DNA of 64,000 bases, from NCBI RefSeq assembly GCF_964204865.1, contig NC_135260.1, positions 3,844,001 through 3,908,000 of the forward strand, read 5' to 3'. The position numbers were made by a program, and so were the translations under genes. Of this stretch, positions 1-64,000 are shown one piece after another; the stretch's first letter is position 1, and every line of letters starts with the position of its first letter. Under the pieces are notes generated by a model. It did not search any database. It saw only the letters and a list, made by a program, of their open reading frames with translations, and had not been told where the DNA came from. The stretch comes from Styela clava (Eukaryota; Chordata; Ascidiacea; Stolidobranchia; Styelidae).

Positions 1-51
1 AAGAAACGTTTATTCATAAGTTGAAATAGCGTGTGACAGAGTATGTGAAAA

Positions 52-2006
52 TCAAAGACTCCATTTATCGAGGTCACAAGAGAACGTGAACTGGGTGCGA
101 CGTGAAGTTCCAATAATGCTAGGGATTGGTAACTTTCTTGTAATGTCTTTCTTCGACCAAAGTGCTTCATCTTCGACATCCAGAATAAAAGTAGTTCGGT
201 CATTTACGCTTAAAACCCGGCGGAGAAAAACTCCTTCGAAAGCATCAACTCTTGCGACGTAGTGAACAGTTCGAGATTTTCCACTAATCTTGACTATGAC
301 AAAATCGCCCTCGATAATATTTTGATCTTCCTCCTCTAAGTCATCAGTATCGTCGCACAATACATTCTCGTTAGATTCACTTTCACTCGAAGAAGTGCTA
401 CATCCGGATGGTGCTACCCTCACTCTAACTGTTTTCTTGTTTGCAAAGAGCATTTTTTTAGCCCGACCGAAGTTCCTTGATCTATTTTTTCTATCCTAGC
501 CACTGATTTCGCTGCTATTTCCTCTCTAACTGGCGTGTCTGTCAAAATTTTCGTGCTACCTTTTTTCCTATTGGAAGCTTTCACCTTCTTTGGCCCTGCT
601 TTCGGTAAAGGTAGTATATAACTTGGAGACACATAAGGAGTTTCCGCGTTGGTAGTCTGCACTGCTCTAGTCCAACCAGTATTGCTCTCAACGCCAGTTG
701 CTGATTGAATTGTGTTATCTTTTTGGTTCGTGGGAGTATCGGGATTTCTCTGTAAACCTGACACGCTTTCAACATTGTCTACTGCCGAGAAAACTGGATT
801 TTCGCGATCTGTAACTGAAGATGGCGCATAGTCTTCTGAGAATACGTCGCTGTTGAAAGGCATAATACCAGTGCTGTGGAAGCCAGCTAGGATATTACGC
901 GGTACAAATGCGCAGATGTGAGCTTCGTTCACCAAATGAGCTATATCGTATATAGACACAGTCTTACCCGGATTGGACCTCATCCAATTATCCATCGCGC
1001 GCGCGTAGGCTTTTTTGTATGTCCATAAACAGTCTTGTCTAAAGGCTGGAGTTTGTGGGACGTGTGTGGAGGGATGGTCAACACCACAACTCCGTTCGCC
1101 TTTGCCTTGTCAACAGCTGTCAGTGAAACGTGGGCCTCGTGATTGTCTAAGATGAGCAATACCTTTCTGTCGGGTGTACAGCGTGTATGCTTAATGAAGT
1201 GATCGAGATAGTTGACAAACGTTTCCTCGTTAATCCAACCCGCACCGTCAGATCCCAGTGGCGCACCTCGTATGAAATAATTACGATAATTGACACGGGG
1301 AAATACCATGTAGGGCGGAATAAATCCACCAGCAGCGTTGATCGCATTGACTACGGTTACCAGCTCACCTCTTTCACCTGATGTGACAGAACCAATCTGC
1401 TTAACCCCTTTTTCCGTAACAATGCTCTCAGGCTTTTGCACCGTATGGCACCCTGTTTCGTCGATGTTATATACGCCTTGTGCCTCGAATTTGTGTTGGT
1501 CCATTACTTTGGCAAGGTTTTTGTGGAACTGTCCCACTGTATGGCGATTAAACGCCGTTGCTCTGGCTAATGAAGTAGCTTCTGGACTTCGAAAGGTTAT
1601 TGCGTGCTTTCAATCCAAGCCAAAACCCTTGACCAGCTTTTTTGTTGATTTTCCAAATTTCTGGCACATCGACACTGTTTCTTTCTGCAAACTCATACGC
1701 CAAACATCGGCATTTATCTTTGGATAGGCCATGGTAGTTTGCTGCAAGTGTTTTGATGTGACTAGCTAGTTCAGCTTCCATTTCAGGTCTGAATATCATA
1801 TTCTTGAGCTTGCAATTCTTGTATCCGCTTGTACCAAGCGGGTCATGTTTTTGTTTATCCATGTATCGCTTAAGCGTCATTCGGTCCACATCAAATGTTC
1901 TCGCTGCCGATCTAATACTGCATCCCTCTTTTACTGCTTCTGCCACCCTTTCGACAATTGACGGATCACTTCCACGGGTTGATTTTCTTTTGTATGTTTG
2001 CGGCAT
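52..2006 (-). pseudogene. pogo/Tigger-type DDE transposase, frameshifted
   Basis: A decayed transposase read right to left in four pieces. The N-terminal piece (2006-1548) starts at MPQTYKRKSTRG and holds an HTH of the Psq/CENP-B kind followed by the family motif GLSKDKCRCLAYEFAERN. The catalytic piece (1620-980) carries the three acidic-residue motifs of the pogo/Tc1 DDE_1 fold: YNIDETG, LLILDNHEAHVS and PPHTSHKLQPLD. The C-terminal pieces (1030-420 and 453-52) hold DNWMRSNPGKTVSIYDIA and then an acidic, serine-rich tail. Reading frame changes near 1590-1620, 1010-1030 and 440-480 (an A-run) break the ORF, although the protein can be followed through all of them. In this family the protein cuts and pastes its own element. 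Terminal inverted repeats could not be resolved; the left end may lie outside the window. Lost function is inferred from the frameshifts; sequencing error is the alternative. Confidence 0.85.
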
Positions 2007-2413
2007 CGTCTGATAAAGAAAAAATAGGATGAAAAATATATCCAATGCAGGAGCGTTGAGCCACGGCGAAACCCTCCTGGTGACCGCTGGATCAACCCTC
2101 CCATGATCGGCCATCTTCCTATTTGAGCTCCGCTACTGCCGAATGACTACTCGACGTGCGCTACAATAGTCTCCATTAGAGCATCACAACATGGACTACA
2201 CAATGACTTAATGTGACTAAACCACGACCTGTAATATTATTAATAGTAAACATATTACCTGAGACCATGAAATTCACTTTTTGCTGCGATTCCAGCTTTT
2301 TCATTACCTGTTTTCCACCAGAGCTACAGAACGTCTGCTTCTCACAGCCAAATATAAAGTAATGACACAACCTACCAACAGAGGGCGCGCGAGCATTCTA
2401 TTACTAATGCAAG

Positions 2414-3790
2414 TTGCTAATTTTGGGGGTGGAACAAGTCTCCTCGTGGCTCAAGTCACCCGCATCTCCCCTACCCCATAACAGATTTGATTCAGAAAAA
2501 GTGGAAAAGGTAATAGAACATATTTGTATATATAAAACAGTTCAAAGTCACTATGTCCGAAAGGAGTCTAAATATCAATATTTGCCTCCAACATTAGATG
2601 TGGCTACTATTCACCGAATGTACATACGATTCTGTGCAGAAAATAACATTGAGAATCCTTTGAAATACGGAACTTACTTATACATTTTTAATGAAAATTT
2701 TAATATAAAATTTCATCAACCCAAAAAGGATCGATGTGACGTATGTGATGCATGGAACAATACAAAAGAGTCATTGAGAACTACAGAAATATTAAAATCA
2801 AAGGCAGAGCATGATCATGAAAAGAACTTGAGCAGGGTGTTCAAAGCACAAATAAAATTAATAGCACAAGACAATAGGCATATTCAAGCATCAGCATTTG
2901 ACTTTCAAAAAACCTTCCTGGCACCTGCAGGAGAGAGTTTCTCATTTTATTATAGCATGGGACTGCGAAACTACAAATTCACAGTTTTGGCGGCTTTTAA
3001 AAAAGTTCATTGTTACTTGTGGAATGAGGAAGAAGCAAAAAAGGGCTCAAATGAGGTGGCGTCTGCACTGTTGCTCTACTGGAAATTTTTACAAAAAAGG
3101 GGCGTGAAGAGTGTGTACCTTTTTTGTGACAGATGCGCAGGACAAAATTGCAACCGCATGGTATACAATATGCTATCCCTTGCCCTTAATTGGTTTGGAT
3201 TTTCAGATATAAAGTTAAGCTTTTTTGTTACAGGGCATAGCCAAAACGAGAATGACTGTGCACATTCTCTTATTGAAAAAGATTCAAAACGGCTGCACAC
3301 CTTTACCACTGATCAGTGGGAATCTGACAACATACGAGCATTTACTAAAGGGAATAAACATAGAAACATAACTATGGCTAGAATGTCTCATAGTGAAATC
3401 CTGGATTTCAAATTTCAAAACTCACCATGTTTCAAGACGTTTACAAATCAAACCTAAAAGTGAATGGCTCAAAGATCAAATGGTTGAAGATCATGCAGGC
3501 CAAGTATTCTGGTGGAAAACCTGATAAGTTTTTCTTCAAGTACTTATATGCAGAAGAAGAATATCAGGAAGTTTCATTCATAAAAAAGTCGAAGAATTTC
3601 AGGAACCCTGGACATGTTACCCAGGATGAATGAAAAGAGGAGAAGCTACAAAAAAAATGGGAATTACAATGGAAAAATATGATGCCTTAATGAAGCTGTG
3701 TAAAAAAAATCTCATTTCACCGCAATATCATACGTATCATATGACAGTCTCACCATTCGAAATGATGAAACAGATGAATCAGATAGTGAT
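2414..3790 (+). pseudogene. Transposase-like protein of the DUF7869 kind, decayed 3' end
   Basis: A 347-codon open frame to 3457, followed by further homologous-looking frames at 3427-3633 and 3630-3760. Visible marks are a CDVCDAW cysteine motif after FHQPKKDR (about residue 105), a beta-rich core (YKFTVLAAFKKVHCYLWNEE), then CDRCAGQNCNR and TGHSQNENDCAHSLIE. The order of an Asp-containing strand, the GQN.NR motif and the GHS..E.D..H..IE motif matches a widespread uncharacterised metazoan family that I recall as DUF7869, thought to have an RNase-H-like, transposase-derived fold. The name and fold are from memory. The shift near 3430-3457 and the stop before 3630 suggest a pseudogene. The N terminus expected upstream of RFDSEKVEKV is not evident, so 2414 may not be the true start. 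It lies back to back with the pogo remnant, which fits a transposon-rich array edge. Confidence 0.55.
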
Positions 3791-4349
3791 GATGAATCTT
3801 CCTCTATTTAGATCGATTCACCAGTTTCAAAGACACAGGGTTTCAAACCCTTTGAAATGTTTTTTGATTTTTCATATTCAGTTTCTTTTTTGTTCCTTTT
3901 TTGAAAACTTCACATTCACAATTTGTAGTTCGTTAGTTGTTCTGTTGTTTTGATTCAATACACAAGTCAAAAACAACAACAAGGCTGCTGTGAAACTTGG
4001 GCAAACTGGCATTAGTAAGCAGAGATATGTTAGGCCAACTAGACCTAAGTCACAATCATAGGAATTTGCGTAGTGCATCTTGGGCCTAAGAACCAATGGG
4101 TGACAGAAAGGGCCTAAGTCCGTCAATTATCACTGAGACCAGAATAGGCCAAATTCCTCTAGGGGGGTAAAAAATGGAAACGAATCGAAGTTGAAGTGCC
4201 AAAAGATGTTGAATAAAAAGCTATTATCAGGGACATTATCCTAGCCAAAGCTCAGATCTTCACTAGATATACATAACTAGATATTCAAGTATGATAAAAT
4301 TCAAAATTGTTTTTTGCGATTTTCTCAAAACTCAAAAATGTGACTTAGC
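3791..4349. other. Noncoding stretch with GGCCTAAG-type words
   Basis: No supportable gene. The words GGCCTAAG and GACCTAAG recur between about 4030 and 4125, and there is a (TA)n run at 4373-4386. The short antisense frame at 3878-4126 has no protein-like features. Confidence 0.4.
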
Positions 4350-5175
4350 CCCGTTCTGTTCTCATCCGGCGATATATATATATATACTTGTATATATATT
4401 ATGAACATTAAATTTACAGATTGAAGGATTTTTCTTCATCCTTTGTTTTCTGTAATCCAGCATCTGTATTTTTTTTGTTTGAACCTATATATTTATAATC
4501 AATATTTCAAATTTTTAATCATAAATCATTGTTCATGTCCAAAATGCGCAGAATTGAAAAACTAGATTTTTTGCATTGCTATTCAAAGCATCTACAGTTG
4601 TTGTTTGATTATGCAATTTTAAACATAACAATGTTTCAAAGTGTGTGTACTATCTAATAAATACGCAATTATTAATTTCTTAGTGATATAGATTAAACTG
4701 TAGCTAGGTTGCCAGTAAGTAGTCTGTACACAAAGACAGGACTTGTATGACAGTCTTGTGTGTATTGAAGAAGAGTTGACAGTGACCTAAACTCGAGTGT
4801 GTTTGAAACGATCGCTCGAAACCCGGATTCTGGATATGTAAGGATTGAATATGGTGCACCTGGACAACCCACTTACAAGTTAGATACATACGACCAGCAA
4901 TGAACTTCTTCAGCAGGTGTGAGGCCAAAGACGGTACACAAAAAACTTTTGTATGAACTTGGAAGCGTTGAAGTTATTCTTCACATCTTGCACATCCTCG
5001 ACACCGAATGACCTGACTTGCAAATGGTCAATATATGATGGCACCTGCCAATGAATCTCAAGATTTACCCATGAATGCCTGTAGCGCAACGAGCGTTTGT
5101 TGTTTTCACAGGAAATCATTTCCTCTACCACTGACAGGAGAGCCACCCTTTTCAACAATGCGCTACAATCACTGT
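4350..5175 (+). repeat. Orphan KLHL 3'-flank copy
   Basis: This is a plus-oriented diverged copy of the sequence that lies 3' of the KLHL genes; compare the reverse complement of 25060-25880. Shared landmarks, in order, are the block around ATTTACAGATTGAAGG (4410), GATATAGATTAAACTGTAGC (4685), GAAGAAGAGTTGACAGTGAC (4767), GGATATGTAAGGATTGAATA (4832) and TTGCAAATGGTCAATATATG (5018). No KLHL coding sequence precedes it. The space is occupied by the two transposase remnants, so a gene was probably lost here or only the flank was copied. Confidence 0.7.
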
Positions 5176-6399
5176 TGGTGTTTCCTATTAACAGTTTGGG
5201 AATTAAACCTATAAAATTTGTTTGCGATATGGCAAAGTTCTCAGTGTTTTAGTTTTCTTGTCATACCGTGCATCAAATGTATAAGATAATGAGTATTTTC
5301 ATCCTTCCTTCCATACCACAGTTAGTGGTCTGGGAAAACTAATAGTTTTTTAAAGCAGCCGAACTGTCTACTTCGGGTTGGCAATAATTTGGACTCAGAC
5401 TTCAATTTTAGAAAAAAAACTTGGGAAAATCTTCTTCAATAAACGGCTAAAAATACTTAGCCATGGTACACTACGGGTTTCAGTCAGAAATTTGGATCCC
5501 TCTTGGTTTTGAAATACGACTTCACAGTCACACATATAAAGAATATTAGTTTATTCAAACACATCCTATTATTTCAATTCACTCATAGTATCACTGCTAT
5601 TACTGCTTGTTCTTTGCCTTCTATTATTTACTTTTATTGCAATCATCTCATCCTTCTGTGTTGTATTTACGTTGACAAGTTCCATGCTCTATGCTTTGCA
5701 ATTTTATTCCTCTCGTGTAGTTATATATGAAGAATGTCCCTTATGTTAATGTGAAATTGGTTTAATTTGAAATGTATTCTAATACTGCTATTCAATTTAT
5801 TTTATATATCACATATTAAGTATCTATGTTCTTTATTTTTGCATTTAGTTTATTCCATAAAAAGTTGATAAATCTGTTATACATATTCTACCAAGGTCAA
5901 AGATCATGTGTATATGCTCTGTTACTCATACTTTTTGGAACTCAAAAGTTCATGATAATATTTTCGACTTCAATTACAGTATTTTCGTATACCGTAACAG
6001 GCTTGTCTTATTTGCCGAGTAGATTTATTCTCCGGAAAATACGGTATTTCTTGACCATATTTCAATATTGTGTTTGCAATTTCAATTAATTAGATTTTAA
6101 AACCATGGGTGTCTCTGCTTCATAACCGACTTCCCATCCGTGGTAAAATTATTTGTTCATTTATTTGTTCAACATTTTTGCGCAATTTTGTATTCATATC
6201 GCATTTTATTTTACTGGCAGGAATAAGGAAACTTGACAATGACATCATACATCCCGGGGGAGAGGAAGGAATTACTCGCATGTACTAGATTGAACTAAAT
6301 TTAAAAACTTGCCGCACACCATTCAAAATGGGCACTTCTCCGATGGCCGCACAATTTTTTCCTGGGCCGCAGTTTGCACACCTTTTCCGTATGTGAAAA
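5176..6399. other. AT-rich noncoding stretch with a hAT-end fragment
   Basis: No gene recognised. The two short frames at 5503-5730 and 5826-6089 are hydrophobic by composition only. From about 6283 to 6387 there is the right half of a hAT-like MITE (GCCGCACACCATTCAAAATG, then GGGCCGCAGTTTGCACACC). Confidence 0.4.
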
Positions 6400-7760
6400 A
6401 AAAACTAGCACGAGAAAATTTGTCGACGTGTACGACTGAATTGAAATCTCTAATTTGTCAAAATCGCTATCAGAAAGAATAAGTTATTTTTACACAACGC
6501 TTAATCGCGTCTTTCACTCCGAACAAGACCCTGTACAAGCAGCCACTGATATCTATCATTTCAATTGTTTTAGGCGACATTTTATATATCAGATAGATTA
6601 GATAAATAGTTCATTTTTAAATCCGTCATGATAAAAAACAACGACGCACATAGGATTGAAATTCACGGAAATTGAGTAAAACTTTGATTAGATTTAAAAA
6701 CACCAGACATATAAGTACTTCATGCGAAATTTCACCTTGTGATATTTAATATATACAAAATCACGATTAGATACTCAAGAATCGGGTTTAAAGTTTGTGA
6801 TCATTGCGATAGTATGCAGATATAAATGAAAAAAAATACGATGATATATAAACTCACTAATCGGGCTTTGAGCTTGTGAGCACTGCTAAATTATACGCCT
6901 GTGTGATGCACGCATGAGCAGGATTTAGGTACTGGAGTACCTAAAAGGTGCTCCAGAAGTATGTGCACCATTATGTCGCACAACCCGAACCCTAACCGGT
7001 ACACACATACTATGTTCAGGTTGTGAGCATACTCCTGGAGCTCCCATATATTAACCCTGTTTGACTATTTTAGCCCAATTACAGCGAAATTAAATTTACA
7101 ACTGATTTGTCACAAAAATGACCAATTAAAGAATCAAGACAACAAAAATTTGGTGACATTTTGTAAAAACAGTATAATATGAAAATCAAGTCTTTCCGTG
7201 TTACGAGTCGCCATTGAAGTCGGTAATTGTAAAATTATTCAAATTACGCAACATTATGTAACGTTCACTGCCCCGCAATCAAGTAACAATGAGTTTCCAT
7301 TTAAATTATAAAGGTGTTGTTTATTCATACCACAGCCCCCTACACACCCCTGCGTTGTAGCATCTTTAGTACTTTTCCATTATGTTCACCTTTGTTCCAG
7401 GCTTACAAAGTAAATGAATCTTTTTTGTAATTTGAGGTTCTTTATGTTCCGACGTTTTGTTGATGAGAATAGTCGCCGTTTTGACAGACGAAAGATTGAG
7501 GTTTTTATATCTATAGCAATGGGCTCATTTTGTCCAGATCGGAAGTTCGTCATTCTGAATCACAATATATTATTCAGTTTAATATTCCATACACAGGCTT
7601 GTGTCGTTGTACCTGGGACCTTATGAACAGTTTAAAATTTAGAAAATTAAGATCAGGGTTATGAATATTTATTTGTTGGTTAATATTTTAGAATTCTTGT
7701 TTGAAATTTGTTTAGTTGTTTGTTTTCTGAATTGATATGTTGAATTATACTTTGGCTAGC
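6400..7760 (+). repeat. Distal upstream repeat R1, copy 1
   Basis: A noncoding block of about 1.3 kb found three times in the window: here, at 17530-18740 (same strand) and at 38560-39700 (opposite strand). Landmarks are GATATTTAATATATACAAAA (6740), ACTCAAGAATCGGGTTTAAA (6773) and CTTGTGAGCACTGCTAAATT (6874). In every copy it lies upstream of a KLHL gene in the orientation of that gene (A, A2, C), so it behaves as part of an ancestral KLHL duplication cassette. No coding potential was seen. Confidence 0.7.
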
Positions 7761-8301
7761 TCTATTTCGTGATTATGATGGTGCAGTGACGTAACTTTTG
7801 AATGACGTAGTCAGGTAGGGGTCATTAATGACTTATTTATTGCAAGAAGACCAGATACAAGTACCTGGGTAAAGCCGCGGGCCACAATTTTATTTAAGAT
7901 AGATATAGGGGAGTCCATGCCTAGAGGGTGAGTTGAAACGCATAAATTTCTAAAGAAAACCACTATTCAAATTTATTTTCACACCGACTACGAATTCAGT
8001 GAGAAACACGTTTTTATAACATTGTGTATTTTGCAACATATTATTGCTAGCTGTTTTTGCTAATATGACAGTGGTACTTGGTGGCAACGCAAGAAGATTG
8101 GAATTGCTCGCACATACCAGATTAACTAAACTAAAAACCCGCGTGCACGCTATTCAAAATTGGCCCTTTTCCGCTGGCAGCACAATTTTTCCTTATGAGC
8201 CGCATTTGGTCCGCAGTTTACACACCTTTGGACTAAACAGTCGGTAGGAGCGATGGGTATGCTCCATTAATTACTGTAGATTTGACATTTTAAGTCTAAA
8301 T
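7761..8301. other. Noncoding, hAT-like fragment at 7870-8240
   Basis: No gene. The stretch contains GCCGCGGGCCACAATTTTAT near 7875 and GAGCCGCATTTGGTCCGCAG near 8200, the subterminal sequence type of the GGGGTGTGCAACC MITE family seen at 9535. Confidence 0.4.
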
Positions 8302-8610
8302 CAGGACTACTCAACTGGCGGACCGAGGTCCAAATCCGGACCTTTCGAGTATTTGATTCGGACCGCACCTGCTTTATTTTGGATCATCAGCCCTACTCTT
8401 GTAGTTTCCTTCTATAAAATGACTTTTATAGTTACGAATATATATATGTAAAGAACTATAACATCATAATAAACAATCCTGATTTGCTAATATTCATTAG
8501 CCGGTCGGGGTAGTGCGCCTTTAAGGATGCCGAAATATAATTTCTGTAAAGACCGGACCTAAATAACTTTGAAGTTTTGGATCTTCGGTGAAAATAGTTG
8601 AGTAGTCCTG
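8302..8610. mobile_element. hAT-type MITE, 309 bp
   Basis: Inverted ends CAGGACTACTCAACT at the left and AGTTGAGTAGTCCTG at the right. They are flanked by imperfect 8-bp duplications, GTCTAAAT (8294-8301) and GCCTAAGT (8611-8618). There is no coding capacity, so it is a non-autonomous hAT-like element. Confidence 0.75.
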
Positions 8611-9534
8611 GCCTAAGTCTTATTGGGTTTCTCAATGCAGAGCTTTAATTGGGCGAAAGGCTTGTTTGTGACTGTGACTATTCAATCCGTTCTTGCCTTT
8701 CCTTTGAATTAGTATAAATATTTGCATCCCAAATATTATGTCATCTCTGCATCTTTACATTTTGTTGGAACAAATATGAAATCTTCTGTCCCCTTCTCGC
8801 CCCTTTTATCCTAATTACCCAACGCTTGCGCACCTTTCTGAGTTGTGATATATATTTAATACAAATTAAATAATTAAAATATTCTTATGAAGTGAAATTG
8901 ATGCTATGTTTTAGGTTAGGATAGACGTATAATTTAGGGCTTGCTGGAATAATTATAAAATATTTGGTGTCTCAAAGATGTTTTTCCCATTGATATATGT
9001 CTCACACTCATTCGCAGACTTGTCCATGCGACATATTTTACGTCCCATTCCCATCCCATAGCAATTATGCCTGTCTCATCCTATCCCATGGGATTCCCAT
9101 TAAAATAAAATTCAATAAAATTTGTTAAATTTAGGTTTAGCGTCTAATAAATAGGACTTTCTGTACAAAGAGACATGCAGAACAACAAAATTTACGGACT
9201 TTGTTAACTATTTATTCATAACTATAATACATGTGTTCATCAGCCCTTTCACGAAGTATATTGTTGATGCTGAATATATTTTGTTCTTTATAACTAACAA
9301 TAGAGCTATTATCAAATATATGGACACAAAGTCCATAACGAAATGTTTTACAATCATTTCAACGAAAATCATACGTTTTTCGTGTCCTACGTGTCCCATG
9401 GTAAATACAAATGTGTGCTGTACTGCTGTCCCTTCCCATCCCATGAGACGTTTGCCAAGGGATTCCCGTGGACAAGCCTGCTTATGTTCGTTTTACTGCG
9501 CATGCATATTTTAGGACTGAGCAGAGTCTTAAAT
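8611..9534. other. AT-rich noncoding with CCCATCCCAT words
   Basis: No gene is supportable. Related pieces rich in CCCATCCCAT/GGGATTCCC occur at about 9043-9103 and 9425-9475 and may be the ends of a further small repeat. Overlapping short frames here have no recognisable domain. Confidence 0.35.
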
Positions 9535-9874
9535 CAGGGGTGTGCAACCTTCAATACAGTTGGGATATAAATATATAGATATAAATATACAGATATAAAT
9601 AACAGAGTGAAACCGCGGGCCACACCATTATTAAACATAGGCTTACTATTGGTTTCAGGCAAAAATTTTTGGTTTATTGATCTTATGGATGAGGGTGTTC
9701 CTTTTCCACAAGCTCCGTCATAGAACTCAGGCTTAGGCTTTGCAACGCAAAGGGATTGGTATTACTCACACGTACTACTAGATTAAACTAAATTAAAAAC
9801 TAGTTTCGCGGGAAACTCACTATTAAAAATTGGCAATTGTCCGCGGTTTGCATTCTGCAGGTTGCACACCCCTA
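9535..9874. mobile_element. hAT-type MITE, 340 bp, perfect TSD
   Basis: The ends are CAGGGGTGTGCAACCT and AGGTTGCACACCCCTA, flanked by a perfect 8-bp target duplication TCTTAAAT (9527-9534 and 9875-9882). Its right end, with the same downstream DNA, is also found upstream of KLHL-A2 (18745-18770) and, reversed, in the palindrome spacer (59275-59350). The insertion therefore predates the duplications. Confidence 0.85.
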
Positions 9875-10447
9875 TCTTAAATGATTGACATACTACGTGA
9901 AATATTACAATAATTAATAGAGTGCGCTGGAATTGTGGGCTCGGCTAAAACTAGCCCTTCCAAATGATTTTTGAGCATTCAATACACCTGGTATGTGACA
10001 TCACAATGGACAGTGGCAAGCAAACTACCTATGAAGCGTGGAATGAGCATTCTAGCTAGACAATAGAAAATATGAGTCAGAACCGCGATTTGAAAGCGTA
10101 ATGTTGCAAGGGCGCAAGAATGAAAATTCAACTGCACAAAAGGTCTGGTGCCACCCATACTTTTGCTCAGAGATGAGTATTCTTTACTCCTGATTGAATG
10201 CACATAATGCACCGCCATAATTTAAAATAGTTTCAGTAGCTCTTGGCATTTCAGTTGTTGTCTGTGGCGTAACTTATAGGCGAGTTTCCATCACCATTGA
10301 CTAGTGCGTATAATGCACTACCAACATTTTGAATACCCCCAAAAGCATTTGACATTTAGGTGGTTTCCAGCCGGTAACTTCGCTCAGATATGAGTCCCAT
10401 TCTTTACTGAGCGAGTGCGCACACTGTACTACAATAAATCTATAGTC

Positions 10448-12026
<1,579 letters not shown>

Positions 12027-12584
12027 CTATAGTGTTTCTGCACCCCATTGGCATTTCAGTGGTCGCTATATTGCTCAGAGATGAGTCTCGTTCAGTACTG
12101 AGTGAGTTCGCATACTACACTACCATAATTATAGTTTTCGTAGCTCTTGACAATTCAGTGGTAACTTTGATCTAAGATGGGACTCTTTTACTTCTGAGTG
12201 AGAGCTTGTAATGTGCTGCCTTAGTTGTAAATAGTATCTTCAGCTATTGAAATTTCACTCAATAATGAGCCCTTTTTACTTATTTGTGAGGGCCCATATT
12301 TCACCACCATAATTCTAAATAGAATCAGTTTCTCTTGGAATTTCAGTGATTGTTCGTAACATTGCGCAGAGATGAGTCCATTCTCTTACTGAGTGAGTGG
12401 ATGATGTACTACTAAACATTGGTATGGCTGACAGGAAAGCCAAGTTTGTCCAATATTGAATAGTCAGCTCTGTCTCTCGCTAATCAGAAAGACACATTGC
12501 AATATGTGTTGTTTATAAGAAAGACTATAACTTGAGAAAGTAGATATTAATCAAGTAGATAGAAAATTTCAATCTTATGTCGCA

Positions 12585-12811
12585 GGAATGTTTGAAAATC
12601 GCTGCACTAGGACATCTATATTACAAATTTGGATTTGACGTTTTTGTAACCTTGAATGATGTTTCAATCTCTCCTCTATATTGTGTTGCAAAATTGAAAT
12701 TCTCCAGTACTTCCAATATTTACCTAATATTTACAGAATCTAGTTAGATAAGAATCTTGCTGTCATCCACACTTATTATTGAAGTTTTGTCTTTTGTAAA
12801 TCTGTTCCAAA
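12585..12811 (+). promoter_or_regulatory. Conserved proximal 5' flank of KLHL-A
   Basis: This block is shared with the immediate upstream DNA of A2, B, D, E and E2. Landmarks are GTTTGAAAATCGCTGCAC (12590), AGGACATCTATA (12608), TTTTTGTAACCTTGAATGAT (12641) and TATTGTGTTGCAAAATTGAA (12679). Its closeness to the start codon and its retention in six copies suggest promoter plus 5' UTR. CTCTATATTG near 12674 is a weak TATA-like candidate. Conservation may only reflect recent duplication. Confidence 0.5.
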
Positions 12812-14776
12812 ATGGCTGATTTTGAAAAATCCGTAAAGATTACCCACTCATTGAATGTACTTACATCATTTAATGAACTAAAACAATCCAACTGCATTTG
12901 TAACTTCACAATCAAAGTTGGTGACAAATCTTTCAGAGTCCATCGAGACCTGCTTGGCGCAGTATCAAAGTACTTCAAAGGCATGTTTTCGAGTAACATG
13001 GTTGAGGCTCGGAATGGTTTTGTCATTATGAAAGACATCTGTGCTGATGCTGTAGGGCAGTGTGTAGATTTCATGTATACTGGTGAAGCAAATCCATCCA
13101 TGGAATCTGTTGAAAATACTTTGTATGCTTCCAACTTAATGCAGCTTGAAATATTATCAGGTATATGCTTCAATTTCATGAAAAACAATTTGTCAGTGCA
13201 GCATTGCTTTCTCGTGGTCAGGTTGGCAAGACTTTATAATTGCACAGAGCTACAAACCATTTCTGAGCGATTCATTGTGGATAATTTTGAGTCTCTGATT
13301 TTGGGTGAAAATTTTCTACATCTGAGCAAAGAAGAACTCGTATTTTATCTGCAAAAGTTGGATAAAAAACATGGAGTAGTTTGGCATGCTGTGAGAAGTT
13401 GGATTTCAAACAAAGATGAAACAATTGGATCAGAATTAATGGCGACTTTGCATTTTGAAGAGTTTCCTTATAAATTTTTGCTCACTGATCTTCTAAATGA
13501 TTTTTTGGTAGAAAGTTCTCCAGATGCAAAAAGTTTTGTCATCAAGAATTTGCTTTCGAATATTGATGGGTTGAAAGAGAATTTGTCTCTCGACACTTTA
13601 TTTCTTTTGAGGAAGATTAATCGGATCGATAACAAAGTTTGCTCAGAGAATGTGAGAAATATAATCAATGAATTTATGGCTCAGAATTTTGAACAGATTG
13701 TACCGCTGGATGAATTTGTCGAGTTGGAAAAAGATGAAATTTATATCTTGTTCAAATCTCCGGAAACAAAATATTCTTCAGAGAAAATTAAATGGGAAGC
13801 TGCACTGAAATGGGCCAAACAAAGTCGTCGTCATCGGAAAGTTTTTCCAGACTTGTTCGAGTTGATAAAACTTGAGGATTTTCCTGGTGATTTTATTCGA
13901 CAAACAGTCAGAAATGAACCTTTGGTTAAGGATTCGCACAAGTGTAAAGATTTATTGCTTGATGTCTTTGTCAGAGCCCCTGTGACTAAACTGGTGCCAC
14001 ACATTGCTGTCTCAACAGAGACTGACATAAAAACTCTGAATCTCCAAACAAATCAATGGTCTAGTTTGCATTCAGATTATAATGTTGGAATTCATCTTGT
14101 CAATGTTAAGGGACAATTGTATGCTTCAGATGGGAATGAATTGTCTTTGCTACAAGACGGTCGGTGGACTAAGAAGGCTAAGATTGGGAGTAAGAGTGAT
14201 GGATTGGATAAGATTGTTTATCTCAAGGGTGGGATTTATATTATCAACTTAGATCAGCATACAATGCGATATAACATTGCCGAAGACAGATGGGATAAGA
14301 ATTTACCTTCATGTTGTCTTGATTATCGTTTTTGTGCTGCTGCCTCTGATGAGTTTATATATGCGATGGGAGGTTGGTCAACACAAAAAGAAGCAAAAGT
14401 ATACGATCCTGGAACAAAGAAATGGTCTTCCCTGCCACAGATGATTTATGGAACAGCAGATGGAGCAGCAGTCGTTTTTCAAAGTATGGTTTATGTACTG
14501 GGAGGTTGGAATGGAGAGCGCTCCCACAACCTTGTTCAATGTTATAACCCTGTTGTTCGATCATGGGCACAAATTGCAAGTATGAAGATGAATAGAAGTT
14601 GGTTGAGTGCATGTGTTGCTGATAATAAAATGTATGCTATCGGTGGTGCTAGATGTGAAAACCAGACTGAGGATTCTATTGAAACATTCAATGAAGAAAC
14701 TGGTGAATGGGAAATAGTCTGTGAAATGAATTGGCCCGGGGTGGACTGGGTTCATTGCTGTAGCTTTGCTCGATAG
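12812..14776 (+). CDS. KLHL-A: BTB-BACK-BACK-Kelch protein, intact
   Basis: One exon, 654 codons, start MADFEKSVKITHS, stop TAG. The BTB/POZ domain spans about residues 12-126, with the HRDLL helix at 44-48 and a Phi-X-E element MVE at 63-65, the signature used by KLHL proteins to bind Cullin-3. BACK spans about 131-248 (FESLILGENFLHLSKEELVF at 159-178). A second BACK-like repeat follows at about 283-388 (FEQIVPLDEFVELEKDEI at 293-310, ending LVKDSHKCKDLLLD). Kelch blades run from about 396 to the end; the clearest double-glycine strands are YAMGGW (517-522), YVLGGW (561-566) and YAIGGA (608-613), and the first blades are degenerate. By family knowledge it should act as dimeric substrate receptor of a cytosolic CUL3 ubiquitin ligase; the substrate is unknown. 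It is somewhat longer than usual KLHLs because of the extra BACK-like segment. It keeps the most complete upstream cassette of the array. Confidence 0.93.
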   Translation: MADFEKSVKITHSLNVLTSFNELKQSNCICNFTIKVGDKSFRVHRDLLGAVSKYFKGMFSSNMVEARNGFVIMKDICADAVGQCVDFMYTGEANPSMESVENTLYASNLMQLEILSGICFNFMKNNLSVQHCFLVVRLARLYNCTELQTISERFIVDNFESLILGENFLHLSKEELVFYLQKLDKKHGVVWHAVRSWISNKDETIGSELMATLHFEEFPYKFLLTDLLNDFLVESSPDAKSFVIKNLLSNIDGLKENLSLDTLFLLRKINRIDNKVCSENVRNIINEFMAQNFEQIVPLDEFVELEKDEIYILFKSPETKYSSEKIKWEAALKWAKQSRRHRKVFPDLFELIKLEDFPGDFIRQTVRNEPLVKDSHKCKDLLLDVFVRAPVTKLVPHIAVSTETDIKTLNLQTNQWSSLHSDYNVGIHLVNVKGQLYASDGNELSLLQDGRWTKKAKIGSKSDGLDKIVYLKGGIYIINLDQHTMRYNIAEDRWDKNLPSCCLDYRFCAAASDEFIYAMGGWSTQKEAKVYDPGTKKWSSLPQMIYGTADGAAVVFQSMVYVLGGWNGERSHNLVQCYNPVVRSWAQIASMKMNRSWLSACVADNKMYAIGGARCENQTEDSIETFNEETGEWEIVCEMNWPGVDWVHCCSFAR

Positions 14777-16560
14777 ATGAGTAGCCAGTGATAAGAGTTG
14801 ATGTCGATAAAATATTCTTGTTTTTTGTAAATAGGCTACTATCTGTATTAAATTTTTTTATTGGGTCATTGGGGGTGATTCAACTTCAAATAATATTCTA
14901 ATATCGATGCGTGATATTACTAGCTGTATCATCAATGATAATTTTTCATTTCATGATGTTTTTAATTTGCTATAAATCTACATAATAAAATTTCCACAAT
15001 TTTATATGAATTCTGGATACAACGTTGTGATGTGATTTAGTTTTCTTTTTTTCATAATTACCAAGAAACTTCAATATCACCCATAATTGCGACTTGGCTC
15101 ACTTGCTATCAATTAGCAAAATTGCTGTTAATAATATAAGTTTACTTTTAAAGAATATTTTAGTCTCAACAGTCAAATCACTTTGTTTTAATTCGTCAGA
15201 GATAACAGTGTTTTTAAAACTAAATTTCCGACTTTACAAACTTAATTAAATATCGAACCTTGGTTGTCGCTTTGGTCCCCACTGCTCCCGCGACTTCCTT
15301 TTCCGGTAAAAATGTTTTTTGAATTTTATTTTTTATCAATTTGTATGTTATCATTTACTGAATGGTAAAAAAAACTTGAGTATGACTATTCTATCTTTAC
15401 TCATTATTTCACGGTTCAGGAAGTCATGATGAAATGCATCGACTAAATACCTAAACTTCTAGGTAAAGATCATCTCATTTAAGTCATTGGTATTGATATA
15501 ACTGTAACAAATCCTTTCTGCACAAAATGTTGGTGTTTTATTTCTTTCTTATCAAGTTTGCACTTTTAGGGTTAAATTACACTACTTATTTTATATATTA
15601 TACACACTTATGTGCATTGTATTTATTGATTTATTTTGCTTGATTTCACTCATATTTTGCAACTAATATGGAATACAGAATTTCAGTTTTTGTGAGGCAT
15701 TTTAATACTAATAATATTTCGAATTCATTTATTATACAGTTCAGTTTCATTTTCTCTCCCTCCATATGCATTTGCATACTCCATTTGTAATATCATAGTT
15801 CATCCAAGTCTGTATTTTGTAAGAAAGAACAATGGATAATTTTTTTCACACTGAAAAATAAGTAATTGTGACAAGTTGGAATTTTTTTGAATGTTTTTGT
15901 AAGTTATTTTCTTTAATTGCTAATCCGAGTTTTTGTATATTTAGCTTTGGTATATATATATTTGATTTATTGCTGTTTTCTTAGTTTTTATTTGTTTTTA
16001 GTTTCTTCTGTACACTGTTGGGGCAAGCTGTGCATCTTCATAACTATATACCGTAATTACCATTCGTAGGAAGCTCAAGTTTCATCGAACTGTTTTTGTA
16101 GCTATTTTCACATATTCTATTTTCCACTGTGATAGCAAGTTGTGCGATTCCTAAATATTCTGGTTTTCTTACATATTTCATTTTGATCTCTGCACTTAAT
16201 ACTTTGTAATTAATTTTTATATTATCATTTTTGGGATTCTCAAGAACCCTTCAAGATTGAATTTCTGACATTTGCACTACAGTTGTTAATACATAGCTGT
16301 TTATTTATTTTGGTGACAGAATAACTGATTTAATCGTGTGAATTTGTTATCGAATGTGAATATATTTATTATTTTTTCGATCTATAGATTAAACCGTAGC
16401 TATGTTAACAGTAATCTGTTCACAAAGACAGCAGTATTGAAATAGATTTGATTATTTAGTGACCCACACTCAAGTTTGTTTAAAACTGATGGCTCGGTAC
16501 TATATGCGACGATTCGATATGATACGCCTGAAGACTTAATATTTACACAGTTGATCTTCA
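14777..16560 (+). repeat. KLHL-A 3' flank, conserved in the family
   Basis: No gene. The flank is similar to those 3' of C, E and E2: ATAATTACCAAGAAACTTCA (15054) and GCTATCAATTAGCAAAATT (15105) recur there. GATTAAACCGTAGCTATGTT (16387) and ACTCAAGTTTGTTTAAAACT (16469) match the distal part also present at 4685 and 25500. Part of it is presumably 3' UTR; ATTAAA near 14848 could serve as a poly(A) signal. Confidence 0.6.
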
Positions 16561-16644
16561 ATATATGATATCGGAGAGAAGAAAAGTGATAAGCTTATAT
16601 ATGAAAATCTGGGGAAGGAAGAGTTAAAATAAATAGTAAATCTG

Positions 16645-16730
16645 TTGGGTTAGTGACCGAGTAGCTGAAACACTCTACTTAACCATTTCGCATTGTATCA
16701 GCGGGTAAAACCTCAGGCTCAAATCCATCA
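16645..16730 (+). repeat. tRNA-like (SINE-type) fragment
   Basis: A-box-like GAGTAGCTGAAACACTCTAC (16660) and B-box-like GGCTCAAATCC (16716-16726) lie at tRNA-like spacing. No clear cloverleaf or 3' end was defined, so a tRNA-derived SINE remnant is only a suggestion. Confidence 0.35.
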
Positions 16731-17369
16731 TCCATCGTTGAGTCTGGGCAAATTAACATGTACTAGCTATGTACAAATAGTCCTGACATCTTGCTCTTAG
16801 ACGCCAAAAAGTTGAAAAAATTCCTTGAGAAAGGTTTTTTGAATTTTGTGTTGGAAATGCTGAGATGTTTTTTTAGTTCGGTTGTAAATTTTGATTTTCA
16901 CCGTTAGAATCTGAAATTCTGACTATGAGAAGTTTGAAAATAGGACTCGACAGTTGACAGCCCTGTTTTATATGTATGATATCTTTGACTATCTGAGCTG
17001 GACCATGGCGAAATTGAAAAAAATAGTTAAAAGCGGGTAAATACTCAAACGGAGGCGATTTTCTGAGAACGGAACAATATCAAAAACAGTACTATAACTA
17101 TGGGCAAAACGACGTTGGAAAAAATAAAGGACAACTAGTATCTTTTCTAAATACTAGGAAAGGACAAGTACATGAAAGCTTAATTAAAGGATTGTCCTTT
17201 GAAATAAAGGACGGTTGGCAACCCTAGTACCAGGTTAGGGCTTCGGGTTATGCGACATCTTGGTGCACAAACTTCTTGAGCGCCAAATTACGTGTTTCAC
17301 ATATCATGTGTATTAATCACGCGCAAACGTTCCACCTGTGTTCAGTAAAAGCACTTAAACCCTGAGTCC

Positions 17370-17420
17370 CGATGCATTCTAGTCTCCAGTCGTTCAACCA
17401 CTAAACCAACTGGTTGTTGA
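17370..17420 (-). repeat. tRNA-like (SINE-type) fragment, minus strand
   Basis: On the minus strand GGTTTAGTGGTTGAACGACT resembles a tRNA A-box arm and is followed by a weak B-box candidate. It is fragmentary. Just upstream, 17205-17225 ends in GGACGGTTGGCAACCCTAG, which is typical of a hAT terminus. Confidence 0.25.
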
Positions 17421-17529
17421 CGAGATAACTCGAGTAACTTTGTCAGGGTGAAGGTATGTTTCCACGAAACTCCTCAACACTGCATTCTATAGATAATTAT
17501 TGAATGGCACGGGGGGAACTGCTATAGTT

Positions 17530-18740
17530 CATTTGTCAGGATAAACTCGCTATTAGAAAGAATCAGACCAGATTAAACTTTTTACTATACGACGCTTGAT
17601 CGCGCTTTTAACTCCGAACAAGGCCTTGTACAGGCAGTCACTGATATCTAACGATTTAAAGAATTTAGGCGACGTTCTGTATATCAAATGGTTTTGATAT
17701 ATAGATGATAATTTATTTTCAAGTCCGCCATGATAAACAACGACACATAGTACTGAAATGCATGAAAATTGAGCAAAACTTCAATAAGGTTTAAAAACAC
17801 CAGACATATAAGTACAACATGAGAAATCTCATATTGTGATATTTAATATATACAAAATCACGATGATATACTCAAGAATCGGGTTTTAAGTTTGTGATCA
17901 TTGTGATAATATACAAATATAATTGAAAAACACGATAATATATAATCTCACTAATATGGCTTTAAGCTTGTGAGCATAGTTAAAAATATACGCCTGTGTT
18001 ATGCACGCAGGAGAAGTAGAAATACGAACAATTAAGTAACAATCACGGACATATATTTCCCCTGTTTGACTATTTTAGCCCAATTTTAGCAAAATTATAC
18101 TTTTAGCTGATCTGTTACAAAAATTGCTTATACGACAAATTGAACCTTATTAAAAAAGTTTGGGTGAAATTTTGTAAATTCAATGTAATATAAAAAACAA
18201 ATCACTCTACGAGTTGCCATTGAAGTCTGTAATTGTAAATTATTTTGAATAACGCAACATTATGTATCGTTCACTGCCCCGCAATCCAGTATAAATTCCC
18301 TCTAAATTACAAAGGTGTTGTTTATTCGGACCACAGCCCCATACACACCCCGTCGCCAGTACTTTTCCATTATGTTCACCTTTGTCCCAGACTGACAAAG
18401 TAAATAAATCGTTCTTTATGTTCAGACGTTTTGTCGATAAGAATAGTCGCCGGACGAAGGATAATGTTTTTATATATTTAGCAATGGGGAGGGAAAGGCC
18501 GATCTTATAATCTCTTTTAGTCCGGCTCATAGTCCAGGTCGGAAGTTCGTCATTCTGAATTATACAATATATTATTTAGTTTAATATTCTAGATAGGCAG
18601 GCTTTTGTTTTTGTACCTGGGCCTTTATAAATAGTTTAAATTTAGAAAATTAAGATCAGTGTTATGGATATTAATTTGTTGGTCGATATTGATAAACAAC
18701 TATACTCTGGCAAACTTCATTTCGTGATTGTGACATTGCA
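17530..18740 (+). repeat. Distal upstream repeat R1, copy 2
   Basis: A second, direct copy of the block at 6400-7760, with the same order of landmarks (GATATTTAATATATACAAAA at 17839, ACTCAAGAATCGGGTTTTAA at 17871). It lies upstream of KLHL-A2, so cassette A was duplicated with its distal flank. It lacks the hAT fragment present before copies 1 and 3. Confidence 0.7.
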
Positions 18741-18779
18741 GTGCCGCAGGTTGCACACCCCTTTTCTAAATGATTCAGT

Positions 18780-19700
18780 GAAATATGATAATAATGGAAT
18801 GCGCTGGCATTGTAGGCTCGGGTGAAACTAGCCCTTTCCAAACAATTTCCAAGAATTCAAGGCACTTGGTATGTGACATCACAATGAACAGTGGTAAGCA
18901 AACTACATATGAAGCGATAGGTGAGCATTCTAGCTAGGCGTTAGAAAATATGAGTCGGGGCCATGATTTGACATTAATATGTTGCAAGTGCGGGAGAATG
19001 GAAAATTGAACTGTATAAATGGTCCGGTGGCAAACATTACTTTTCTCAGAGATGAGCGTTCTTTACTCCTGATTGATTGCACATAATGCACCACCAGACT
19101 TTCAAATAGTTCCAGTAACTCTTAGCATTTCAGTGGTCGCATGTGACATGATTTATAGGTGAGTTTCCTTCACTATTGTGTAAGTGCGTATAATGCACCA
19201 CCAATATTTTAAATATCCCCAATAGCTATTGACATTTGGGTGATTGCCATCCAGTAACTGCGCCTAGAGATTCTGAGATGAGTCCCATTTACTACTGAGT
19301 GAGTGCGCTTAATGTACTACAATAATTCTATATAATTTCTGTAACCCGTTTTCATTTCAGTGTTTGCTCTTTCGCTCAGAAATGAGTCTTATTTACTACT
19401 GAGTGAATTTGCTACACTATAATAATTATAGTTTTCGTAGCTTTCGTAACTCACCACCATAATTCAGAATAAAATCAGTCGATCTCGGCATTTCAGTGGT
19501 CGGTCGTAACGTTGCACACGAATGAGTCTCCTACTGATGAGTGCGCGTAATTCATTTAAAAAAATTTAAATAATTTCTGTAGATCTTGGCGATTGGGTCA
19601 CCAGTTCCATCGGTCGCTTTGCTCTGAAATGAGTCTATTCTACTACTGAGTGAGTGTGTATGATGCACTACTGAACATTGGTATGCCTGAGAAAAGCCAA
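18780..19700 (+). repeat. KLHL-A2 upstream degenerate tandem repeats
   Basis: A shorter version of the tandem field before KLHL-A. Units with CTCAGAGATGAG and TACTGAGTGAGTG recur near 19040, 19270, 19375, 19520 and 19625. It lacks the 1.58-kb hAT insertion, so that element arrived in the A copy after the duplication, or A2 was copied from an empty allele. Confidence 0.6.
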
Positions 19701-20329
19701 GTTTGCCAATTGTTGAAAAGTCAGCTTTGTCTATAGAAAATGACTAGGTTGAGAAATTAGATTGCAATGTACAGCAGGGGTGGCCAACACATCAATCAAC
19801 TCGAAGTTATTGTCTCATTCCAAGAGTAGTGTGATAAATTTTATTCGCATCGGAAGCAATAGCATCAGAATGCCCATATTTTTCTAATTCTAAACAAGTG
19901 AAGAATCGGAGTAGATTTAAATCAGATTCTAAAGTTTGAGCAGTCTTGTAACATTTGTGGTTATGAAATATTGTTTTTGCTGTTTAGATAATACATGAAT
20001 ACTGGGCAAGGATTTTTAAGAAATTTTCGACACATCAACTGGAAAGATTGAAATTAACAAAGTAAATCGGACAGAAAATTCACAAATTAGTGTGATCATT
20101 TCATTAAAAACTTGCCCAGAGAACCGAGCTCATGGGCAGCTGTGGAATTTCATTTGTGCGCATGTGCAGTTATCTGAGTATTCAATACTCGTTCGTTTTG
20201 TGTATTATCGATCGGGAGCTATTTTGACAATTTTAGTCAATTAAGGTCGAGAGCAAGTTAGCCAGCCCTGGTGTACAGGATAGGTTTTTGATATTTATCC
20301 CGAAGATAGAAAAGTGCAATCTTATGAAG
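19701..20329. other. Noncoding, possible MITE
   Basis: No gene. CAGGGGTGGCCAACACATCA (19776) and TTAGCCAGCCCTGG (20257-20270) look like inverted ends of another CAGGG-type hAT MITE of about 495 bp. Confidence 0.45.
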
Positions 20330-20552
20330 AATGAAGGTTTGACAATCACCGCAACAGGACATCTTTATCAAAAAGTCTGTTTTGTAACCTTGAATGTTTT
20401 TTCAATCTCTTCTTCTCTTTATTGTATTGCAAAATTGAAATTCTGTCAAACTAATTAATTTACTTAATACAAATATTACACAAGCTAGTTAGACATCTTA
20501 CTGTCATCTACACTTATCATCGAAGCTTTGCCATTTGTGAATCTCTTTCAGG
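20330..20552 (+). promoter_or_regulatory. Conserved proximal 5' flank of KLHL-A2
   Basis: Matches the KLHL-A proximal flank: GGTTTGACAATCACCGCAAC (20336), AGGACATCTTTATC, TTGTAACCTTGAATG (20382) and TGTATTGCAAAATTGAAATT (20421). It is retained although the gene is broken. Confidence 0.5.
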
Positions 20553-23500
20553 ATGGCTGATTTTAAAAAATCTGCAAAGATCAAGACTTTATGATCGTAC
20601 AGAGCTACAAATCATTGCTGAGCGATTTATTGTGGATAATTTTGAGTCTTTGATTTTGGGTGAAGATTTTCTACATTTCAGTGAAGAAAATCTTGTATTT
20701 TATCTGCAAAAGTTGAATAAAAAGCATGAAGTAGTTTGGCATGCTGTGAGAAGATGGATTCTAAACAAAGGTGGAAAGATTGGATCAGAACTGATGGGGA
20801 CTTTGCATTTTGGAGAGTTTTCTTATAACTTTCTGCTCACTGTTCTGCTAAATGATTCTTTGGTAAAAACCTCTCCAGAAGCAAAAAGTTTTGTCATCAA
20901 AAAATTGCTTTCGAATATCGATGGGTTGAGAGAAAATTTGTCTCTCGACACTTTATTCATTCTGAGGAAGATTAATCGTCTTGAAAACAAAGTTGACTCA
21001 GATAATGTCAGAAAAATATTCAATGAATTTATGGCTCAGAGTTTTGAACAGATTGTACCAATGGATGAATTTATTGAATTAGAGCAAGATGAAATTTTCT
21101 TCTTGTTCAAATCTCCGGTAACAAAATATTCTTCAGAGAAAATTAAATGGGAAGCTGCACTGAAATGGGCCAAACGAAGTCGTCGCCATAAGAAATTTTT
21201 TCCAGACTTATTTGAGTTGATAAAACTTCAGGATTTTTCTGATGATTTTATTCAACAAACAGTCAGAAATGAACCTTTAGTTAAAGAGTCGCATGAATGT
21301 AAAGATTTATTGCTTGATATTCATTTTCCCAGAGCTCAGATGGGAATACTTGTCCCACATATTGCTGTCTCGACAAGAACAGGTATAAAGACTCTGAATC
21401 TCCAAACAAATCAATGGTCTAGTTTGCAGTCAGATGATGATGTTGGCATTCATCTTGTCAATGCTGAGGGACGATTGTATGCTTCAGATGGGAATGAATT
21501 ATCTTTGCTGCAGGATGGGCAATGGATTAGGAAGACCAAGGTTAAAAGAAAGAAAGTAAACGATAATACAGTTTATCTCAAGGGTGGGATTTATATTATC
21601 GGCTTTGATCAGCATACAGTGCGTTATGACATTGCCAAAGACAAATGGAATAGGAATTTGCCCCCATGTCTCCTTGATTATGGATTTTGTGCTGCTGCCT
21701 CTGGTGGGTTCTATATGTTCTAATATTTAAGCCCAGAGTATTCTACTACCTACCAGTATATTTATTGTTATTATGTGTAACATATTGTTGTGTTTGGAGT
21801 TAGAAATAAATTAGTAGAGAATAGATGACCACCACTGCCAGCGCGCAGCCGGGATTTTCAAAATCGGAAATTCTCATTGCCGCCTGCAACACCCACCGCG
21901 ATTCCGCGCTTGTTAAAAGAGCCGTCTTGTCAGCGTATAATGATCATTCTGTTACGTAAAATATTCAATCCATGACAACTACGAGATTCTAAAATATCTT
22001 TGTATATTAATTTAATGTGTCCAACATAACTCGCGGTTGCTTCTTCTTACGTCAAAAAAAAACATTACTATTCGGTCCACGGAAATCTGTGACCTAAAAT
22101 TACGAGATAAACTGCTTGATGTATTTAATTTTAATATGTATTTTTGCAATCTTGCCAACTCGTTATTGCCGTTAGAAAAATCTCAAACAATTATATAAAA
22201 TCCTGTTAAGTGTAGAGAATAATTCATTTCATACAATGAATATACATATAAAGTTTAGCAGTAAATTAAAAATACATATTCATCGCCGCGATTATGCCAC
22301 CTGTTAGAAGAGTCGACTTTTACAACAAATAATATAACAACAAATATATATTTTTCTGTTGTGCAAAGTGATGAATTCGTGACCAACACGGGCATATTTA
22401 AAATGTCTTGCTCTTATTAATTTAATTGTCTTCAATTTAAACTGCGGTTGCGTCGACAAAATAAAATCCTCACCACTCTTATATACCATTGCAATCAGCG
22501 GCCATAAAAATAAAAACGTGAGGTAAACTGTCCGATTAAATATTGTTTTTATCCGTATTTTGCGAATTCGGCAAATATTTAGATGTACTTGTTAACAGTG
22601 ACTCCGCTCGATCGAAATGCTCAGAGTAAAATATCTCAGAGTAAAATTTATTTCATCACAATAAAATTGATTGAATATACCTCAGAATAACTATAATATA
22701 ACATTCTCACAACCAGGGAAAAAGTCGTGTTTTAAACCTTGTATCGTGTTAACCCGAAAATATTTGACGGCAATTTAAAGTAAAGGATAATCAGGCAAAT
22801 CCCGCCCTCAGTGACGATACGTTCCTAAACGCTGACCAAACATAATGTGCACACGAAATTTTGTGATTTTCACTGCCTAGAAAAGCGTTTTTTAAATTTT
22901 CGCGGGACTCAATAAAACTTATGTTGTTTACGGTTTTGTTTTCAGTATTTTAAATTGCCGCTTTTCAATCAAAAAGTTGCGTTGTCTTTAGAAACTCGCC
23001 GCCTATGAACGTATTTACCAGATTCACAATTCCGTGCGCATACAAAAATAAAATAAATGTTATCGTTATCGTGGAACAAATTTGTGGAAAATTTTCGTTT
23101 TAGAGAAAATAACACAATCGTAATAGCGTTTACGGGCCTAAATAACACGTTACGCTGATGAGTGATAAAAACAATCGCGCGCAAGTTTCTATCGAGAATG
23201 TTTTCATTCAACGGAAACGTCTTGAAAGCGGCGTCGAAAATGTGTGACGTCACACAAATATCCGATATTCTTATGAACGTGAATTCCGATATTCGAATAA
23301 TGAGATATTCGAATACATTCGAATACTTCATTCGAATTGGCCATCCCTGGTTATAACCCTGTTGTTCGCTCATGGACAGAAATTGCAAAAATGGAGATGA
23401 ATAGATTCAGATTCAGTGCATGTGTTGTTGATAATAAAATGTATGTAGTAGGTGGTGCTAAAGATAAAGGTCTGAATAAGGAATCTATTGAAACATTCAA

Positions 23501-23585
23501 TGAATTATCTGGTGAATGGGAAATAGTCTGTGAAATGGATCGACCTAAGCTGGAATGGGTTTATTGCTGTAGCTATGCTCAATAG
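20553..23585 (+). pseudogene. KLHL-A2: KLHL pseudogene without BTB
   Basis: The start ATGGCTGATTTT is kept, but after ten codons the sequence jumps to the region equivalent to KLHL-A residue ~139 and changes frame, so the whole BTB domain (about 128 codons) is deleted. BACK, the second BACK-like repeat and the first Kelch blades then read openly from about 20632 to 21717. There an insertion of about 1.63 kb interrupts the gene, and the sequence equivalent to KLHL-A residues ~520-577, two blades, is missing. The last blades resume at 23351 (YNPVVRSWTEIAKMEMNR) and end at the family stop. Without BTB the product could not dimerise or bind Cullin-3, so it is a pseudogene. A transcript making a BACK-Kelch fragment cannot be excluded. 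Confidence 0.88.
21719..23350. mobile_element. Insertion inside KLHL-A2
   Basis: About 1.63 kb of foreign sequence between the Kelch-coding halves. The right edge, TTCGAATTGGCCATCCCTG, resembles a hAT terminus, and palindromic ATTCGAAT words crowd at 23290-23340. No matching left terminus or target duplication was found, and Kelch sequence is missing at the junction, so insertion with deletion is likely. No transposase was recognised. Confidence 0.5.
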
Positions 23586-23619
23586 ATGTGTAACCATTGG
23601 TTCAAGTTGAAAATGCTAT

Positions 23620-24870
23620 ATGTTTTGTCGAACAAATTTTGATTATTTGGAAAGGGCTATTGATCAACTAACATTACATGATACTCATGGAGTTAAAAAT
23701 GGGGCAAAACTTCTTTATGGATATGTTATCAAAAGGGCTTTAAAGGTCTTCAAAAGTGAATACTTAAAAAAGGGAGATGATGAAAAAGCAAAAGTTATAG
23801 ATCAATTTTTCAATTTGAATTGGTGTGCTATATTTGGAGATGCTGAAGCGAAATCAATAACCAGCAGACAAAAAAAAAACTAAGAACACCAGAGGATTTA
23901 CCCATAGGAATAATTCAAACTAATATATCAAGAAGGCAAAGGAACCGGACGCCTTGTGCCAAACCTGGTCCCGCCTGGTATTTTGTTTGGTTCAAAAATT
24001 TTGTCCGATGCTGAAGTTCGGATAAAATGTGCAGTCAACGTAGAAAATCAATTTCTATTTCCATCTTTGACTGGAACATGTCAATGGGCCTTATTGCACT
24101 AGTTAGTACAATTGCAAAATCTGCTGGTGTGACATCAAACTTGGCGGCTACTAAAATGAGGCACAGAGTGTCGACGTTGTTTGCAAATTTGGATGTACAT
24201 GAGCCCCAAAGAGCTATTTTTTATGAACATATGGGACACAGTGCGGACATGAATTCTATGGTTTATCAATGTCCGAAGGCAGTTCAAGAAGTTACAACAG
24301 TTGAAAAGTATCTATCTGGCATTGATGGCGAACAATCTGGTGAAGTCATAGCAGGTACTCATTACAATAAAAGCACATAATTTCTTACATTCAACAAGGA
24401 AAAGCCTCAGATTGAAGCTCAATTCCATGTGACAATCTTTCTTTGTGGGTTTCGTGTGTATCGTTTGAGATCATATTGTAATTTGATTTTTTGTGTCTTC
24501 TTATTGTATTATTTATTACACGCCGGAAGAGTTGTTTAGTTTAAATCAATTAGATCTCACACATTAAAGATTCATGCTTTTTTTCGATTTGTTTAAAAAC
24601 AATTCAATGTAAATGGACCGCATTCAATTGTATTCAAAAGTCGGTAACTATATTTTTATTTTTCAGTTTTTAGATTAAAACTTGTTGTATTTAGAATCTC
24701 ATGTCGTACAAGACAACATGACTTCAAGTCCATCGCATACTGGTGAGAAGAATAAAGAAACAATACTGAGTTCAAAAGATGAAGACTCTGAATATGAATC
24801 CAAGTGTATCAGCGATGATGAAGTTAGTGAAGAAGAGGCATATCTTCTCAGGAGGAAAAAGCTAAAATAT
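23620..24870 (+). pseudogene. Tyrosine-recombinase-like multi-exon gene remnant
   Basis: First piece, 23620-23883: FDYLERAIDQLTLHD and AIFGDAEAKSITSRQ, continuing after a shift at an A8 run (about 23872-23880) into LRTPEDLPIGIIQTNISRRQ. Second piece, 24027-24353: LAATKMRHRVSTLFANLDV, FYEHMGHSADMNSMVYQ and VEKYLSGIDGEQSGE. This layout (TK.R...ST, then F..HMGHS...N...Y) fits the C-terminal half of a phage-integrase-fold protein family found in many animals, with H-x-x-R and a late Tyr as expected catalytic positions. GCAG/GTACTC at 24354 could be a splice donor and TTTTTCAG at 24660-24667 an acceptor. The exon after it is acidic (SKDEDSEYESK, DDEVSEEEAYLLRRKK), with a possible donor at 24870. 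Middle exons, and any beyond 24985, are absent. Function in animals is unknown to me. Confidence 0.5.
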
Positions 24871-24984
24871 GGGAGTAAGCATTCTATTTGTATATCGTCT
24901 GTTTGTTTATCATTTCACATAGTTAGTTAGTTATCAGTGCTGCATTCATATTCGTTCAGTTATTTATATATGACCCTCTTATTT

Positions 24985-26683
24985 TGCAGTTGGGTTCGTG
25001 GATCGGAAGACATTTTGAGACATCGTGACTGTGAAGCCTGCCTGTCTCGGTGGGCGTTGGTGTATAATGGTAATGTGGCCTCCTGTCATTGGCTGAGGAA
25101 ATACTTGTCTTGGGGGAACAATTACAGCTTTTCGTGCAACAGGAATTTTGCATAACTAGGTAACTTCATAAATTGACCATTCACAAGTCGAGAATATGCA
25201 ATCTGTGAAGTATAACTTCAACGGTTCAAGTTTATACAAAATTTATTTGTGTACTAACTTTGGCTTCACATGGGTTGAGGAAGTTCATTACTGGCCATTG
25301 TACGTAACTGGTGAGCGGTTGAACTTCGTTAGAGATTGTCCAGGTGCACCATGTTCAATCCTCACATATCCAGAATTAGAGTTCCGAGCCATTGTTTTGA
25401 ACGAACTTGAGTGTAGGTCACTAGATAGTCAAATCTTCTTCAATACACAATACTTCAACAAGTCCTGTTTTTGTGGATTACTGGCAACCTAGCTACAGTT
25501 TTATTCTATATCACTGAAATATTAATAATTGCATATTTATTAGATAGTGAACATACAATCACACAAATTTAAATATTCAGAACATTAAAGTGATTGAAAT
25601 TCTTTAATCAAACAAAAACTATGGATGACAAAAATCAAAAAAATATACAGTTCTTCAAATCAGAAAATTCAGCCTTTTTGAAGCAATCAAAATTATTGAA
25701 CAATGAATAGATTTCAAATTAGAACATTTAAAATAATGAATATATAAGTTCAAACCAAAAAAATACAGATGCATGATCACAGAAAACAAAGAATGAAGGA
25801 AAATCCTTTGATCTGTAAATTTAATGTCCATAATATATATAAGTACCGGTATATAATATAAACATAATAGTCAAAAATGTGTCTGTGGATTCAAAATATT
25901 ATACAAGTTAATAACTGGAGTTGAAATTTGCATCATCGTCGAGCCGAAGTCTTAAAATGTTTATCAGGTTTGGAGTTGAATGTAAAATCTCTACGATTTC
26001 ACCACAACAGAATTACAATTTGGAACATTCTCATATTATAAATTATGTCGATAACTGTTAAAAATATCCACATAACTCAAATTTCATACTGGCATTAAAA
26101 GCCACATAAATCATTTTCACAAGAAATCTTGGAGTTTTATATTTGTATTATTTTGATATAAATTTTTGCAGCAGTCTTCAAACTTCATGAAATATTTTAA
26201 AATTCTCTCAAATAAATAATGTTAAAATTTATTATATATAATGAAATGTTGCATATGGAGAAAAGTAAAAGCATATGAATAATATGAAGCAAAAATAATA
26301 TGGCTGCCCGTGAGCTTATGAGCTCAACTCTGCAATTCCATGGCAATGAGGTTCGAACCGATGTTATTCATCTCATGCTGAACACCTCTACCAGAATGTG
26401 TGGCAAATGGTACTGCTCAACTTTAGATAGATTGCTTGTTGTGAAAATATGTGGGGTTTACTTTTTTTCATGGGAGAGGAAAGTCAATAAGACGGCTCAA
26501 TCATATTGCCTCTCATCCGGCAAAAAATAAAATGGTTGAAATGAGAAAATATCAAGAGTGATACAGCTAGGATAGTCAAAAACCTATCTGGGAAGGTTCA
26601 CCCAATGGAAAAGTTTATATAAAATAGTATTTACAAGCAACAAATATATTTCCTCGTTATCAACTTTTACCAAGGTTACACAT
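24985..26683 (-). repeat. KLHL-B 3' flank, family repeat
   Basis: Lies 3' of KLHL-B on the minus strand and is shared with 44570-45550 (D), in part with 33240-33640 and 54661-55060, with 38150-38340, and reversed at 4350-5175. Read on the minus strand, 25154-24985 is protein-like in one frame (PPRQVFPQPMTGGHITI, then TVTMSQNVFRSTNPTA), and PMTGGH recurs in other copies. That suggests a decayed exon of an unidentified gene carried in the cassette. The rest is AT-rich without coding signal. Confidence 0.55.
26302..26370 (+). repeat. tRNA-like (SINE-type) fragment with perfect B box
   Basis: GTGAGCTTATGAGCTCAAC resembles an A-box arm, and GGTTCGAACC (26350-26359) is a perfect pol III B-box core. 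A complete cloverleaf is not supported, so it is called a tRNA-derived repeat rather than a tRNA gene. Confidence 0.4.
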
Positions 26684-28642
26684 CTATTGAGCATAGCTAC
26701 AGCAATAAAGCCATTGTAGCCCATCCATTTCACAGACTATTTCCCATTCACCAGTTTTCTCATTGAATTTTTCAATAGAATCCTTATTCAGGCCTTTACT
26801 TCCAGCACCACCGACTGCATACATTTTATTATCAATAACACATGCACTGAACCAACCTCTTTTCATCTTCATTTTTGCAATTTCTGTCCATGAGTGAACA
26901 ACAGGGTTATAACATTGAACATTCCTGTTAAAGCGATTTTTATCATAACCTCCCAGTATATAAACCATACTTTGAGAAACGACTGCTGCACTACCTGCTG
27001 TTTTATAAATCATCTGTGGCAGGAAAGACCACTTATTTGTTCCAGGATCGTATACTTTTGCTTCTCTTCCTGTTGACCATCCTCCCATTGCATATATGAA
27101 CCCATAAGAGGCAGCAGCACAAAATCCATGATCAAGACCACATGAAGGCAAATTTTTATCCCATCTGTCTCTGGCGATATCATATCGCACTGTATGCTGA
27201 TCATGGCTGATAATATAAATTCCACCCTTGAGATAAAGCATCTTATCTGACCAGTGACTCTCTTTTTCAACCTTAGCTTTCTCAATCCATCGACCATCTT
27301 GTAGCAAAGACAATTGATTACCATCTGAAGCATACAATCGTCCCTCAGCATTGACAAGATGAATGCCAACATCATAATCTGACTGCAAACTAAACCATTG
27401 ATTTGTTTGGAGATTCAGAGCCTTTATACCAGTATCTGATGAGACAGCAATACGTGGGACAAGTGTTCCAATCTGACCTTTGAAATAAGCATCAAGTAAC
27501 AAATCTTTACACTTATGCGACTCTTTAACCAACGGCTCCTTTCTGATTGTCCGCCGAATAAAATCATCAGAAAAATCCTGAAGTTTTATCAACTCGAATA
27601 AGTCTGGAAAAACTTTCTGATGACGACGACTTTGTTTGGCCCATTTCAGTGCAGCTTCCCATTTAATTTTCTCTGGAAAATATTTTGTTTCTTGAGATTT
27701 GAACAAGAAGAACATTTCATCTTTTTCCAACTCGATGAATTCATCCATTGGTACAATTTGTTCAAAATTCTGAGCCATAAATTCATTGACTATATTTCTG
27801 ACAGTCTCTGAGAAAACCTTGTTTTCGATCTGATTAATCTTCCTCAAAATGAATAAAGTGTCGAGCGACAAATTCACTTTCAACCCATCAATATTCGAAA
27901 GCAATTTTTTGATGAGAAAACTTTTTGCATCTGGAGAAATTTCGAATAAAGAATCATTTAGCAGAACAGTGAGCAAAAATTTATACGGGAACTCACCAAA
28001 ATGCAAATTCTCCATTAATTCTGATTCAATCTTTTCACCTTTGTTTGAAATCCATCTTCTCACAGCATGCCAAACTACTTCATGATTTTTATTCAACTCT
28101 TGCAGATAAAATACGATTTCTTCTTTGCTCAGATGTAAAAAATCTTCAACCAAAATTAGAGACTCAAAATTATCCACAATGAATCGTTCAGCAGTGGTTT
28201 CTAGCACCTTGCGATCATAAAGCCTTGCCAACCTGACCACTAGAAGGCAATGCTGCACTGACAGATTATTTTCCATGAAATTAAAGCATATACTTGATAA
28301 TACATCAAGCTGCATTAAGTGGGAAGCATACAAGGTATTCTCAACAGATTCCATGGATGGATTTGCTTCACCAGTATACATGAAATCTACACACTGCCCT
28401 ACAGCATCAGCACAGATGTCTTTCATAACGACAAAACCATTCTGAGCCTCAACCATGTTGCTTGAAAACATGCCTTTGAAGTACTTTGATACTGCGGCAA
28501 GCAGGTCTCGATGGACTTTGAAAGATTTGTCACCAACTTTGATTGTGAAGTTACAAATGCAATCAGATTGTTTTAGTTCATTGAATGATGAAAGTACATT
28601 CAATGAGTGGGTAATCTTTGCAGATTTTCCAAAATCAGCCAT
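26684..28642 (-). CDS. KLHL-B: BTB-BACK-BACK-Kelch protein, intact
   Basis: One exon, 652 codons, beginning MADFGKSAKITHS at the first ATG after an in-frame stop and ending CCSYAQ. The domain order matches KLHL-A: BTB with the MVE Phi-X-E element, BACK (FESLILVEDFLHLSKEEI), a second BACK-like repeat (FEQIVPMDEFIELEKDEM to LVKESHKCKDLLLD), then Kelch. The BTB is almost identical to its paralogues. Kelch loops differ: GGYDKNRFNRNVQCYNP where A has GGWNGERSHNLVQCYNP, and MIYKTAGSAA where A has MIYGTADGAA. The likely role is a CUL3 ligase substrate receptor with target specificity different from A; the target is unknown. The gene is followed downstream by KLHL-C, 6.4 kb upstream of it in transcription sense, on the same strand. 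Confidence 0.93.
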   Translation of the reverse strand: MADFGKSAKITHSLNVLSSFNELKQSDCICNFTIKVGDKSFKVHRDLLAAVSKYFKGMFSSNMVEAQNGFVVMKDICADAVGQCVDFMYTGEANPSMESVENTLYASHLMQLDVLSSICFNFMENNLSVQHCLLVVRLARLYDRKVLETTAERFIVDNFESLILVEDFLHLSKEEIVFYLQELNKNHEVVWHAVRRWISNKGEKIESELMENLHFGEFPYKFLLTVLLNDSLFEISPDAKSFLIKKLLSNIDGLKVNLSLDTLFILRKINQIENKVFSETVRNIVNEFMAQNFEQIVPMDEFIELEKDEMFFLFKSQETKYFPEKIKWEAALKWAKQSRRHQKVFPDLFELIKLQDFSDDFIRRTIRKEPLVKESHKCKDLLLDAYFKGQIGTLVPRIAVSSDTGIKALNLQTNQWFSLQSDYDVGIHLVNAEGRLYASDGNQLSLLQDGRWIEKAKVEKESHWSDKMLYLKGGIYIISHDQHTVRYDIARDRWDKNLPSCGLDHGFCAAASYGFIYAMGGWSTGREAKVYDPGTNKWSFLPQMIYKTAGSAAVVSQSMVYILGGYDKNRFNRNVQCYNPVVHSWTEIAKMKMKRGWFSACVIDNKMYAVGGAGSKGLNKDSIEKFNEKTGEWEIVCEMDGLQWLYCCSYAQ

Positions 28643-28900
28643 ATTCAGAATCCTGGAAAATCTTCCCAGATAGTGAAGCCTTTATAACAGTTAAATATGC
28701 TGATGTAACTAGATTCTGTTATATTTGTGTAGTAAGTAAATATTTGAGTCAGAATTTTGTTTTTGCAACACAATATATATAAATGAGAATAGTAGTAGTA
28801 GAATATAGTAGTATGTATTAAAATAACATTCAAGGTAACAAAATAGTCAAATTCTAATTTATAACAGCAATGTCCTGGAGCAATGCTTTTCAAACATTGC
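28643..28900 (-). promoter_or_regulatory. Conserved proximal 5' flank of KLHL-B
   Basis: Minus-strand copy of the family 5' block: GTTTGAAAAGCATTGCTCC, AGGACATTGCTG, TTGTTACCTTGAATGT and TTGTGTTGCAAAAACAAAAT. It is closest to the D flank. Promoter or 5' UTR role is inferred from position and repeated retention. Confidence 0.45.
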
Positions 28901-29112
28901 AACCTAATTTTTCGAGGAATCCTGACTTAGGAACAAGATTTGTCAGATACATGACTCCGACTCGATTATGACAGTAACGATCGAATATTCCTTAAAGCGT
29001 TCCAAATTTAAGAGACTTCGAAAAGCCCAAACTGGAAATTTAGCTAAAACCTAATATTTTATCTCAATATTGCTTTACTTGAGTTTGCTATGGATGTTCC
29101 ATCTTACTCTTA

Positions 29113-29430
29113 CCATATTCCCCCGAAAATAAGACCTAGCCGAAATATAATACCTAGCCTGATTTTTGAAAAGGTTTTTAAATCGAGCCTTCCCTAAAGT
29201 AATACCTAGTCGATAGCGCGAAATTTTGATTTGAAAATTTATGAATCTAGTGACTTGCAAGACATTCCAGATGATGATGATATGGTCATTTTTAAATAAT
29301 CTATATTCATCAATGAATATCGGTTTTTATATTTTGTATATTTGAAAATCTAGAATTTCTCAGCTTTGTCATTTTGATAGATGAAAATAAAAGACATCTC
29401 TGAAAATAAGCCCTAGTGTTATTTTTCGAA
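29113..29430 (+). repeat. Dispersed CCCCGAAAATAAGACC repeat, copy 1
   Basis: Starts CCCCGAAAATAAGACCTAGC and ends around GAAAATAAGCCCTAGTGTTA (29401). Sister copies lie at 48168-48475, 37530-37880 (diverged), 53563-53875 and, as a fragment, at the right window end (both in opposite orientation). It is a MITE-like dispersed family; terminal repeats are suggested by the GAAAATAAG words at both ends. Confidence 0.55.
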
Positions 29431-30049
29431 AGGAAATTTACATAACAGCCTGTTCTGTTTTTGTTTAAATTCAAGCATTTCTGAATGAAAACAAATTCGT
29501 GGCAAACATTTAAGTAGCAGCTTGATATTGGGCCATATGCTCCGTTAAATTCAGCATTGGCCCACCAGAGTGAAAATAAATTTTTTGTATTTGGCAATAA
29601 TGAAGGACTTGCAAGGAATATATGAGTCAGTGGCATTATATAAAATATAGAGTTTACAAAGATGTGAATGGAACATTGCTGTCAAAGGCTATAAAACAGT
29701 TTTCTCTCATCTAATTCGATTAGCTGGCAGCTCTCCCTTGTTCACTGTCAGGATACCTTACAGGCAAAAAAAAAAACTAAGCTAAAATTTTTATCCAATA
29801 GCTTCAATTATGTGGAATTCATGACCTAAAAGCTAAATAATTAACATATATTGCCTGAAGTTTTGAGTCAATCGGAACTCACTAATGCTCGATTCTACAT
29901 TATAATGATTTATAGTCCCAGGCACTGTAGTCCAACCTCGCTCAGAAATTATTCTCTCTTAAATTTCTGAATTAGTGCGCGTGGACTTGCTTTGAGCACA
30001 TTTTCATCAAAAAATCTGTAACGTTTATTATCTCTACACCACACTATAG

Positions 30050-32240
30050 TCCTAACTCGAGCAATAAAATAAGTTTAAGCTGAATCGAGATATAACAGTT
30101 TGTTTTTCGTCAACTCCAGCCATCAAATTACCTATTGGCGTCATATTACCAATTTATTTAAAAATTGTGTTTACCAAACATGGCCAGTGTCTCAGCAGTG
30201 TGTTTTACCAACGGACCATGCTCGATCTTACAAATGTAAATTATTACACTATTAACTTATCGAATAACGTCACTTAATCTATTTCCTTATGAGCTATGAC
30301 TAGTTAACCAGCATGACTCGATGCAATATGCAATGCACAAATATATGTACACAAAGGTTGATATGTCATTACAATATGAGAAGAATTACAGCCAAATTAT
30401 ATAAGGATTGCACTGTATGTCATTTAACTTGGGATAAATATATGAAGTCGATGGCTAGAAGGTGATCACTAGCAAAAGCATTTTATAATTCGATTCGAAC
30501 CGTTTTCCTATCATCAATTCTGACTAGACTCTGAATAATCTGTCACTGGTGCATGAGGAACCCATATTCTCTTTTTTTAACATAAGATTACCCCCCTTAA
30601 TACTCTTTTAGGACTGGCATAGATATCATTTCTGAGTCATATCTTTATCATACAATGCATTTTCGCACTGCTCATTACGACCAAAGAAGGCACTGTAACA
30701 GAAATGTAAGGTGCTAATATTTATGGTAGGCCCCGAATATTTCCAATTCGGCAATAGTCTATCTTTAACACTTTCATCGTAAGTACAGGGTGCCAAGGAA
30801 TTGGATTATTTGGAATATATTCTAGAACTGGAGTGGACAAAGGTTTTTTCAAGGGACGCACCAAAAAACGTCCGCACTAAGAAACATTGACTGTGTACCA
30901 CTGTGCAGAGCTTTGTTGAAAGTGAATTCCAGGGATTACGGTTTATATACTTCATAAGCTCACTAGAATACAGTATTGCGATTTGTTCTAAGAAACATTA
31001 GTAAATTGGATTTTCTGTAAATATACTCTTACAGTTTTAAGGGCAAGGGCATGGTTTTTCATCTGAATAAGCTGTTTTATCGACTTCCCTGAACCTCGGG
31101 ATATATATTCTATCCCATATGAACAGAAAGAAAAAAAGGTTATGGTGGGGCATAAACAGCATATGTAATTCGACACTAACAATAATGCCATCCTATACAT
31201 TTCATTGATTCCCCAGGTTTGGTCAAACATAAATTGTACGAAGTATGATGGACCTTAACTATGTATTACTCTTAGGCCATTATTCATTTATTTTATTCAA
31301 TGCAATAAAATAATCCAATCTAAGCTGCATAGAAATATAACTGTTTGTTATTTCGTCAACTCCGGTCATTAAATTACCTATTGGCGTCATATTACCAATT
31401 TATTTAGAAATTGTGTTTCCAAACATGGTCAGTGTTTCAGCAGTGTATTCAACCAACGCACCATGCTCGATCTTACAAATGTAAATCATTATACTATTAA
31501 ATTATCGAACAACGTCAGCAAATCTATTTCCTTATGAGCTATGACTAGTTTATTAGCACGGCTCTATGCAATATGCAAAGGTTGATTTGTCATTAAAATA
31601 TGAGCAGAATTTCAGCCACATTTTATAAGGATTGGTCTGTATGGCATTTGACTTGGGATAATTACATAAAGTCAATGGCTAGGTGACCAATAGCAAAAAC
31701 ATCTTATAATTCAATTTGAGGCGTTTTCCCACTTTCCGCGTTTTCCCACTTTCAATTCTGATTGGGCTCTGAATAATCTGCCACTGATGCAAGAAGATCA
31801 ACTATTCTCTCTTTTTTATCAGATTACCTCCTTTGATACTCTTTTAGCGCGTGCACAGATATCATTTCTGAGTCATATATTTATCATACGATGCATTTTC
31901 ACACTGTTCACTACGAGCAAGACACTGTCATAGAAATTTAAGAAGTTAATATTTATGGTAGGTCCAGAATTTTCTCATTCGACATTTGCCTTCCCAATCT
32001 AACACTTTCATCATAAGTACAGGGTGCCTCCCAGAGCTTGGGTTATTGAGAACATATTCTAGAACCGTGGTGGGCAGGCAACGTTTTTCTAAGGGCCGCT
32101 CTAAAAAAAAATTTGACTGTGTCACCACAGTGCAGAGCTTTGTTGAGAGTGAATATTGGGGAATAGGATTTATATACTTCAAATAAGATCTTTAGAATAC
32201 AGTAATGCGGGTTGTTCTGTTTAAAAACTATTGTTTGATA
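30050..32240. repeat. Tandem duplication, ~1.25-kb period
   Basis: 30050-31300 and 31310-32240 are diverged direct copies. TTACCTATTGGCGTCATATT occurs at 30129 and 31375, ACCATGCTCGATCTTACAAA at 30217 and 31461, and TTCCTTATGAGCTATGACTA at 30283 and 31530. The same pair is present in block 2 (49190-51380), so the tandem duplication predates the block duplication. Confidence 0.8.
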
Positions 32241-33236
32241 GAGTAGATGGGTGAAACAAAACACAAACTTGGCAGCAAATGCGTTTTTTTTTGTGGCGTG
32301 AAGATTGGAGGTGTATACTAAGGATCAATGTTTTTTTAATACAATAATATTTCACTTTCCACAATGATATCATGTGAACAAGGTTTCTCACATATTTTCA
32401 ATATTATTGACAGTGATGAACTTTTCAAAGTCCCTTGCCAACTGCTATATCCTTCACATTACTCTTAAGTCTCAACCATCGGTGTCACTTGCAATCTTTC
32501 TTTAGACTACCATCATCTATGTACTTGTATACTGCACCCAAGCAATTTGTATGCAATTCTAGAGAATGTATTTGGTGGTAATAAAAGTATATTATCGCAC
32601 ATCATGGGAGCAGTGATTATAAATGACCTTTGACCCAGACAAAAGTTATTATTAAGAATCATTAAAACAAATATTTGATTAAGAATCATTCAAACAATAT
32701 TTTTTAATGAATATAACATACAGATCCTTGATATGTGATAGTTCCTATATTGATCGAATACCAACATTTTATTAATTCACATTGATCTAATATAAGAGCC
32801 ATTTAATCAAGCCATACATATCAGTGTACAATCGATATTTACATGTATTGAATATGATCTGCATTTAGTTTAGATGGTTCCAGTGAGTTTCATAACCAAC
32901 CCAAGTCACAAAACACCAGTACGTGATGGAAATGGAGTTCATTGCAGAGTGGTTGCCTGGGGTATTCAGAAAGCCATCGTTGGTAGGGAGCACTGGAATG
33001 GACTTGTGTAGAGGGTACAGGCTGTGATCGTGAATTCATTGGTGAGTGGTATTGGGTGAATCGGAAGCATCTGTCCTGGTTGGTGATAATACCAGCATTG
33101 AAGTGTACGATGGAACTCTTGTCACTAGTTGAGAATGTACTCGTTCTGGTGGAACAACTACAGCTAACTACAACAAAACGCGAAATAATCAATGTTATGT
33201 GAGAGCATGTTCACGATAGTTGTCTGGAATCTACTT

Positions 33237-35037
33237 GCCTTGGTGCATCGGGCATTCCTGGGTAATTCAGCATTGACAGGTACTATCATATATGGACCAT
33301 TTGTAAGTCAAAATATGCAATCTGCAAACTTCAATATGTCAAGTTTATACAAAAGTTATTTGTGTACTGTCTTTGGCTTCACATGGGTTAATGACTGTGA
33401 GCATATACCTAACTGATGAGCGGGTTGAAATCTGAATTATAGATTGCTAAGGTGTCTGTTCATATTCAATCCTCACATATACAAAATCGGGTTCCGAGCC
33501 ATTATTTTGACCAAACTTGAGTTTGGGTCACTGGATTGTCAACTCTTCTTCAATACACAAGACTTCAACTAGTCCTGTCTTTGAAACAGATTACTGGCAA
33601 CCTACCCACAGTTCAATCTATATCACTAAAGTTAATAATTGCTTACATATTAGATAGCTATCTACATTTGAATTAGTAGCATATAAAGTATAGAGCACAC
33701 TAAGTAAATAAATTTGCTGCTCAATGAATAAAAAAGTCCTCTCTGCAGTGGAGTATTGAAGTTGAAAAATTTAAAAATATATTTCCACTGAAATTGTCAA
33801 CATTATCAATCTTATGATATGAGAAATCAAATATCTATTACATCAAACACATATGGAGTGCAATATTACATAAAAAACAAGTGCATATGAACAACATGAA
33901 GCAAAGTAATGCAATAAATGCCGATATAAGTGTGAGATAAAATGAACACCAAGCAGTGAAACGTAACCATTCAAAAATTAAAACTCGATGAGGAGGAAAT
34001 AAAAAACAGAGGGAGAGTTCAGGATGAATTTGTTACAGTTACAATGCCAATGACTTAATGAGATGATATTTATCTAGAACTGCATTTCTTCGGTTAATTA
34101 CAGGGGTCGGCAACCTTTTGTCGCTCGCGGGCCAAAATAATGGTTGCAAGTAATTGGCGGGCCGCACATATTTTTAGAAAGTTGAAAACCGAACGAATGA
34201 TACTTTTTATAATAAAAATGAAGCAGTGAGACATCTCTAGAATAGAATATAGATTTATTTCCTCATTGCATTGCATTTTTGGCGCCTTTTGAACCCTTTG
34301 CACTTAGCATCAACTATTCTACATTTTGTTGCCATTTGTCTAATTATATTTAAATTATAGCCTCATTAAACGAGTAATTGTGAATTTTATACTTGTTAGA
34401 TTATAATATAATTACTATTATTTTATATTATATTACTATAATTCAGTGAAGCGTCGCGGGCCGGATTATGTTACTGGGGGTGTGGGGGGGTTCTCAAATT
34501 TTTTTTCGCCAAGTTAGATCGAAACAGCTAGCGGGTCCGATCAAACGCTGGAATACGCGTGTTTTTAGTAGCCTTGAGGGTCTAAAAAGCATTTTAAGCT
34601 ACGGTGCTATCTACGATACAGAAAAATTATTTTTAATTTTTTTACATTTAAAAAGGGGGGGGAGGTCGACCCGCAAAACCACCCCCTGGCTACGTCACTG
34701 TGCCGACCCCTGGATTAATACATTCTATTACAGTGCTTACTGAATCGTGGAAAAATGAGAAAAAGACTAGAGCACATCTATTTACTAAGGAAAGGTAACG
34801 AATAAAGTTTGGCTAATTGATACCAAATGAGCCAAATCACAACATGTCTGATATTGAAGTTTCTTGGTAATTATAAACAAAAGTCAACTAAATCACATTA
34901 TTATGTACAATTTTGTATCTGAAATTGATATTGAATTGAAGGAAAATATTGAATCGTCAGATTCATTGCCATATAGTCAGTATATATAAGAAACAAGTGT
35001 ATTTCCTCGTTATCCACTTTTAACATTGATTACTTAT
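33237..35037 (-). repeat. KLHL-C 3' flank
   Basis: Matches 54661-56149 (3' of E) and the reverse complement of the right palindrome arm, except for the longer hAT copy at 34101. No gene. It contains the family block ATAATTACCAAGAAACTTCA (minus strand, near 34870). Confidence 0.7.
34101..34712. mobile_element. hAT element, long copy, with nested insertion
   Basis: The ends CAGGGGTCGGCAACC and GTGCCGACCCCTG give an inverted-repeat hAT signature. Inside, the right part (from about 34487) carries another repeat ending CCACCCCCTGGCTACGTCACTG. The orthologous copies at 55541 and 62030 lack about 330 internal bases. The target duplication is too degraded to be sure. Confidence 0.7.
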
Positions 35038-37001
35038 TTATCGAGCAAAGCTACAGCAACAGACCCATTGAACATGAAGCGGATCCATTTCACAGACTAT
35101 TTCCCATTTACCAGTTTTCTCATTGAATGTTTCAATAGAATTCGTCAGGTCTCGATAACTATCCCCACCGACTGCATACATTTTATTATCAACAACACAT
35201 GCACTGAAATATTGTCTACACATCGCCATTACTGCAATTTCTGTCCATGAGCGAACAGTAGGGTTATAACATTGAACATAACAGTGAGGATACCCAATAT
35301 CATCTCCTCCCAATACATAAACCATACTTTGAAACACGACTGCTGCACTATCATATGCTTGATGAGACATCTGTGGCAGTGGAGACCATTTCTTAATTCC
35401 ACGATCGTATACTTTTGCTTTCCTCCATGCTGCCCAACCTCCCATCGCATATATAAACTCATCAGAGGCAGCAGCACAAAAACCATCACCAAGATCACAT
35501 GAAGGCAAATTCTTATCCCATCTGTCTTTGGCAATGTCATATCGCATTGTATTCTGGTCACGGTTGATAATATAAATCCCACCCTTAAGATAAACCATCT
35601 CATACCTCTCATCACTCTTCCTTTCAACCTTGGCCTTCTTAGTCCATCGACCATCTTGTAGCAATGACAATTTATTTCCATCTGAAGCATACAATCGTCC
35701 CTCAACATTGACAAGATGAATGCCAACATCATAATCTGACTGCAAACTAGACCATTGATTTGTTTGGAGATTCAGAGCCTTTATACCAGTCTTTGTTGTG
35801 ACAGCAATATGTGGAACAAGTTTTCCCCCCTGAGCTTTGGCATGGAGAATATCAAGCAATAAATCTTTACACTTATGCGACTCTTGAACTAAAGGTTCAT
35901 TTCTGACTGTTTGTCGAATAAACTCATAAGAAAAATCCTGAAGTTTTATCAACCCGAACAAGTCTGAAAAAAATTTCTGATGACGGCGACTTTGTTTGGC
36001 CCATTTCAGTGCAGCTTCCCATTTAATTTTCTCTGAAGAATATTTTGTTTCCTGAGATTTGAACAAGAAAAAAATTTCAATTTTTTCCAACTCGATAAAT
36101 TCATCCATCGGTACAATCTGTTCAAAATTCTGAGCCATGAACTCATTGATTATATTTCTGACATTCTCTGAGCAAACTTTGTTTTTGATCCGATTAATCT
36201 TCCTCAAAACGAATAAAGTGTTGAGGGATAAATTCACTTTCAACCCATCGATATTTGAAAGCAATTTTTTGATGACAAAACTTTTTGCATCTGGAGAACT
36301 TTGTACCAAAGAATCATTTAACAGATCAGTGAGCAAAAATTTATGAGGAAACTCTCCAAAATGACAATTCTCCATTAATTCTGATCCAATCTTTTCACCT
36401 TTGTTTGAAATCCATCTTCTCACAGCATGCCAAACTACTTCATGCTTTTTATCCAACTTTTGCAGATAAAATACAAGTTCTTCTTTGCTGAGATGTAGAA
36501 AATCTTCACCCAAAATCAGAGACTCAAAATTATTCACGATGAATCGCTCAGCAATGGTTTCCAGCTCTGTACGATTATAAAGCCTTGCCAACTTGACCAC
36601 TAGAAGGCAATGCTGCACTGACAGATTATTTTCCATGAAATTAAAGCATATACTTGATAATACATCAAGCTGCATTAACTGGGAAACATACAAAGTATTT
36701 TCAACAGATTCCATGGATGGATTTGCTTCACCAGTATACATGAAATCTACACACTGCCCTACAGCATCAGCACAGATGTCTTCATAACGACAAAACCATT
36801 CCGAGCCTCAACCATGTTGCTTGAAAACATGCCTTTGAAGTACTTTGATACTGCGCCAAGCAGGTCTCGATGGACTTTGAAAGATTTGTCACCGACTTTG
36901 ATTGTGAAGTTACAAATGCAGTCAGATTGTTTTAGTTCATTGAATGATGTAAGTACATTCAATGAGTGGGTAATCTTAGCAGATTTTTTAAAATCAGCCA
37001 T
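35038..37001 (-). pseudogene. KLHL-C: BTB-BACK-BACK-Kelch gene with one-base frameshift
   Basis: All domains are present: MADFKKSAKITHS start, BTB with MVE, BACK (FESLILGEDFLHLSKEEL), a second BACK-like repeat (FEQIVPMDEFIELEKIEI to LVQESHKCKDLLLD), Kelch, ending CCSFAR. One T is missing from a TTT run at 36780/36781 (GTCTTCATAACG where all paralogues have GTCTTTCATAACG), which shifts the frame in the BTB after about 75 codons. Downstream, 567 codons remain open, so the lesion is very young, polymorphic or an assembly error. If real, the product lacks a functional BTB. The 3' half is nearly identical to KLHL-E. The proximal 5' flank is altered compared with the others and is cut by a hAT element 0.4 kb upstream. 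Confidence 0.85.
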
Positions 37002-37396
37002 TTCTGAATTGCTTCAAGATTTTTACTGATAATAGAGGCTTTACTGTAGAATGATAATTGAACTAGATAGTTTAATTACGGTATGTTAAGAGTAAATATA
37101 ATAATAATCAAATATATATAAATAAATACAAAAAAGCAGCTTAAGGACCTTATACGAGTCTGGTGTAGTTTCGTACCACAAGTCTGTCTGGTTGGCGTAG
37201 CATAACGATTTTTGTACATCTCAATCCTAACCCTCCCCCCCCCTGACTACGCCATCCAAAAATTACGTCACTACGACATCACAATCACGTCATAGAGCTT
37301 GCCAAATATACCTATTATCGCGTGAAATAGCATCTGCGCCGACGATAAGAAACTCACTTTCGGCAGCGATCTCTCTAGTCGTCGAGTAATCTAGAC

Positions 37397-38497
37397 CAGT
37401 GGTTCCCGAACTTTTTAGAGTTGGGACCTACTATTTATTACCACAGCTTATGGCGACCCATTTAACTTTTTATGACATACCACAGAACACAGCAATGGCT
37501 AATCATCGCAAAACTACCATGTTTGCTCTAAAATAGGACCTGGCCTGAAAATAAGACCTAATTTGATTTTAAAAATGATTTTAATTAAACCCTAACCTTA
37601 AAATAAATTTAAAATGTGTGGGACAGGAAAGGTTCAATAACCTGAGGTAAGGTGAAGATGACACCACTATTCAAGATTGTGTGATTTCACAATCACAATT
37701 ATGATATTTGTCACTTGATTTTTGTATAGGAAATACAAATAAAAACGATGGATGTCGGTTTTTATATAATGTTTATATTAAAAAATTTCGTGATTTTCTA
37801 CAATGTAATTTTATTTTTAATAAATGAACACAAAAGACCGCATCCGAAAAAAAACATAGTGTTATTCTTCAAAGGAAAATAAATCTAAATCCTGTCTAAA
37901 TTTCGGGGAAACACGATAGGAAGCGCTGTGCAGTGTACAAAACTGCTATGCGTAAAAAAACCAAATGGTCATTCTTCGTGTAACAAATTTTTGTTCCTTT
38001 GAGAAGATCGTAAGAAGGAAACTTTCACAGATTAGAATTTAAATTCTATTTAATTTCTTTTTTTTTTTGAAGATTTACATATTCGAGTCGCCACCGATCC
38101 TAATAACCAGTATATTCAATCAAAGTTTTCTAAATCTTTTCACGACCAACCAAGATTCCTTTTGAAACAATTACAGCTTTCTGTGCAACAGCAATTCTGC
38201 ATAACTCGGTAACATCATATATTGACCATTTGCAAGTCGAGAATATACAATCTGTGAAGTAAAACTTCAACGGTTCAAGTTCATACAAAATATTTGTGTA
38301 GCAACTTTGGCTTCACATGGGTTGAGGAAGTTCATGACTGGGCGTATGCAGTGGTGCGATTCAATTTTTTGTCAGCCGGTTCCATCACAGAAGTCATATT
38401 TTTTAGTAAATAAACTGATTAATGCGGTTCGCTGGTTAACAGGTTCGCTGATCTCATAGAATTCCGTGACTCGCGACCAATAGTTTGGGAACCGCTG
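37397..38497. mobile_element. hAT-type element upstream of KLHL-C, 1.1 kb
   Basis: The ends CAGTGGTTCCCGAACTTTTT and ATAGTTTGGGAACCGCTG are flanked by the 8-mers ATCTAGAC (37389-37396) and ATCTGGAG (38498-38505). It contains a diverged CCCCGAAAATAAGACC repeat and a piece of KLHL 3' flank (38150-38340), so it is either composite or was invaded. No transposase was recognised. Confidence 0.65.
38150..38340 (-). repeat. Fragment of KLHL 3' flank inside a hAT element
   Basis: ATTACAGCTTTCTGTGCAAC, TGACCATTTGCAAGTCGAGA and TTGGCTTCACATGGGTTGAG match 25125-25280 and 44690-44850. It is a second orphan flank fragment, without any KLHL gene of its own next to it. Confidence 0.65.
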
Positions 38498-38559
38498 ATC
38501 TGGAGAAATAGCTTCGCACGACTTGGATGACAGTTCGTATTTTAACGATAATAATAACA

Positions 38560-39700
38560 AATATTAATTGTTGTTCTACAGCAAATACTACGCAAAATTT
38601 CTCACCAAAAAAAATCCTCCTTGGTTGGGTATAGTTGGAATAAGCCGCCTTATCGACTTCCCTCAACATTGCTACATAAAAACCTCATCCTTTGATACGG
38701 CAACTATTCTTATCGACAAAACGTCTGAACATAAAGAACATCAAATTGCGGAATAGAAAAAGGTGAACGTGATGGAAAAGTACTAGCTATAATATTCCTA
38801 CAGCTCACGAGGTGAACAGGGGCTGTGGTCCGAAACGCCACACCTTCATAATTTTGAAAAATTCTTTGATCCTATTGTGTGGCAGTGAACCATGCTTACG
38901 GTTGCGTGACAAGTAATTCACTGTTTAGACGTCATTGGGGGACACGGTAGGTTCACAAGTATTACAATTTACAAAGTGATTTAGTTTTCATATTACACTT
39001 GATTTACAAAATTTCAGCTAAACATATTTGATCAAGTTTAGTCAGTCTTGATTCTTGTATAAGAAATTTTTGTGATGAATCAGTTGAAAGTTTAATTTCG
39101 CTGTAATTGGGCTAAAATAGTCAAAAAGGGTTAATATATGTCCGTCATTGTTACCTAATTATTTGCATTTCCTTTGCTCTGAGTGCATAACATAGGCGTA
39201 TATTTTAACAATGCTCACAAGCTTAAAGTCCGATTAGTGAGTGCTTATATATCATTGTAATTTTTCATTGTATTTGTATACTATCGCAATGAGCACAAAC
39301 TTAAAACTCGATTCCTGAGTATCTAATTGTGATTTTGCTTATATTAAATATCACTAAGGTGGGATTTCTCATGTAGCACTTTCATGTCTGGTGTTTTTAA
39401 ATCAAAGTAAAGTTTTGCTCAATTCCCATGAATTTCAGTCCTATGTGTCACCGTTTCTGTACCATGGCAGACTTCAAAACGACTTATCTATCTATCTAAT
39501 CTATTTGAAATACTGTCACCCAAATTCTTTAAACCCTTACAAATCAGTGGTGCTTGTTCAGGGCCTTGTTCGGAGTGGATGACGCAATTGGGCGTCTTAT
39601 AATAGAAAGTTATGGTTCTGATTCTTTTTGATAACGATTTTGACAATTAGCAATTTCAATTCAGTCGCACACGTCCGTAGCTTTTTCGCGAGCTTGTTAT
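38560..39700 (-). repeat. Distal upstream repeat R1, copy 3
   Basis: Reverse-strand copy of 6400-7760; for example AGCTTAAAGTCCGATTAGTG (39219) is the complement of the stretch near 6863. It lies upstream of minus-strand KLHL-C, so its orientation relative to the gene equals that of copies 1 and 2. A hAT MITE end (CAGGGGTGTGACCC, 39715) borders it, as at copy 1. Confidence 0.7.
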
Positions 39701-39894
39701 TTTTCATCTATAGCAGGGGTGTGACCCACAAGAAAAAAATGGTCCGCCCGGGGAAATATTCCCAATGTGAATGGTGTGCGGCCCTCGAAACAAGTTGTAA
39801 TTTCAGTTCAATCTAGCATTGATGCATAAAATAATTATTGGACACGTAGTGGACATAACGATCGTTTCAATATTATGTTGTTGTTGTTGTTCTT

Positions 39895-40010
39895 GTTCTT
39901 TGACACGTTTTTAAAAAGTCGCTTTTCTCTTCGAATACTGGACCAATTGCTTTGAAATTTTCAGTGGTTAAAGATTAATTTTTTCGCTAGAAGGCTATTA
40001 CTTTTGTTTA
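39895..40010 (+). repeat. Direct repeat pair, first copy
   Basis: TTGACACGTTTTTAAAAAGT through AGAAGGCTATTACTTTTG is repeated at 42896-43005. The pair brackets the hAT element and the GGTACCGGTAC-rich region. Confidence 0.7.
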
Positions 40011-40142
40011 TTCTTAAATTTTATATGAATCCTATGAGATATGATATTTCATACAAAATTTCGCGGTATTTATTTTTACTCATGGGAACACTGTTTTACA
40101 CTTATTTCAAGCGGTTTCGCGATCGATTGTCTTGCTCAGTAC

Positions 40143-42076
40143 TAGGCTTGCACGTAATTGACAAAAATCAATTCCGTAATTACGGCAAAATCAATTACGT
40201 AATGACCCCGTAATTGCGATATTTTTCCACGCATTTAAACCTATCATAACAACCAATTGAATCCACTTCTTTTCCGAATGGGACATTGAAGTTGGGTTTT
40301 CATATTCTTGGCAGTACTACACGCCGGCGGCAGATGTTAAAGACAAATATCAAGGAGTGAATTCAAATTAATTTTATTCTGATTTATATCTTTTGTGTTA
40401 GCTTTGGTTTTCTTTTATCACCTTCGCAAATTAACCGTCCCATTTTTATGCGATCAATTTATCATTACCGACACTGGTATACGGATATTTATGGAAACGA
40501 TAGTTTTTTAAAATCGACTTTCGTACTGAATAAAAATTACGGGTTTCTAATTTATTAACCAACGACGAGAGTATTCTCTCGTTTGAATATACCTGCGATT
40601 TCCTCGCGACGAAGACTTGTTTTTGTAGCGTTTTCGGCATTATCCGACATTACTGCCTTGTTAGCATTTTATAATAATAATTATTGATGTCGACTTGTTG
40701 ACGATATTCCGATTACCATGCTTCATTTTACATTTAATCATTTCGCGGACTGAATGTTTATAACGTTATTTGCGATAAATTTAGATCAAATATTATTTAT
40801 TTGCGTATAATTTAAATACCGAACTTATATGATATGATACAAATTTGGTCGAGTGCCGGTGGTATTCAAGTCGACGATAAATCAAAATAAGTTGCCGCAT
40901 TTGGTAAGACAGTTAATCAAATATGGCCGAAATATTGCGAGGAATTGTGAAAAACATCATGAGCAAGGCCAGGTCCGGACTGATATATAACGATAAAACC
41001 GTTAACAGAACATCAAGATTTTGTAATAGAAAATGGATCTCGCACAGAATAAACCTGGCTCATATTTGATTATATACGATAGCAGTTAAATTTTTTAGCG
41101 GTCCGCGAGGAACCCGTCGTTTTGTTGTTTCTCTGTCGTCTCAATCGCTTTACCGATGCCGAAAAGACGAAGTTGCGTTGGTTCATTACGTAATCTCTCT
41201 TTTGTCGTCTTATTGCTATTTGATAAGCGCGACATTAATTATCACGGCGCTGTATTGGCGCTAGTGATCAATCGCACTTTTCGCTTATTTGGTTCCAGTT
41301 CTTCGCGAAAGCTCTTCGTTAAATTTCACAAGATCGTCGTGTTGAAAGGTTATGGATATTTTCCTGTTTATACCCCAAGTCTGAAATAAAACAGCCAAAA
41401 GCAGTATGATATTCCATGTTCATATATCAAGTGTTGATATTAACAATGGTGGGGAATCCCCACTATTTAAACGCGTGACTATAAAATAGAATAAAATAGA
41501 AACGGAACATATATACCATAAGTAACGGGAAACTGGAACAAGTGAATAATAAATAAAAGTAAAATGGATACAAATGTTTGATAGACCATGTTTGATAGAT
41601 TGATCTCCTGCGTTCATTAGTCATTTCACCCGAAGAAGTTGAAACCGGGCGTGTTAGCGTCCATCGGTCTTAACACAATTCTTCCCCCTATCTACGGTTA
41701 TTATGTACATTGGCCATGACCATGCTAGATAAGATGCGGGAGAAGTTAAAACCAGGTGTGTTGGCGTCAAACGGCAGTTCTTCCCCCTTAACTACGTTAA
41801 TAATTTACATTGGCCATGCCAGATAAGTTGATAATAGGTTAGTAAATGGCAACGCGTCATGCCTTCCTTCACCTACGTAACGAGAGAGAAAAACGGCTGC
41901 GAATACCGGAACTCTAACTTCTTCTACTTGTTGAGCTTTCATTTTTCGCAATCGACGAAATTGACTGCTTTGAAGAAAGCTCGTTTCAATGCAATAATTA
42001 CGACTTTACGTAATTTGTAACTTCCCTTCCGTAACTCCAAATAATTACGTAATTCCGTAAATTACGTGCAAGCCTA
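40143..42076. mobile_element. Non-autonomous hAT element, 1.93 kb, perfect TSD
   Basis: The ends TAGGCTTGCACGTAATT and AATTACGTGCAAGCCTA are flanked by a perfect 8-bp duplication CTCAGTAC (40135-40142, 42077-42084). Subterminal AATTACG/CGTAATT words are frequent. No transposase ORF is present; the 77-codon frame at 41156 has no recognisable domain. Confidence 0.9.
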
Positions 42077-42237
42077 CTCAGTACTACAGCTACTGTAGGT
42101 CGGTACTGGTAAATTGCCATACAGGTACCGTAACGCAGTGAAATTGTCTTATTCCTTCCGCGGTATTACTAATGCTGCAATGCAAGTTTTATAGCCTATC
42201 GTATGCGGAACGGAATATCAGACCTACAGGTTCGGTA

Positions 42238-42882
42238 CCGGTACTGGTAGCTCAGTACGTAAGTACGATACTGGTACTGGTGCCGGTGTCTTACCACAAT
42301 GAAATTACCGTAACCTATTCTTTCACGGTCCTACCAGTGCAGTAATGCAAGCGTTGTAGCCTACTATATTTGTTTATTTTAATGAGAGTCTACTGGAAAC
42401 AACATAAAATTTGAAAGGGAAGAATTGTTCTGTGATCAATTATCTGTCCTAAAGTGTAAACAACATAAAATTTGCAAGGGAACAACTGTTCTGTGATCAA
42501 TTACCGTATATGGCCTACAGTGTACAGGTAAGATGCTGGCTGACTGCTAACCGGTACTGGTAGCTCAGTACGTAAGTACGATACTGGTACTGGTGCCGGT
42601 ACCGGTGTCTTACCACAATGAAATTACCGTAACTTATTCTTTCACGGTCCTACCAGTGCAGTGATGCAAGCGTTGTAGCACTTGTAGCCTACTATATTTG
42701 TTTATTTTGACGAGAGTCTACTGGAAACAACATAAAATTTGAAAGGGAAGAATTGTTCTGTGATCAATTATCTGTCCTAAAGTGTAAACAACATAAAATT
42801 TGCAAGGGAACAACTGTTCTGTGATAAATTACCGTATATGGCCTACAGTGTACAGGTAAGATGCTGCCTGACTGCTAACTCA
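42238..42882 (+). repeat. Two-copy tandem repeat, 313-bp period
   Basis: CCGGTACTGGTAGCTCAGTA starts at 42238 and again at 42551. Each unit carries two related inner segments (AACAACATAAAATTTG and similar). It is set in a GGTAC/CCGGTAC-rich stretch. Confidence 0.85.
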
Positions 42883-42895
42883 GTACCGGTACCGC

Positions 42896-43005
42896 TTGAC
42901 ACGTTTTACAAAAGTCGCTTTTCTCTTCGAATACTGGACCAATTGCTTTGAAATTTTTAGTGGTTAAAGATAAAAATTTTCTCCAGAAGGCTATTACTTT
43001 TTTTT
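42896..43005 (+). repeat. Direct repeat pair, second copy
   Basis: Near-identical to 39895-40010. Confidence 0.7.
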
Positions 43006-44240
43006 TCGCTATGACGTCATCAAAATTATGTGACTCTACGTGTCCATATATTTGAGCATAGCTCTCTTGTTTCTTTTATACTTATCCTAGGTTGTCCTTA
43101 TGGCTACGGCTTGATCGTGTACAGTACTTAAAATTCCCAATATTATTTCAGACAAGTCTACGAAAACAAGAGCGGAACAAGTCTACTAGCTCTTATATGT
43201 TTCTTAGCACACGCTAATCCCCTACAACATTTGAAATAGCAATATGCCATATTGGTTTTGTACAATTACTTTTTTTCATGAATCTTTTTTTAATTAAAGT
43301 CAGTGAAAAAAATTGCAAAGAATAGATCATGGAACTTCTAAAGGTAAACATGACATAACAAAGCGATATGATTGCAATAAAAGCTAATTGCAGTATGCAT
43401 GCCAATATATCTATACATATGAAACAGGACTGTCGAGTCGAATTTCCAAACTTCACAGAGTCAGGGCCGCTTGTAGATAGTTGTCAGGAGTTTGACATGT
43501 TAATTCTCCAAGACTTAACAACTTAAATATGGAAGCTTATTCAATACAGCCCTACAATATGTCAAGAAAAAATGAACATTTGGAATTGCATACAAAAAGT
43601 TCAAAGTTTTTTATTGGCAACTCATAAATAAATATAATAAATAGTGATTGAAAGCTACTATAATAACAAATCCAGTTATATAAAAGAGAAAGAGTAAGAC
43701 TATTACAGAGCAATAATATTCATCCAAGATATAATAAATTGGGTAGAAAGTGATTATGACCACCACACAAAAGTACTGTACAATATTACATACACAAATG
43801 GGCACTCCTGAAGTATGTGTACCAGTATGGAGATATCTAATTTGGTATGCCTACGTTACATCAAGTTATGTAAAAAAAGGGCCTAAAACCTATGGGCATG
43901 GGGTATATCCACTTGGCTAACACACACAGTCCTCTAACACGTAATATAACTAGAATAAGAAAAATGGTTATGCCATAACCTGGTACACACACTGGAATAC
44001 CCACAACCGATCTATTTTAACAATCTCATACAAGTAACAAATCACAAAAAAATATTTTGTCTGTTTGCACACCGCCAGGTATATTTCTATAATTTCGGAT
44101 ACTGTAAATTAAAAATAAATATGAAAATTAAAAACTCTGAATATTAAAACCAAAATCTGATGGGCCATTAAAAGCTAGTTATTATGCAACTATAAATATC
44201 TCGGTTTCAAACTAAAAAAATGCAAGGTTGTTGCTTTAGG
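43006..44240. other. Noncoding, AT-rich
   Basis: No gene, RNA or bounded element recognised. Short minus-strand hydrophobic frames (43214-43456, 43611-43805) look like composition artefacts. Confidence 0.4.
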
Positions 44241-44554
44241 CTAGAGTGTGCCAAGTGCCCCGCGGTAAAGTGCCAATTTTGAATGATGTGCCGCGCTTGA
44301 TATAATTTTTTAATTTAGTTTAATATGGTATGTGTGAGTAATTCTAATTCCTTTTGCGTTGCCTGAGTCCAATTTATTATCTATGCATATGAGGTTACAA
44401 TGTCCTAACAGCTAGCTTGTGCAGTGTCATAATGTCGATAACCAAAATGTTTGTGCTGCAGCTACTAGGAAGCCTATGTTAAATAAATGTGCAACCCGCG
44501 GTTTCGTCCAGTTATTTGTATATGGCCCTCCTGTAATATAGGTTGCACACCCCT
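44241..44554. mobile_element. hAT-type MITE, 314 bp, perfect TSD
   Basis: Begins CTAGAGTGTGCCAAGTGCC and ends ATAGGTTGCACACCCCT, flanked by GCTTTAGG on both sides (44233-44240, 44555-44562). It belongs with the GGGGTGTGCAACC family at 9535. Confidence 0.75.
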
Positions 44555-44569
44555 GCTTTAGGGTTTGCA

Positions 44570-45550
44570 GTTGGGTTTGTGGATCGGAGGACATGTTGAG
44601 ACATCGTGATTATGAAGCCTGTCTCTCCCGGTGGGTGTTGGTGTATAATGGTAGGGTGGCTAGGAAGGAAATACTTTTCCTGGGGGAACAATTACAGCTT
44701 TCTGTGCAACAGGAATTCTGCATAACTCGGTAACATTATATATTGACCATTTGCAAGTCAGGATATGCAGGCTGTGAAGTATACCTTCAATGCTACAAGT
44801 TCATACACAATATTTGTGTACTGTCTATGGCTTCACATGGGTTGAAAAAGTTGATTACTAGGCTTATGTATTTAACTGGTGAGTGAGTTGAAATTTATTG
44901 TAGATTGTCCAGGTGCATCATATGCAACCCTCGCATATCCAGAATTAGGGTTCCGAGCAATCGTTTTAAACAAACTTGAGTTTGCGTCACTGGATTGTCA
45001 ACTGTTCTTCAATACACAAGACTTCAACCAGTTCTGTCTTTGTTGACAGATTAATGGCAACCTAGGTATTTTAATTTATATCTCTGAGAAATTAATAATT
45101 AATATGTGCATATTCATTAGATATTCATCCAATTGAATTGAAATATTCAGAACATTAAGGTGATTAAAATTGCACAATCGAAAAAAACTATAGATGCTTG
45201 GAATAACGATGTCAAAAATCAAACAATCACACAATTTTTACAAACAAAAAAATTCAGTTGTTTTAAAGCAATCAGAAGTTTCATGAAATCTGACTTTAAC
45301 AATGATTGAGTAGAATTTAAATTCAGAACATTTAAAATAATGAAATAAATATATAAACCGGTAAGTACAAAGACCAAATCTTGAATAGAAAGATATTTCA
45401 TTCTTTGGTCAGGGCTGTGAAGATAGAGTCAAGTTTTGGCATGTTGTGAGTATTTTATTGATATGATTCAATAGGTGAGTTGATACAGTCAGTATATACA
45501 AGCCCATTTAAAGCATACTTCATCATCAAATTTTATCACTGATTACTCAT
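44570..45550 (-). repeat. KLHL-D 3' flank
   Basis: Sister of 24985-25650: GTTGGGTTTGTGGATCGGAG, then TTGGTGTATAATGGTAGGGT and TTGACCATTTGCAAGTCAGG. The PMTGGH-coding stretch seen in the B flank is deleted here near 44660. No gene. Confidence 0.65.
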
Positions 45551-47506
45551 TTATTGAGTAGAGCAACAGCAATAAACCCAGTCCACCTCAGGCCGATCCA
45601 TTTCACAGACTATTTTCCATTCACCAGTTTCTTCATTGAATGTTTCAATAGAATCCTCAGTCAGGCCTTGAGCACCACCGACTGCATACATTTTATTATC
45701 AGCAACACATGCACTGAACAAACCTCTACTCATCTTCATTTTTGCAATTTCTGTCCAAGAGCGAACAACAGGGTTATAACATTGAACAAGGTTACCACTC
45801 CGTCCTGCAATACCTCCCAGTACATAAACCATACTTTGAAATACGACTGCTGCACTACAAAATGTTTTATAAATCATCTCTGGCAGTGAAGACCATTTGT
45901 TCGTTCCAGGATCGTATACTTTTGCTTCTCTCTCTGTTGACCATCCTCCCATGACATATATGAACTCATCAGAGGCAGCAGCACAAAAATCAACACCATG
46001 ACCACATGAAGGCAAATTCTTATCCCATCTGTTTTTGGCAATGTCATATCGCACTGCATGCTCATCACAGCTGATAATATAAATCCCACCCTTGAGATAA
46101 ACCATCTTATCGTTTTCATCACACAGTCTTTCAATCTTGGTCTTCTTAATCCATCGACCATCTTGTAGCAAAGACAATTCATTCCCATCTGAAGCATATA
46201 ATCGTCCCTCACCATTGACAAGGTGAAAGCCAACATCATAATCTGAATGCAAACTAGACCATTGATTTGTTTGGAGATTCAGAGACTTTATAACAGTATT
46301 TGTTGAGACAGCAATATGTGGGACAAGTTTTCTAACCTGACCTCTAAAATAAGCATCAAGTAACAAATCTTTACACTTATGCGACTCTTTAACCAAAGGT
46401 TCATTCCTGACTGTTTGTTTAATAAAATCATCAGAAAATTCCTCAAGTTTCATCAACTCGAACAAGTCTGGAAAAACTTTCTGATGACGACGACTTTGTT
46501 TGGCCCATTTCAGTGCAGCTTCCCATTTAATTTTCTCTGAAGAATATTTTGTTTCCGGAGATTTGAACAAGAAAAAAACTTCATCTTTTTCCAACTCAAT
46601 AAATTCATCCATCTGTACAATCTGTTCAAAATTCTGAGCCATAAATTCATTGATTATATTTTTGACATTTTCTGAGCAAACTTTACTTTTGATTTGATTA
46701 ATCTTCCTCAAAACGAATAAAGTGTCGAGAGACAAATTCTCTTTCAACCCATCGATATTCGAAAGCAATATTTTGACGACAAAACTTTTCGCATCTGAAG
46801 AACTTTCGACCAAAGAATCATTTAGCAGATCTGTGAGTAAAAATTTATACGAAAACTCTCCAAAATGCAAAGTCTCCATTAATTCTGATCCGATCTTTTC
46901 ACCTTTGTTTGAAATCCATCTTCTCACAGCATGCCAAACTACTTCATGCTTTTTATCCAACTTTTGCAGATAAAATACAAGTTCTTCTTTGCTCAGATGT
47001 AGAAAATCTTCACCCAAAATCAGAGACTCAAAATTATCCACAATGAATCGCTCAGCAATGGTTTGTAACTTTGTACGATCATAAAGTCTTGCCAAACTGA
47101 CCACTAAAAGGCAATGCTGCGCTGACAGATTATTTTCCATGAAATTAAAGCATATACTTGATAATACGTCAAGCTGCATTAGGTGGGAAGCATACAAAGT
47201 ATTCCCAAGAGATTCCATGGATGGATTTGCTTCACCAGTATACATGAAATCTACACACTGCCCTACAGCATCAGCACATATGTCTTTCATAATGACAAAA
47301 CCATTACGAGCCTCAACCATGTTACTTGAAAACATGCCTTTGAAGTACCTCGATACTGCGGCAAGCAGGTCTCGATGGACTTTGAAAGATTTGTCACCAA
47401 CTTTGATTGTGAAGTTACAAATGCATTCAGATTGTTTTAGTTCATTGAATGACGTAAGTACATTCAATGAGTGGGTAATCTTTGCAGATTTTGCAAAATC
47501 AGCCAT
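45551..47506 (-). CDS. KLHL-D: BTB-BACK-BACK-Kelch protein, intact
   Basis: One exon, 651 codons from MADFAKSAKITHS to CCCSTQ. The frame stays open upstream to 47638, but all paralogues start at MADF/MDEF, so 47506 is chosen. BTB carries MVE; BACK has FESLILGEDFLHLSKEEL; the second BACK-like repeat has FEQIVQMDEFIELEKDEV through LVKESHKCKDLLLD; Kelch blades follow (YVMGGW, YVLGGI, YAVGGA). The loop after the second double glycine is two residues shorter than in A (GGIAGRSGNLVQCYNP), and MIYKTFCSAA and MKMSRGLFSA also distinguish it. It corresponds to KLHL-B in the duplicated block by position, yet its Kelch coding differs from B at roughly one base in eight in the part I compared. Predicted CUL3 adaptor; target unknown. 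Confidence 0.93.
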   Translation of the reverse strand: MADFAKSAKITHSLNVLTSFNELKQSECICNFTIKVGDKSFKVHRDLLAAVSRYFKGMFSSNMVEARNGFVIMKDICADAVGQCVDFMYTGEANPSMESLGNTLYASHLMQLDVLSSICFNFMENNLSAQHCLLVVSLARLYDRTKLQTIAERFIVDNFESLILGEDFLHLSKEELVFYLQKLDKKHEVVWHAVRRWISNKGEKIGSELMETLHFGEFSYKFLLTDLLNDSLVESSSDAKSFVVKILLSNIDGLKENLSLDTLFVLRKINQIKSKVCSENVKNIINEFMAQNFEQIVQMDEFIELEKDEVFFLFKSPETKYSSEKIKWEAALKWAKQSRRHQKVFPDLFELMKLEEFSDDFIKQTVRNEPLVKESHKCKDLLLDAYFRGQVRKLVPHIAVSTNTVIKSLNLQTNQWSSLHSDYDVGFHLVNGEGRLYASDGNELSLLQDGRWIKKTKIERLCDENDKMVYLKGGIYIISCDEHAVRYDIAKNRWDKNLPSCGHGVDFCAAASDEFIYVMGGWSTEREAKVYDPGTNKWSSLPEMIYKTFCSAAVVFQSMVYVLGGIAGRSGNLVQCYNPVVRSWTEIAKMKMSRGLFSACVADNKMYAVGGAQGLTEDSIETFNEETGEWKIVCEMDRPEVDWVYCCCSTQ

Positions 47507-47780
47507 TTTCGATTTCCTGCCAAATCTTCTCATATCGTGAGACCTTATGTAACAGTTAAAGATGCTGATGTAACTAGATTCTGTAATATTTCTATAGTAA
47601 GTAAATATTTGAGTCAGAATTTCGTTTTTGTAACACAATATAGATAAGTAGAAATTGATTAATAGTATAAAGATAGTAGTAGTAATAGAAATTTAAATAA
47701 AATTCAAGGTTACAAAACAGTCAAATTCTAATTTATAACAGCAATGTCCTGGAGCAATGCTTTTCAAACATTGTACCTTA
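47507..47780 (-). promoter_or_regulatory. Conserved proximal 5' flank of KLHL-D
   Basis: Minus-strand copy of the 5' block, most like B: TGCTCCAGGACATTGCTG and TTGTAACCTTGAATTTTA. The flanking base differences exceed those in the distal flank. Confidence 0.45.
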
Positions 47781-47949
47781 ATTTTTCAAATTTTAGTCTT
47801 TTCTTATACACAACTCGCATTGCTGTGTGTCTATCTACCTATGTTTAGTACTTTTATTGTAACACTACGCAGCATGTAATAATATATTTGAGGGATGATA
47901 TAGCACTAACCCATGATTATAAATAACCATGCACAAACAAGCGATTTTG

Positions 47950-50900
47950 TGGAATCCTCACTTAGGAACAAGATTTGTCAGATACATGACTCCGACTCGA
48001 TTATGACAGTAACGATCGAATATTCCTAAAACTTCCTAAAAGCGTTCCAAATTCAAAGAGACTTCGAAAAGCCCAAACTGGAAATTCAGCTAAAACTTAA
48101 TATTTTATCTTAATATTGCTTTACTTGAGTTTGCTATGAATGTTCCCTCTTACTCTTACCATATTCCCCCGAAAATAAGACCTAGCCGAAATATAATACC
48201 TAGCCTGATTTTTAAAAAGGTTTTTAAATCAAACCCTTCCTAAAGTAATACCTAGTCGATAGCGAAAAATTTTGAATTCAAAAATTTATGAATCTAGTGA
48301 CTTGCAAGACATTCCAGATGATGATGATATGATCATTTTTGAATAATCTATATTCATCAATTAATATCGGTTTTTATATTTTGTGTATTTGAAAATCTAG
48401 CATTTCTCAACTTTGTCATTTTGATAGATGAAAATAAAAGACATCCCCCAAAAAGCCCTAGTGTTATTTTTCGAAAGAAAATTTACATAACAGCCTGTTC
48501 TATTTTCACGGAAACACGGTGGAATCAGAAGTAATTGGATATGATATGTTTCACCTAACTTGTGTTTTACAAGTGAATTTGTTTAAATTTAAGCATTTTT
48601 GAATGAAAACAAATTCGTGGCAAACTTTCAAGTAGCAGCTTGATATTGGGCCATATGCTCTGTTGAATTCAGCATTGGCCCACCAGAGTGAAAATAAATT
48701 AATTGTATTTGGCAATAATGAAGGACTTGGAAGGAATATATAAGTCAGTGGCATTATATAAAATATAGAGTTTACAAAGATGAGAATGGAACATTGCTGT
48801 CAAAGACTATAAAACAGTTTTCTCTCATCTAATTTGATTAGCTGGGAGCTGTCGTTTACTGTCAAGGGTACCTCACAGACAATAAAAACATGCTCAAATA
48901 TTTTTAACCAATAACTTCAATTATGTGGATTTCACGACCAAAAAGCTGTTTTATTGGTCATAGTTAACATATATTGCCTGAAGTTTTGAGTCAATCGGAA
49001 CTCACTAATGCTCGATTCTACATTATAATGATTTATAGTCCCAGGCACTGTAGTCCAACCTCGCTCAGAAATTATTCTCTCTTAAATTTCTGAATTAGTG
49101 CGCGTGGACTTGCTTTGAGCACATTTTCATCAAAAAATCTGTAACGTTTATTATCTCTACACCACACTATAGTCCTAACTCGAGCAATAAAATAAGTCTA
49201 AGCTGCATCGAGATATAAGAGTTTGTAGTTTCGTCAACTCCAGCCATCAAATTACCTATTGGCGTCATATTACCAATTTATTTGAAAATTGTGTTTACCA
49301 AACATGGCCAGTGTCTCAGCAGTGTGTTTTACCAACGGACCATGCTCGATCTTACAAATGTAAATTATTACACTATTAACCTATCGAATAACGTCACTTA
49401 ATCTATTTCCTTATGAGCTATGACTAGTTAACCAGCATGACTCGATGCAATATGCAATGCACAAATATATGTACACAACGGTTGATATGTCATTACAATA
49501 TGAGAAGAATTCTAGCCAAATTATATAAGGATTGCACTGTATGTCATTTAACTTGGGATAAATATATGAAGTCGATGGCTAGAAGGTGATCACTAGCAAA
49601 AGCATTTTATAATTCGATTCGAACCGTCTTCCTATCATCAATTCTGACTAGATTCTGAATAATCTGTCACTGGTGCATGAGGAACCCATATTCTCTTTTT
49701 TTAACATAAGATTACCCCCCTTAATACTCTTTTAGGACTGGCATAGATATCATTTCTGAGTCATATCTTTATCATACAATGCATTTTCGCACTGCTCATT
49801 ACGACCAAAGAAGGCACTGTAACAGAAATGTAAGGTGCTAATATTTATGGTAGGCCCCGAATATTTCCAATTCGGCAATAGTCTACCTTTAACACTTTCA
49901 TCGTAAGTACAGGGTGCCAAGGAATTGGATTATTTGGAATATATTCTAGAACTGGAGTGGACAAAGGTTTTTTCAAGGGCCGCACCAAAAAACGTCCGCA
50001 CTAAGAAACATTGACTGTGTACCACTGTGCAGAGCTTTGTTGAAAGTGAATTCCAGGGATTACGGTTTATATACTTCATAAGCTCACTAGAATACAGTAT
50101 TGCGATTTGTTCTAAGAAACATTAGTAAATTGGATTTTCTGTAAATATACTCTTACATTTTTGAGGGCAAGGGCATGGTTTTTCATCTGAATAAGCTGTT
50201 TTATCGACTTCCCTGAACCTCGGGATATATATTCTATCCCAAATAAACAGAAAGAAAAAAAAGGTTATGGTGGGGCATAAACAGCATATATAATTCGACA
50301 CTAACAATAATGCCATCCTATACATTTCATTGATTCCCCAGGTTTGATCAAACATAAATTGTACGAAGTATGATGGACCTTAACTATGTATTACTCTTAG
50401 GCCATTATTCATTTATTTTATTCAATGCAATAAAATAATCCAATCTAAGCTGCATAGAAATATAACTGTTTGTTATTTCGTCAACTCCGGTCATTAAATT
50501 ACCTATTGGCGTCATATAACCAATGTATTAGAAATCGTGTTTCCCAGACATAGTCAGTGTTTCAATCGTGTTTCCCAGACATAGTCAGTGTTTCAGCAGT
50601 GTATTTTACCAACGGACCATGCTCGACCTTACAAATGTAAATTATTACACTATTAAATTATCGAATAACGTCAGCTAATCTATTTCCTTATGAGCTATGA
50701 CTAGTTTATCAGCACGGCTCTATGCAATATGCAAAGGTTGATTTGTCACTAAAATATGAGCAGAATTTCAGCCACATTTTATAAGGATTGGTCTGTATGG
50801 CATTTGACTTGGGATAATTACATAAAGTCAATGGCTAGGTGACCAATAGCAAAAACATCTTATAATTCAATTTGAGGCGTTTTCCCACTTTCCGCGTTTT

Positions 50901-52425
50901 CCCACTTTCAATTCTGATTGGGCTCTGAATAATCTGCCACTGATGCAAGAAGATCAACTATTCTCTCTTTTTTTTATCAGATTACCTCCTTTGATACTCT
51001 TTTAGCGCGTGCACAGATATCATTTCTGAGTCATATATTTATCATACGATGCATTTTCACACTGTTCGCTACGAGCAAGGCAGTGTCATAGATATTTAAG
51101 GAGTTAATATTTATGGTAGGTCCAGAATTTTCCCATTCGACATTTGCCTTCCCAATCTAACACTTTCATCATAAGTACAGGGTGCCTCCCAGAGCTTGGG
51201 TTATTGAGAACATATTCTAGAACCGTGGTGGGCAGGCAACGTTTTTTTAAGGGCCGCTCTAAAAAAAATTTGACTGTGTCACCACAGTGCAGGGCTTTGT
51301 TGAGAGTGAATATTGGGGAATAGGATTTATATACTTCAAATAAGATCTTTAGAATACAGTAATGCGGGTTGTTTAAAAACTATTGTTTGATAGAGTAGAT
51401 GGGTGAAACAAAACACAAACTTGACAGCAAATGCGTTTTTTTGTGGCGTGAAGATTGGAGGTGTATACTAAGGATCAATGTTTTTTTTATACAATAATAT
51501 TTCACTTTTCACAATGATATCATGTGAACAAGGTTTCTCACATATTTTCAATATTATTGACAGTGATGAACTTTTCAAAGTCCCTTGCCAACTGCTATAT
51601 CTTTCACTAGGATAAGTCTGTGCATAGCTCTTAAGTCTCAACCATCGGTGTCACTTGCAATCTTTCTTTAGACTACCATCATCTATGTACTTGTATACTG
51701 CACCCAAGCAATTTGTATGCAATTCTAGAGAATGTATTTGGTGGTAATAAAAGTATAATATCGCACATCATGGAAGCAGTGATTATAAATGACCTTTGAC
51801 CCAGACAACAGACAAAAGTTATTATTAAGGATCAATAAAACAAATATTTTATTAAGAATCATTCAAACAATATTTTTTAATGAATATAACACACAGATAC
51901 TTGATATGTGATAGTTCCTATATTGATCGAATACCAACATTCTATTAATTCACATTGATCTAATATAAGAGCCATTTAATCAAGCCATACATATCAGTGT
52001 ACAATCGATATTTACATGTATTGAATATGATCTGCATTTAGTTTAGATGGTTCCAGTGAGTTTCATAACCAACCCAAGTCACAAAACACCAGTACGTGAT
52101 GGAAATGGAGTTCAATCTCTTATTTAAATAGCAGATTGCAGAGTGGTTGCCTGGGGTATTCAGAAAGCCATCGTTGGTAGGGAGCACTGGAATGGACTTG
52201 TGTAGAGGGTACAGGCTGTGATCGTGAATTCATTGGTGAGTGGTATTGGGTGAATCGGAAGCATCTGTCCTGGTTGGTGATAATACCAGCCTTGAGTGTA
52301 CGATGGAACTCCTGTCACTAGTTGAGAATGTACTCGTTCTGGTGGAACAACTACAGCTAACTACAACAAAACGCGAAATAATCAATGTTATGTGAGAGCA
52401 TGTTCACGATAGTTGTCTGGAATCT
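47950..52425. repeat. Segmental duplication, block-2 distal flank of D
   Basis: Near-identical to 28920-33236, including the internal ~1.25-kb tandem duplication (49190-51380) and the CCCCGAAAATAAGACC repeat (48168). Small differences include a repeated phrase at 50545-50600 (GTGTTTCCCAGACATAGTCA twice). Noncoding. Confidence 0.8.
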
Positions 52426-54660
52426 TTGTTTGTTTATTATGTGCGCGAAACTGTTTCTCGCTCGTTCAAAATACTTATCTTTGAAGTAATGACAAATTCT
52501 TTCATGTAATTCTAAGCTTTGAAATACTTACCCAAATAAAATTGAATTAGTAGTAAAATAAAAAATTTACAAAAAAAATATGTTGACGTCATCGTGGATA
52601 CGAACACTCGGCTCAAGCATGGATCATAGTTGGATGCCTAAAATGATTTTAGTTAGTGCGGGAATACTTCACAAAACATAAACCTAAAGGTAAAATAGCC
52701 CGAAAATAACTAATATTGCCATATTATGACCAAGGATGCGAGTGCGAATATATGAGAGATCCGGAAACAAAGAGTAGGTTATGCACATCCACTAATAAAG
52801 GAGACAGGACTCTGAGAAAAGTTACAGATGAGCACTGAAGAGAGACATGATACAGAAACTATATTGTGGTGGGGCATACCAACGTATAAAATTTGAAACA
52901 AACTATAATGCCATTATATACCTTTCATTGATTCCCCAGGTTTGGTCAAGCGTAAATTGTACCAAATCTGATGGACCTTGGCTATGTATTACTTTTAAGC
53001 CACAAAAACCATTGTTCATTCATTTTATCTAATCTTACTGAGAAATATAAGTTTTGTCATTGTGATCTGACAATGATTAAAACTTAATTAAATCCCTCTC
53101 TCAATTCAGTCATCATTAATAAATAACTTCAATATAGTAATGGATACCAGAACTGCAACAAACTCAATGACGCATAATTCAACCCAGAACAACATATAAG
53201 TCTGAAGAGGTTCAAAGTTCACCCTGCAGCCGATAACAAATGTTTATTTAGCTGATGCCAGTTCGAACATTAATTTCCTCTCTACTGTAGTACCAGTATG
53301 AGTAACCTTAATAACATCATCCTTAACTTAACAGTCATAAATCTCTTCGCTAAGATGGATTGTACCCCAGCACCCAGCTATATCAATACCTTATAAATTA
53401 AAAGTTATTTATTTTCGATATAGTATGGTTAACCTTACCATGTTCCCTAATTTTTGTTTAGCTAAGATGGATTGTGCACCCTGTTATATCAATGACTTAT
53501 ACCAGGACATGCACAAATTCTTATGTGTGGGCGGGGGTGTCTCAAACATATCGAAACTGTGTTCCCCCGAAAATGTGGCATGGTCCTATTTCTTTACAAA
53601 GAATAACACAAGGGCCTATTTGTAGGGTATTTAGTTTATTTCATTTATCAACAACAAAATTACAAAGTACATAATTACGAGATTTTATTTAATTATAAAT
53701 TAAATGTTTAACTAAAAAACAACTGACCATATCATAATCCTCTGAAATGCCATGCAAGTCAATAGATTCATAAATTTTAATGAAGATTTCATTTAACTGA
53801 AATTTCTGGCGAATTTTTGCATCTACAAAATTTCGCGCTATCGAGTAGGTCCTATTTTGAGGGAATGGAATTTGTCTCTGATTTTAGGACTAATTCCGAT
53901 TATCTTATTCAAAAATTCATTATTTAGAGCAGATGTGTGTAACCTGCGGCCCGCGAAATGAGTTTTTAATTTAATTTGGTAAATCCGATGAAGCTTACCA
54001 AAAATCAATTATAAATAAAATTTGAGCCGATTTCGAATATTTGATCTCTTTTCTACTAACAGTCAGTCTGCAAAAACATCATTCTTAAATTTACAGACTC
54101 ACATCGGTGGGGTGTTAGTGAAGTTATTACTGCAAAAAGGAAATGGCAATTGTTTTATATCAATTGACACTTATCCGAGTCTTTCTCTTAGAACATGGCC
54201 CTATAGAAGCATCGACTGAAATCTAATGACATTTCAGAATAATTTTTTATTGACAAACCGCAATCTTTCCGGTTCGAGACTACTCCATTTATCACACACT
54301 AAATGAGGTGGTGGACTTGTGATTTGGACCAATGATTAACAACCTGTAACAAGGTCATCGTGCCCACAAATTAATCTGTCTGTTAGCTTGCTTTTCACTG
54401 GGATGTGTTATAAGCTTATTACTTCAATTATTCTGGATAAATAGAGATCGCTGTGTAGGGAGCACTGGGATTGACTTGTGTAGACGTCGCAGATAATGGC
54501 GAGAATACATTGGCGAATCAGCTATTCCGACTACTGGTTGGTTTGGAAGCGTTTGTCCGAAGGAATGAATTATCGTGGATTGTGAAGCCATCTGGCTCGA
54601 TGGGTGATAGTGTGGTCTTACTACTTGAATAGAGGGGTATGGTGGCCTCCTGTCATTGGT
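52426..54660. other. 2.2-kb stretch present only in block 2
   Basis: In block 1 the flanking sequences are joined directly at 33236 (AATCT/ACTTGCC); here 2235 bases lie between them. It contains a third diverged piece of the 31140-31270 sequence (52860-53000) and the repeat at 53563. Near its right end (54440-54660) it holds PMTGGH-type exon-like sequence related to the B flank. That relation suggests block 1 lost the segment rather than block 2 gaining it. Confidence 0.65.
53563..53875 (-). repeat. Dispersed CCCCGAAAATAAGACC repeat, reversed copy
   Basis: Diverged, minus-oriented copy of 29113-29430. On the minus strand from 53840 it has one open frame (SIARNFVDAKIRQKFQLNE and on) of about 45 codons, which I cannot identify. 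The visible part of the palindrome left arm begins within it, matching the right window end. Confidence 0.5.
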
Positions 54661-56149
54661 ACTTGCCTTGGTGCATCGGGCATTCCTGGGTAATTCAGCA
54701 TTGACAGGTACCATCATATATGGACCATTTGTAAGTCAAAATATGCAATCTGCAAACTTCAATATGTCAAGTTTATACAAAAGTTATTTGTGTACTGTCT
54801 TTGGCTTCACATGGGTTAAGGAAGCTCATGACTGTGAGCATATACCTAACTGATGAGCGGGTTGAAATCTGTATTATAGATTGCCAATGTGTCTGTTCAT
54901 ATTCAATCCTCACATATACAAAATCGGGTTCCGAGCCATTATTTTGACCAAACTTGAGTTTGGGTCACTGGATTGTCAACTCTTCTTCAATACACAAGAC
55001 TTCAACTAGTCCTGTCTTTGAAACAGATTACTGGCAACCTACCCACAGTTGAATCTATATCACTAAAGTTAATAATTGCTTACATATTAGATAGCTATCT
55101 ACATTTGAATTAGTAGCATATAAAGTATAGAGCACACTAAGTAAATAAATTTGCTGCTCAATGAATAAAAAAGTCCTCTCTGCAGTGGAGTATTGAAGTT
55201 GAAAAATTTAAAAATATTTTTCCACTGAAATTGTCAACATTATCAATCTTATGATTTGAGAATTCAAATATCTATTACATCAAACACATATGGAGTGCAA
55301 TATTACATATAAAGCAAGTGCATATGAACAACATGAAGCAAAGTAATTCAATAAATGCCGATATAAGTGTGAGATAAAATGAACACCAAGCAGTGAAACG
55401 TAACCATTCAAAAATTCAAACTCGATGAGGAGGAAATAAAAAACAGAGGGAGAGTTCAGGATGAATTTGTTACAGTTACAACAATGCCAATGACTTAATG
55501 AGATGATATTTATCTAGAACTGCATTTATTCGGTTAATTACAGGGGTCGGCAACCTTTTGTCGCTCGCGGGCCAAAATAATGGTTGCAAGTAATTGGCTC
55601 AAATTTTTTTTGCCAAGTTAGATCGAAACAGCTAGCGGGTCCGATCAAACGCTGGAATACGCGTGTTTTTAGTAGCCTTGAGGGTCTAAAAAGCATTTTA
55701 AGCTACGGTGCTATCTACGATACAGAAAAATTATTTTTAATTTTTTTATATTTAAAAAGGGGGGGGGGGTCGACCCGCAAAACCACCCCCTGGCTACGTC
55801 ACTGTGCCGACCCCTGGATTAATACATTCTATTATAGTGCTTACTGAATCGTGGAAAAATGAGAAAAAGACTAGAGCACATCTATTTACTAAGGAAAGGT
55901 AACGAATAAAGTTTGGCTAATTGATAGCAAATGAGCCAAATCACAACATGTCTGATATTGAAGTTTCTTGGTAATTATAAATAGGAGTCAACTAAATCAC
56001 ATTATTATGTACAATTTTGTATCTGAAATTGATATTGAATTGAAGGAAAATATTGAATCGTAAGATTCATTGCCATATAGTCAGTATATACAAGATAACA
56101 AGAAACAAGTGTATTTCCTCGTTATCCACTTTTATCATTGATTACTTAT
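54661..56149 (-). repeat. KLHL-E 3' flank
   Basis: Sister of 33237-35037 and of the right arm 61697-63186. No gene. Confidence 0.7.
55541..55815. mobile_element. hAT element, internally deleted copy
   Basis: Same ends and insertion site as 34101-34712, but about 330 internal bases are missing between GCAAGTAATTGGC and TCAAATTTTTTTTGCC. Confidence 0.7.
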
Positions 56150-58114
56150 TTATCGAGCAAAGCTACAGCAATAGACCCATGGAACCTGAAGCCGATCCAT
56201 TTCACAGACTATTTCCCATTTACCAGTTTTCTCATTGAATGTTTCAATAGAATCCGTCAGGTCTCGATAACTATCCCCACCGACTGCATACATTTTATTA
56301 TCAACAACACATGCACTGAAATATTGTCTATACATCGCCATTACTTCAATTTCTGTCCATGAGCGAACAGTAGGGTTATAACATTGAACATAACAGTGAG
56401 GATACCCCATATCATCTCCTCCCAATACATAAACCATACTTTGAAACACGACTGCTGCACTATCATATGCTTGATGAGACATCTGTGGCAGTGGAGACCA
56501 TTTCTTAATTCCACGATTGTATACTTTTGCTTCTGTCGCAGTTGAATAACCTCCCATCGCATATATAAACTCATCAGAGGCAGCAGCACAAAAACCATGA
56601 TCAAGATCACATGAAGGCAAATTATTATCCCATCTGTCTTTGGCAATGTCATATCGCATTGTATTCTGGTCACGGGTGATAATATAAATCCCACCCTTAA
56701 GATAAACCATCTCATACCTCTCATCACTCTTCCTTTCAACCTTGGCCTTCTTAGTCCATTGCCCATCTTGTAGCAAAGACAATTTATTTCCATCTGAAGC
56801 AAACAATTGTCCCTCACCATTGACAAGGTGAAAGCCAACATCATAATCTGACTGCAAACTAGACCATTGATTTGTTTGGAGATTCAGAGCCTTTATACCA
56901 GTCTTTGTTGTGACAGCAATATGTGGAACAAGTTTTCCCCCCTGAGCTTTGGCATGGAGAATATCAAGCAATAAATCTTTACACTTATGCGACTCTTTAA
57001 CTAAAGGTTCATTTCTGACTGTTTGTCGAATAAACTCATAAGAAAAATCCTGAAGTTTTATCAACCCGAACAAGTCTGAAAAATTTTTTTGATGACGGCG
57101 ACTTTGTTTGGCCCATTTCAGCGCAGCTTCCCATTTAATTTTCTCTGAAGAATATTTTGTTTCCTGAGATTTGAACAAGAAAAAAATTTCAATTTTTTCC
57201 AACTCGATAAATTCATCCAACGGTACAATCTGTTCAAAATTCTGAGCCATGAACTCATTGATTATATTTCTGACATTCTCTGAGCAAACTTTGTTTTTGA
57301 TCCGATTAATCTTCCTCAAAACGAATAAAGTGTTGAGGGATAAATTCACTTTCAACCCATCGATATTTGAAAGCAATTTTTTGATAACAAAACTTTGTGC
57401 ATCTGGAGAACTTTGTACCAAAGAATCATTTAGCAGATCAGTGAGCAAAAACTTATAGGGAAACTCCCCGAAATGCAAAGTCTCCAATAATTCTGATTCA
57501 ATTTTTTCACCTTTGTTCGAAATCCATCTTCTCACAGCATGCCAAACTACCTCATGCTTTTTATCCAACTTTTGCAGATAAAATACGAGTTCTTCTTTGC
57601 TCAGATGTAGGAAATCTTCGCCCAAAATCAGAGACTCAAAATTATCCAAAATGAATTGCTCAGCAATGGTTTGTACCTCTGTGTGATCATAGAGTCTTGC
57701 CAACCTGACCACTAAAAGGCAATGCTGCACTGACAAATTATTTTCCATGAAATTGAAGCATATACTCGATAATACATCAAGCTGCATTAAGTGGGAAGCA
57801 TACAAGATATTTTCAACAGATTCCATGGATGGATTTGCTTCACCGGTGTACATGAAATCTACACACTGCCCTACAGCATCAGCACAGATGTCTTTCATAA
57901 TAACAAAACCATTCCGAGCCTCAACCATGTTACTTGAAAACATGCCTTTGAAGTACTTTGATACTGCGCCAAGCAGATCTCGATGGACTTTGAAAGATTT
58001 GTCACCAACTTGGATTGTGAAGTTACAAATGCAGTCAGATTGTTTTAGTTCATTGAATGATGTAAGTACATTCAATGAGTGGGTAATCTTTGCAGATTTT
58101 TTGAATTCATCCAT
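56150..58114 (-). CDS. KLHL-E: BTB-BACK-BACK-Kelch protein, intact
   Basis: One exon, 654 codons, start MDEFKKSAKITHS, end CCSFAR. BTB with MVE; BACK with FESLILGEDFLHLSKEEL after FILDN; second BACK-like repeat FEQIVPLDEFIELEKIEI to LVKESHKCKDLLLD; Kelch with YAMGGY, YVLGGD and YAVGGD. From about codon 225 on it is almost identical to KLHL-C, while its N-terminal half and proximal 5' flank differ from C more, so it looks mosaic. One loop (GGYSTATEAKVYNRG against GGWAAWRKAKVYDRG in C) stands out. It is the intact member of a head-to-head pair with KLHL-E2 across the palindrome spacer. Predicted CUL3 adaptor; target unknown. Confidence 0.93.
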   Translation of the reverse strand: MDEFKKSAKITHSLNVLTSFNELKQSDCICNFTIQVGDKSFKVHRDLLGAVSKYFKGMFSSNMVEARNGFVIMKDICADAVGQCVDFMYTGEANPSMESVENILYASHLMQLDVLSSICFNFMENNLSVQHCLLVVRLARLYDHTEVQTIAEQFILDNFESLILGEDFLHLSKEELVFYLQKLDKKHEVVWHAVRRWISNKGEKIESELLETLHFGEFPYKFLLTDLLNDSLVQSSPDAQSFVIKKLLSNIDGLKVNLSLNTLFVLRKINRIKNKVCSENVRNIINEFMAQNFEQIVPLDEFIELEKIEIFFLFKSQETKYSSEKIKWEAALKWAKQSRRHQKNFSDLFGLIKLQDFSYEFIRQTVRNEPLVKESHKCKDLLLDILHAKAQGGKLVPHIAVTTKTGIKALNLQTNQWSSLQSDYDVGFHLVNGEGQLFASDGNKLSLLQDGQWTKKAKVERKSDERYEMVYLKGGIYIITRDQNTMRYDIAKDRWDNNLPSCDLDHGFCAAASDEFIYAMGGYSTATEAKVYNRGIKKWSPLPQMSHQAYDSAAVVFQSMVYVLGGDDMGYPHCYVQCYNPTVRSWTEIEVMAMYRQYFSACVVDNKMYAVGGDSYRDLTDSIETFNEKTGKWEIVCEMDRLQVPWVYCCSFAR

Positions 58115-58375
58115 ATTCTGTATCTTGGAAGTGATTCACAAATGACAAGGCTTTAATAGTAATATAGATGACAGCAAGATGATTACCTAACTAGATTCTG
58201 TGGTATTTGTATATTAGGTAAATATTTGTAGTATTGGAGAATTTCAAATTTGCAATACAATATAAAGAGAGGAGAGATAGAAACAAGATTCAAGGTTACA
58301 AAAAGGTCAAATCCTAATTTGTTATATAGATGTCCTGGTGCAGTGATTTTCAAACATCCAATCGCCATGAGATTG
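58115..58375 (-). promoter_or_regulatory. Conserved proximal 5' flank of KLHL-E
   Basis: Minus-strand version of the block before KLHL-A: GATGTTTGAAAATCACTGCA, CCAGGACATCTATATAAC, TTGTAACCTTGAATCTTG and CTTTATATTGTATTGCAA (TATA-like, about 150 bases from the start). Confidence 0.5.
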
Positions 58376-58495
58376 CGATTTTAGGATTAATATGAAAATC
58401 CTATCATGTACACTGCAACCTACTTTCTCAAGTAGGTTGTTATTTCGTATAGATAACAGACATTTCAATGCGTCTCTTTCATTAGAGACAAAGCT

Positions 58496-59350
58496 GACTA
58501 TTCAGTAAGGGGCAAACTTGGTTTCCTGTTAGTAAGTTCAGTAGTGCATCATGCACTCAGTAGTAGAATAGACTCATTTCAGAGCAAGGTGACCGTTGGC
58601 ATTGGTGGCTGAAACGCTAAGAGCTACCAAAACTATTTAGAATTTTGAAATTCCATTCAGTAGGAGACTCATCTCTGTACAGCGTTACGAAAACCACTAA
58701 AATACCAAGAGCAACTGATTCTATTCAGAATTCAAAGCGATTGATGGTGAATTACGCGTCCTCACTCAGAAGTGTAAAAGTCTCATCTCAGAGCACAGTT
58801 ACGAACAATCATCTAAACTTCAAAACCTACTGGGGGGATTTAAAATGTTGGTGGTGCAATATACGTATTTACACAATAGTGAAGGAAACTCACCTTAAGT
58901 TAAGTCACAGGCGACCACTGAAATGCAGGGAGCTACTTGGAGACTATTTGAAAGTATGGTGGTGCATTATGTGCACTCAATCAGAAGTGAAGAACACTCA
59001 TCTCTGAAAAATGTAATGGGTGCCATCAGACTATTTGTGCAGTTGAATTTCAAGTCTTGCACACTTGCAACATTATTCTTTCAAACCATGGCTCCCGACT
59101 CATATTTTCTAACGTCTAGCTAGAATGCTTGTTCCACGTTTCATATGTACTGCTTGCTACTGTTTATTGTGATGTCACATACCAAGTGACTTGAATTCTG
59201 GAAATGCATTTGGAAAGGGCTAGTTTTAGACGAGCCTACAATGCCAGCCCATAGTACGTGAATCATTTAAGACAGGGGTTTGCAACTTTCGGCCGGGGGC
59301 AAAATGCGGTTTGCGGACAAGTGCCAATTTTGAATAGTGAGTGTTTGAAT
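58496..59350 (-). other. Palindrome spacer, natural upstream DNA of KLHL-E
   Basis: 855 bases without inverted partner. Read on the minus strand it continues the KLHL upstream order seen before A and A2: MITE end (59350-59275), then degenerate ATGAGT/ACTGAGTG tandem units (59260-58540), then AAACCAAGTTTGCC. It therefore belongs to E, and the E2 copy was joined at its far side. There is no gene; the 120-codon frame at 58645 runs through the tandem repeats. Confidence 0.7.
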
Positions 59351-59477
59351 AGCTTTGTCTCTAATGAAAGAGACGCATTGAAATGTCTGTTATCTATACG
59401 AAATAACAACCTACTTGAGAAAGTAGGTTGCAGTGTACATGATAGGATTTTCATATTAATCCTAAAATCGCAATCTC

Positions 59478-59731
59478 ATGGCGATTGGATGTTTGAAAAT
59501 CACTGCACCAGGACATCTATATAACAAATTAGGATTTGACCTTTTTGTAACCTTGAATCTTGTTTCTATCTCTCCTCTCTTTATATTGTATTGCAAATTT
59601 GAAATTCTCCAATACTACAAATATTTACCTAATATACAAATACCACAGAATCTAGTTAGGTAATCATCTTGCTGTCATCTATATTACTATTAAAGCCTTG
59701 TCATTTGTGAATCACTTCCAAGATACAGAAT
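59478..59731 (+). promoter_or_regulatory. Conserved proximal 5' flank of KLHL-E2
   Basis: I saw no difference from the E flank. Divergent from it, with about 1.6 kb between the two start codons. Confidence 0.5.
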
Positions 59732-61696
59732 ATGGATGAATTCAAAAAATCTGCAAAGATTACCCACTCATTGAATGTACTTACATCATTCAATGAACTA
59801 AAACAATCTGACTGCATTTGTAACTTCACAATCCAAGTTGGTGACAAATCTTTCAAAGTCCATCGAGATCTGCTTGGCGCAGTATCAAAGTACTTCAAAG
59901 GCATGTTTTCAAGTAACATGGTTGAGGCTCGGAATGGTTTTGTTATTATGAAAGACATCTGTGCTGATGCTGTAGGGCAGTGTGTAGATTTCATGTACAC
60001 CGGTGAAGCAAATCCATCCATGGAATCTGTTGAAAATATCTTGTATGCTTCCCACTTAATGCAGCTTGATGTATTATCGAGTATATGCTTCAATTTCATG
60101 GAAAATAATTTGTCAGTGCAGCATTGCCTTTTAGTGGTCAGGTTGGCAAGACTCTATGATCACACAGAGGTACAAACCATTGCTGAGCAATTCATTTTGG
60201 ATAATTTTGAGTCTCTGATTTTGGGCGAAGATTTCCTACATCTGAGCAAAGAAGAACTCGTATTTTATCTGCAAAAGTTGGATAAAAAGCATGAGGTAGT
60301 TTGGCATGCTGTGAGAAGATGGATTTCGAACAAAGGTGAAAAAATTGGATCAGAATTATTGGAGACTTTGCATTTCGGGGAGTTTCCCTATAAGTTTTTG
60401 CTCACTGATCTGCTAAATGATTCTTTGGTACAAAGTTCTCCAGATGCACAAAGTTTTGTTATCAAAAAATTGCTTTCAAATATCGATGGGTTGAAAGTGA
60501 ATTTATCCCTCAACACTTTATTCGTTTTGAGGAAGATTAATCGGATCAAAAACAAAGTTTGCTCAGAGAATGTCAGAAATATAATCAATGAGTTCATGGC
60601 TCAGAATTTTGAACAGATTGTACCGTTGGATGAATTTATCGAGTTGGAAAAAATTGAAATTTTTTTCTTGTTCAAATCTCAGGAAACAAAATATTCTTCA
60701 GAGAAAATTAAATGGGAAGCTGCGCTGAAATGGGCCAAACAAAGTCGCCGTCATCAAAAAAATTTTTCAGACTTGTTCGGGTTGATAAAACTTCAGGATT
60801 TTTCTTATGAGTTTATTTGACAAACAGTCAGAAATGAACCTTTAGTTAAAGAGTCGCATAAGTGTAAAGATTTATTGCTTGATATTCTCCATGCCAAAGC
60901 TCAGGGGGGAAAACTTGTTCCACATATTGCTGTCACAACAAAGACTGGTATAAAGGCTCTGAATCTCCAAACAAATCAATGGTCTAGTTTGCAGTCAGAT
61001 TATGATGTTGGCTTTCACCTTGTCAATGGTGAGGGACAATTGTTTGCTTCAGATGGAAATAAATTGTCTTTGCTACAAGATGGGCAATGGACTAAGAAGG
61101 CCAAGGTTGAAAGGAAGAGTGATGAGAGGTATGAGATGGTTTATCTTAAGGGTGGGATTTATATTATCACCCGTGACCAGAATACAATGCGATATGACAT
61201 TGCCAAAGACAGATGGGATAATAATTTGCCTTCATGTGATCTTGATCATGGTTTTTGTGCTGCTGCCTCTGATGAGTTTATATATGCGATGGGAGGTTAT
61301 TCAACTGCGACAGAAGCAAAAGTATACAATCGTGGAATTAAGAAATGGTCTCCACTGCCACAGATGTCTCATCAAGCATATGATAGTGCAGCAGTCGTGT
61401 TTCAAAGTATGGTTTATGTATTGGGAGGAGATGATATGGGGTATCCTCACTGTTATGTTCAATGTTATAACCCTACTGTTCGCTCATGGACAGAAATTGA
61501 AGTAATGGCGATGTATAGACAATATTTCAGTGCATGTGTTGTTGATAATAAAATGTATGCAGTCGGTGGGGATAGTTATCGAGACCTGACGGATTCTATT
61601 TAAACATTCAATGAGAAAACTGGTAAATGGGAAATAGTCTGTGAAATGGATCGGCTTCAGGTTCCATGGGTCTATTGCTGTAGCTTTGCTCGATAA
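59732..61696 (+). pseudogene. KLHL-E2: inverted KLHL-E copy with two nonsense codons
   Basis: Same length and frame as KLHL-E (655 codons with stop). Codon 363 is TGA (60818-60820) where E has CGA (Arg, end of the second BACK-like repeat), and codon 624 is TAA (61601-61603) where E has GAA (Glu, last blade). One further change I noticed replaces Glu with Gly in KGEKIGSELLE. BTB and both BACK regions up to codon 362 remain open. A truncated product would be a BTB-BACK adaptor without propeller, able in principle to dimerise with E and bind Cullin-3 without a substrate. Pseudogene is the simple reading; a dominant-negative product is speculation. Confidence 0.88.
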
Positions 61697-63424
61697 ATAA
61701 GTAATCAATGATAAAAGTGGATAACGAGGAAATACACTTGTTTCTTGTTATCTTGTATATACTGACTATATGGCAATGAATCTTACGATTCAATATTTTC
61801 CTTCAATTCAATATCAATTTCAGATACAAAATTGTACATAATAATGTGATTTAGTTGACTCCTATTTATAATTACCAAGAAACTTCAATATCAGACATGT
61901 TGTGATTTGGCTCATTTGCTATCAATTAGCCAAACTTTATTCGTTACCTTTCCTTAGTAAATAGATGTGCTCTAGTCTTTTTCTCATTTTTCCACGATTC
62001 AGTAAGCACTATAATAGAATGTATTAATCCAGGGGTCGGCACAGTGACGTAGCCAGGGGGTGGTTTTGCGGGTCGACCCCCCCCCCCCTTTTTGAATGTA
62101 AAAAAATTAAAAATAATTTTTCTGTATCGTAGATAGCACCGTAGCTTAAAATGCTTTTTAGACCCTCAAGGCTACTAAAAACACGCGTATTCCAGCGTTT
62201 GATCGGACCCGCTAGCTGTTTCGATCTAACTTGGCAAAAAAAATTTGAGCCAATTACTTGCAACCATTATTTTGGCCCGCGAGCGACAAAAGGTTGCCGA
62301 CCCCTGTAATTAACCGAATAAATGCAGTTCTAGATAAATATCATCTCATTAAGTCATTGGCATTGTTGTAACTGTAACAAATTCATCCTGAACTCTCCCT
62401 CTGTTTTTTATTTCCTCCTCATCGAGTTTGAATTTTTGAATGGTTACGTTTCACTGCTTGGTGTTCATTTTATCTCACACTTATATCGGCATTTATTGAA
62501 TTACTTTGCTTCATGTTGTTCATATGCACTTGCTTTATATGTAATATTGCACTCCATATGTGTTTGATGTAATAGATATTTGAATTCTCAAATCATAAGA
62601 TTGATAATGTTGACAATTTCAGTGGAAAAATATTTTTAAATTTTTCAACTTCAATACTCCACTGCAGAGAGGACTTTTTTATTCATTGAGCAGCAAATTT
62701 ATTTACTTAGTGTGCTCTATACTTTATATGCTACTAATTCAAATGTAGATAGCTATCTAATATGTAAGCAATTATTAACTTTAGTGATATAGATTCAACT
62801 GTGGGTAGGTTGCCAGTAATCTGTTTCAAAGACAGGACTAGTTGAAGTCTTGTGTATTGAAGAAGAGTTGACAATCCAGTGACCCAAACTCAAGTTTGGT
62901 CAAAATAATGGCTCGGAACCCGATTTTGTATATGTGAGGATTGAATATGAACAGACACATTGGCAATCTATAATACAGATTTCAACCCGCTCATCAGTTA
63001 GGTATATGCTCACAGTCATGAGCTTCCTTAACCCATGTGAAGCCAAAGACAGTACACAAATAACTTTTGTATAAACTTGACATATTGAAGTTTGCAGATT
63101 GCATATTTTGACTTACAAATGGTCCATATATGATGGTACCTGTCAATGCTGAATTACCCAGGAATGCCCGATGCACCAAGGCAAGTACCAATGACAGGAG
63201 GCCACCATACCCCTCTATTCAAGTAGTAAGACCACACTATCACCCATCGAGCCAGATGGCTTCACAATCCACGATAATTCATTCCTTCGGACAAACGCTT
63301 CCAAACCAACCAGTAGTCGGAATAGCTGATTCGCCAATGTATTCTCGCCATTATCTGCGACGTCTACACAAGTCAATCCCAGTGCTCCCTACACAGCGAT
63401 CTCTATTTATCCAGAATAATTGAA
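61697..63424 (+). repeat. KLHL-E2 3' flank with exon-like PMTGGH stretch
   Basis: Inverted sister of the E flank. At 63186-63212 one frame reads PRQVPMTGGHHT and an adjacent frame (63130-63423) stays open as a 97-codon, Pro/Ser/His-rich stretch (VRPHYHPSSQMASQSTIIHS). Because the same sequence sits at 54424-54717 and a diverged one at 24985-25154, it may be a degraded exon. Confidence 0.45.
62030..62305. mobile_element. hAT element, palindrome-arm copy
   Basis: Inverted counterpart of 55541-55815, with the same internal deletion, so the deletion predates formation of the palindrome. Confidence 0.7.
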
Positions 63425-64000
63425 GTAATAAGCTTATAACACATCCCAGTGAAAAGCAAGCTAACAGACAGATTAATTTGTGGGCACGATGACCTTGTTA
63501 CAGGTTGTTAATCATTGGTCCAAATCACAAGTCCACCACCTCATTTAGTGTGTGATAAATGGAGTAGTCTCGAACCGGAAAGATTGCGGTTTGTCAATAA
63601 AAAATTATTCTGAAATGTCATTAGATTTCAGTCGATGCTTCTATAGGGCCATGTTCTAAGAGAAAGACTCGGATAAGTGTCAATTGATATAAAACAATTG
63701 CCATTTCCTTTTTGCAGTAATAACTTCACTAACACCCCACCGATGTGAGTCTGTAAATTTAAAAATGATGTTTTTGCAGACTGACTGTTAGTAGAAAAGA
63801 GATCAAATATTCGAAATCGGCTCAAATTTTATTTATAATTGATTTTTGGTAAGCTTCATCGGATTTACCAAATTAAATTAAAAACTCATTTCGCGGGCCG
63901 CAGGTTACACACATCTGCTCTAAATAATGAATTTTTGAATAAGATAATCGGAATTAGTCCTAAAATCAGAGACAAATTCCATTCCCTCAAAATAGGACCT

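Follow-up and report, generated by a model that had tools for sequence, protein, structure and literature searches.

Organisation of the gene array

The window, that is, the whole stretch of 64,000 bases that was analysed, was gene-poor eukaryotic sequence, most likely from an animal, with an average G+C content of 35% and long stretches free of open reading frames, and a scan of it returned no tRNA and no Rfam match. The window contains clustered single-exon genes, each some 650 codons long, of which four copies are intact (A, C, E and F) and three damaged (B, D and Fm, the mirror copy of F):

Copy A, 12812-14776, plus strand: intact, 654 aa, domain order BTB-BACK-BACK-Kelch (open frame, Pfam)
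Phi-x-E place (Cul3 motif), 12998-13006, plus strand: M-V-E, codons 63-65 of copy A
Copy B, 20553-23585, plus strand: damaged
Copy C, 26684-28642, minus strand: intact, 652 aa (open frame, Pfam)
Copy D, 35038-37001, minus strand: one single-base frameshift in the BTB part
Copy E, 45551-47506, minus strand: intact, 651 aa counted from the first shared ATG
Copy F, 56150-58114, minus strand: intact, 654 aa (open frame, Pfam)
Copy Fm, 59732-61696, plus strand: mirror copy of F in a large palindrome, with two in-frame stop codons

The original prediction had lettered copies C, E and F as B, D and E, and its frame-shifted C is most likely copy D. In copy B about 0.39 kb of the BTB/BACK part is gone, and further on about 1.6 kb of other sequence replaces about 0.18 kb of Kelch. 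Copy D is open outside its frameshift, with a frame of 567 aa. Fm is a near-perfect copy of F and so is not independent of it. The arms of the palindrome that carries both (53847-58495 and 59351-64000, round a centre of 855 bases) are 99.85% alike, with 7 differences in 4650 bases, three of them in the gene, of which two are the stops. The palindrome extends to the end of the window, and it is either a real inverted duplication or an assembly artefact.

A segmental duplication (28909-37009 against 47945-58120) holds the spacers of D and F, its divergence going from 0.055 near C/E to 0.014-0.019 near D/F; despite this flanking duplication, the coding regions of C and E are only 88% alike. Within and between the duplicated spacers, at 30076-32218 and 49184-51384, an older dispersed repeat recurs in blocks of roughly 0.9 kb that are 77-78% alike. 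In addition, a 328-base unit is present in two tandem copies at 42237-42891. At 420-2114 (minus strand), fragments resembling a DDE_1 transposase gene are spread over several frames and are apparently a decayed mobile element; a 347-codon open frame matching DUF7869 (2414-3457, plus strand) is possibly part of another. When relatives were sought in viral contigs, one stretch matched a pattern and none was confirmed; in prokaryote genomes there were 258 stretches, again with none confirmed.

An N-terminal BTB domain was revealed by Pfam in A, C, E and F (E values from 1.2e-21 to 5.6e-20) and was split over two frames in D. Between it and the C-terminal six-bladed Kelch propeller, two Pfam BACK stretches apiece were found in A, C, D, E and F, and neither a MATH nor an F-box domain was among the Pfam matches. 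The two BACK stretches (13190-13987 in copy A, the same part in the others) stand in tandem and are related to each other, with an hhalign probability of 95.6 and 24% identity. Since the usual KLHL-type plan has one BACK domain, the second is an extra in these copies; in the literature the phrase 'two BACK domains' was met once among the matches listed, where it meant the two chains of a dimer. At the phi-x-E place, M-V-E is invariant in A, C, D, E and F, and was matched by eye to M83-S84-E85 of KLHL3. By analogy with the KLHL family, the copies would be expected to bind Cul3.

Location of the differences between copies

Differences were counted in a protein alignment of six copies, B included, from which columns with fewer than four residues were dropped. 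Loops and strands were delimited by Kelch landmarks after the alignment had been seen (landmark borders), and a second set of borders was taken from an AlphaFold model (AF2 borders). With landmark borders, 33 of 41 columns were variable in the b-c loops and 38 of 46 in the d-a loops, together 71 of 87, against 7 of 21 in the a-b and 12 of 28 in the c-d loops of the opposite face, together 19 of 49 (Fisher p 6e-7). Elsewhere the variable columns were 34/126 in the Kelch strands, 22/130 in BTB and 103/262 in BACK. With AF2 borders the two faces stood at 60/81 and 14/37 (p 2e-4), and the strands at 44/135. When the loop labels were slid round the Kelch domain, the observed total was reached in none of 261 shifts.

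The original prediction had placed the differences in the Kelch loops at 14340-14776, about codons 510-654 of copy A and blades 4 to 6, with only scattered changes in the N-terminal 130 residues. All the loop and framework strings it quoted were recovered in copies A, C, E and F (its A, B, D and E), and the BTB domain behaves as it said (dN/dS about 0.3). The concentration in loops is wider than claimed, with changes piled up in the b-c and d-a loops instead of spread evenly over the propeller: variation touches these loops in all six blades, blades 1-3 upstream of that region included, with little in b-c loop 2 and d-a loop 1-2. In copy A, following the alignment columns, the variable loops are:

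14012-14029, plus strand: b-c loop of blade 1
14183-14215, plus strand: d-a loop between blades 2 and 3
14246-14263, plus strand: b-c loop of blade 3
14309-14332, plus strand: d-a loop between blades 3 and 4
14375-14392, plus strand: b-c loop of blade 4, where D and F differ at 6 of 6 codons
14444-14464, plus strand: d-a loop between blades 4 and 5 (IYGTADG)
14507-14530, plus strand: b-c loop of blade 5 (WNGERSHN), with the densest cluster of model-selected sites
14585-14605, plus strand: d-a loop between blades 5 and 6 (KMNRSWL)
14648-14674, plus strand: b-c loop of blade 6, varying in sequence and length
14729-14746, plus strand: d-a loop from blade 6 to the closing strand

According to excerpts of the work on the solved KLHL20 complex, the BC and DA loops shape the substrate surface, and the bound peptide is contacted by every DA loop and by all but one of the six BC loops. 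Therefore the variation had been located correctly when these loops were taken for the substrate face.

Replacement and silent rates

The BTB domain is under purifying selection, with a dN/dS of 0.26 (0.14-0.46) over the four intact copies and of 0.14-0.37 over ten pairs. Its likeness among the copies was not caused mainly by recent homogenisation, because its pairwise dS is 0.06-0.22; the value is low for C-D (0.063) and C-E (0.095), where some exchange is possible. For the 5' half of the four intact genes, site models gave 2dlnL of 0.14 and 0.13, with no class significantly above 1.

All codon models were self-written in Python, with no cross-check against published programs; the selection tests excluded Fm, which nearly duplicates F, and the incomplete copy B. 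For the Kelch part of A, C, D, E and F, 2dlnL was 36.9 (M1a/M2a), 39.5 (M7/M8) and 37.2 (M8a/M8), and the extra class held 13% of sites with a dN/dS of 5.2. Over the site models this class had a dN/dS of about 4 to 5 and lay mostly in the b-c and d-a loops, which contained 17 of 19 sites above P 0.8 with five genes and landmark borders; with AF2 borders the counts were 8/10, 6/9 (multi-nucleotide model) and 17/21 (five genes). When variation of the silent rate was added, 2dlnL was 21.6 for five genes and 17.5 for the four intact ones, and when multi-nucleotide changes were also added it was 12.7 and 9.0. In null simulations with four genes, 17.53 was reached in 0 of 74 runs with silent-rate variation, and 9.03 in 2 of 59 runs of the multi-nucleotide model, which puts the strictest test at a marginal level of about 0.05 instead of the 0.0013 given by chi-square. 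The original prediction had named a loop class above 1 together with purifying selection in BTB as its support. The latter was obtained; the former is strong in the standard models and with silent-rate variation and marginal with multi-nucleotide changes, and the loop block is not above 1 when its silent rate is its own.

Taken as one block, the loops had a dN/dS of 1.5-1.8 when the silent rate was shared across Kelch, which is above 1 (p from 0.013 to 0.0003), with the framework at 0.33-0.43. When the loops were given their own silent rate, the ratio was 1.16-1.22 (landmark borders) or 0.82-0.89 (AF2 borders) and not different from 1; with AF2 borders it could not be told apart from the framework either (p 0.30 and 0.17). 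A loop ratio near 1, which had been named in advance as the mark of relaxation, is thus absent with the shared rate and present with the own rate. The opposite-face loops had a dN/dS of 0.43 and the strands 0.41. The silent rate in loops was 1.65-2.5 times that of the framework when freed. Silent divergence was 0.29 in the hypervariable codons, 0.148 at a distance of 1-2 codons, 0.146 at 3-5, 0.201 at 6-9 and 0.103 beyond 9 (13 codons). The excess occurs only in multiply changed codons, where silent steps are least reliably counted, and so is not a regional effect. Gene conversion with selection would be expected to raise a linked peak of silent divergence round the loops; none was seen, the neighbouring codons being at background.

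Loop dN was 2.31-2.36 times the framework dS (95% lower bound 1.53), 1.66-1.82 times the whole-gene dS (lower bound 1.21) and 1.35-1.49 times the dS of BACK, the region of highest dS (lower bounds 0.95 and 1.06, P(<=1) 0.05-0.01). Eight further rows from three-gene subsets had the same direction, with lower bounds of 0.80-1.22 against BACK. An artefact of alignment at gaps was rejected, since removing the columns within 3 of a gap left the loop dN/dS at 1.55 with the shared rate (p 0.012) and 1.09 with the own rate; the choice of tree was also rejected as the driver, since three topologies gave the same picture. That replacement in the loops is faster than the silent rate is supported but not proven.

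The history of copies D and F is split, recent in the 3' half and not in the 5' half: dS is 0.025-0.029 between the 3' halves and 0.16-0.28 between the 5' halves, and silent differences number 7/256 in the former and 31/163 in the latter (p 2e-8). A 3SEQ-like test was run on 60 ordered triplets with 2000 shuffles and no correction: p was 0.0075 or less in 10 of them and at the floor of 0.0005 in six, of which five had D or F as recipient. Changes at codons 428, 429 and 433 are common to E and F, against D. Since the array exchanges parts, tests on a single tree are approximate.

The duplicated spacers served as the neutral yardstick for D and F, meanwhile spacer 1 and the C/E flank, which are faster and further away, were left unused. 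Between D and F, pN was 0.084 in the loops (17 changes, two silent), 0.022 in the rest of Kelch and 0.012 in BACK2. From spacers 3-5 (0.018), 3.7 changes would be expected in the loops against the 17 found (p 4e-7); compared with spacer 2 (0.034), the 17 have a p of 8e-4. A patch of six codons (columns 523-528, 14375-14392 in copy A), where D and F differ at 10 of 18 bases, holds 8 of the 17 loop replacements, and could be one complex event or an import. Counting it as one event leaves 10 changes (p 0.005 against spacers 3-5, p 0.15 against spacer 2). Without it, nine replacements stand against 3.4 expected from spacers 3-5 (p 0.009) and 6.4 from spacer 2 (p 0.19). As D is frameshifted, part of its change may be drift, although drift alone should not outrun the spacers.

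Proposed selection on target choice and comparison with known systems

The anatomy of the copies and the location of their variation are observed directly, and the best reading of them, with a probability of roughly 0.6, is diversifying selection on target choice. The tandem array would be composed of Cullin-3 substrate-adaptor genes with the plan BTB-BACK-BACK-Kelch, in which the BTB half is kept constant so that each protein could still dimerise and dock on Cul3, and the b-c and d-a loops of Kelch would grip the target. Selection would favour copies with differing loops, each copy directing the ligase to another protein or another variant. New genes and new combinations of 5' and 3' halves would come from duplication and from partial exchange among neighbours. 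By the example of the KLHL family, the copies probably have different targets.

Three other readings have to be weighed. The propeller might be redundant and the loops just its least constrained part, drifting near neutrality while strands and BTB are held. Such relaxed constraint agrees with the loop-block ratio of 0.8-1.2 under an own silent rate, with the damage in three of seven copies and with the rest of Kelch evolving at the spacer rate between D and F (p 0.56). It is nevertheless unlikely: the opposite-face loops are held, site models with a class at dN/dS = 1 were rejected, the loops of D and F are faster than spacers 3-5, and a neutral loop cannot exceed the silent rate, whereas loop dN is above both the Kelch-framework and the whole-gene dS. 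Even less probable is that short tracts were gene-converted from older paralogues outside the window, without selection on the loops. Pasted tracts would bring silent differences nearby, yet these are at background at 1-5 codons, and import alone leaves unexplained why every one of the six blades is affected in the loops of one face and not in those of the other. What speaks for it is that exchange is real, by the silent contrast between the halves of D and F and by the uncorrected triplet results, together with the raised silent rate in the loops and the six-codon patch.

A third reading, in which each copy was adapted a single time to a cellular substrate of its own and stayed fixed afterwards, also involves positive selection without a lasting conflict, and so competes with the driver of the preferred explanation and not with its mechanism. 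It is quite possible, at somewhat less than even odds. The available portion of PMC10146909 describes DA and BC loops that differ between KLHL members and are well conserved within each, and D and F, which are recent by their 3' halves, have most loop residues in common; on the other hand, D and F already differ by 17 loop replacements, although D may have lost its function. The data are explained equally well by specialisation to different cellular substrates and by conflict. Diversifying selection on target choice could be carried one step further, to a recombining Cul3-adaptor repertoire with a diversifying six-blade target face, serving a cytosolic recognition that destroys changing targets, such as proteins of parasites or selfish elements; this extension is speculative and rather doubtful.

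Among known systems, the array resembles the KLHL adaptors of Cul3 (such as Keap1, KLHL3, KLHL12 and KLHL20) in its BTB with phi-x-E, its BACK, its C-terminal six-bladed Kelch and a target face whose b-c and d-a loops vary, and is unlike them in having two BACK domains and in being a tandem set of close paralogues. Its target loops differ within one subfamily, whereas within each KLHL protein they are reportedly well conserved (PMC10146909, in part). If the preferred reading is true, this would be a KLHL subfamily with unfixed target loops, in contrast with the human KLHL proteins of that same source. Theory of Innan and Teshima, as excerpted in PMC3924837, holds that exchanging duplicates stay alike except at small selected targets; the array departs from this conversion model in that codons next to the changed ones show no elevated silent divergence, so that the linked peak is unseen. 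Among the matches listed, in a partial coverage of the literature, there was no report of diversifying selection on the Kelch loops of an animal BTB-Kelch array.

The closest precedent, from the portions of the sources at hand, is given by the nematode MATH-BTB and F-box families, which are expanded ubiquitin-ligase adaptors with a conserved cullin side, and in which positive selection was found in the substrate-binding and not in the cullin-binding domain (Thomas 2006, via PMC4334554 and PMC5392922). In the same excerpts (PMC5392922, PMC4334554) the fast substrate domains are suspected to mark and destroy foreign proteins. Unlike these families, the array has a Kelch propeller as its substrate domain, was tested on far fewer copies and is known from sequence alone. 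If diversifying selection on target choice holds, the idea of a fast-evolving substrate domain would be extended to the adaptor family whose target binding is structurally best understood. There each varying loop could be mapped individually on solved substrate complexes, which would make binding predictions testable for each copy. In these near-copies the half expected to join the disposal machinery is almost unchanged and the part expected to grip the target is varied, which looks like repeated re-aiming by evolution. The array is not a MATH-BTB or F-box family, but it may work like one.
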